Source: Ectocarpus siliculosus
Taxonomy: Eukaryota; Sar; Phaeophyceae; Ectocarpales; Ectocarpaceae
Direction: 5' to 3'
Assembly (NCBI GenBank): GCA_000310025.1
Contig: FN649734.1
Coordinates: forward strand, 5,603,349 to 5,667,348
DNA: 64,000 nucleotides
In this document: in pieces, positions 1-64,000 of the stretch
Position numbering within the stretch: the first letter of the stretch is position 1
Layout of the letters: the number at the start of each line of letters is the position of its first letter
Notes under the pieces: generated by a model
The model's database searches: none
Told to the model about the DNA's origin: nothing
Seen by the model: the letters and a program-made list of their open reading frames with translations, nothing else
Translations under genes and position numbers: made by a program

Positions 1-53
1 TGGTCGACAATGGAGACGGCGAAACCTCAATCGGCAGGTTCAGAGCCAAACCG

Positions 54-254
54 TTACACAACAAAAACACAGACAATCATGAACTGACGTCGGTGCAGTG
101 AGCAGCCCCTAACGTGCCCTGCATGTGCGCTGTCCATCCGTTCTGGATCCACCAAACCTTCACAGAAGTCGGTGCACTCTTGCGTTGAGACGATCGCTTT
201 GTGCGACATCCGGGCGGCATGGTGGATGATTCTGCAGCCAATCCAATACAGCAA
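54..254 (-). other. possible further exon of the VWD gene (weak)
   Basis: An open stretch on the minus strand follows an acceptor-like CTGCAG near 238. It carries spaced cysteines (an ECTDFC motif) that could belong to a Cys-rich region following a VWD domain, as C8 modules often do. No phase-consistent join to the VWD exon could be fixed, because the upstream exon can either stop at 340 or use a GTGAGA donor near 354. It may equally be non-coding. Confidence 0.18.
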
Positions 255-339
255 AGAACGAACGTCGTCGCCACAGACTCACCGCGAAACATTTGCGCTG
301 TTTGAAATATCCCCACCCACTCCCGCCAACCAAACGTGA

Positions 340-2757
340 CTATTCACCGACCGACGCTGTTCTCACCGTCCAATCGTCGGCCCTGTTGCCGTTGTTGGTG
401 CCGAGAACGCCGACCGTGGGCATGTCGAGTGGCGCGTACACGTAGACACCCCCGATGTAGTTCGGGTCCGTGAACCAGCGCCTGGCATTAACCTGCAACC
501 CCGACGGAAACAGCATGTCCACGTTTTGGTCCGTGACTGTGAGGGCTACCCCCGTCATGGTTGCCGGCAAGTCGTCTCCTTCGTCGTACGCATACGCTTC
601 TCCGTCGATCAAGATGGTGCGCTCGCCATCGCTCACGGTGACCTCGATCACCGAGGAGCCGCCCTCGGTTGCGGCCACGCCGGTGGTGAAAGAGGCATCG
701 GGGCTGACGAGCGGCTCAAACCGCGCGTGCACCACGGCTCCCGTGTCCGCCGACTCGAGCAGCACGAAGTCCCCATCCCCATGGCAGTCGTAGTAGAGAC
801 CGTCGAACGTCTGGCAGTGCGGGTCACCGTGGCAGTAGGCGCCTGTTATGCAGCAGCATGAGTGATATGAGCAGGGGGCACGTGAGCGTAGGTTAAGAGG
901 GGATCAACGGGATTGTGCATGCGGAGATTCTCTCTGGGGAAACGTGGAAGTGTCATGATATGATGTGCGCGTCAGACCGAAATCAGTTCTTCCTACGTAC
1001 GTGCTTGCATCTTCGGCATACCAACAGAAAATGCGCTGGTTAGTAAATCTACCCAACCACCCCAGCTGGAAAACCTGGAGTGCGCATCTCGTAGCTGAAG
1101 TCATACGACCGGACTTTGTTCTCTCACGGCATACTTTAGGGTTAGGTTTCGAATTTGAGAGGCATTTCGAAAATTCTGAGTATACACATTTCGATAAAGC
1201 AGTTGAAGAGGGCTGCCGTCTACCCATACTCATCAATATTGCAAGCACCGCAGAAGGAACTTAGTGGGAAATACATCACAGCCTAATGTACTGCATGACC
1301 TTCCTCATGTTTGGTCCCGGCTGGTGCATCCGCACACATTTTACGCCCAAGTGTATCGACTCTGGCGCCCAGAATAGATGTGATGATACACAGCGCATTT
1401 TAGCTTAGCTTGCTTGTGGTTCTCCCTTCTCGTGGTTACAACTGCTCTAGGCATTGCTGTTGAAGAACAGCGTCGGCAGGAGCTCTGCAGACAAAACGAT
1501 CCGAAGCGTTGATTGACATCATGTGCATGTACACGACAGTCTGAGTATCGGCCGACACTGCGGCCTACCAAGTCTACTGCATGACAATACATTCATCACT
1601 GACTCACCACGCATGGTCGGGGCAGGGGTGGGGGCAGGGGTGGCGTCGGTCACAGGCGTTGGCGCGACCGGGCTAGGAGTGGCTGCCAGGACAGGAGAAA
1701 CGCGAAATACACGCGCATGTCAAGTTGAGGTAGGAAAGCATCGGGCTGCCGTAGCTTTTGATCTTGCATTGAAATGCTTTCGGCTTCAGGAAACACGCAC
1801 AGACGGTGAAGTATTCTAAAGCACAAAAGTTTACAGGGTTCCAGTGGAACGAAGGCATGAGGGGCGAGCAATTCTTTCCGAACGGCAATGCTGTAGTTGG
1901 CACAACCTCTTCAACCGTACTCACAACATATCCCGGTGTCAGTCTCATCGATGTTAGGATCTTCAAAGCCGGAGAGGTCGATGATGTTTTGCTCGTCGTC
2001 GACGTAGGAAAGCTGGACGAAGTTGTCGCTCCACGTGTAGGCGGTGTCGCAGTTGTCAAGAATAACCCAAAAATACCAGTAGTAGTGATCCTGTGTCTCG
2101 GTCAGCACATAAAATGGATCTAGACCGGCCTCGCCCATGTCGAATGTGATGCTCAACTGGTCATCCGATACGTCCCCTGATATGCTGGTGGAGTCGCCCT
2201 CGATATAGCCATAGGCATCACCACTGCTCGCTATAGGTGCCGTGAAATCGAGAGTCACGACCGGGTTAGACGAAACGCACTGCACAGGTCGACGTCACAC
2301 ACCAAGCGGGGGCAGCGACAGCAAAGGGGAGTTGTGGAGTCGAGCATCGTGAACACGCCAGGCGAAAGGGGCGAATCAACGTCTCCAAAACGTATCCCAG
2401 TGTATTGCGGACGATACGTTCTCTGGACGAGAAGAGCCTACATGTCCTCAAGGTGCCTTCGGTGAGTTCATGTATATTGTATTTCGCGCAGCATACCGAA
2501 TATCTCCCATGCCACCTATGTAGTTCACCCAATAGCTAGTTAGTTGCGTGGGATAACAGCACCTAACCACTCACGTTGGTCTCCCGATAGATATGGAAAA
2601 AGACGTCCGCTCGATCACACGATTGTGGATTCGCATAGTGAGGTACTCCACACGAGTGCCAGGAGACGTACGGCGTACTGATACACTGGCCCGACACGTG
2701 GTCCATGTGCAGGAGAGCCGATACGGCGATGAGAAGCTCGATCGGCCGGGCAAACAT
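340..2757 (-). CDS. secreted protein: signal peptide, novel N-terminal module, Pro/Thr stalk, VWD domain
   Basis: Predicted four-exon gene, complement(340..842, 1608..1682, 1925..2279, 2575..2757), about 371 residues. All donors are GTGAGT and phases agree (0,1,1). The start is the ATG at 2757, followed by a hydrophobic leader (MFARPIELLIAVSALL) ending near VSGQ, which suggests secretion. Residues about 25-180 form a Cys- and Asp-rich module I do not recognise. Exon 3 is a Pro/Thr/Ala stalk. Exon 4 is a clear von Willebrand type D domain: CHGDPHCQTFDGLYYDC at its start, then GDFVLLES, and LGTNNGNRADDWT near its end. VWD domains occur in extracellular, often Ca-stabilised, disulphide-rich proteins. 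The in-frame TAG at 340 may be the real end, or a GTGAGA donor near 354 may extend the gene to the left. The function of the whole protein is unknown. A decayed inverted copy lies at 11.1-12.3 kb. Confidence 0.72.
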
Positions 2758-3779
2758 GGTGCTTCTTCGTTCCACACGTACCTGTTGGAGTCGCAAGAGC
2801 AGTGCAGAGTAGAATGGAATGGGAGTCATCGGATGGATGGGAGGTTGCTTTGAGCCAAAGTCGCTCTGCTGGCAGTTTGTTGCGATCGCACGCGGTCACG
2901 CAAACTCTCTCATTCGTCTAGGGAGAACAAGGTTCTATTGGTGAATTTTTGTTGGGCGGGTCGTTGATTGGGTGACATCATTTGTTTGTGGCAACGTCGC
3001 TAATAGATGCACGAAATATAAACGAGAGAGTTTCATGAAATACTGTCCCACGTGTTATCGTTGAAGTAATAGATAGTGCACACGTGTAGGGAGGCGGTAT
3101 AGCGGCGCCGGCCATCTAGGTCGTAAGCGATCAAATGCAACGGGATAAAGTGCTAGGATCTGCGGCGAAGACGCCAACAGCCAGAAAAAGTCCCCCACCC
3201 GAAACGTCACGATGAGAAAAATGATACTATACCCGTTCGCGAGACCCCTCACCCGACCAAGTTTCGAATTTCTGCAGGCCGCAGACAGGGAAACAAGCCC
3301 TACGTGGAGATGCAACGTGGCAGCGGTGATGACACTGGCCATGTCCTCTGCGTCGGTCCCGGGAAGCAAGCCACCTCCCGAAGGGAGCCTTGAAAACTAC
3401 ACCCTCTTGAGTGCGCCCCGGGGGGCGAAAGTAGTGTTGGTAAAACAAACACCCCTGGGCGAACTCAAAGGTAGAGGGACCAAACAAACTAGAAAAATAA
3501 TCATGGGAAACAGCTGCTGTAGATTCAAAATAGGACCGGTAATATTTTTCTTGTTGTATAGATGCATATATTTTTTGTTTTGATGCACTTTTCCTAAAAC
3601 GAGATCCACAGCAGCAAAAAGCCTATTCCGGCAAGTTGTCAAAAGGCACTGCGCCGTGTTATCTGTGAAGGTTACATTTCATGACACACGACAGGGCTTC
3701 TCCCCAAGGGCACACAAAAACACTTTTGCGACACCTACTCGACAAAACTTTATTTTGGACCTCTCCGGGGGGGGGGGGG

Positions 3780-4194
3780 NNNNNNNNNNNNNNNNNNNNN
3801 NNNNNNNNNNNNNNNNNNNNNNNNNNNNNNNNNNNNNNNNNNNNNNNNNNNNNNNNNNNNNNNNNNNNNNNNNNNNNNNNNNNNNNNNNNNNNNNNNNNN
3901 NNNNNNNNNNNNNNNNNNNNNNNNNNNNNNNNNNNNNNNNNNNNNNNNNNNNNNNNNNNNNNNNNNNNNNNNNNNNNNNNNNNNNNNNNNNNNNNNNNNN
4001 NNNNNNNNNNNNNNNNNNNNNNNNNNNNNNNNNNNNNNNNNNNNNNNNNNNNNNNNNNNNNNNNNNNNNNNNNNNNNNNNNNNNNNNNNNNNNNNNNNNN
4101 NNNNNNNNNNNNNNNNNNNNNNNNNNNNNNNNNNNNNNNNNNNNNNNNNNNNNNNNNNNNNNNNNNNNNNNNNNNNNNNNNNNNNNNNNNNNNN
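3780..4194. other. assembly gap (N run, 415 bp)
   Basis: The run of N starts inside a poly-G tract, and a second poly-G tract lies about 55 bp beyond its right edge. Open frames called across it are artefacts. Its true length and content are unknown. Confidence 0.99.
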
Positions 4195-5689
4195 AAGAGA
4201 GGGTTTGTTGGAAAAGTTCCGGTAGCACGCCGTAGGGTCTCCCCGGGTTGGGGGGGGGGGGGGGGTTGATAGTACAGACCACGAGTCACTCTTAGACGAG
4301 TCGTCAGCGGAGAAGGAGGACTCGGTTGAGGACCAAAGCTCCGAGCCGGGGGAAGACTTCGAGGAGGAGAAGTCTGCGGACAGGGAGGGAACATCCGTGT
4401 TGCAAGTCCCCACAAAAAGCGTTTTTTTTTGTAATTTCGACAAGGTATCGATCACGCGGAGCCCCTACAGCGACCAGATTCCTGTGGGACAGGCCGTTTT
4501 TCGTCAACAACTCCGGCTGTAGTGGCGATCCAAAATGTTGGCAACCTTCTAAAGCAACCCTGGGCATATCTCTACAGCGTGGTGCCGTCAAAAAGTTGGA
4601 CTGGGTCGTTTTTAGAAGGTGTACAGAGCGTTGAAGGTCAAATTTCGGGGGAACTTGGCTGAGAATTCAAACAAAATTGGAGGTAGACATGTGGGTGGTG
4701 TTTGGTCGATGTATAAAAGGCGATAGAGTGGGCTAGAGTGCTTCACTGGAACGACCCTCGTAGTGGCGATCCCAAATTGCGCCAACCCCTCAATGCTACC
4801 TATGCCTATGTAATCCACTCTGGCGAAGCCTCGAGCGAGTTCGTCAACTCCTTCGTAGGTGCATAGCAGCGTGAAGTTTGATGCTGACAGCTGTGGAACG
4901 GGCTTGATGCAACAGCCCCAGCCCTGTCACTTTTGATCGCACGGTATTTGCCGGGTTTAGAGCGAAACCAGGGCAAACCAAATGTCTGCGCGTGTAGAAC
5001 ACAACATGTTTGAGGTATCCTGCAGGTTTCATGGCACGTAGCCATAGGTGTGCACCAGATGTGGGCTCAAGCGGACTGCCATCGATTTTTGCGGAGCCCC
5101 TTTGTCACATTTTTTTTGCTTTTTCGTGTGACTTACAACCGGGGTGAGAAAGGAGGAAGAAGAGGAGGGGGGGGTTGTCCCCTGCACTGTACTTGAAGAC
5201 TTGAAAACCAACCAGAAGTGATCATACGAAGTAGCAACCTCTTTACACACCATTAATTTCTCAAACTTATCAAACAACCACTACTTGAGAAATAATAACT
5301 TGGTGACAAGGTCCTTTGTGCACGTGTGCGTGCCATAAACACCAGTACACACAAGCACAAGCAATGGAGAGGGAGAAAGCCAACAAAGCCTATACAAAAT
5401 GTACCACGAAAAAAATGTTTTTTCGCACCCCTCCCGGGGGGTCGGGTAGGTGTGCGGGATATTTTTTTTGTGCGCCATTGTTCTCCCCGATACTGTTGTC
5501 GTTGACCCAGTAGAGAACAACAAGGGATGTGCTGAAAAATGTACACTTCCTCAGAAGTTTTTGTGCTTATCCAGCTGGTATCACGGAACATAGCCTCGTG
5601 TATTTTTAGGTATTTTTCCTAAAATATATATCCATATGATACGCCCGCGACTTTCTCAAGGTTGTTGTGACGAACATAAACTTTCGGTT

Positions 5690-5748
5690 GGGGGGGCGAA
5701 CTCTCGTGAGGGGGGCGAACTCGCGTGAGGGGGGCGAACTCGAAGGGG
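5690..5748. repeat. three tandem copies of a ~19-bp G-rich unit
   Basis: The unit GGGGGGCGAACTCGCGTGA recurs three times, the last copy shortened. Each G run is six or seven bases long. No coding context. Confidence 0.7.
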
Positions 5749-5841
5749 TTCACGGGAACTTCTACTGCTGTTCAATGTAACCTTGGGTTTTCGTACGGAC
5801 GATGAGATTGCTCATGCGAACATCTTCTTCTGCGTTTAGCA

Positions 5842-5966
5842 CCATGGGGCACCCCAGTGCCTGATGGGGCACCATGACGCACCATGGTGCACCATGAGGT
5901 CTCATGGGGTACCACGAGAAGCATCCAATAGGGCCTCATGGTATCCCATGACGCACCATGAGAATC
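5842..5966. repeat. dense CCATG/CATGG palindromic array
   Basis: A run of interspersed CATGGGGCACC, CACCATG and CCATGG-like words in both orientations. Spacing is irregular, so this is not a simple tandem repeat. It lies in non-coding sequence and its role is unknown. Confidence 0.55.
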
Positions 5967-6109
5967 TCAGGAGGACGTGACCATCAAATGTCAGACCCCC
6001 GATTCAGGGCGACAAGACGACAAGTCGTGCAAAAAACAACTACAGCCAGTTCATGTGACTGACTGCAACGATAGGTTAGTAGAAAAAAAATAATTGAGGG
6101 AGGCGCGCG

Positions 6110-6990
6110 TGCAGCCAGCTCAACGAGCGTCCTGAGACGTTTTTCGAAGTGCTACAATATCTGTTCCGATATGCAAACGCGACGTGTACCATTCTAGTCT
6201 ATTGTGTACACAACCAGTGACAGACAGGAGTACCGCATTGCAGAACAGAGGACTGGCTGCCAGCCTGTGCATGCACAGCAGAATGGCGGCATCGGACACA
6301 CAAAGCAGCAGTTGTAGCCTAAAACAGAGGCATTTGGACACCTACTAACTCGTACATGCGTAGAATGATTCCTACATACCGCTGTTGCTTGTTGTTCGTC
6401 GGGAGCCGGCAGGCGATCGGTTTAACGATGTGCTGGGCTGGTGGTGACGATGACTGTCCCCACCCCACAGCAAAAGGAGCTGTAGTTGTGATGGTTGGCC
6501 AAGCCGGTGTGTTTCTGTGTACGTTGTATGGCTTGTGGGGAACGAGAGAGGTCGAAACCAAACAACCCACCGTGTGTCATCGGGATTGCCACAAAACTGC
6601 CTGGGCTTGATATGTAGTCGTTGAGACGTTGAGACCTCTCCTCTAACCCCACAAAGATACATCTCGGATCTCGGTAGTATATTTCCAAGCAATTTCTTGC
6701 GCCCCAGGATTTTTTTTTGTTGAGAGACGAAGAATAATGTGCCCTCTCACAACAGTCTACAGCAGTCGAATGGTTCCAATGGTGTATGTAACGCCCATCG
6801 GACTAATTCTGCCACCAAAATGCATATGTAGTCCAGCCTGCATCCCGTTGTAGACAGACGAACGATATGAGAATCATCCCGACAGCCTGACTGAGCAGCT
6901 TTGTAACAATTAGCCCGATGGGGAGACCGTACAGAACAAGAACTGCCTGCTGTACAGGACCAGCAACTATTAGTAAGTAATACTCTTTTT
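6110..6990 (-). repeat. diverged ~0.8-kb repeat, copy 1 (inverted relative to copy 2)
   Basis: The reverse complement aligns co-linearly with 8390-9170. Shared blocks include CAGTCTCCCCA(C/T)CGGGCTA, a TTTGTCCGATGGGCGT-type block, CTTGTGGGGTTAG and ATCGTCACCACCAGC. I estimate about 65 percent identity by eye. No transposase frame is visible, so it could be a decayed non-autonomous element or a segmental inverted duplication. Confidence 0.6.
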
Positions 6991-7489
6991 GTCCTCCGGC
7001 TGTCGCACAACATTGAGTTTATTTTTATTCATTGTGCGTCAATGCTCCTTCGAACAAACAATGAATCGACTTTTTTCCTCTTCGCAGCATTTTTTCTTCG
7101 TATCACTGTGCACCTCCACCGATTGTTGTGGTATGTCACGTACTGCCGCCGACGCTGCTGATGATGCTGCAGCTGCTCTCTACTTGAAGTATTATAGTAG
7201 TAGGAAGGAGCGGACGAACAAGAAAGTGCCACCCACATGCTGGTTCTCCCTGTCTGTTCGCTTGGGTTGATGAGCGGTCGAAATTGGCATATGGCTCTGG
7301 TAATTTTTCCCAAACGCACATGGGAGGGAAAGACACAACAAAACACAACAAGCTTGGTTGACTCCACACAATCAGCGGCGTTTACGATCAAATTTAATGT
7401 TTAGAATGGGTTTATCGGATGTCCTCTTCTTCGTGTCCAATTCTACGTGTGTATGTACTTCAGTGCAACTTTTGAGAGGTGCTACTGAA

Positions 7490-7590
<101 letters not shown>

Positions 7591-8389
7591 AGTATTTCTA
7601 TCCCTCCCTCTCTCGCCTTTATCCGTGCGAGTCTTTTCTCATTGCTGCATGACATCGTTATATGCATAATAGCAGGACATATGCATAGCAGTGTTGGTCA
7701 CGGTCTCGCCCGTCACGCCGCATCCCGCACCAAGATTCCTCCCTCCCTCCTCCCTCTGTGCTATGCATATGATTGGACTACACCAACGGTTCCGTGCGTA
7801 TTTTATCCGTCGGCCATCGCACACCAAAATATGAGTGTGTGACGCGGAGTCTGCCAAGCTCGTGTGGCTTCCTCCCCCATGCTGCTGTTATTTTGTTGGA
7901 AATAAGACGAGAACCAGAGCCATCCCAAGTTCGACCGCTCCTCCGACCCAAGCGGAAAGAGAGAAGGAGATGGCGGAGTGGGCGCAAGGACACACGCAAA
8001 ACGGGGTTTCCCGCTGGCTGCAGCACAATCGGCACCTTCGGCAGCGCGCGATATAGTCTAAATAGTCTAGCGGTGGGGGGTTACAGGTATGTAGGAGCAA
8101 CGCTGAACGGCAGTCAGGTGCCCCAGCTAGATGGTTGCAGCTGCAGCGGCAGTGTTGTGGCATATTGCTTTGCTCTGGAACGAGGGCAGCAGCAGTGTTC
8201 ACCAATCGAACATTTCGCCAACCCTTCCCACCGACGATACATCGGAGATACCATATTCGGAGGGTAAACCCCCCCTGACCACCCGGGGAGAGTGTCAGAA
8301 CCTGCCTGCTTAATCAATTGGTGGACTTCATTACCAGGCACTGGGTATCCTTCTAGACTATCGCTGTTGACACTTCGTGTGCTGTTGTA

Positions 8390-9170
8390 CATATGTGGAT
8401 CTTGCGTCAGCAGTCCATACGGCAGTCTCCCCACCGGGCTATTTGGTGCAACTGCGGATCGGATGTTTCCAAGATGTGCTTTCATTCTGGTGACAGAATT
8501 TGTCCGATGGGCGTAGACCGTGTAAAGTACCACATCCGTGTGTATCTTTCAAGTCTGTTCGTCTCATTTGTTCTGACCCCAGCAGACATACATCTCTACA
8601 TGAAGGCGAAAAATATGCTTGGAATATTCGATCACAGAAATCCTGGATGTATCTTGTGGGGTTAGTTAGGTCGTTCTGTCCCAAAGTATATAGTGTCTTC
8701 AATATTTTCTTGTGGCAACCCCGACAGCAGGTCGGTTGGTTTCCTCGTCCTCCCGTTGACCACGACCCACACCACGCACACACATAATCTCTTCTTCCCC
8801 AGCCCCCTATCACAACAATCTCTTCCTCTACGCCCTGCTGTGGCGCGTGGCCATTCATCGTCACCACCAGCAGTACAGCACATTGTAAACCGATCGATCG
8901 CCCGCCTCCCCCCCGACAGTCAGTGTAAGTGGTATGCCAACCATGGCCGCTGTTTGTGTCGACAGTTGTGAAAATCTGGTGTCGCCATACTTCATACGAC
9001 GGTATTCAGTCATTCCTCTGTCTACCAAACGCCGTGCTGGTGTGAATTACGTGTGTATAGTTGTAGCTGACTACTGTAGACACCTAGAACCTGCTTGTTT
9101 GTCTGTCGCAAAGGATAGCCCACCTTGAGCCCACTGCAAAACACGTCCCAGGACGCTCGTCGGGTTGGAC
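8390..9170 (+). repeat. diverged ~0.8-kb repeat, copy 2
   Basis: Partner of the inverted copy at 6110-6990; the two are separated by about 1.4 kb that includes the CT microsatellite. No coding potential is recognised in either copy. Confidence 0.6.
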
Positions 9171-9320
9171 GCTCGTCGGGTTGGCTGCACGCGCTCCCCA
9201 ATCATTTTTTCCTGATCAACGTTGCAGTACAGCCATTGGATTTTTTCTTACACATGCCCTACACGAATGTGGAAAGCGATAACTCCGTGTCTACCCATGA
9301 AATCGACTTCACGGTGGACG

Positions 9321-9436
9321 AGGGGGGGGGGGCGGGGCGTACTCATAGTCGTGCATGCCGTAGTCGTTAGACCATTGACCTCGCATCCCTACAAAGCCGG
9401 GACGGAGCACGCCGGGTTCTCACCGGACCAGGCTCT
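9321..9436 (-). repeat. dispersed G-run / tRNA-head-like repeat, copy 1
   Basis: Poly-G followed by TACTCAT, TGCATGCCGTAG, GTTAGACCATTGACC and TCGCATCC, then a CGGGACGGAGC/CCGGG tail. In reverse complement, GGTCAATGGTCTAACGACTA resembles a tRNA A-box region. Related copies lie at 32.6, 38.5 and 61.2-61.4 kb. It is inserted in the left unit of a direct duplication. Confidence 0.6.
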
Positions 9437-9859
9437 CACATCACCAAGCGCCAAGCACCGTACGGTATTCGGCGAGTCGCATGAAGGGTGCGCTGCATCT
9501 TGAAAAGGGTGTTCGGCATCTTGTGCTTACTTGCTTGCGTACGGATGACAGCTGCGTATGACTTAGTTTATTTTCTGGTGCTTTCACTTCCAGAGACAGT
9601 TATAAGCGCTGTGTAACTGCCTCGAGGGTGCTTGAACAATAGAAACACAACGTGGTGCGATCATCCCCTTTGCGCGGAGTGAGGGTTCTAGACCCCACAC
9701 AACACAATCAACTCGACCACCATTCATGTTTACCGCCAAAAAAAAAGAGGCAAAAGAAAAAAACAGCGGTAACTGGGTTGCTGAGCTCACGAAGTGATCG
9801 GCTTGTTTTACAACGTCGTTGCCAAGCGACGAAAACCCAACCCCGATGGCAAACACCGG

Positions 9860-10230
9860 GGGGGACAAGGGAATGGAATGAACGCGGAATCCGTCTACTT
9901 TACGTGATAAGATCAAGGCAAGCACCGCAGGAGGAAGGCGAAGAAAATCCTCCTGTGTAGCCTTCCGCCTGTATGACCCCCCGGCTGATGCTTTTCAGAA
10001 ATTGTACCTGCGAAAAATGTAGAAGATTCACGAACGTCGAATATATATTCGAATATTACAACAGAGAAAGGGCACCACGACGAGCAGAAACTCTCCGAGA
10101 ATGCAGCAAAGAAATGCCCGCCCACCCGCTCTAATGTATCGCCGTTGTGATTGCAAGCGTCAACGGTGGTCTGAGATTTCCACATGCTGTCTGACAGACT
10201 CCCAACATCATAGTGTGTAAATAGAAAAAA
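9860..10230. repeat. direct duplication, left unit
   Basis: Aligns with 10397-10755 in the same orientation. Shared blocks include GGCAAGCACCGCAG, GAGCAGAAACTCTCC, AAATGCCCGCCCACCCGCTC and TGTCTGACAGA. Identity is roughly three quarters by eye. A block just upstream of the right unit (10340-10395) is also found at 9270-9320, so the left unit has been interrupted by later insertions. Confidence 0.65.
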
Positions 10231-10396
10231 AACATGTACCATCCATCCGTACCTGTATTTGGCGATTAGCCCGCTCTCGATATCTCCACAAGTCGCCTCG
10301 ACTCTCTCCGTGATATCCTTCTCTCGTATGCCCCAAAAATTGTGGAACGCGATAACGCCGTGTCTACCCATGAAATCAACTTCACGGTGGACGACG

Positions 10397-10755
10397 GAAC
10401 GGAACAAAACGCGGAACGAGCCGTCTCATTTACGCGACAAAATCATGGCAAGCACCGCAGAAGTAAGGCGAAGAATATACTCTTGTGCTTCCTCCTGTTT
10501 GACCCCGCGGTTGTGGTTTTCAAAAATTGCACCGAACGATGTAGAAGACCGTCGTCCAGAAAATATGAGAATAGAATGACAAATAAGATGGCACCACGAT
10601 GAGCAGAAACTCTCCTCGTATACAGCAAACAAATGCCCGCCCACCCGCTCCAATGAATCGCCGTTATGGGCGCAAGGGTCAACAGTCCGCCTCTGGAATT
10701 CATACACTGTCTGACAGAATTCTAATATTTTGTGTAAAATATACCAAGGCATGAC
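10397..10755. repeat. direct duplication, right unit
   Basis: Second copy of the repeat at 9860-10230. Neither copy has a persistent reading frame or a recognisable domain. Confidence 0.65.
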
Positions 10756-11142
10756 TGAATACATTTAGGTTGTCTCACGAACTTTGGCCGTCGCTGCTGT
10801 CTCGGCTACCGACAAAAAAATGCATACTACTGCAGCGGTCTCAAGTAAAACAGCATTCCATCAACGTCTGCGAGCTCAAAGCGCACGTCAGCCAGTGTGA
10901 GTGTTGGCAGGCACCGAGGTCGCGACCTGAAAGATTCCCCACCCAACCAACGATATCTACCTGATGAAAACGCCCCTTTTAACGATGCTTTGCTCTTTCT
11001 ACATAGATAGTCGGAGAGATTACGTGACTGTGAGAGTGGTTAACAATCTCCCATCGACCAATCAATCCCGTTTCGTTCTGCTCTCCATTGCTCGTGTGAC
11101 GCCAGCAGGTAGGTGTGTTCAACGCGGTACTCAGCAAACAAG

Positions 11143-12304
11143 ATGTTTAAAAGAGGCCGAAGCAACATCTCATCGCCGTGTTGGCTCTCCTGTCCATGGG
11201 CCACGTGTCCGGCCAGCGTATTAGCACTTCGGCGTTTTGGTTCCCGTGTGGAATTCCTTCCACTTATTTTCCACAAGAGTGTGATCGAGCTCTTCTATGG
11301 TTTGATGTCCGTCGGGAGACCAACGTGAGTGGTGCGATGCTGTTATCTGACACAGCTAGCTCGATGGGTGAACTCCGTGGCGTTAGAGATATTCTGTATG
11401 CCGCGCACAGTACAACAGTATACATGGACTCACAGAGGGCACCTAGAGGAACGTGTGGGATCTCTTCGTCCTCAGCACGCAACACCCGATATGTGCATTC
11501 GTTGGATACATTTGGCGACATTCTCGCGACCCTTTCACTTGGGGTTGCCACGATGTCCGACTCGAAAACTCCCCTGTTCTGTCGCTGCCCCCGGCTTGGT
11601 GTGTGACGTCGACCTGTGCAGTGCGTTTCGTCGAACCCGATCGTGACTCTCGATTTCACGGGACATATCGCGAGTAGTGGTTACACCGAAGGCACTGTCC
11701 AGGGCGACTTCGACAGGATATGGGGGGACGTATCCGATGATGAAATAAGCTTGACCCTCGACATCGGCGAGGCTGATCTTGATGCGGAATACTCCGATAC
11801 AGGCGGTTTCTGTTTTTGGTCTATTCGTATGTATCTTGACAACTGCGACACGGCCTACACGTGGAGCGAACTTCGTCCAGCTTTCCTACGTCGACGACGA
11901 GCAAAACATCATCGACCCCTCCGGCTTTGAAGATCCTTACATCACTGATCCGGACACCGGGATACGTCGTGAGTACTGTTGAAGAGATTGTGCCAACTCA
12001 AGAACCGCCATTTGCATTGAATAGTTCGTGCCTCATGCCTTCGTCTCACGGCAACTCTGTTCAGTTTTGTGCTCGAGTCATACAATAATTCAACGTCTGT
12101 GCATGTACTCTAAGGCGGACAATTGTGAATGCAAGGTCGAAACTATGGCGGTCTCCGCTTTTCCACCTCAACTGGACATGCCCGTGGATTTCCTCTCTCT
12201 CCCTGTCATGGTAGCCACTCTCAGCCCGGTCACGCCATCGCCGTCCACCCCAGCGCCTGTCACCGACTCCACCCCTGCCCCCACTCCTGCCCCGACCATG
12301 CGTG
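11143..12304 (+). pseudogene. inverted, frameshifted copy of the VWD gene's first three exons
   Basis: Matches the minus-strand gene at 1608-2757 exon by exon and intron by intron. Exon equivalents are 11143..11324, 11622..11968 and 12215..12304, with the same GTGAGT/GTGAGA donors and the same CCTGTGCAG acceptor. Two lesions are visible. Two extra bases lie between the ATG at 11143 and the conserved leader, putting the start out of frame. A 2-bp deletion near 11868 (TGGAGCGAACTTC here, TGGAGCGACAACTTC in the other copy) shifts exon 2. The Pro/Thr stalk exon remains open and is five codons longer. Similarity continues into intron 3 (to about 12480), but no VWD exon follows. A functional gene with an alternative start cannot be fully excluded. 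Confidence 0.7.
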
Positions 12305-13429
12305 GTGAGACAAGATGGTGGATGCATTGGCATCCAGTAGTTTTGGTAGGCCGCAGTGTCAGGCAATGCTCAGACTGTCGTGTGCACCTGATGTCATGCA
12401 ACGTTTCGGACGAAAATGGTTTTCCCAACAGAGCTGCTGCCGACGCTGTTCTTCCACAGTAACGACGAATTGCACTTCATGCAGTTGGATCCACCTATAG
12501 ATGGAGAAGATAACCATAAACAAAGACAATCTCAAAGACGCTGTGTTTTGTCATTCCATCTACTCTTGGCGCCAGCTCCTCCTCCACCTTTCTTATTTCT
12601 AATGCCGATGCACCAGCCGCGGGTCAAACGTGAGGAAGGTGGAATGGGATTTGACCCCTTCCTTCAGAACCAATCACCTTGAGCTTTGTGGAACTCTCTT
12701 GTCCGACCACAGGTGCGAGGTTGTTGTTGCTTTCTGTTGTTATATTTATCTTGATTAACGCTTTCCAAGCCAACTCACAAGATCCCAAGCACGCACGATC
12801 ATCGGATCGTAGGCACACTCAACAGAAGGGCACATTCCTCGGCAAAACGCCCCAGTCTACCATGACGTCATGTCCTGGCATCTGACGACGGCAAATAACC
12901 ATAGTTAACCGCGGTCACATGCCTACCTCCAAATGCCATAACAAAGGCTGCATTGTAGTTCCAGGGTTGTCATATTGCGTCCTCAATACTGTCAACAATA
13001 CACACACAGAGTGTGTTGTACTCTTGTCGTGACTCCACGATGAAATGTTGTGTCATCGTGGAACAACGGCCATGCTGCGCATGCCCGTTGTGGTTATCGT
13101 GTGCCCGATGTTGGAAATTGCGTATTGACTTGAGCATGTATAGGTCTCTACGTTCGTTTGCGTGCAGGTAAAGAGACCGAAAAACAAACGAAAAATGAAG
13201 TGCCCGAGCCCACTGGTACGCGTTCGACGGACAAGAGAAACAGAGGGTTATCGCCCAGCAACCAAGGCGCCCTCTCTTTTGCCTGCCTCTTCTGCTCTCG
13301 CTTGTTCTCCCTTCGTGTCACTCACTCTCTCTGTGCGTCTGTTGGCCTGGTGTGTTGATCGGAGAAAATTGATCAACCCAGCTTTTTTTTCTCAATAGAA
13401 GGCTGGAACAACAACAGTCTTTTTCGACT

Positions 13430-13563
13430 TTATTGACAAGGGGCCTATCTGGTGTATTTCTACGCACACAACGTTTGCCTCACACAGCGGTGGGTTCGAA
13501 TCCTGGCTCAGCCCGTGTCCCTTCCCAGAAACAATACCCACTAGCGTTGTTGTTGTTGTTGTC
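13430..13563 (+). repeat. possible SINE with pol III B-box and (GTT)n tail
   Basis: GGTTCGAATCC at about 13494 is a perfect pol III B-box. The segment ends in GTTGTTGTTGTTGTTGTC, the kind of simple tail seen on SINEs. The expected A-box about 45 bases upstream is weak. Single copy in this window, so the call is tentative. Confidence 0.35.
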
Positions 13564-13875
13564 TTCACATTGAAAACCGTTCCGATCTCTCTCTACCCAG
13601 TACCTTCATATGTCCGTACTGATCCAACACTTGACGCGGTCGATTCCCGTGGTCACAGGCTAACTTACCCTAAAAAGGTACGCTCAAACAAACTGGCCCC
13701 GAGGGGTCCGCAAGTCAATAGAAATCAACGACAGATATTCTGGAGTCCTCCGCTCCCTCTGCGCGCTATGCGAGGTAACAACTGAGACTAGGAGTCAGCA
13801 TCACGGGCCAGAGAGAAAGAGGTACACCCCCTTGGTTCAATCTTGGTGCTTCACACGCAAGCAGAGGCAAGGCCA

Positions 13876-13995
13876 TCCGACACAGAAAAAGAGAGAAAAA
13901 AGAGCGACAAAGAGAAAAAAGAGGAAAAGAGAAAAAAATAAAAGGAAACAGGAAGAAAAGAGAAAAGAAAACGAAAAAGATAAAGAGCGAGCACA
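13876..13995 (+). repeat. purine-rich (A/G) tract
   Basis: About 120 bp of almost pure A/G on the plus strand (AGAAAAAGAGAGAAAAAAGA-like words). Low complexity; the Lys/Arg/Glu frames it creates are not genes. Confidence 0.8.
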
Positions 13996-14098
13996 AAAAG
14001 AGACCGGGCCGAAAATAACAAGAAAATTCACAACTATTTCGATGGGTATTTGTTTGGGGTGATTCTCGTTCCAACCACCTGAGATCGATCGTCCACTG

Positions 14099-14287
14099 CT
14101 ATCGCCACTCACCGGTGGCTCTTTCCCCTCGCCACCCCCCGGTTTCGAACAGCTGTGCGGTGATAACTCCGAGTGCATCGTCGACGCGATCGTTGTGGGC
14201 CTGGATGTGGGAGCTTCCACCCTTGAAGCCGGCCAAGAGTTCGAGGGGGAGGTTCAAGCGGCTGGCGGTGGTGAGTCGCGTAGACAT
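14099..14287 (-). CDS. small hypothetical ORF or first exon
   Basis: Begins with a true ATG (MSTRLTTASRLNLP) and runs 62 codons with C/G-rich third positions, unlike the surrounding sequence. A GTGAGT donor lies in frame a few codons before the TAG stop, so it may be a first exon whose continuation to the left is not identified. No family recognised. Confidence 0.35.
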   Translation of the reverse strand: MSTRLTTASRLNLPLELLAGFKGGSSHIQAHNDRVDDALGVITAQLFETGGWRGERATGEWR

Positions 14288-14858
14288 TTTCCGTTGTCAA
14301 TCAATTTAATAGGCCGCTGACGTGGACGTACTGCCCCTTCTCACACGCCTCGTGCCCCCCCATACGCCAGTACCACCTCTCTCTCGCTCTCTCTTCCTCT
14401 CTCTCTCGCTCGCTACAACAAAAACCCGACAGACTTGTGCGAAGAAAACACCTTTAGCAACGACGGCTTGTCTCCGTGCACCGACTGCCCTGAGGAGGCA
14501 ACCTCCGGCAGGGGCGCCTTCGTCTGTGAAGGTACCGTGGTTAGTCACCATACCTATGCTTTGTACCGCGTCCAGTAAAGAGGAAGGCGATTTGTTCACG
14601 AACGGTTTGAGTCGAAGCCCGGCCCGGTACGATACAGTAGAAAATGCTTGCTGGACAAAAGAATTTCGGGATCGAGTTGCCCATGTAGTGTACACGCGGC
14701 TGATACATGGGACTTCCTGCCAATATTTTTCATAGATTTGGCAGCTTGATTGGTTAGACTTCACCGCTTGGCGGCAAGACGTAAAAATATATATCACCGA
14801 AATCGGAACATAGGTATGCCCATGTTTGTTAAGCCACTATGATCGTCTAGCAAATAAA

Positions 14859-17858
14859 ATGGCTGCGTTCGATAAAATTGTTTCCCTCCCACCCTTGCCG
14901 GTCCGTTGTCCACCGTCCAATCTTTATGAAGCGGTTTCGACACCCAGCCCAACTACTAGCCCCACGTGGAACCTTGTTCCCAGCCCCACTCCCGTCATTG
15001 ATAATCGCCTCCTACTCAGCCCCGTGTGGAGCACACAACCTCCCACTCCCACCCCCAGTTCTGGCCCATCGACTGCGACGGGCTTTACCCCCGATTCGCT
15101 GGGGTGCTACGAGGACGACCGCGAAGACCGTATCCTGGACGATCTCGCTCTTTCCGACGACTCCATGACAACCGAGGTGACTAAATCGTTGTTGATGTTT
15201 GTTGAAACGAAGAAGCACAGAGGCATGCTTGTGAGGATTTCCTCGTCATCACGTCCGGACTCGAACCTCCGAAACTCTCTCCCTAGTTGACGTAAGGATA
15301 TCATGCGATCAGGGACTAGCTAGTGTCCTTGCTGAACTGCTACAGGACATATCAAAGGTACCACCGTCGACTGGTAGATGTTTTGCAGTTTCCGGTCACA
15401 TGTCACCCTAAGCGGACAATAACACCCCACGTTCACGTTGATCACTCATGCATACACACGTAGAAGACTGGCCTCGTCTAGGATTTTTTGTTTCGGCAAC
15501 ACCCAATCTCGTTATGGTTTACCGCCATGATGTTGTGTGGCTATTACAATATGACCAAGGTACTGGGTGGCTGCCAGACGCGGGTCTACGCTCCTGCGAT
15601 GTACGTTGCGCCTCTAGCAGTTAAGAGCTGCGTGAACCCTGTCCTGTAGCCTGTAGCCATCTCGTTGACCACCGCCTTTCCCTCTACATCGTGCTGAAAA
15701 TTGATGTTCGCCTGTTCGTTCACCGAAATTCCCTCCCGATTCTGCCGTGTTGTGCCGATACATGTTTCGGACATCAGCTGTGCGAGCTGACATGCCTCGG
15801 AAGCACCTACTTTGCCACCCAGTACGGGCGAGAGGTGAGTTAGCGTCAAAAGGATAGAGACCCGCCCTGATAAATATCTCTCACGAAATATTTCTGTGAA
15901 GAACGTTCCGCAGACACACGTCGAACCTGTTTTGGATGTGTCAAGTCAAATCATCTCCTTCCTGCGATAGGTCCGAATTGCGTTCAACATATACATGCCG
16001 AGGTCAAGGAGACGCTCGCACCATTTCTGTCTCTGGCCGTTTGTATTTCTTTCCATTATTTTCCACGACGTTCGAGTATCGCGTTTGGTAGTCCTCCGTA
16101 CGTTTGCGGATGTCTGGGTGTCGACCGAAAGGCACAGGACGTGCACCAAGAGACGCCCCGAGTAGGTGAGAACGGTTTGTCAAGGTGGATAAACTAGCAA
16201 CGACGACGACGACGATGACGTCAAGCAGAGTGTTTTGCATACAAGAGCAATGAAGGCTGTTCTAAGACAGATTTTCCTCGGGCATCAGACGAATGGAGTA
16301 AACACAGGCGAGATTTCCGTTGAACACGGTCAGCGTAAGAGCTTGAAGATAGAGGACGGACTCCGTGGCCGTCATTCAATTCCATAATGATGAACAAAAC
16401 CCTGAGGTTGAACTTGTGAATCGTTGTCGTCGACGCGTTATCAAAAGCATTGGTCCCAAGCAGGTGTTCTTGCGACTTTCTGTCTGTCAGCCTGACCGAA
16501 TGGTCAGGCCTTCTTCGTCTCTACCGAAGCGCACACATGCTGGTGTGTGTTTGTTGCCTCTGCCAAACGCATTCTTGGCCAAAACCCCGCATCGCACCCG
16601 GTTGTCTGTGTTGCCTCTACCTGAAACAAACACACGCAGTGCTGGTGTGGTTCGGCGGGTATGGACTACGCTTTGCACGGGGAGTCCACCGACTGCACCT
16701 ACGGCTGCGCGGGGAACGCTGACCAAACGTGCGGCGGGTTCGACGCCGCCAACGTCTACCGCTACACGAACGAGAGCACTCCGACGTCATCATTCGTGGG
16801 ATGCTACCAAGACGAGTCGGACGCCCGCATGATGGAACTCGCGCTGACGGACAGTTCTTCTATGACCAAGGAGGTGCGGAGGAGTGGTTCTGGTTTGTTC
16901 TTGTAGAACATGTTAAATATACTCTCTTTTTGAGTTCCATGCTAAGTTACATCGCGGTAAGTCCTCCCGATTTACCTTCAAGTAGTGTGCTGGTTTTGTA
17001 TCCCATGCTAAGATAAACCTCGGTCAATTTATCCTGATGTGACCAGTGTGCTGATCGCTCAGACAACTCACGCGCCTAACTCTTTGAGGAGTAACATCAA
17101 CGGCGTTTCGATGTGGAACTGTTGAAATTTCAGTCTTATTTTAGCAGTGAAAAGCTGCTTCTACTCTTCCCCCTGGTATGGAGTCTTGATATCGGTTGGT
17201 TTTGCAGATGTGCGAGGCAGAGTGCACCGGAAACAGGTACTTCGGCATGCAGTACGGGAGCGAGGTAAGAGGCGGTTCCCTGTGATATAACCGTGGCAAG
17301 AATCAAGTTGACGTTTCTACTGTGATGGTGACGAAGGATTTTGTCGTGTGGTTTGGCAAGCTAATGTCTACTGCCCCGTGTCCGTGGCCAACACTGTTAA
17401 CCTTGCCTAGCAGACGAGGCAGAGAAATATCCAAACGCTGGTGACCGAAAAAACACCCGGTTATCGCCGGTCGCTGACGCCACTTTCCCACTTCCCGTGA
17501 GTTCCTAATATTGAATCACTGTGTTCCGATGTGTCATCCAACAACAGAACTCGTACCAGCACTAGTTACGAGAGCATACGGCAAACATCGTCGCTGGACA
17601 TGACGCAACAAGTAAGGGTTGAAATGAACAGTAGTGCTGGTGGCACCTACTTAGCAACACCCAAATTGATTTTTCCATTTCATATTGTCGCCATGTCTGA
17701 CGGCCATGAATCGACTCCAACAGTGCTTCTGCGGCGGGAGCTCAACCAACCTCTTGGAGAACGGGGAGTCAAGTGCCTGCGACTACGAATGCCCGGGGGA
17801 CTCGGAGCAAGAGTGCGGCGGATTCTACGCCATGAGCGTGTACTCCTACTACTCGTAG
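14859..17858 (+). CDS. protein with Pro/Ser/Thr linker and two WSC domains
   Basis: Exons 14859..15176, 15778..15834, 16640..16873, 17208..17264 and 17724..17858, all joined in phase 0, stop TAG at 17856. A Pro/Ser/Thr-rich linker precedes two WSC domains, each split over three exons. WSC1 is SLGCYEDD, then a 19-codon exon (CELTCLGSTYFATQYGRE), then CWCG...CTYGCAGNADQTCGG. WSC2 is VGCYQDES, then CEAECTGNRYFGMQYGSE, then CFCGGSS...CPGDSEQECGGFY. WSC is a Cys-rich carbohydrate-binding module found in wall sensors and in extracellular enzymes, and it is abundant in brown algae. The protein ends straight after WSC2 with no membrane anchor. The ATG at 14859 lacks a signal peptide, so a secretory first exon probably lies upstream. 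The coding content and exons are secure; the start is not. Confidence 0.8.
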
Positions 17859-19020
17859 TGCCATCTCCACAAGAAATTGTGATATCTCCTGGCTTCGCGT
17901 CAGAATGGGTGGTGGTCCAGCGGACTCCAAGCTACCGCAATACGAAGACCTTTGTAGCCCCCCCCTCCGACATCGTAGGGAGATGGCCGAAAATGCGGTC
18001 GATGCACAAAAAGATATCTTTCCACGGTACAAAAGGTTGCGATCGGCAGTCAGTGTTGGTGCACTCCACCTACAACTACAATTGTATATCACAATTGTAT
18101 ATCTCCAATGCATGGATGACGATAAAAAGTGCTCGCGAAACGCCTCGCGGATGGCATATGCCTATATGATTATCCTGAATGGCAATCTTCACGGAGCGAC
18201 GTTAGCCAACCCATTCCGACTTGCCGGCGTTCATCTTCGACTGTCACAACACAAAACAAAAGGGGGACTACTTCACGAAAATGTGGGGTACGACAGCAAG
18301 CACGCGCATGCCTACCGCTAGACTAAAGAATTCCGTGCTAGCGCTACCTGTGCCTGTGCCAAAGCACATCACATATCTCTCGTTTTACACCTATTTCCTT
18401 CACAAAAACAACGTTGATGGCTAGAACAAGACGTGCATTTGCAACATGCATCTGGGCCTCTTGAGGACGTGCACACTAAACCATACTCTAAAACATGCCT
18501 ATGCTATGGGGATGGTAGAGGCTCTAAACTGCAGCATCTACTACCGCAGATATCTGGTGAAGGTATTGGAAAACATCTTCTGATTCTGTCAACTAGGGAA
18601 CACTGTGATTTACCCTATCGTAGCACGCTTGCCCAGATCGGTGTTGACTTCACCGGTGAAGATTCGACTTCAGCTCGCGCGCTTTGGGATTCCGAACGAA
18701 GCAAACACTGGGAAGAAAACGAACAAATCACGAAATAACACAGCACCGTCTAGGGTGGACCCACTGGCGGCCCTACGGCCACCCTCCCACGTTCTTGTCA
18801 CGCATCATGTTCCCAACCGGCTCCTGATGAAGGACGCGAGACGTACGTTCGGGCTGCTGGCTCTACAGACTAATGCCTACCACAAACGCATGTTGTTTAT
18901 TACGTTTACATTTCTAGGGAGAAGCAAAAAATGAACCGCGCTCATCCAAAACCCTTCTCTTATGTCCCGCCTTGATTGGAACGTGATATTCACGATTGCT
19001 ATTGCGCCATGTCTCCCACA
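17859..19020. other. intergenic between convergent WSC and AGPS genes
   Basis: No domain, repeat family or persistent coding frame recognised. It holds the 3' ends of two converging genes. A 101-codon frame at 18433-18738 starts at GTG and has no similarity I recognise. Confidence 0.6.
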
Positions 19021-27745
<8,725 letters not shown>

Positions 27746-28196
27746 CCAAGTCTCGAGAGACACAAGTACCAGAACGCTTGCGCACGTCCATACGATCCCA
27801 GGGTGCCCACCGTGGGACCCCCTAGCTTCGGGAGACATAAAAACGACGGGGAGGCACAATCAGAACCCGCACGATAGCTGGCCCAGTCCTCCGTCAGATT
27901 TGTTCTGACAATTGAGGGTACAGCCTGTCAGATAACGGCGTAACGCCTGCTCTGCTGGTTCCGCAGTAGGTAGCACGCCTACGCTGGCGTTCTCTCGTTC
28001 TAGGTCAACAAAACCTTATCCGTTCCCCCGTCACACTCGAGGCGAGCGGTTTCGAACTTCGAACAACAAACTAGAAACGCAAGGAACCCTGATACACCAG
28101 CCCCAACGCCTACACACAAAAACATCGACGAGACCACAACGAACCTCGCAAACAAACAAACAACAACCAGCGCTCAACAAAAATGTCCGATCAAGC

Positions 28197-31100
28197 CTAA
28201 CCTAGCATCCATTCTGACCTGTTCCCTCGCATCACCACGAACGGGTTCGCCTCATCCGACCGGTCCGACTCTATGCAGAAGCCTGAATCGCGGAACCCCC
28301 AGGAGCCTACCGCTTCCTTATCGCCGTCCACCGCACCGAACCAGCCATCGTCGTCTTCCACAGCAGTAGCGGGTTCGGGTTCGCCACCGTCACGGCCACG
28401 ACCACTCCGCCGTGAAACCGAGACGGACTCTGCCGCAGCCGCCGCCGCCGCCGAGGCGGTCTTGAAGCCGGCCTCAGAATCGTCATCAATGGCGGCGAAA
28501 TCGGCACCGTTTCCTTCGGCATTGTTTCCGCGGGGATCGTCCCCGCCACAACCAAGAGACAGAGCGACAGAGGCGAGGAACAAGGAGGGGGCGCCGCGGA
28601 CAGCGCCACCACATCCCCGCACCTCCGACCGCGCCCCCTCTTCGCCTTCGCTTGAGCCTGAAGAGTGCTCCGCTCGCCACGCCCCGCCTTCGTTCGCGTT
28701 TCTCATGAGGACCTGCAGCACATGGCCGGGGCTGGGTCGAGAGAATCCCCTCTCGACTAACGCCGCCCGCGCTTCCGCCACGGCGCTTTCCGCGCGGTCG
28801 AACTCGCGCACGACAGCTGCCAGCACGCGTCGCGAAGCGGCAGAAGAGGACCGAGCATCTTCTTCTTGGTTCTCGCCGTCGCCATCGTCGTCACCGTTTC
28901 GCCTCGAGTACCTGCAGTAGCTGCCTCGACTACCATCGCCATGGCCATGGCCGTCGTCGACCGAGGGTGTTGTTTCGAGCGACGAAGTTGCCGTTTCCTC
29001 GGACGGCGTGATTTCGAACGAAGAAGGGGACGACGAGGCGGTGGTTGCTGCCGTGCAGGGCGTTGCTCCGTCATCGTCCAGAGACGAAGTCAGCTCGAAG
29101 GACGACGGTGTAGAGGACGACGAGCACGACGACGTAGACGCGCCGGTGGCCATCACCCACGACCGGGAGGAAGACCCCGAAGAAGATTCGGTCGAACGCG
29201 GCGAGTTCCGCGCTGTCTCAGCGACGGCGGCAGCGGCGGTGTCGGCGACAACGCCGGCGTCGGCGTCAGCCCTGGCGTTAGCGGTGCTATCGCTCAGCCA
29301 AAGAGTCGAACGCTGTCCAAGAATGACGCCCTTCTCATTCTCCTCGCGTCTCGCAGCAAGCCTCGCTGCGGAATCTGCCGTCGAAGTAGCAGCCTTAGAA
29401 GATAGCGGTAGCGGCGGCACGAGCCACTCTGCCCACCTCGACCAACTTCGACTGCTGCCGCCGCCATCTCTACGCCCGTGACTCCTCAGCCTGTCGTGCA
29501 AGAGATGCACCCATTGCAGGTGGTTCATCCACGCCTCCATATCGTCGGAGGCGGGGGTCGCGGAGGAAACAAACCGCTCGACCGTCGGCACGTCGCTGGC
29601 ATAGCGCGATGTTGGTAACGGTTGTGGGTTTGAGATGGGGTAGGCCTTATCTGACCCCTGCTGATGGAAGAAGCGATGTGCCAAAATGTCACACCGCGAG
29701 GTGGGAAAAGGAAAAGGGGGGGAGAAGAGCAAGGAAGGTTGTAGATTACGAGTCTAGCCTCGTGTGTTCACAAAGTCGATGAAGCGCCGAAGAACATGAG
29801 GTTGGGGGGTAGCAATACATCCATGATTTGAATCCTCGAGCCCTCGAATCCTTCGGGGGGTCCGTGGTGTCAAACATAAAGGAACATGGTCCGAAACAAA
29901 CAAGAGGATCGGAATCTATGCTTGGGAAAGGCACTAATTACCGCTCGACCACGTGCCAATGCAAGGCTACGGCCACAGATGTCACTCCGCTGTTGCCTAA
30001 CGCTGCTGTGCACGCCTTCGTCATCGCGGCCGGATCGCGTGCCAATCTCACCTTCCCATTTCTTCGGACCCAGACACCACGACAACAGCTATGGCAAAAC
30101 CAAACAATTGCTTCTACACTCAAAATGCCAGCGTTTCAACCTTCATCCCGGGGAAACGGAACACAAAAATATTGAAGTGACCTCCACATCGGACGCGGGA
30201 ACCAATCAGATTGCAAGCGGTTAAACGGACGACTCACTTCACCGATCCCGTCGTCCACGTCCCCTTCCCACACAGTCCCGCCCAGCTCGTGGATGCACTC
30301 TCGAACGTCACCCTCTTCCAACCCGAGGTGCCCGCTCGCCTCCCGGACGTGATAGGGGGTCACCACGGTGCCTGACCGGTGCCGACGCCGCACCTGGGTG
30401 TTTCGTCACGCATAGGCATACGGGGGTACGCGGTCGGAAAGCTGGGGTCAGCAAGACAGGAGACCTGCCGTACGTGGGGCACACGGGGGCGACAAGTCCA
30501 AAACCTGTGTAGGTTTACGCGCACATCGCTCGAGATTCGGTATTCGAAATGGTGCAACGAGACTTCTGAAGTCCTCCAAGACCAAGCGAGTATAGACAAT
30601 GAAGTGAGGAATAAGGTAAAGGCTACGGCATGCAGCAAGAGCACCAAACAACACCAGCTGAGTCCCTGGCCACGTTTGGTTCTGGTTCCCGTAAAGCTAT
30701 GCATACGATGCCGAATAAACAAAAGGCGAGACCCGATGTGTGTCTGATGGGTGAGGCCGTCATGATCAGCGCAGCTTTGGTGAAAACAGACCCCAAGCCG
30801 GCCAAATGACACAGACACAATCCAAGGTCGACTGACTGCACCGGTCAAGTCAGCAGGTCATCAGGCCAAAGAGAGTTCAAAACGAAGTAGAACATTGCCA
30901 TCATTGTCGTGAAAACGCCTACAATGGTCACAAAATGTTCCAGCACAACTCTAGAGCCCTGAGCCTGTCGCGGCACCCGCGGGACGTCTGGGTGTTCATC
31001 CGAAAGAGCGAAAATGCTAGGGAGTGGGACACAGCAGCATACAGTATCCAGTACAGCCCACGAGAAGAGAAGCACAAAGAAAGTGAAAGGCGCGGCGGAA

Positions 31101-34100
31101 GCTCTCCATCTTCCCCGCACACAGCGTGGGTGCTCGTACACAAGGAACTCGTACATTCCACGGGCAGTGTATACAAGATGGATAGCTCGCATGTCTTGGA
31201 CCCCTTGGTGGTACAGATGCAGGCTTCTCTTATACAGAACATTCACCGCTGCTGTTGCTGGCTTTCCGTTCGAGACCAAAAAAGGTACTTAACACCGTCG
31301 TTGGTGAGAAACAATTATTGTAGCGAAAATTCACCTCGAGAAGGGCGGCCTTGACGTCCCCCCCGGGGTTCAGCGCCACCGGATCTCCCGCTCGCATCAA
31401 GACCTTGCCCAATCGCACCCGACCGGACAGGGCTTTCATCGTCCACCTGAATAATCATCACCATCATCACCATCATCATCATCATCCCCATCACGATCAG
31501 CATCAGCATCAGCATCAGCATCAGCGTCAGCGTCAGCGTCAGCATCAGCATCAGCATCAGCGTCAGCATCATGCGACGAAGCGAACCACGTCGAGTTCCA
31601 CAGAACCGTGTCAAATAAATTCGCCCCAAGACGAGATATTCATGAGTCGGCGAACCACATCACCCATCACAGAAGCACGTCTAAAAGTCTTGCACTAGCG
31701 AGACTTCGAAGGTCGCCAAGGGTTGTTTCTAACGTAGTCGCAGCGGTCGATTCGATAGAGGGAGCCAACCTCCTACATTTACTGCATATGTTTGCACCGG
31801 TTGGTATTTTTGGCCATGGTTCCGTCGGAGATCCGTGTCTTTCTCCAAAACGTCAAATGGGCGATAGTTTGTGTTTCGTTCTGGGATAAAGTACCAGGCC
31901 ACGCGATTCATCCATATACTTCTCTTCGGACCGATGCTACGCCACCTAGAAAACGGTAAGGTTTGAAAGACGATTGAACGTCTTCCAATCCAGTTAATCG
32001 GAAAACGATTCTGCAGAAAGATTGTCAATTGTGTGGTACAAGACACAGGATGCCAACAACGCAGGTCTTTGTTCTTAACCGCGCTTCTGATGCGCTTGAA
32101 TCAACACTACACTACATACAGCACGGTAGCACCGTCTTCTACGAGCTAGTCAAAATCAGCAAAACGTTTGTAACCGCTGTTGGATATCTTCTGCTCCTTC
32201 GTTCGTTCGGAAGAAATTTGCAAATTCACTCCTTCTGCATGAAGAAGATGTGCGAAAGCAGGCAATCTCCGCTCTGTATCACCGATACCTCTACACACCG
32301 TCTATTCCCGCCCTGTCGCATAGAGCGCGTTCAAGTCGCAGAAAAATGCGTTCTGGCCCAGAGCACGTGCAAAAACAGTCACAACTCCACTCACACATTA
32401 CGTTTCCCTCTCCCGTTCACCTCAACAGTCCCGTCAGGCCGACCGCCCCCACGGTGTGCTGTCCGCGCGCCGGAGCCCCCCCCTCTCCCGCTTCTCGAGA
32501 GCAACCCCTGGCTAACAGCTCCTCAGCTAGTCTTCGCTGCTCCGGTACCCGCTCGTAGCTGATCGACACAGGCACCAGCCAAAGCGTCGCGCCCTCCCGT
32601 GCTCCCTAGACCGGAAATACAGCCGCGACAACGGGGGGGGGGTACTCATTTTTTTGCATGCCTTAGGCGATAGACCGTTGACCGCGCGACCTCGAGAAGA
32701 TGGAGCAGAGAACGGGGGTGGGGAGGTACAACAGTTGGGAAAACAGTTGGGGAAGGGTGCGTTCGAAACGGCACCGTCGTCGGCATCCCCGTGCGTGGTA
32801 CTTACGCGATGTCATCTCGTTCAGGCTTGCTTCAGGGCACCCATCTCGTCACCGTTGGTAGCCGTACGAGTAGCAAAACGAATACAAGGAGTAGCAGTGC
32901 TGTAGCGAGGGCACTTTCTTAGCCAATCCGTGGATAATGGATGGGTTGACACACGATACACACCACCATCACACCAGCCAAAGAGGCCTTCAACGGGATC
33001 CACGTACATCACATCACGGACAGAAGAAAAAAAAACACCGAGACCGTCGATGGGTTCCAGTTCCCAGACAAACCAAATAATACATCTCATGCACAGCCAA
33101 GTTTTAGCAAGACTCTAGTACAGCTGACCGTTACGTTTGGTTTGACATTAATGGCCACCACCTCCAGCGGAGAAGTTTCCAATGGATGGAGGCGAAGTTG
33201 GGCGATCGAGATCGAACCCCAGGCGGCATCTCTGACAGTCGTTACTGCACAAACACACACAACAAAAACACTCATACTACGTGCGGCACAACATTCACAT
33301 GCACGGAACGTAGGTGCCCACCTGAAGAGCTCGGATCAACCCCGTCTTGGGAGCCAGAAACCGCCTGTCCCGGCTGCGTGTCCCCTCCACGAACACCTCC
33401 AAGGTCTCCAGCCCCCTCTGGCAGGGGTCGGACTCGCAGGGACCCGGCCAGCGTCCACCACCCCCACCCCCACCCCCACCCCCGTCCGCGGACCCCCCAA
33501 CGTTGCCATCAGACGCTGCTTGGGGATGATGGCCTCCTACGCGCTCGTTACCGCTCGTGTCTCGAGAGTCACCTGCCACGTCTCGGGTCACTGCCGTGCC
33601 GTCACACACGATGCCCTGCTCTCCCGAAGGAACTTTCTGGGAAGTTTCTCCTTCGCCGCTGGCGACTTCCTGCAGCGCCTCGAGGCGCCGCCGGAGGTCA
33701 GAGTGCGGCTCGCTGTTGTGCCCCCTCCGAATGAAAAACGCCCCTGGTTTCGTGGCGGTAATATCCAGACGCGACGAGACAAGTATTCCCACACAGCAGT
33801 CAACCAGCCAGCTGGAGTTTGGGCTGTTAATTGATTCCGCAGATCGTCATGTGTACAGCACGGTAAAGAGGAAAAAACGAGGACCCCCCCCAAAAAAAAT
33901 GAACGATCCGAGCACATTCTTTAAGAACGACACATTTTTCTACCTAGAATCACCAAACACCGCCCCCCGGAGTCCAACCTCGACACCATCATAGCTCACC
34001 CAATTTCCCCATGAGCCACCTGAGCGGCGTACCGTCCTTGCCGAAGGGCCCGTCCGCCGCCGCCACCTTCGGCACCCTGAGCCACGACAGCCCCGGGAAG

Positions 34101-34294
34101 GACCGCATGGAGGCGCAGAAGAGGGACACCAGCACGAAGTCAAGATACGAACGGTGAGTAGGCAGCAGGACAACCACCATCTTCCCGGCCCCGTCTGCTT
34201 CTCCGCTTCCCGCCCCTGCGCGCCCTCCGCACCCGCCGGCTCGCCAGCCGTCCCCACCGTCAGCACCGGCCGCAGTGGCACCAGCAGTACCTTT

Positions 34295-34325
<31 letters not shown>

Positions 34326-37300
34326 ATGTAACCACCGTCGCTGCCACACCCGCCGCCCGCCGCCTTACTGTCAACACTGGGCGCCGTCGCCGCGCCGTCT
34401 TCCTTGACCCCGTCGCCTCTCGCGGACCCCGCCCGGCTTGCGCCGCCCGCCGCAGCACCGTACCCGGGGGGCGCGGCCTCGCGAAACGAGTCCACGTCCA
34501 CGGCGACCGCCGAAGCGGAGCGGGACATGACCACTCGGACGGCGAACGCCACGAGCCGCACCCAGAGAGTGACCCCTCCTCGCGCCGCGGACCCCGGGAG
34601 GGTGGCCGCCCACCACGCTAGGGCGGGCCACGGTACGAGGCGGTCTGCCCTGCCGCAGAGCACGCTGAGCGACCGCCGCCGCCGTCGCCGCCGCGTGAGC
34701 CAGTCGCCAGCACCACCGACCCCGTCATCGTTGTTCTTCTTGGCGGTGGCACCGTTTGTTTCAACGTCATCGCCGTTGTGACCAAGGGGACGCCCACCGT
34801 CGCCGCCGTCGCCGTCTTCTTCTTCTTCTTCGCCAACGGCGACGCGGTTACCCTCAGGGGCGCCACCGACCTGCAGGCTGGTTCCGGTGTCGTTGCCGCG
34901 ACCGCCGCACCGAAGACCGCCGGACCGGTGGGTGCGTATTTGCAGGCCCAGCTCTCTGAGGATGGACTGCCGGCGTTCGGGACTAGCCTTTGCCCCTTCT
35001 TCGGCGCCCCCGGGTCTGGGAATACCGCACGCCGGGGGTGCGAGGAGAACAAGAGGCCAGACGCAAGGAGCAACAGCAAGCAAGCAATCGATGATAACAT
35101 GCGCGAACGAAGAGCAAGCGTCACCCTTTGGTATGGTAAACACGCATGCGAAACAACAAAAATATGAAACAATTTTATCGTATCGCGCCGATCGGCGTGG
35201 CGAGGGGGGAGAAGGGGTTTGACTGCGGGTCGAAACGCGAAAGGATTGAAAGGGTGCAGCGACGTCACGTCAGGGGTGAAACATGGCGCACTGTTCTCAA
35301 CGCACGACCGCGCAGCATGCAAACCAAAACACGGAGATGCCGGGCCAGGAGGACAACAACAGCAACAACGAGCGGCGTCATGGTGCGCCATCTGGGTTGT
35401 ATCCATCCCTGTCAGGGCAGTCTACAGGAGCCTTGGGGAGAGGGATCGTTTCCTATCCTTGTGGCTCCACCTCGGAACGAGTGCCATACATGCTAAAATA
35501 GCAGACACAGAGGTACCACGAACAAGAGGCACGACCGTGTCACAGTATAGGTGGGCAAAAAAAAAACAAGACGCCAACGGCAGTAGTGTCGAACCGATCC
35601 CAAAAAAACGTACCACACCGTAACACGACACCACATGAGAAAAACCACTCACAGGCTCCGTTGCAGTAGCTCGGAGGCCAGGGCCGTTTCCAACGCATAC
35701 CCGGCAGGCTTCAGCCCCTCGGGAACCCTTAGCGCCGAGTCGAAGAAGTACTCCTGCCACGTGAACGTCTCGTACACGGCCGGCAGGGCGGCCAGCTTGT
35801 CGAGCCTTCTCAACGTCACGGTAATTCCTGTGCGTCGCCGCCCACCTCTGCCACGGCCGCCGCCGCCGCTGCCGCCGTGTCTATAGCCGCTGCTGCCGCC
35901 GAAGACGCCAACCCGCTCGGCCAGGGCAGCGAGGCCCTGCAGCGCCCACACCGGCGACCGGTCGAGCAGCAAGTGCATGGCGTCGAACGCCAGCCGCGGC
36001 AAAGACGGTCTCAACCCTCCTCCACGAAGGAGTAGGAGCCCCGCTTCACGCCTCCCCTGGAAACCCCCGTCGCCGGCGGTCGGAGGATTGCCCCGTTGGC
36101 CTTCACCGCTGCCCCCTGACGGCGACGGCGGGTACGGCGACTGCGGGCGCGACCGTGACGACGACAACCCGCCGCCGCTTGTATCACCGCCGCCGGCGAC
36201 GCACGGTGTTCCGGGCGCCGTCGCCGCCGGCGACGACACCGACGCCGCGGCGAAGGAGGATCTCATCGCCAGGGCTTCCAAGGAAGGCCGCATGCCGCGG
36301 AGGACGGCGTAGTCGTAGAGCAGCCCCGAGATCTCTCGGAACGACGGCATCCTCCCTTCCCCCGCACCGCTCCCGACTGCACCCTTGCGCTCAGCAGTCC
36401 GTCCGGCCACCACGGCCGCCATGCCGCCACCCTCCTGCGCAGCGTCGCCACCGCCGACTGTCGTGTCGCGCTTCCGAGCAACGATAGCGCCGCTACCGCC
36501 GAGACCGAGGACAGGGTGCGTCGCCCACGCCAAGTTCCTGATTACCACGTCGGGACGAGATTCTGCCGCGGGCGACCCCGGGATGTCCGGGATCGCCGCC
36601 ATGATATTCCCGGTGGCGGCGGCGGGAGAGGAGGATGCTAGGGGCCCTCCCCAGCCAAGCGCGCTGTGGACGATCGCGCGGCTGACGACATCGACCGGGA
36701 TGATCGGGGCCGGGTGAGGGCCTAGCCGGAAGGTCTTGACGGCCCTCTGGAGAACCAGCACTTGGCAGCCTGTTCAAGTAAGCGCACACGCACATGTCAG
36801 CCGCGGGCATTTTCAGCGAACGTGGAACTTGAGGCCGGTGGAAAGTTGGTTACCGGCGTCACTCATGTCATATCTATCCCCTGGGGCGCATTCTGTCCGC
36901 GGATCTAAACGAAGCGCAAGCACAGCCCGGGGCAGCGTTGACAACCAGCGGCCATGGAAAATTAAACGGAGCCCCCTCTGGGAAGCGACGCTAGGGGACT
37001 TCATCCCCGAGGTGAGATAGACGGAGGGCCGATGGAGGAGGTTATATTTGGGGGGGAAGCAAAGGGGTCTCGGACACGAATTCTCGTGCATGATCCCCTC
37101 ACCTGAGATCAAGGGGGATAAATAAGCACGTGTACCCTGCATGAAGGGTGCATTTCCTGCGTCGTGCGGGCTCAGCTTGACCTGACTTATCACATGGTGG
37201 GGAAGGTTGACATTTTTCCGGACACCTTTTATACCCCGGCCGGAGTGTGTGTGTGTTGCAGCGGGAGCGTTTTTCCTGGGAGTCATCGCCTCGGCATACG

Positions 37301-40300
37301 GCATACCTAGCGTGGCAGCTCTTGCCTGCCGCCATTGTTTAGGGATCCGATAAGCAACTCATCCGGCAGTGCAAAGCGCCAAGATATACCCTCGAAGTCC
37401 TGGACTCGGGTCGCCAACCGGAGACGCAAGGGCCTGTACAATCAACCGTTACGGGACGGGGGCTCCCCAAAACCCCTTCGAAGCGCTGAACGAGTTAGAA
37501 TACTATAGAGAGCAGATCTTTCTCCACTCAAAGATCTGCTGTCTGTAGTATTTTAGCTCGTTCGGCGCTTCGATGGGGTTTTGGTAAGCCCGCGGCCCGT
37601 ACCGGTTGAACCAAATGGAGAGGTCCGCGGGTCTCCGGCTTGCGGACCGAGTCCAGGGCCTTGGATGCATCTCTTGGTGTTTCGCACTGCCCCTGGAAGA
37701 GCTGCTTTATCGGATTCCGAAACGATTGAGGCCGACAAGAACTGCAACAATTCATTGTCTCCAGCGCACTCTCTCAGCGACGACTTGTGGTTACTATTTT
37801 CCCGCTCACACGCATGACGTCAAGCGCCATCCATCACCCTGGCCTTTCTCCCCCAAACATGCCACCCCGGTACAAACACAATCCCGGCACCCCCCCACCC
37901 CGGCGGCTCACCTGTAACTGTCGAGGGTTGCTCTCCCGTCCACCCAGGCCACGGGAACACCCAGGCCGGTCCAACGATGCTCGGCCGCACTACCCTCAGC
38001 CGCAGTCGGCAAGGTTCCGGCGAACCACAAGAGTCGCCACTAGAACAACCGCGCCCGCCCGCCGCCAGCCGCCCTCCGGCCTCATCATCACCGCTCTCCT
38101 CGACATCGGCAGCGGCGGCAGCGGCGGCCGACCTGTCCAGCCTCCGATTGTGCGCGCTCAGCGCCCGCACAAGCAGGTGCTCGCCGAGAGCCTTCGTAAA
38201 GGTGTACGTGTTCGGGTACCCCAAATCCGCCATGGCGTCGAGGGCTTCCTTTCCCGCCCCGCCGCCCCCGCTGCTACCTCCGCCGGCGTCTGAAGCTGAG
38301 GGGGCCCGCTGAGCGCTTCGGTACAACCGTTCGGGGCTTCTGCCGCCAAGATCGGGGAGCTCTTGGGGGAGGGGGCACGAAGCTGTGCCCGACTTTCCGC
38401 CGTGGACGAAAGCGGTCGAGACGTGTATCAACGTCCTGGGGGTGGTGTGGTGTGCACGCGCGGTGGACGGGGGAGGGGGGTCAATCAGGCAATCGCATGC
38501 CGTAGGCGGTAGACCCTAGACCTCGACATCTCCACAACGCCGGTACGCAATGGTTTTCGCCGGCCCGGCCAATACCGCATAAACAACCCTCATGCCCTAT
38601 CCAGCCACCGAATGAAAGCCGAGGGACGGCAGTGTGGTCAGCGACGTTGACAAAGCGTGTTGATTGAATCGCCATCGTGGATGGATCTCGGGTGCGGTAC
38701 CACTTGGCCTCGCTCTCCCCTCTCCCATCTTGATCGTTCCGTCTACACGCCAGCAGGACGATTTTGTCTAGAAAGGGGTCTGGGGCGGCCGCATGACAGT
38801 AAAAATGGTGGTGCGCCACAAGCTCCAAGATCGTGTCACAGTAGTACACAGATTAACACTTGTCCTCGCTCATGACTATGTACCTTCAGGTCCAGCAACG
38901 GCAGCTAGGCTAGCCACAGGGACGTGGATCATAGTTCATGTGTGTGAGCGTACTTCTTGCAATGCGAATTGGCTCGGCGCTAGGCTCTTTATGTACCATA
39001 TGTGTCCTTGCGGCGCCCGTTCCCCCTCTTCGGCGATGTGACACGCCGGACCCGTTCAGAGCACAACAACAACGATCTTGAGCTTGAGCGTACGACTCAA
39101 AAACGAAAACAGTGCACGGGTTACGTCCCAACCCCTCAACCCGCGATGCCACCCAAGAGCTTGCACTCGACCGCTGCTGCACGACCAACCTCAACAAGAG
39201 CTACCATCTCACCCGCATGACGGCCAGGACGCCACGAGGGCGGCCACCCTCAGTGCACCGGTAACGTTCGTCGCCGCCGCCTCCGCGAGGGGGTCGCTGA
39301 AGCTCACGCTCGCGGCGCAGTGCAGCGCGTGGGTCACGCCGGCTCCCGCCAGCAGCGCCCGCGACTCCGCCGACAGCCCCAGCCCTTCTCCGCCCAGCTC
39401 GCCTTCTACGGCGATGACCACCGCTCCCTGCCGCTTCTTCGGCGGGAGACCAAGGGCCTCACGGGACGGGGGGCACGGCAACGGCGACGCTCTCGCCGCG
39501 GAGGGAGTGTCGGTCTCTTCGTCCACCCAAGCCCCGCTCTCTCGCAGGGGGCGGAACATGGCGCTGTCCCTTATGGAGGCCAGTCTGTCCGAGGGGGCCA
39601 CGCCCTTCTTGCCCCTTACCAGGACCACCACCGCGCGGAGCCCCCCCGACGCCACCCCTCCCAACCCGTCTTCGCCGCCGCCAAGACCTTCGCGGGCCTC
39701 GCCGTCGTCGCCCGAAGCACCGCTCGACGCCGCGGCTCCCTGCCGAAGCAGGTCGAACAGAACCATCTGCCCCACCAACCCTGTGACGCCCGTCAGGAAC
39801 ACCACCGCCCCGCTACCCTCGGCCGCCGCCGCCGTCGCCATTGACCCCCCGTTCACGCTGCCACACCCTCCTCTGACGCCATTCCCCGCGTCGGGCATCA
39901 ATCGGGGGGCGCAGAAGTCCCGCGACGCCCGCGTGCCCGGCCTGAACAGGTACCCGACGGGGTCGTCATCCACGCACGCCTCCTCCGGTGGAAACTCCTC
40001 GGATATCCCGCCGCAGTCGTCTCCGCGGCGGTTGCTGCTAGTGCTACTGCTGCCGTCGCCGCTATCTCTCCCCGCACGTTCACCGGGTCCGAGAGCTACC
40101 CCTGCCGCCGCTGCTGCTGCTGCTGCTGCTGTTGCGCGAGACAGGGCCTCGGGCACGACCGGACTCTGGGCGAAGATCTCTTCTCGCCATCGCGCCACGC
40201 GCACCGCGCACCACAGGCACCCGGCCCCTGCCGCCGCCGACAGAACCCAAAACAGCACAACAGCGGTCAAAGCTCCCCACCAAGCACCCAGTACCTGCCA

Positions 40301-40626
40301 AACGCTTGGCCAACCAGGGGAAGGAGTGTTTTCCTCTTGCACTTCGAGTGCCCCCCGATCTCCCCCGCGGGCCAGAGCGACCACGACGGCTAGCGCCACG
40401 GCGACGGCCACCTTCCCAACGCCGACGGCACTCGCCCCCGGCCCTGCCGAGCAAGAACGTTCCGCAGAACGACGATCATCCATCTGTCCCGCCTGTCCGC
40501 CCTCCGCATCTCTCCCCGCCCGCCGTCGGAGTCGCTCCGTGCTTCGTTCCCCCGTCCCTCTCGTAGCCGCTGTCGGCTCCACGTGTGGACTGGCGAGATC
40601 AAGATCCCCACCACCACCACCGCTGG

Positions 40627-40669
<43 letters not shown>

Positions 40670-40873
40670 TCTATTACTGCTGTCGACATGTCGCGGAGCC
40701 GACACCTCCGCTTCACCACCATTGCCTGCTGCTGCTGTCGCTGCTGCTGTTGCTGCTGTTTGAGGTTGCCGGTCGACATCGTCGTGTTGGTCGTAATTGC
40801 TCGCAGCCTCCCCAAAGCCAGCCGCTGGCGCGGGAGTGACGTGAGCGTCGGTAGGGAGAGGGGGATGAGCCAT
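28197..40873 (-). CDS. fatty acyl-CoA reductase fused to DHAP acyltransferase (FAR-GNPAT)
   Basis: Nine exons: complement(28197..29660, 30238..30393, 31335..31446, 32421..32605, 33322..33743, 34000..35015, 35653..36769, 37912..38435, 39213..40873), about 2,218 residues, every junction phase-consistent. Start chosen at the ATG 40873 (MAHPPLP). Residues 1-340: low complexity with a poly-Ser tract and two hydrophobic segments. FAR part: NADPH-binding TGVTGLVG (about 358), VLVRGKKG, HCAASVSFSDPL, HVSTAFVHG, catalytic YTFTK, VRPSIVGP, IIPVDVV, then a C-terminal FAR region to about 1100. GNPAT part: LPTHRSYLDF (HxxxxD), GAFFIRRG, VEGTRSRDRRFLAPKTGL, LVPVSISYERV, MRAGDPVAL, TVVTPYHV, then a long disordered tail. 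FAR makes fatty alcohol; GNPAT makes acyl-DHAP. The join (35653 donor to 35015 acceptor) keeps frame (phase 2). A short exon between MRAGDPVAL and TVVTPYHV may be missing. Two separate genes remain possible but would need an unseen stop and start. Confidence 0.85.
31450..31572. repeat. CAT / CATCAG-CGTCAG minisatellite in GNPAT intron
   Basis: A (CATCAC)/(CAT)n block passes into about 14 hexamers of CATCAG and CGTCAG. It lies immediately upstream of a GNPAT exon acceptor (31447), in the intron. Confidence 0.9.
32630..32696 (-). repeat. dispersed G-run repeat, copy 2
   Basis: Poly-G, TACTCATTTTTTTGCATGCC, TTAGGCGATAGACCGTTGACC, then CGCGACCTCGAG. Same order as the copy at 9321. Lies just outside the GNPAT exon that begins at 32605. 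Confidence 0.6.
37335..37715. mobile_element. ~380-bp fold-back (inverted-repeat) element in FAR intron
   Basis: Left arm about 37335-37521 and right arm about 37535-37715 are reverse complements at roughly 75 percent identity, separated by about a dozen bases. Shared words include GGATCCGATAA, GGCAGTGC, CTGGACTCGG, CCGGAGAC, CAAAACCCC, GCGC(T/C)GAACGAG and AGCAGATCTTT. It would form a long hairpin in RNA or DNA. No terminal target duplication could be fixed. It lies within the FAR intron 36770-37911. Confidence 0.7.
38468..38590 (-). repeat. dispersed G-run repeat, copy 3
   Basis: Poly-G, GCATGCCGTAGGCGGTAGACC, CTAGACCTCGACATC, CACAACGCCGG and CCGGCCCGGCC. Lies in the FAR intron just upstream of the exon beginning at 38435. 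The TACTCAT word is degenerate here. Confidence 0.55.
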
Positions 40874-43800
40874 GCGTTGTGCTCGATGGCTGTGCAACTC
40901 TAGATACCACCGTAGTGAGCTTTGTGCAATACTTCGGTGGCGCCACACTGCAGCTTGGAAGGAAACATGGTCTCGCGTAAAGCAACAACCAAACACCGGT
41001 CAATACAGCATAAGACGATGCTGCCGCTAGCAATGCCGATTGGCTTCGATGCGGGTGCCTACCGCCTTGAATAGGTCTCCAATTCTTCAACTGCGCAACG
41101 ATGAGAGGTGCACGACGGAGTACTAAATACGTGCGGGGCGATGTCTGCCGGCCGACCATACGTTTTTCGCCCTCCCTGCCCCCTGTCGGACCGGCTAACT
41201 AATATTTTTTGCCATGTTCGTGTTCTTGTTTCGCCAAAAGCGCATCGATCTGACATACGGTCAGTACCTCCGCCTTCCATACCACATTACATAGTCCCAC
41301 CAGCGAAACACCAAATGCTGACGTGGTGATCGTAACCCACTCGACCAAGGTACCGACAAAGGCAATAGAAAAAAAGGCGAAAGCAGTCAACAAAATCGCG
41401 GCGAAGAAACGAGCTATTGTATCTACAAACACAATACGAGTGACGCCACAAGACTAAGAGACCGATGTTTCCTCCCCCTTTCCGTTTGTGACCAGTCTCT
41501 ATACCGGTGGCTGCTCACCTCTGTTCTCAGGACACACAGCATCGGCTACCCTGCAGTACCGCTGCATGGCCTCCGATACTCCAAGCCCTTCGCACGACTT
41601 CCAAGAATTCCTGCGCGAGTGGGGTGCGGGACGGCGTTGTGATGGGGTTGAGAGAGAGGTGGTGACTGCGGCCGGGGCGGCGTGTAACGCGGGGTTTGTC
41701 GAGCATGCTGGCGACGGGGGGACGGCGTCATGCACACCACGGGGACCCTACCCTAGAGTCATCCCTACCATCAATGAGGTCCCACGTCCATCGGTATGTC
41801 TTATGTCTTACGACCGAGCGTCTACAACAATGCCGGCCCGTCCCTTCTCCCTGAACGGCTGCAGTGTATTCATTGACAGAGAACTCAAACAGGGACAACG
41901 CGACCACAACAGAGAGCCCCCAATACTTGCCCCCCCCGCCGACAAACACACCACAACTGCGAGTGTTGGCATGGGCAGAAGGTATGTAGAACAGCACACC
42001 ATAGTTGACATTTGACTTTCACGTGTAAACGCAGTATGACTGCAAACCCATACCCCTTTTTCTTGTGAGGTGTGACGTGCACGAACCGCAACACCTACGA
42101 GCACTTCTTGGGGGCTACTGAGGTGCGGCCCCACAAGAGCCGTTCAGAAAACGCGTCCTTCTGAAAAGCAAAAGCACTTGGGGGTGCCGGCTGGGTATGT
42201 AGAACTAATGACGATGGTTTGTACATCCGGGAGCACACACACCGCTCCTGGGAAGACGCTCGGCTAAAAAAAACGCCCGACAAACAGCCATAACTCCACA
42301 CACAACACACAGCCGAAGCATTAACTTGACGACACATTGGCTTCTCAGACAGGGCAAACGGTTCAGAGTGTTGTAGGGGTGTAAAAGCTGCGCTATGAGC
42401 GGAGCACTCTGCTCACCACTTGGCTCGTCCGGTGGGATCGAAGAGACCAGGCCGTTGCGAGTGGCAGTCACCGAAGGAAGCCTGCTTGTACAGCCCGTAC
42501 AGAACGAGTTGCTGCGCACGGCAGAGCCGCGGCGGCGGAACCGGAACCGGAACCGGCAGCGGCCGGGGGGGGGGGGTTACCAGATGCGAAAAACCATGTC
42601 ACCTCTAGAACCAATGAAGTCGTGCAGCACTTGAAAGCGACCTCTTGCAGTTCTCCCCACTTCCTAATTCCTATTTCGTGTTGTGGCCCCGACCAAGCGG
42701 AAGTACTAAGCATTGCTGCGGCGAGTTAGCCCTGAAAAAACTAGCGTCGTGAGCTGCTGCTGGATGATGCTACAGGGTGCCTACACTTCCTGTACATTGC
42801 GCACCGCGCACAATTTATTGCAGCATGATCGTGAAAGGCAGCATATCGCGTTTAAGGAAACACTCTACGCCACTATCCAGTAACCCTGTGACCTGCGCCA
42901 CGATGAACCTCAGGTCGGTGTTCAGACTTCAAAGGCACCTTGGTTTTCTCTATGCACCTGACTGACGAGAGTGCAAACCGACTAAGGGGTAACACCGACT
43001 GCTACATGTTGATTGCGAACTTGTTCGTGTTCTCTTTTGACCTTGGGGAAATCGTTGGTCAGAAAGAACAAAATGTGCAGCGAGATTTCTTCCGGTTCAA
43101 ATTTCACGCTCACATCTTGAGTCCCGACTGCCGGACCGGTCCACCTGCTCACTCGCCCAACGGTCGCCTCGAAGAGCTGCTGTATCGACCGACCAGTTCC
43201 ATTCTCGGTCTTGGCTTGTGGCGGAGCCGTGCCACCAGCACTTCTCCTCTGGTGGAAGCAATAAAGAGCAGAACCCCAGGACCAACGGAGAAGCGATACG
43301 ATCATCGAAAAGGCTGTATCAGGTCTCAAAACGTCGTGTAGACAGGAAGGCGTCGGTGTCTGGGGAAATCGATCACGACACTCGAGAGAAGTGCAACTAA
43401 AGCTGTCACAGGGCAAAAGTACTGTAGTCTAGAGCTGTAGAGCGGTAGGGCGATTTTTCGGCAGAAACGTTCACGGTGCTTGTGTGGCGGATGAAAGGTG
43501 GCGTTGCCCACACGTGAGACCGTTTAGTGTGAGCTGTCGATTGCAACCGTTTTATAGCTGGCATGTCCGGTGCCCTGCACTTTTCATCAACGCCTCGCAG
43601 TACAGCGTAGTTTTCTTGTCCCGCACCGGAGTCGCAAAAAGCCTCATCTATCTGTAGGTTGATAACATTACGGCAGACTGCATCTTAGCGCTACCGCCGA
43701 AACCTTCGGCTCGATGACAAGAGAAGAGGCACAGGTTGTTGCGCACGCAGGCTCTCTCTCTCTCTCCCTCTCTCTCTCTCTCCCTCCGCAGCACCTCTCG

Positions 43801-45300
43801 TAAACGTTTTATTATTTTTTATTTTCTCACTATGACCCAACGAATCCATCTCTATCTAAGAAAAGAGTCAAAGATAGATTAGCAATGAATCCATAGCGTC
43901 AGCGAAAATTCTGTTTTCCCACGAGTCCCGAGCAGCACATACGTCGAGTACCTCCTGGAGACAACATTATCCAAAGGAAATGATGTGGTAGGCCTGGCTC
44001 TCTCTGCCTCTGAGTCGAAACACAACATTTCCTACCATAGAGGGGATAAGGCTAGCGAGTGGTCCTACTTGTCGGCTAGCTAGATAGCACGCATCGGTTC
44101 TCGGTTTGGTTTGGAGAAAGGGGCTGTTGGGCTGTTGGGCGGCGCGCCTGTCCGCGGATTACTTGCAATCATGTGCCGGGAGTGAGATGCCGCTCTCTGG
44201 TCTCTCATACGACAACGGCAAAGATCAATACCGCCCGGTGTATTCGAAAAAATGCCTCTGCGAGAGCTACGCCGAACTGTTCGCACACCCCGCTTACACA
44301 GCAGCAACGCACCGCAGCAAGGGTGGGCAAGGTGTCACGCATGAACACGCGATTGATTCCACAGGGAAAATCATCGCGCGGCGGATTGTGAGGAGGAGGT
44401 TCGAAAGCTTCCGAAAATGTTCCACGCATCTCATCGGGCGTTTGGGAATACTCGGCAGCATACGAGCGTCACCCTACAACACGCCCCACACCTGCGCGGG
44501 ATAAACCAGAGAGCTCGGCTACCTGGTTCAGTGGCTCTGGTGTCTGCCTAGGGCTCATACTGCGGTGGCAGTGCTTACACGCACAGCAGGCGTGAGAGAG
44601 GAAGCCACAACGAACAGCAGTCGCCCCTAACTCATCCCACACACCTCTTGAGACATCACAGACAGTAGTTCTTCCTGCTGGTGCCGTCGAACGCCCGCGT
44701 AGCAGCTCCTGTGTAGCCACCAAGCTTTGGTCTCCCCCTTTTAAAACCCTCGCATCGACACACAGCAGCGTGCTCTCGCTCCGGCTTCCGAACAACAATG
44801 TGAGACCGGGAGCCGCTCTTTGCTCTGTTCGCCAAAAAAGCGGGGGAACTGCTGTGGCCAGGGGATGCCCTCCTTTCATCCCCGGGATACGGCGGGAGGC
44901 ATGATTATTACACCAATGTTGCCGTTGAGCTCAACATCCGCAGCGTGCACATACAACAAGTATTTTTTATTTTTTTATTTTGGCGACAGTCCCCGCATTT
45001 TACGTGGCGAGACGGGTACTATACACTTTCCAGTGTGTGTAGAGTACTACACTTTTCAGTGTATTTGTTCGTACAACTACGACCATCCAGGGTCACACAG
45101 GAGGGGATAAACACCGGGTTTTTTTAAGCTTATTTTATTTTCATGCCCCTTTCCTCCTGCGGTGCGTGCTGAAGGTTGCTTTTTATCGCGAGAAGGGTCC
45201 AGCCGTCCTTTTTTCCCTCGTCGACGATGCTAGCGTCGAAGTTTGGTACTCACGAGAGTTTTGCAGCTTTGTCCACTTTCACCCGCAAAGTTGAAAAAAT

Positions 45301-45391
45301 TTCGCCCCATGGGGATTCGAACTCACGACTTTGCCACGAGCGGTTCCGAGGTTATACCACTACACAGACCACCGGGGCGACCGGCAGTGAG
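45301..45391 (-). repeat. tRNA-derived SINE candidate, copy 1
   Basis: The minus strand reads GTCGCCCCGGTGGTCTGTGT, an A-box-like AGTGGTATAACC, then GAGTTCGAATCCCC (B-box) and GGGGCGA. The ends TCGCCCC and GGGGCGA pair perfectly as a 7-bp acceptor stem, but the T stem and anticodon arm are poor, so this is tRNA-derived rather than a working tRNA. Confidence 0.55.
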
Positions 45392-47312
45392 TAGACAACT
45401 AAAAAAAAAAAACATAACGGCGGCGTGTGGCGGCGTCTACATGAATAATTTACATCGGAATTTTACATTGCAAGTTGTAGATGATCTACTCTCCAACCGG
45501 ATGTGAAAGACGACACCGGATGAGACGGCTGAGAGCGTTTCGTGCTGCACGGGGAATATTCAAATAGTCCACCGATTCGTCTTTTCGTAAAAACTCTCCA
45601 CGAGACGTTCCAACTCCTCTCCGCCATCTTCCGCACCGTCGCAGTTTTCGCTGCAGACCAATCGAGCTTTGATCATCGGTCCAGGGGGTGTCTTACGCCA
45701 CTACGGTACACACTAGAACTGTAGTCTCAGGTGATGCTGAAATTGTTCTCCTTAAAACATCGCGCAACCCACATTTATTTTCGGTCATGTAGATGTATGA
45801 TGTACCAAAACGCCTTGCTTGTTCGTTGGTTCGTCCCTTTCTCGCTCTCCATACCACACCCGCCCCTTTTTTCCTCTCCTCCTCCGCCACAACAAGATTT
45901 TACGAAAATGCATGGAGATTACTACCGCCCACATGTACCGTTGCTGGCATACGAATGGATACCACGGTACAGGCATTTAATACTCCTGTGAAATTGAGAC
46001 AACCGTGAACAGAACGCGGTATGGAATTAAATCAGACCCAAAAATCATGCCCGAAATGACCACAGGCGAACGCCACCGAACACACCACATCATCAAATCA
46101 ATGGCATCACCCACCCCGCCCTCCTCCGTTCATAGGTCCGCTGGTGGATAAAATCAGGCCAAACCTAAATCACACAATCAAAACACAGTACATCTACAGT
46201 CTACAAGGTAGCCTACCTCACAGAAGACATACAACGAACATTCCATGTGTACAAAAAAATGAGCCCATGCATAATTAGACACGATGCGATAATAGGACCG
46301 CAGCTAAAATTCAACCAACCTGTGTATGATATGCTGAAACAAGGAACCAGGCCGAAGAGGCTGTGGGTTCTGTTGTTGCTCGAAGGCTGCGCATACTGTT
46401 GTGCTGGCAAACACCACACAGGTTCCCACTACCCGCGTGCATGGATGTGCTCGGGCGAGGACCAGCCAACCCCCCCCCTCCCCGGGGTAAAAATGTAGGG
46501 TGCAGATGCCAAACTAGCAAGACAACAGGTTTTGTGGCACGCAATTCTCTGATTGGTCAACACGCCTGCGGCGGAATTGCAAAAACCAGGCACGACCCAA
46601 GATCCTTGGACGATGGGTGGCGCATACCCCCCCCCCCCGCCCGCCGCTTTCCTTTGTCAAGCTCGTCCAAAAACCAGTGTCGTGGTCTTGCGGCACATCA
46701 GCAGTGACGACAACAACAACAGAACAGAGAATCGTTCAAGCCGTCCGCCAAAATAAACCGCCAGTACCTCGCCTTTCCCGTACCCCGCCGCCCCTCCCCC
46801 TAGAAAAAACTGGCAAAAAGCACACCACTCCCCGCCAGGAGCGTTGCCCGCATTCGCCCACATGCACACGTTCCTCAAATCCACAACAGGACCCCACTAG
46901 TCCAAATGATGCCACGAGCTGCCCAAATACCCCTGGGCAGCAGACCCCAATCAGGCACCCAAGCGGTGGGAAACAGCACAAAAGCCCTGCGTAGTGCTGC
47001 CTACTACTACTGTATCATACCTTCTTTTTCTTGCCGCGTTCCGCTTGTTACCCATCGCTCGAAATTTCCAAGTACCTTAACGCCAGTCAGTCCTCTCCCG
47101 GAATCCTATCCGGAGTCATACCACGGAGAAGAATAATCCCCCTGAACGCGCATGCCTTGCTCGTGTTTAATGAAGGTATACATAACGTCAACCATGGTCT
47201 ATCGCGACCAGCAGGGTTCAGCCGCCGCCCTCGCCCTACGCTCACCTACAATGTGCCACCTACAAACAAGCACTGCGGGAGTGTAGTAGGTGCGACACGC
47301 AGACCTACCACA

Positions 47313-47397
47313 CGCCTCGCCTGGGTTCGAACTCCCGACATAGCCATCACACAATTTTCGAGGTCGCACACCACCTGTCTACGCCACCGGGGCGACT
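47313..47397 (-). repeat. tRNA-derived SINE candidate, copy 2
   Basis: The minus strand starts with the same GTCGCCCCGGTGG, followed by CGTAGACAGGTGGTG and later GAGTTCGAACCC. It matches the copy at 45301 in both boxes and in spacing but is diverged between them. Confidence 0.55.
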
Positions 47398-48399
47398 GGC
47401 TCATCGTATGAACAGCAAATCCCTGCGTAATGCGGGCTGATACTCACTTGTTAAAAAAAAAGAGGAAAACAAAACGAAGGTTCCATGTAGCGCTATCTGC
47501 TATTGCTAGAGAAAGGAAGACGGCGTAATAAGCCCTGCAAAGCACAGCTGTCTACGACTACAACAGTAAAAACAAGCACGGATAACATGTCCCCTCAAAT
47601 AAACAAGGAAAAAAATGCATGGATCTATTGCGCGGGAGTACTTTCTGTCCGGAATGTCACGGAGTTGTTCCGGGGCAACGCCCACTATCCCGCCAAGTCG
47701 CATTGTTCACTCGCGGCTTGATGCCAGCACCACCATCGAAAAAACACAAGCCGAAAACATGTACCACCAGAATGTCTAAAACAAGGACTCGTGGAATGCA
47801 CTATACTCTCCTTCTCCACCGAAAAACAGGCCATACTCTTGTTTTCGCGGGCGCCTCCGCCAACAATATCCCCATTGCACTCGGCCTCCATCACAAGCAC
47901 GTCCTCCGACAGAGCCTATCATGGTCCATACACCACGCTTCCGACCAGCCGCCCGTCCGACTCAGGCCTTCAACACCAGCGTCCTGCTCGTAGACGCACT
48001 AGCGACCACAACAGCTGCTCCAGCCGCCAACCAATCATCGACCCATCTACGGATCCTTCCGCTGGATGGACCGGACCGGTCGGGCGACGGCGTCCCCGCA
48101 GACAGCCGCACCATCGCCAGCCATATCACCGAGATCCTTGCTGAGCGACGGCTACGCTAGCTCCCTCGAGCTCAACTATTCTGGGCGACCGCGTGCGAAA
48201 CACGAAAGCCACCGCAGACCATATCGCACACACACACGCCTCCGCCCCACGATATACGGTGCCCCCATTCCCGAACCACGCGCTTAGCCCGTCCACTCGT
48301 ATCACCCCCCCTGTCCTTTCTCGGCGGCCAGGGCGAAATCGCCAAACGGCGGTTTCTATCGATTGGAGTTCTACCCCGCTCTCTGTGTCGAATCGAACA

Positions 48400-48687
48400 T
48401 CACCACAAAACCCCGCGTTGAGGACGCTTGGAGCAATTGCCCGGTGCCATTGCCACCCCTCCCCCGATCTCCGCCTCCAGATCGCAGGGAGGATGCGGCC
48501 AGTGGTCCCCCACGATGCCCTCCGGGTACTCGTCGTCTGAATCGCTGCTGCCGCCGCCGCTGTCCGCCTCGTTTGTCGTCGCCGTCAGCAGCCGCTTCTG
48601 CCGTTGCGGCGAGACGGCAGCGGTTTCAGCAGGCGGCGCGGTAGCAAGTGGAGGTGGCGCCGGTCCGTAAGGCTGGTCGTTCTTCAT
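48400..48687 (-). CDS. hypothetical ORF, possible last exon of the JmjC/RS gene
   Basis: Starts with ATG (MKNDQPYGPAPPPL) and runs about 95 codons to TGA, with coding-like composition: Pro/Ala-rich start, acidic SDSDDEYPEG, then HWPHPPCDLEAEIGG. No family recognised. It is co-directional with and downstream of the JmjC/RS exons. A phase-1 acceptor lies about 20 bases upstream, but it does not match the phase-0 donor at 49460, so it is kept as a separate call. Confidence 0.4.
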   Translation of the reverse strand: MKNDQPYGPAPPPLATAPPAETAAVSPQRQKRLLTATTNEADSGGGSSDSDDEYPEGIVGDHWPHPPCDLEAEIGGGVAMAPGNCSKRPQRGVLW

Positions 48688-49459
48688 GTTCTTGTCGACC
48701 GCTGTGTGTGCACGACAAGTGGTGGGGGAAGTGACGCGAGACGGCTGGTTAACGTTAATGCGAGCAAAGGGCAAGGCGCGGAACGTGCCAAGCGTGATAT
48801 CATTCGTATACAGCAACATCGTCGTTGTTGGGTAGCTTGACATTAAAACAATTCTGACTTGTATCCTGTGCCTCCTCCGCGCTCCTAAATATCAAGAAAG
48901 GAAGAGGCTTCTCGTGGGTACAGGGTAGCGCACGATGATGTGCAACAGACAAATAAAAGGTACAAGAGAAAAAATAAGCATGCACAAGATACGGTGCGAA
49001 AGACGGGGGAATGGTGCCGCGCTACAGATGGTCCAAATACTCTTCGAATAAGTCCAGACCAGGGTACGCAAAGAAATATAGACAAAGGTCTGGAAAAATC
49101 TTGATGTCATTTTTGGCGCAGGGTGACATTTAATGTTTGACACATTCTCCATCCATCGAAGGATCCAGAAATTGTTCCGTGCTCACCGATATCCGAAGCA
49201 TTCATGGTGACTTACTTGTACCTCTCACTGTTGGCACTGAGGAGGGGTGTTGTTATATAAGTAGACCTAGTAGATACGCCGACAACGCTTCAGAAAAAAT
49301 CAGGATATAGTGACAGACCATCAAGCACACGCGGATACTGTGGAGCAGCGCAACCGACGCAATGCACACAATGGTGGATTACTGGTATCATAATGAAAGC
49401 AACAGCAGTAGCGATAGGTGTTTCGCACGAGCAATCATGGTATCACCCAAAAAATTCAC
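48688..49459. other. no gene seen
   Basis: AT-richer sequence without recognisable coding, between the small ORF and the last confident exon of the JmjC/RS gene. Probably intron or intergenic. Confidence 0.5.
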
Positions 49460-52400
49460 CTGCAACTTTCCCTCCGCCGGTCGTGTCCACTTCGGGCCCT
49501 GGGAGGCGGCGTGATGGGGCCGGGGAAGCGGCGGCGCCACCATCACCGTTGTCGGGGCTTTTCGCAGGCTAGAGACACAAGACAATCGTCGCAAGACAAC
49601 ACGGAGAAAAGCCAGGAGTAGAGGGAAGCGCGGGGGGGGTCGGTGGCTAGGCACTCGCCAGGCGGGAACACTGGGGGGGGGGGGTCTCGGGTGTCGTTGG
49701 CGGCAAGTCCGCTGCAAGTACCTGGTAACAGCAACCTGATCAAAGGGTTAGCACGGATCACCACAGAGGCTAAGGAACGCTAGAGGCAAGAAAGACGGCA
49801 GCGTACTGAGAGAAGGTGCAGCCTCTGCTGAAAAAACGGCCTTTGAATATTCCAGTTCTGTCAGGTGACGGCTTTACCTCCGCCATTTTTCTCCCTCGTG
49901 ACGGCGGAGTCGAGATAAATCTATCTTACTCATGCGTGATATTGCGAGGTGACAAGTCGGCAAGCGCAAGCAACCGGCATCCAAACGCATACACGCCACC
50001 ACCGTCTGTCCTGACCGACGCCCCCCCCCCTGCGCTCCCCGAACAGACAAGTCTTGACTCGACATCAGCGAGAGACAAATATTCACTGCTTCAAGCAATA
50101 CGGTCTAAACGGCATCGTCGTCACGTCAGCACACGACCTGCACGACCCCCCAACATCCTCGCGAGACGCTTACATCGTGGTCCCGGTGTGTTTCGACTCC
50201 GTCTTCCGTGCGCTGCCGCTTGGCCCTGCCCTGCTCCTCCTCCACGTCCATCGTCGGCGCTGCGGCAACGGCGCACGAGCTTTGGCAGTCTGCTGCTGCG
50301 CCCGGCCTTGCTTCTTCGACGCCGATATCCTCCTTCGCGGGGGCGCCAAGCTTGCCGGCCGTCTCGCCCGTGTCTTGACTCGACATCGCGGCCGGCCGCT
50401 CCTTCTCATGGTCAGACGCAGCCGCCCCGTCCGTTTCCTCCGGCGGTGCTTTTGCGGCCATCTTCCTTAGCCTCGTCTGCGACTCGCTCTCTGCCTTCGC
50501 CACAATGCCCTTCGACGCCGACCTCGCCAGTGGCTCCGCCACACCATTGGCACTTGCTCCCTCGCGCTTCGCCGCGCCTCTCTTTCTCCCGGACAAGCGA
50601 GCTGGCACCGCTCCTACCTCAGAGCCACCGCCACCGCCACCGCCACCGCCGCCGCGGACCCGTTGCGGCCCGGGCCCCGAACTCGTACCGCCACCCCCCG
50701 CGGACCTGTTAGCGGAAGAAGAACGGGGAGAGACCGACCGCGACTTCGGCTTACGGGAACCCTGAAGCATACGCTTGTTGCCATCGATGGCGTTCTGGGA
50801 TGCCCGGCGTCGTGTACGCCCCGCCGGGTGCGGCTCCTCCGCCGGAGATAGCACACACCCCGAAGCAGAGTCGCCGGGGAGGGTGATTCCGCCGGGGTTC
50901 CAAGCTAGTTTCGAGCGAGAGTTTCCGGGCCGACCACCGCTACCGCTGCCGCTGCTGCTGCTGCGGGCATCGCCGCCACTGCCGCCGCCGGTGTTACCGC
51001 CGCCGCAGCTGGTGCTGTCATCGGTGCCGTTGGTCCTGCCACCACCGCTGCCACTGTCAACGCCGCCGCTACCGAGGCTGCTGCTGTTCACGTCGCCGCT
51101 GCCGCTGCTGCTGCCAGCACTGCCGCCGCTGCTGGTGCTATCATCGGTACCGTTGGTCCTGCCACTACCGCTGCCACTGCTGCTATCGTCGCTGGCGACG
51201 ATGCTGGTGCGGGCTCCGCCGCCACTGCTGCTGTCATTAGGGTCCCCGCTGCTGGTGCTATCATCGGTACCGCTGGTCCTGCCACTACCGTTGCCACTGC
51301 TGCTATCGTCGCTGGTGCGGGCTCCGTTACCACTGCTGCTGCTATTAGCGTCCCCGCTGCTGGTACTATCATCGGTACCGCCGGCAATGCCACCGTTCCC
51401 GTTACCACTGTCGCTGCTGCTGCCAGCGCCGCTACTGCTGGTAACGTCATCACAGCTGCCACTGCTTCTTCCGTCGCCGGTACCACCGAGACCGCCGCCG
51501 CCGCTCCTGCTGCCAGCACCGCTTCCGCCACCGGTCCGGCTTCCGTCACCGCCGCCGCTGCTGCTAACACCGCCGGCTGCAGTCGTCCCCCTCTCCGCAC
51601 CACGTTCTGCGCTAGCACAGCCACCGTCGCCGGTCGCCTTGCCGGATGTTTGGTCTTGTTCGGTCGAGCTGCCATCGGCAGCGGGATCGCGCGGCTTCTT
51701 CTTCCTCCCGCCCTCTTGGCGGCCCTTGCCTCTTGCCCCACATCTCGGCAGTTGCTTCTCCCCGGCGCAGGACGTCCAAGGGAGTTTCAAGAGTCCCGGC
51801 TTAGCCTTGCTGTCATCACCGTCGCCGCCACCACCGCCGAGGCCGTCGCCGTCGCCAGGAGCACCCGCGGCCATTTCCCGTTGCTCGTCCAGCTTGCTGG
51901 GTGTTGCTTGGTCAAGCGACACCGGAGATGAATCGCGACGACGCTCAGACGAGCCAGGGGAAGACGGCGGGAACGGCGGCCTGTCCGTCTCGCTTCGGGA
52001 AGGCGTAGACCGGGACCTTGATCGTGCCCGTGCCGGCGTCGGTGTCTTTGACTGTACAGGTGTCCGTGACCGCGACTGTGACCTTGACAGTGGCGGTGTC
52101 CATGTCTTGGATTGTACCGGTGCCCGTGTCTTCGACTGGACCGGTGTCCGTGAGCGTGACCTTGACCGTGAGAGTGCCCGTTTCCGTGTCGGCGGCCGTG
52201 CCGGTGTCTCCGGTGTCCGCGAGCGCGATCGTGACGATGACTGCGAGCGCGATCGTGACCGTGCCGGTCTGCGTGCCCGTACCGGTGTCCGTGTCTGGGA
52301 GCGTGCCGGCGTCCGTGAGCGCGATGACCATGACCGTGACCGTGACCGTGACCGTGACCGTGACCGTGACCGTGAGGGCGATGACCGTGTCCGCGACCGT

Positions 52401-54775
52401 GAACATGACCATGATCGTGAACGTGCTCGCGTCCGTGAACATGCCCGCGCCGGTGACCGTGTCCGTGACCGCCGTCGTCGATTGCCGCGGCTCCGGGGGC
52501 TGCAGGAAGACCTTTTCGAGCTGCCCCGCGACCTCGACCCACGTCCGGGACGACGGCAGTCGCGAGACCGAGAGCGAGACGCCCGCCTGACCCGGTCTCG
52601 GCTCCTCCGGCGGCTCCGTGGCGACGACGACCGCGACCGCTGCCGACGGTCGGGCCTGATGGCGTCCGGCTTCTTTCGGGTGCGGGATGGGGACCGTGAG
52701 CGGCGGCCGTCGCGGTTGTTGCGCCCTCCCCGGCTGCCGCCGTCCCAATCGCGGCTACCGTCCTGCCACCCCTGTATGCGCGGCCAGTCGCGGTCACAGC
52801 CGGGCCCGTAGCGTAGCAAGTCCTTCTTCTGAGCGTTTCGCCGGCGATCCCTTCGGTCCTCATCCCGGAGGCTACCGGTGCTGCGAAGCCGTCGCCGGGG
52901 TGGGGAGCGTGTCGCGTAGCCGGCGCGTAGCCTACCGACATCACCGCCCCGGCTCTGGCTGCGTCTCTCGCCGCTGTCGGGCCGTCGCTGCCTCATCGAA
53001 GACGAAGACAAGGACGAGGTTCCATCCCTGCCGGCATGGCCGTTTCGGCGTTCACCCCGACCACCGCCACCACCACCATTGTTCCGCGCTCCACCTTGAC
53101 GCCGTTCCTCCGCGTTCGCCCGAGAATCAGGCGGCCGCCTGGGGTTTTCGTCTGCGTGCCTCGCGCTCGGGCGCTGGCCCCTCCCCCGGTCCCGGCCTAC
53201 ATTGCCCTGCCGATCCCTGCTTTCGTCCCGGCGATACCCCCTGTGGCCGCTGTCGCCTTCCGAAGACGACCGCCGCCGTCGCGCACTACCCACGTCGTCG
53301 TATCTGGAGGAACGGTTGGCGCGGCCGAGGCCCGGACCATGGTGGCTGTCCTGCCGTGCACGGCCGGCGGCGTTATCGCCACCACGGCGTTCGTCGCCTC
53401 TCGAGCTCGACCTTGGATCGCCTCCTGCACGGGTTTGCCTCGCGCTGCCGTCGTGGTTGGGCGGGGCCGAAGAAGCCTCCTGCCGCGAACAAGCGTCCGG
53501 CTTCGAAGTAGCGGCCGCGCTCCCAGCGTCGCGCTGCTTTTCGCCTTTCGAGCTTGGCCGCGACGCCCTCTGCTCGCCTTCTGCCCGGGGTCGAGGGCTG
53601 CCTTTCGAGCCGCTGCCGCTCCTTACACTCGCGCGAGACTTGAGCATATCCGCGAAAAATCGCGGTCGTGGATTCCCGTCTCCGTTTCCTCCGACAACAT
53701 CACCGACACAGCCGCTACCAGAACCCCGGCTACCCGGCGATGAAAACGACGACCCCCCCCCGCCATCAGCAGGGCCGAGAACCGGCGCCTCTCGACCCGT
53801 CTTCTTCGGGATCATGATGTTTGGGACCCATCCGCACCAACCACCGCCCGTGGGATCATCGCCCATTGAGCTGGTAGCACGTGCGCTGTCGTCGCCGCCG
53901 CCACCGCCGGACGACCCCCCACCGTGACGCCTCTCCTCATGCGGCTGAGGGAGCGGCTGCGATGGCTTGCCACCGGCATGCCCCTGGTCTTCTTCTTCAA
54001 GTCCGATACCGCCGCGGTGATTCGAACTCGATTCGCTGCGCTTGTCGACGCACTCGCTGCCACCACCGCCGCCTCGTCCTATACTGTCCCCGGCGTCATC
54101 AGCGCACTGGTTGGCACCACCACTTCTGCCATGGCTGGTCCCTGCCCCGTCAGGACAGACGCTCGCGCTGCCGCCGGCAACGGTGCCGACACCGCCGGCA
54201 GCCACCTCCGGCCTCCCGCCGCCGTCGGAGCTCTTTCGCTGTTCCAGAATGAGAATGCGAGGGGGGAGGGAAGACGGAGCAGCACCGTTCAGGCTGGCAT
54301 AGTCGAGGTGCCTCTGCCTGTTCACCCCGACAAGAAATTCGCGGAATGCATGCAAGCTGCGAATCAAAGCCTTAGAACAAACATGTCATTTTCGGGTGGC
54401 ACACAGGCGACAAGGTAAAAAACCACGGCACACCCCTCGCTCCTTCGATTCCTTTCTTACAAAAACTCCGTGAAACAAGCACAAAAAAAAAAATGTGTAC
54501 ATGGAAGAAAACACCCCATCCATTGACGTTGCTACCACTTTCACTTTGTCGTCCAATGATTCCACACTAACCTCGGGCCTCTTGTTTTCGCCGGTGCGCT
54601 TTCGCTCCCCCCGCACTGGGGGCGAAGGAGCATTCGAAAGGATAGAAGCGCCGCTACCGCCGTCGTCGCCAACTTGGGAGTCTCTGGCACCGCTACCGGG
54701 CATGCTGGCGCGGCCGCTGGTCCGGTGTCCGCCTTCCATTACGGGAGACGAAGAAGACACGGCGGTGGTTGCATC

Positions 54776-54806
<31 letters not shown>

Positions 54807-57800
54807 ACGATGCTGCTGCGGTCTCGCTGGCCGCCCTCACCCGCCACAGCACCGGCCCCGCTCGGTCCGCCCTCGTTCCGACTGCCGATACCAGGACAAG
54901 TGCTGTCTGACGCTCCGCCTTCGCCACACCGACCACCAACTCCGGTGGCGGACGGGGGAGTCCACGGTGGCCCCGACCTCGTGGGGTCTCCTCCCTCCCG
55001 CAGACCGCTCGTCGCAGCTGTCTCCAGCCCGCCGCCGCCGCCGCCGCTGGTGGGTCGGCCGTGAGTGCCCCCTCCCATGCTTCCTCCTGCACCTCGTACT
55101 CCGGCGTTGCTCCTGCGGCGTCTGATCGGCGTCAACGGAGGTGACTCTCCCCCCCCGATCGCCTCGTCAGAATCGTGCCCGCCCACGGTGCCCCTCCCTG
55201 TGCCGGTGCCCATGGTGCGCACGTTTGCGCGCACGCCGACCGCCTTCCCGAAGCCGTCGCCAACGTCGCCAACGTCATTGGCGTCCCCGCCAAGTCTCCC
55301 GGTACGGCCACCTGCGCCAAATCTGGCTCCATCACCACCGCCGTTAAAGCTTGCGCTATGGCCACTGGCACCAAAGCTGCCTCCACCTGCAACACCGCCA
55401 TCATACCCGACGCGATCATCACCGCCTTCATCATTCCTGGCTCCATCGCCACGTTCGCCACACCAGCCCCCATCACCACCGCCGTCAAACCTGGCTCCAC
55501 CACCACTCCCGCTCATCCCCGCTAGGGCAACAGAGCGATCGTGGCAACTCCCGACAGCGTCTGCCGGCGGCGGCTCCGGGCCGAGGAACCCGTGAGGCGG
55601 CGGGGACGTGCCCCCGTAGCTCCCCAGCGGGCCATGAGCCTGAGCGCTATCCGCGGTAAACCCGATGGAGCCCATCGTGCCGTAAAACGCCCGGTGGGGG
55701 GTGGGTGCCATGTCACCGGCGAAGGGTAGCTCAGGGAAGGCCGTCATCGCCATGGGTACGTCCAGGTAGACTCTATCGTCGTGGCCCAGAGGCAGGGTCG
55801 GATACTGCGGGTGCGGCGCCTCATCGGGGGGTGGTAGGCCCAAGAGGGACAGGCTGGGTGACATCTCGCGACGGGCGGGCGGCATGGCTTGGCTGAACGG
55901 GAACGGGGACGGCACTGCCATCTGCGGACTCACCAGCGGCGCGACCGCCGACACAGCAGCCCCCGCTGTGCTTACCCGAGGATCAAAGCTTGGTCCCGGC
56001 ATCGCCGATGAGACTGCCGCAGGGAGCAGCGGAGACATCGGCGCCGGCAGCCTCGATGATGATGATGATGGTGCGCCCGTGTCCGAGGACTTGGGCGTCC
56101 TGACCAGGTGCGGCTTACAGGATGGTTCCGGCGGCACAGAGGTGACGTTCTTTGACGCGGCCGCCTCTGCTACCCGACGCCTAGGGTTATCCCCCTTTCG
56201 GCGCACCCTGGCCTCCGGCGAGGTGACCGACGATGCGGCCACCGGTGCTACCTCACGAGGCGTCTCCTCCCCCGACTGCGACGCCGCCGCCCCCGGCGTT
56301 GCCGAGAGACTCTTTGACACGAACACGCCGTCTACCCGACGCCTAGGATTATCCCCCTTTCGACGCACCCTGGCCCCTTGAGTCGGCGAGGCGGCCTTCG
56401 AGGCGGGCTCGGGCACTACCTCACGCGGCGTCTCCTCCTCCTCCGGTCGCGGTGCAGTGACCTTTGGCGGTGCCGAGACATCCATTGAACCGGGTGTCTC
56501 GGCTACCCGGTGCTCTTGGTCATCCGCCCGCTTTGGATCATCTTCATCTTCCTTCTGACACACCTTGGCCCGCGGCAATGCGCCCTCGAGCACTAGCTCA
56601 CGCGGTGTCTCCTTCTCCTCCCTCGACCGTGGCGCCGCGACCTGCGGCAGTGCCGAGACATGCTTTGAAGGGGTTGCCTTGGCTACCCGGGTCTTTGGCT
56701 TATCCCCCTGCTTTGAACCATCCCCCTTTCGGCGCACCCTGGCCTTTGGCGAGAAGCCCTTCGATATGGCCGCCGGTGCTACCTGACGCGACGTCTCCTC
56801 CTCCTCTTCTAACGGTGGCGCCGAGACACCGCCGTTTGGCGGGGATGCCCCTACCACCTGGCAAGTAGCCTTTCCTGCCTTTCCAACCGCCGTGGTGACC
56901 TTCGGTGATGCCGCCTCTTCTACCTGACGCGGCGGCGCCGACGTGTCTCCCGACGCGGACGCCTGGCCACGCAAATTTCCACTCGCCGCCGTGTCCTCGA
57001 TCGATGCGGCCGCCTCCGATGCCGGGCGCGTTGGCGCGGCATCCGGCGGCGCCGGCTTGTCTTCAGACGCGGACCCCCCTATCAACGGACGCTCGACCTT
57101 GTCCGTCTCTTCGCGCGCCCTCACCTCCTCCACTAAGGGGTCGTCTAACGTCGAACCCACACGAAGTTGCGCCGCCTCCTCCTCCTTCGCCGGTTGCGCC
57201 TTTTGTACCGGCTTCACCTTACGTGGCCTGCCCCGCCCTCGCTTCTTCACAACCGTGACTGTAGCGCCGTCGCCGCCGCCGCTGCCGCTGCCGCCTTCAG
57301 TGCCGGGTGCCACGACCGAGGATGTACCAGACGACGAGCTCGCTCGGACCGTCCCTTTTATGCGCTTGGCAATAGCGCCGTCGCCGCCGCCGCTGCCGCT
57401 GCCGCCATCAGTGCCGGGTGCCACGACCGAGGATCGAAAGGACGACGAGCTCGCTCGGACAGTCCTTTTTATACGCTTGGCGGCAGCACCTTCGCCGCCA
57501 CCGCCGCCGCCGCTGCCGCTGCCACCATCAGCGACCACGGCCGACGACCGGACGGCAGACGCACCCGATCGGATTGGCTCCCTCCAATACCGAGGCTTCT
57601 CCGTGCCCGTCCGTCTGCCGGTCGTCTTCTCCGCCGCTCGGGCACCCGCCGACAGCCTTCGAGCGCCTGCTATCGCCACTCTGGTGCCCCCCGGCGCTGC
57701 CCGAGCAGCAGCAGCAGCCGCCGTCGGTATGGGCGCCACCTTCTGCGAAGCAGCGCTACCGACGTGCCCGTCGTAGTAGTGTTCGCTCGGCCGCATGAAT

Positions 57801-60800
57801 AGGAACTTCTTCCACATGTCGGCGGGGAGTTTGTGCCTCGCGGCCGCCTCCGCCGCCGCCTTGTTCGACTCCGCGGTGGGCGGACGGCTAGGACCGCACA
57901 CGCGACCACCCCCGCTGCTACCGGCGGAGCCGGGGTCGGAGGCCCACCGGCGGCGCAAGAGGATCCCCCGCTCAAGGGCGGTCTTGATCACCCACGCCGC
58001 GTGGCGCTCCCGCATGCTCTCCGGGGGAGCGTGCTCGATGGCGCTCGCGGACCTGTCGGTGTTCACGCCGAGCTCCGCCTGGGCCTCCTCGGCGCTGGCC
58101 TCCGCCATCCGCATCGCCACCTCGCAGTTGGCCGGGTGGGGCATGATGTTCCACGCCACGCTGAGGCAAGGAATCACGTTCATGAACTCGTGGAGGCAGC
58201 CCGAGGGGACTAGGTAGGCCTCTCCCTCGCGGATCGGGAAGGTTCGGTAGCGGACGCCGGCCCGGTGGAGTCGGTTGCGGAGGGTGGCGTCGTCATCGAT
58301 GCGGTCGTTCACCTGGGGGGACGGGGGAGACAGAGAGAGATATGGCACGTTTTGTCGCGAGTCTTTCAATCGATGCTCTTTGCAGCAGTATGTGTTTCAG
58401 GTGTTTGGTATTTTTGTAGACAACTAATAGATTTCGCGGGCCGTCGCTGGATAAACATGTAGACATGGTCGGGTGCAATGTGCTTCTTTGCAGCATCCCA
58501 TTCGGTTGACATTGTGGACGAAACAGACTTCGTTGGCGGTATCACGATAGACATTGTTGGCTACGACAAACTTTGCAGGCTCTCTCTCGCTATATATTGT
58601 GGACAACAACATATTTTGAGGCATTTTTTCCAAGTAGATATTGCTGGCAGCAACCGACTTCAAGGCATTCGTCCGATAGACATTGCTGACAGCAACGGAT
58701 TGTGTAGGATCTCTCTCGGGCAAACTACGTGGAAACGTGAATTTTCCTGTTTCCTATTGCAATGGCCTTGGTGCTGTTGTGCTTACACCAATCAAATCGC
58801 CATTGATAGGCGGAGACAGTGAAAAAGGTAGCGTGTCTATATTGGCAAAACATTATTACTATTGATGGTGTGTTCGAACCCGTTTCCGTATTGGGGTGTA
58901 CTGACTCACCACGTAGCTCGACCCTCCGGGCTTCGCGAAGGCCTTGAACTTAGCGACAGCCAGGGCGGTGGCACAGTCCTCCGACTCGAAGGCCGTAACA
59001 CTCTTCTCTCCAGCCTTGAGGCCGCCGATCGCCGTGAAAGACCCCATCCCTTACAAAAAAAAGGCACGACGAGGGAGGGAGAGGTAGTGTTAGGGTTTGT
59101 AAGAATGCGACAATAGAACAATAGTCTATTTGGTGCCGAGGGATTGGGCTGAGTGGAAACGGTGAGCCAAAACAATAAAAAAAGTGGTGTTTACTCTATT
59201 TGCGTTAATCTTATTGTATTGGTGGGGAAGACAAACACCAACAAAAAGCGAGATGCCTGTTTTATAACGGTTGGTTATGGGAAGAAGGTGTGCGCGTCGG
59301 GGATGCTGTTAAAACGTACCGTACACACGCTCCTACTTTGACGCTACGCCTTAAGGACAACAAAGCGAGCGTTGTTGAGGGGTGGGGGTAATCCAAAACA
59401 GAGGGAGCCCATAAGTTCTCGACATCATAACTCGACTCGTCAACGATTTACGCACAGTGTGTTTTGGTATGTTCATGGTTAATTTGTTCGGCAAGATAAC
59501 GTTCGAGTAAAACCCCCACAATTCCTCCGCATCCCCTGCATGCTCAAGCTCGACCAGTCATTCGTTGCGACCGCACACAAACGAGGAGAACACCCACCAA
59601 CGCTCGAGGGGGCAACAACACGCGCTCTCCGTACCCCCACACATGCGCATCTCACCATCCATGTGGGTGGTGCTGCCGCCGATGCGATCCCGCCCCTTCC
59701 CCTGCATGTACTGCCTCTGGCTCTTCTTTCCCGCGAACACAGCACCGCCGCCGCTGCCGCTGTTGCCCGCCGCCCCCGCCGGGTCCGTCGACTCCGAAAA
59801 CGGGAAGTTCCTACCGCCGCCGAAGGTGAAGGGCCCCGAACTTGCACCGCTCGCCATGGATGTGCTCCGCCAGACCGCCCCGCTCGGCCTCGGGGATGAG
59901 GCCTTTCATGAGCGGGTCCGTGGGTAGCCAGTTGAGGACCTGGGGGGGGGGGGGGGTAGTTAGAAGCGAGACACGAAAACGTGGCGGTGAAGTAAGTCGG
60001 TGTGGGTACTTTACGACAATAGTTAACCGCGCTAACTGGCCGACCGCTGATAATGCGTCCATCTTTAGCGTCAAGGGGGGGGGGGGATGAGTTCAATAGC
60101 ATCTGTTGTAGGCACGAATATAGAATGGTAAGTAAAATCAATTGAATGTACAATATGCATGGGTCCGTGAGAAGGTACACTTTACAGTGTGGGTGGTCCC
60201 TGTTTAGTGCCGGTATGTGCCCAGAAAATTCAGCGGCACTACATATACCGGACCGGCCCTATTCAAAGCACTGATAACGACCTTGGAAATTCAAAGTGTG
60301 CCCGCCGAACACACTATACCGGCAATATACTGGGCAGTGGCACTATTCAACCGGCGCTAAACAGGGGGTCACCCCCACGGTAGTTGTTATCAAGCACGCT
60401 GTCTGTCCCGGCCGGAAGATGAAGATGCAAGCGGCTGGTGATGTTGATATTTTTTGTTGTCGCATCTACCGCCCTAACTGGGTGGCAGAGAACCAAACGC
60501 GTCAGTCTCTCAGTGGGATAAGAAAGTACAAGCTCAGCCGCATAGACTATATAACGCAAGGTCATTTGAATGTTTCACGAGAGAGAGAGACCGGCCGTGC
60601 AAACCGACTCGGCTAACCGATTACAATACAATTTCAAGATACGGTCAATGTCTGGGTATTTTTGAGCGTACCAGTGCGACAGATAGGATCCATTCTGCAA
60701 CAGCTTCAACAAAGATAGGAAACAAAAAGCAGTTGGTGTAACGCAAAACAATTTTCATTTCGTAGCACCACCGTTTACAGTGTTTTTTTTTAATCGCTGT

Positions 60801-63735
60801 AAATCAGCGCTCCACCTCACAGCATTTCTGACTGGTGGGGGCTCCGTAAACCACGACAAACAACGACAACAACAACAACACAACAGCGAAGACAATTCTC
60901 ACGTCCGCCTGGCCGGTAGTCGTGTCGAGGAAGAACGTCCCGGGGTTGTCTTTGGCCTTTGCGCTCTCCTTGCCGTCGCGGATGCGGTCGGCCAGCTTGG
61001 ACCTGTAGTCGCCCATGGTGCTGCTGGCTTCTCCCGACGCGGCCTTTCCCGAGAGCTTGCAAGCCAGGCTCTTGCGCTCCTGCAGGAAGTCCATCAATGG
61101 CTGCGCAGAGGATAGGGTGTGTTCATGTTCATGTTCATGTAAGCGTATACCGCAGTCGTATGACTATGACTATCGACCTCGCATTACTACAATGCCCGGA
61201 CGGAGCGATATTCCGGGCTTTCACCGGCCCGGGCTACGGTTCACAAGGATTAACCAGAAGCTGGTCATCATCCTTACGTTCGAGGAGGGGAGGGGTGGGG
61301 GGTGGGGGAGGGTACTCATATTCTGCACGCCTCAGCTGCTAGACCATTGACCATGCGTCCTCGAACGGGCGGAGCATTGGCGCATTGCAATGTTCCACCC
61401 TCTCGAGGATGCGCAACGGAGGAGGGGGTGATAAAATATTAGATTCCGCGGTGGAGGGAATGAAAAACGGTACCAGTAGTCCGTAGGAGGATGAGATAAA
61501 CTAAACTTACACCTAACGCTTGTTCCGAACGTCTTGAGGCCAACATATGACGCCAAACACAAGAACCCATTTGGCCCAAGATAAAAATCAACGCTACAAA
61601 AAAAATGTGTTCGTGCGGAAGTGTCTGAGCAACCGCTCGCGGAAGGGCGAGAAGGTAAGCAAGCTCCTGCACGTGTTGCGTGCGACAAGCCGTTGCCTCT
61701 TACCGTGCATGGTCAACTGAACATGAAAAATTAACAATTACATGCAACTCCGGGTCGAAGGCGTTCTGGTCTTTGGGTGCAGCACAGCCGGCAGTCGGCC
61801 GTGTTATCTAACGTGGGGATGGCATCTACTAGTAGCATTTTGTGGGTGTCAAACTAGATATCGATGTTTGGCGTATCTGGGACGGATTGGTGGAATATGT
61901 CCATATTGTGAGCATCGAAACGCACAACGGTGGGTATTCCGGACACATGCGGCAGGTAAAAAAAAACGAGGGGCAACGGCTAAGGCCGGATTCAAGCGCG
62001 GTGATTGAGATTCGAAGTCCTCACAGCGACGGCGATTGTAAGGTGACGACCCCCAAAGAAAATTTTACCCACAGGGGTGTGCACAGGGTCTGTGGTAGCT
62101 AGACATACATCGCGGGCGGGACACGACGAGTGTACTACGCCACAGTGGGTGTACCTGTATCTGCGGGTCGAAGGCCCCCTCGACGATGGCGAAGATGCGG
62201 TGTTTCCAGCAGAGGTCAACCTGTCCACGACAACAACAACGAAATCAAGCATCAAGGGGACGAAACAAGACCGTACACACAAAAGAATACAAGTTCAACA
62301 GAGTAGACACAAACGCGCTAGGCTTCGACTCGAAAGCGTAGTTCCACTCCACCGCCAATGAGTTCAAATGCAAGCGGTAGATAAACAGACGCGATCGACA
62401 CGCAACAATTTACAAGAAGTTGCCGAGACGGCCACTTGCTCAAGGCCTCGGCCGCTACTTAACAACTTGAGCCTAACATACTTAACAACTTGAGCCTAAC
62501 AACAAGCAAGAACGTCAGCGGTACTCGCTTGAGACACGCACGTCAAAGCTTAAGTGGCCGCCAGCGGGTATTGTATGCCGATGCGTAACATGCCTCCAGC
62601 CTTCGCGTAAAAAACACAAGATTCTTCTGATCCTAAGTGCAAGTCGGTGCTGTGACGCATTTATTTTGGCTCAGCGCTTCACCTTCGCCACAACGCAGTC
62701 GGGGCCCATGAACGAGCAGTCCTCCCTGCTGAAACGAGCCAATCGGAAGCCGGTGTCCTTGATAGCGTCCACATCGAGGAATGGCAGAATGCCCGCCGGC
62801 GGGCAGCAAACTGGCGGCTAACGGAACATTGAAAAAACGGGGGGGGGCCGTTAGGGGAGGAACGAGTAAAGAGGGTCCACCGTCGCACAAAAGAGAGAGA
62901 GCGGAAGCGGGGACCCGACCACCAGTATTTCGGGAACACCACCCTCAGGTGTCATTGTTGATGGTATGGCACCCCATTTTTGTTGTACCAGACGTATCTG
63001 GAAAAACGGTATCCCACGGCAAACAAAAACACATGCTTTGTGACACGACAACCACATGCGAAATCTGTCCGCCGTTTGAATGCGATGCGAAGACACCCAC
63101 CCGTAGCACAATGCGCCGGGTCGCAGTCAGAGACGCAAGAGCACACAGGGCAGGTAGCAACGACGCACGTCGACATGGTCAGTGCGGGTGACCTCTTGGC
63201 TTCGCCACACAACTCTTCTCTTCCAAGCCATTGTCTAAAACCGATATGGCTCCACATAACAACAATAACGCCGACGTTCTGTTCCAGATTAAATCCGCCT
63301 GTATTAAATCATAGAGCAATGTGGCGCAGATACAGAACAGACCAACACTACTGCTGTAAGTCCCGCTTACAATCTCGACTGCCGCCACTGAGAAGCCATG
63401 ACGCCGGGCTGCCTTGCTCTCTGCCGCCGCCGCTGCCGCCGTCTCTCTGTGCAACGGCGCGTCCCGCTCTCGCCTAGCCTCCTGGTCGTTCCACGCCTCC
63501 ACGACCTTCGTTCGACAGCAGCAGCGGGTGCATCCAGCAGTCAGGAAAATAGTTTACTGGTCGATAAGATGCCTCGACATACAGCAGTAGTCGAGCTCCT
63601 CCTTCACGTGTTGATATTGTTTCGACATGTGTCTGAGCATGTGAAGCAGTGGCAACCAGTGAAGAGCTGCTGCTGCTCAAGGCGCTATTGCAGGGGAATC
63701 TTGTGCATTCTACAGCGAAAGGAGCGGCAGCAACA

Positions 63736-63774
<39 letters not shown>

Positions 63775-64000
63775 CAACCACAACAACAGCGGCGGCAGGA
63801 TAACACAAACACACGCACCTTCGCCGCGCGGTCCCTGAGGCCCTTCTCCCACAAGGAGAGGCAATGCCGACACCGCCACCCTCCCACCCACTCGCCGGAC
63901 TCGGGGCAGCCGTACGCCCCGCAGCAGTGCACGGAGTTGTGCCACCACCGGCCGCACGTGCCGCAAGTCTTCCCGCTCGACTTGTTCGAGCCGCTCCGTT
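49460..64000 (-). CDS. giant JmjC-domain protein with zinc-binding segment, AT-hook and RS-rich region (5' partial)
   Basis: Exons: complement(49460..49498, 50174..54370, 54572..58312, 58910..59049, 59656..59939, 60903..61100, 62155..62220, 62683..62817, 63371..63505, 63819..>64000). Phases agree at every junction except inside 59656..59939, which needs a 55-bp intron or a one-base correction. The first exon holds a Cys/His cluster (CGTCG, HCCGAYGC, CRHC), a likely zinc site. The JmjC domain has the Fe(II)/2-oxoglutarate ligands H-x-D in GGSTTHMDG and the distal His in VPSGCLHEFMNV. JmjC proteins are mostly histone demethylases or hydroxylases. Then come MRPSEHYYDGHVG, an AT-hook (KRGRGRPRK, 57220-57251), internal repeats and, in exon 50174..54370, a long Arg/Ser RS region typical of splicing factors. 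The join 54572 to 54370 is phase 0 (GTTAGT donor, TTTGTTCTAAG acceptor), but the RS region could be a separate gene. The 3' end is unresolved. Likely nuclear. Confidence 0.68.
56110..56740 (-). repeat. coding tandem repeats (ARVRRKGDNPRRRV)
   Basis: Within the JmjC gene's large exon, a unit of about 54 residues recurs (clearest at 56170-56212 and 56333-56375, weaker at 56706-56735). It carries ARVRRKGDNPRRRV plus TPREV and SP motifs. Basic and probably disordered. Confidence 0.7.
57255..57500 (-). repeat. coding tandem repeats (AKRIKxTVRASSS), ~114 bp
   Basis: Two clear copies and a partial third of a Gly/Ser-rich linker followed by AKRIK(G/R)TVRASSSS and VVAPGT(D/E)GG. They lie just upstream, in protein order, of the AT-hook. 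Confidence 0.7.
58416..58720. repeat. seven ~43-bp minisatellite units in JmjC intron
   Basis: Units begin near 58416, 58459, 58505, 58547, 58591, 58634 and 58676 with (G/A)TAGACATTG(C/T)TGG-like words, followed by CAACNGACTT and GGCATTC/CTCTCTCTCG. Both strands read as degenerate 14-residue repeats, e.g. SNVYRTNALKSVAA on the minus strand. The block lies in the intron between 58312 and 58910, so translation is unlikely. Confidence 0.75.
60198..60366. mobile_element. MITE-like element with ~17-bp terminal inverted repeats
   Basis: The left end CCCTGTTTAGTGCCGGT and the right end, in reverse complement CCCTGTTTAGCGCCGGT, match at 16 of 17 bases. The 169-bp interior has a further imperfect inverted match (TGTGCCCAG and CTGGGCAGTGGCA). 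The trinucleotide GGT flanks both ends and may be the target duplication. No coding. It lies in a JmjC intron. Confidence 0.6.
61150..61245 (-). repeat. dispersed G-run repeat family, partial copy 4
   Basis: Carries GACCTCGCATTACTACAATG, CCCGGACGGAGC and CCGGGCTTTCACCGG, i.e. the half distal to the G run. In the same JmjC intron as partial copy 5. Confidence 0.55.
61283..61366 (-). repeat. dispersed G-run repeat family, partial copy 5
   Basis: G-rich run, TACTCATATTCTGCACGCC, GCTAGACCATTGACC and ATGCGTCCTCGAAC: the proximal half of the family, in the same orientation as the copy at 9321. Confidence 0.6.
63738..63771. repeat. (CAG)n microsatellite in JmjC intron
   Basis: About eleven CAG units between the exons ending at 63819 and beginning at 63505. 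Intronic, so the poly-Gln/Ala frames are not coding. Confidence 0.9.

What the first reader, a model, noticed from the sequence alone, without database searches (positions are those of the whole stretch)
28197..40873. Apparent single-gene fusion of fatty acyl-CoA reductase and DHAP acyltransferase
The last FAR exon has no true stop: its reading frame reaches TGA only by running through a GTGAGT donor (exon end 35653, phase 2). The next acceptor, CTCGCAC...TTCCCAG at 35016, supplies exactly the missing base, and the frame runs into LPTHRSYLDF, GAFFIRRG and VEGTRSR of a GNPAT-type acyltransferase. All eight introns of the model keep phase. From memory, a FAR-acyltransferase fusion is known in Dictyostelium; I am not aware of a characterised one in brown algae. 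Channelling of fatty alcohol and acyl-DHAP would be the obvious consequence.
Basis: partly seen in the sequence, partly recalled or inferred. Interest (0 to 1): 0.86.

Follow-up and report, generated by a model that had tools for sequence, protein, structure and literature searches.

The report
Algal one-protein ether-lipid synthase gene
One brown-algal gene appears to encode a single long protein that joins an acyl-CoA carrier and the three enzymes that start ether-lipid synthesis, steps usually carried out by separate enzymes in peroxisomes.

Summary
The FAR–acyltransferase junction is real, but the gene spans about twice the stretch described. A 24-exon model on the minus strand (43305..19021) gives one open frame of 2955 residues: ACBP – two hydrophobic segments – fatty acyl-CoA reductase (FAR) – GNPAT/PlsB-type acyltransferase (AT) – alkylglycerone-phosphate synthase (AGPS). 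Four relatives, three named Ectocarpus, together run through these junctions. Of 165 sequences held, 101 (this one included) carry FAR, AT and AGPS, always in that order; named ones include diatoms, Triparma, dinoflagellates and Pycnococcus, some transcript-derived. A transmembrane-like segment precedes FAR in 91 of 93 testable ones; 0 of 99 end in a strict PTS1. FAR–AT fusions are already in print, but this AT groups with FAR–AT proteins of bacterial kind, whose genes lie next to AGPS in 17 of 20 bacterial loci, not with the PTS1-type fusions sampled. Ten literature searches, mostly seen as listings, showed no AGPS-containing fusion of this kind. Activities, location and channelling are inferred.

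The parts
43114..43305 (-). Exon 1 (ACBP, N-terminal part); start uncertain: ATG at 43305, or an upstream exon spliced to the acceptor ccaccag|AGGAGAAG before 43248
   Evidence: tblastn with P0001/P0003; sequence
42417..42511 (-). Exon 2 (ACBP core, [16 protein letters not shown])
41519..41610 (-). Exon 3 (ACBP, C-terminal part)
39213..40824 (-). Exon 4: linker, TM-like segments at aa 256-280 and 304-334, start of FAR with TGVTGLVG at aa 471
37912..38435 (-). Exon 5: FAR, YTFTK at aa 741
35653..36769 (-). Exon 6: C-terminal part of FAR; donor after 35653
34000..35015 (-). Exon 7: start of the acyltransferase, HRSYLD at aa 1498; acceptor before 35015
33322..33743 (-). Exon 8: acyltransferase motifs GAFFIRR and FVEGTRSR
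32421..32605 (-). Exon 9: acyltransferase motif LVPVSI
31335..31446 (-). Exon 10
30238..30393 (-). Exon 11
28219..29660 (-).
27221..27557 (-). Exon 13: junction to AGPS ([11 protein letters not shown])
26714..26842 (-). Exon 14: AGPS
26097..26237 (-). Exon 15: AGPS FAD motif PFGGGTSV; followed by the only non-GT donor (GC-AG)
25299..25486 (-). Exon 16: AGPS
24129..24225 (-). Exon 17: AGPS
23200..23358 (-). Exon 18: AGPS
22575..22691 (-). Exon 19: AGPS, CRLLDN (aligned to Arg419 of 4bby)
21819..21980 (-). Exon 20: AGPS
21003..21182 (-). Exon 21: AGPS, AYLRDF (aligned to Arg515)
20408..20536 (-). Exon 22: AGPS, GACVYFY (aligned to Tyr578)
19597..19711 (-). Exon 23: AGPS, HHHGIG (aligned to His615-617)
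19021..19169 (-). Exon 24: C-terminus ...GGVKAET and stop; no PTS1 tripeptide

Best explanation
The locus is one gene for a multifunctional starter enzyme of ether-lipid synthesis: ACBP – membrane hairpin – FAR – DHAP-acyltransferase – AGPS. Proposed working: ACBP binds acyl-CoA; FAR reduces one acyl-CoA to a fatty alcohol; the AT puts an acyl chain from another acyl-CoA on dihydroxyacetone phosphate; AGPS (FAD) swaps that acyl chain for the alcohol, giving alkyl-DHAP, which a separate reductase would pass on. Shown: the open frame, splice sites, all modules above Pfam cut-offs, conserved key motifs. Inferred: the activities, DHAP as acceptor, channelling, and anchoring in a membrane by the two hydrophobic segments before FAR (a hydropathy call only).
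For: One frame of 2955 residues over 24 exons with one terminal stop, 22 GT-AG introns and one GC-AG. Pfam on that chain: FAD_binding_4 4.1e-37, FAD-oxidase_C 1.2e-29, NAD_binding_4 2.2e-29, ACBP 1.1e-20, Acyltransferase 3.1e-10, all above the curated cut-offs. The AGPS module matches solved mammalian AGPS at 3.2e-120, with the residues aligned to R419, R515, Y578 and H615-617 conserved (numbering counted by me; PDB titles name R419H and Y578F mutants; that these residues are catalytic is recalled). YTFTK in FAR and four GNPAT/GPAT-type AT motifs are present (compared with a bird DHAPAT, P0148). Of the 101 proteins in which my profiles find all three enzyme modules (this one included; 165 sequences examined), all 101 have the order FAR, AT, AGPS. 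Listed whole fusions come partly from transcripts: P0079 (MMETSP), P0092 (MMETSP, Chaetoceros sp. by its taxid), P0096, P0113, P0135 (Trinity). TM-like segment before FAR in 91 of 93, against 12 and 2 of 93 in two control stretches at the same threshold. In M. xanthus AGPS and FAR–AT lie in one operon, and mammalian GNPAT and AGPS act as a complex (passages of PMC9131029).
Against: No transcript from this species was available; P0001-P0003 are unnamed products of genome records, P0001 ends in exon 11 and P0002 begins at exon 6. Pfam finds no FAR_C (PF03015) or GPAT_C (PF19277) domain in this protein up to E = 1. NCBIfam hits of the AT in three relatives are far below the equivalog cut-offs; PlsB models come first in all three, but the PlsC-type AGP_acyltrn model is close behind in P0038, so the acceptor (DHAP, glycerol-3-phosphate or lyso-PA) is not proven. 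In M. xanthus disrupting the AGPS gene of the comparable operon lowered ether lipids only slightly, the main route being ElbD, and the part of the FAR–AT protein is described as suggested, not established (passages). I saw no brown-algal ether lipid in the listing (20 of 74 papers shown, none opened).
Confidence: 0.8

Rival explanations
1. A two-domain FAR–DHAPAT fusion only, ending at 28197, of the Dictyostelium FARAT kind and working in peroxisomes.
For: The nine-exon model is open and ends in a stop; FARAT-type fusions are established (PMC3143110 section 7; PMC7375469 passages).
Against: P0002-P0004 continue past 28219 into AGPS in frame. There is no PTS1 at either possible end (EWMLG, KAET). 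The AT lies on the other side of a 100/100 branch from the PTS1-type FAR–AT fusions sampled.
Confidence: 0.07
2. Two or more neighbouring genes (ACBP–FAR, AT, AGPS) joined only by annotation and by my splicing.
For: No RNA evidence for this species. Reading past the 35653 donor gives a stop at once, so an unspliced transcript would give an ACBP–FAR protein. P0001 and P0002 are partial: one ends in exon 11, the other begins at exon 6.
Against: Same module order in 101 of 101 proteins, including transcript-derived ones; residues around the FAR–AT junction conserved in P0004, which also holds all modules.
Confidence: 0.1
3. The AT module is a glycerol-3-phosphate or lyso-PA acyltransferase, so the protein makes ordinary glycerolipid intermediates in addition to or instead of acyl-DHAP.
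For: The best NCBIfam models for the AT of three relatives are PlsB (glycerol-3-phosphate acyltransferase), with a PlsC-type model close behind in one; acceptor specificity cannot be read from sequence.
Against: AGPS, which uses acyl-DHAP (established enzymology), is on the same chain with its key residues; in bacteria a related FAR–AT frame lies next to AGPS in 17 of 20 loci.
Confidence: 0.1

Closest known systems
Myxococcus xanthus operon MXAN_1676 (AGPS) – MXAN_1675 (FAR1-like + GNPAT-like) – MXAN_1674
   Same: Same three enzyme modules; FAR and AT fused in the same order (passages of PMC9131029; M. xanthus strain AM003 locus L021). The AT of the algal fusions shares a clade with FAR–AT proteins of this bacterial kind (P0141, P0142, P0145, P0146); the M. 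xanthus protein itself was not in that tree.
   Different: AGPS is a separate gene upstream; no ACBP in the described operon; the FAR–AT proteins of bacterial kind that I read begin at FAR, without the hydrophobic segments; algal AGPS does not fall inside the clade of bacterial operon AGPS.
Dictyostelium FARAT (fatA) and Tetrahymena ART1, bifunctional FAR–DHAPAT fusions
   Same: FAR and a DHAPAT-type acyltransferase on one chain; FAR N-terminal in FARAT.
   Different: FARAT has 1279 residues, ends in SKL and is placed in the peroxisome lumen. The PTS1-type fusions P0017-P0019 list PF03015 and PF19277 and no AGPS domain, and their AT is on the other side of a 100/100 branch.
Peroxisomal AGPS (guinea pig 4bby, Dictyostelium 2uuu)
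   Same: FAD and active-site motifs; E 3.2e-120 and 2.2e-68 to the C-terminal module. The organism of 4bby is recalled.
   Different: Those are separate proteins; here AGPS is the C-terminal part of a 2955-aa chain.
M. xanthus ElbD, multidomain ether-lipid enzyme
   Same: A multidomain protein needed for ether lipids, with FAR1-like and acyltransferase-like domains (passages of PMC9131029).
   Different: The domains listed there also include ACS and ACP and no AGPS; I did not compare sequences.

Membership tests
FAR–AT–AGPS fusion proteins (group defined here) | FAR, AT and AGPS on one chain in that order | tested here: met
   101 of 101
FAR–AT–AGPS fusion proteins (group defined here) | AGPS module inside the clade of these fusions | tested here: met
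   clade of 22 rows at 100/99 in a tree of 53 rows
FAR–AT–AGPS fusion proteins (group defined here) | TM-like segment upstream of FAR | tested here: met
   aa 256-280 and 304-334; 91 of 93 in the group; hydropathy only
PTS1-type FAR–DHAPAT fusion (FARAT/ART1) | FAR and AT on one chain, FAR first | tested here: met
PTS1-type FAR–DHAPAT fusion (FARAT/ART1) | C-terminal PTS1 | tested here: not met
   C-terminus KAET
PTS1-type FAR–DHAPAT fusion (FARAT/ART1) | AT grouping with PTS1-type FAR–AT and DHAPAT sequences | tested here: not met
   100/100 branch between them; Dictyostelium and Tetrahymena proteins themselves were not in the tree
AGPS | FAD-binding fold and conserved Arg/Arg/Tyr/His site | tested here: met
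AGPS | alkyl-DHAP synthase activity | not testable with these tools
   needs an enzyme assay
FAR | NAD_binding_4 with TGxxGxxG and YxxxK | tested here: met
FAR | C-terminal FAR_C (PF03015) domain | tested here: not met
   no PF03015 hit up to E = 1; a stretch FTWQEYFFDS resembles FAR_C to my eye only
GNPAT/DHAPAT | acyltransferase motifs of the GPAT/DHAPAT kind | tested here: met
   read beside the bird DHAPAT P0148
GNPAT/DHAPAT | GPAT_C (PF19277) domain, which the DHAPAT and PlsB proteins list | tested here: not met
   no hit up to E = 1
GNPAT/DHAPAT | DHAP as acceptor | not testable with these tools
   needs an enzyme assay

The most novel reading that the evidence does not exclude
Ochrophytes and dinoflagellates carry out the first three steps of ether-lipid synthesis outside the peroxisome lumen, on one membrane-anchored multi-enzyme whose FAR–AT part descends from a bacterial AGPS/FAR–AT operon, independently of the peroxisomal FARAT fusion. 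This would break the rule that eukaryotic ether lipids start inside peroxisomes.
Probability: 0.4. Interest if true: 0.82.

Novelty: new variant of a known kind. Interest (0 to 1): 0.62.

Why it matters
It puts the committed start of ether-lipid synthesis on one chain, so that channelling, proposed for the mammalian GNPAT–AGPS complex (passage), can be tested in a natural fusion. The absence of PTS1 together with a recurrent hydrophobic segment makes the peroxisomal location of the pathway in algae directly testable. It also supplies a gene with which to look for ether lipids in brown algae, diatoms and dinoflagellates, where several database records carry only the name of AGPS.

Tried and rejected
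Rejected: (a) A bifunctional FAR–AT gene ending at 28197; relatives read on into AGPS. (b) A VKOR domain in the N-terminal hydrophobic part (E 0.065, below its cut-off). (c) The C19 gene with FAD-oxidase_C hits as a second AGPS: my AGPS profile found nothing in that locus at E 0.01, while the window's own AGPS exons scored between 2.4e-32 and 4.5e-6. (d) The idea that algal AGPS is simply bacterial: the tree leaves it beside guinea-pig AGPS with weak support (92/66). (e) A PTS2 signal: my regular expression, run on the first 60 residues of the 82 sequences with all motif anchors, matched one (P0090), not this protein.

Led nowhere, or weaker than hoped: the first TM count used a crude motif filter that dropped 90 of 137 sequences; I replaced it by profile-based classification. 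The clade-test command at the end does not exist in that module and failed; no AU test was run, so only branch supports are quoted. The structure model of P0031 (AT–AGPS, mean pLDDT 73.5, 11 sequences) matched AGPS structures, but the 50 rows shown held no acyltransferase. Own-genome family searches are blunt here: PF01553 (4 matches) and PF02913 (2 matches) both missed this gene's own exons, so they cannot show that the gene is the only one. Whether the genome holds a second, separate AGPS gene stays undetermined. FAR-like exons on contig C4 were not modelled as a gene.
Full report
1. Observation. Splicing the nine exons as described gives 2218 aa with one terminal stop and all eight introns in phase (my first assembly had three junctions one or two bases off and was corrected). 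Pfam finds the reductase and the acyltransferase on the chain. The FAR–AT junction is real at sequence level and conserved in four relatives.

2. The gene is larger. A search with the AT region of this protein, limited by length to long proteins and scoring only the 7986 candidates sharing most words, gave 22 hits. Three are Ectocarpus proteins with 94, 93 and 89% identity in that region (P0001-P0003) and one is a EukProt protein with 69% (P0004, organism not named in the listing). P0003 and P0004 carry ACBP, FAR, AT and AGPS; P0001 (ending in exon 11) ACBP, FAR and AT; P0002 (starting at exon 6) AT and AGPS. Mapped on the window they give exons from 43254 down to 19024. The assembled model has 24 exons, 43305..19021, 8868 coding bases with the stop, 2955 aa, 22 GT-AG introns and one GC-AG. 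The start of exon 1 is uncertain.

3. Modules. Pfam on the full chain: ACBP 43-116; NAD_binding_4, best stretch 523-757 (the Rossmann motif is at 471); Acyltransferase, best stretch 1492-1573; FAD_binding_4 2466-2605; FAD-oxidase_C 2658-2935. Motifs: [48 protein letters not shown], and the AGPS Arg/Arg/Tyr/His-His-His positions (alignment). AGPS residue numbers were counted by me on the alignment; their catalytic role is recalled, though two of them appear as mutants in PDB titles. Two hydrophobic segments, 256-280 and 304-334, lie before FAR. No FAR_C or GPAT_C domain is found.

4. Distribution. A search with the AGPS part of the diatom protein P0014 gave 157 proteins of at least 988 aa, 120 of them listed and held. 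Named ones include Seminavis, Nitzschia, Fistulifera, Thalassiosira, Cyclotella, Triparma, Symbiodinium, Cladocopium, Durusdinium, Prorocentrum and Pycnococcus (their grouping as diatoms, bolidophyte, dinoflagellates and green alga is recalled; Chaetoceros); many are unnamed metagenome proteins. With the hits I held 164 proteins plus this model. By my own profiles 101 of these 165 have FAR, AT and AGPS, all in this order; 16 have FAR and AT but no AGPS hit; 18 have AT and AGPS without a FAR hit; six have AGPS without AT. Among the 101, ACBP is found in 61 (58 N-terminal of FAR, two C-terminal of AGPS, one elsewhere) and a PLP-enzyme-like (DegT) domain in 78; of four brown-algal and Phaeothamnion rows checked (this model, P0003, P0004, P0006) all four have ACBP and none a DegT hit. 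Some listed fusions come from transcript assemblies (P0079, P0092, P0096, P0113, P0135). In tension with this, the 2011 paper reports the FAR–DHAPAT fusion absent from Thalassiosira pseudonana and Phaeodactylum tricornutum; neither name is visible in my listing, while T. oceanica, T. profunda and T. exigua are (the last with AT and AGPS only by its Pfam list).

5. Location clues. Of the 101, 93 have more than 120 aa before FAR (eight were set aside). 91 of 93 have a 19-residue window of mean Kyte-Doolittle 1.8 or more within 220 residues upstream (not P0051, P0100); the same measure gives 12 of 93 in a stretch after FAR and 2 of 93 after AT. At 1.6 the figures are 91, 34 and 12; at 2.0 they are 83, 7 and 0. 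Of 99 with an HHHG motif none ends in [SAC][KRH][LM], and one (P0064) matches a looser pattern. The FAR–AT proteins without AGPS from Chromera (P0017) and Acrasis (P0019) and the unnamed P0018 end in ARL, PKL and SKL, and Dictyostelium FARAT ends in SKL and is peroxisomal (PMC7375469, passages). The rows are related, so these counts are not independent trials, and the patterns are mine. A hydrophobic hairpin could also insert into the peroxisome membrane; the data do not decide.

6. Origin. A tree of the AT domain (52 rows that I chose out of the 159 with a hit) has one 100/100 branch with, on one side, 27 rows of the AGPS-fusion kind (some incomplete, for example P0009 without AGPS) and five FAR–AT proteins without AGPS, and on the other DHAPAT, PlsB and the PTS1-type FAR–AT rows (midpoint drawing). 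Four of those five begin at FAR and look bacterial. By my profiles 20 of the 80 have FAR and AT in one open frame, and 17 of these 20 have an AGPS frame directly upstream on the same strand; the other three (L027, L034, L035) lie within about 1.1 kb of a contig end. One of the 17 is Myxococcus xanthus (L021), where a review describes this operon (passages of PMC9131029). An AGPS tree of 53 rows makes the 22 fusion rows one clade (100/99); the 17 AGPS rows next to FAR–AT, with seven next to FAR alone and two SDR fusions, form another (100/93); guinea-pig AGPS sits with the fusions at 92/66 and Dictyostelium AGPS is a very long branch. So the AT speaks for a bacterial link, and AGPS does not settle it. 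Gene order is AGPS, FAR–AT in bacteria and FAR–AT–AGPS in the fusions, so more than loss of a stop codon is needed. The direction of any transfer was not tested.

7. Copy number. A search of this genome with the AT core gave four matches up to E = 1, all inside this gene. The corresponding AGPS search did not complete.

8. Print. FAR–DHAPAT fusions: PMC3143110 (passages; section 7 read). Dictyostelium FARAT: PMC7375469 (12 passages). In the cryptophyte Guillardia, FAR and AGPS are described as separate proteins with putative PTS1; FAR was localised to peroxisomes, full-length AGPS was not (PMC9244630, passages and one section). Myxobacteria: PMC9131029 (12 passages). I saw no report of an AGPS-containing fusion with FAR and AT in searches, mostly seen as listings; the library lacks most subscription journals and all preprints, so this is weak evidence of absence.

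9. Verdict. A single-gene fusion, larger than reported, belonging to a group of fusion proteins present in several algal lineages that I did not find described: a new variant of a known kind. The activities, the channelling and the compartment are untested.

Noticed in passing
P0038, P0090, P0110, P0029, P0025 (relatives), N-terminal part: A PLP-dependent aminotransferase-like domain (DegT/DnrJ) sits ahead of FAR, with a shared FGxIKTxT[AT]LGGG stretch that keeps a lysine; 78 of 101 fusions match my profile, which was built from three sequences, but none of four brown-algal and Phaeothamnion rows. Its role is unknown.
   Followed up: partly
P0014, P0129, P0120: ACBP lies C-terminal of AGPS in P0014 and P0129, two of the 61 fusions with ACBP, and in the AT–AGPS transcript protein P0120.
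   Followed up: partly
P0112, P0114, P0122, P0123, P0127: AGPS on one chain with short-chain dehydrogenase domains and without an AT hit; one is named a Leptospirales bacterium. Possibly AGPS joined to the next reductase of the pathway.
   Followed up: no
window 54386-58396, minus strand: Long open frame with a weak JmjC match below its cut-off (E 0.0022); next to a 1419-codon arginine/serine-rich open frame at 50126-54385 without a Pfam match.
   Followed up: partly
window about 16625-17855, plus strand: Short cysteine-rich open frames (for example CPGDSEQECGGFYAMSVYSYYS) that look to me like WSC domains; not tested against a library.
   Followed up: no
G000 contig C4, 28640-31614 (L015): Three further NAD_binding_4 matches close together, two of them also seen by my FAR profile: probably another gene of this reductase superfamily.
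   Followed up: partly
L036, L038, L039, L041, L042, L044: Spirochaete records with an AGPS frame directly upstream of a FAR frame and no AT hit, a second bacterial arrangement.
   Followed up: no
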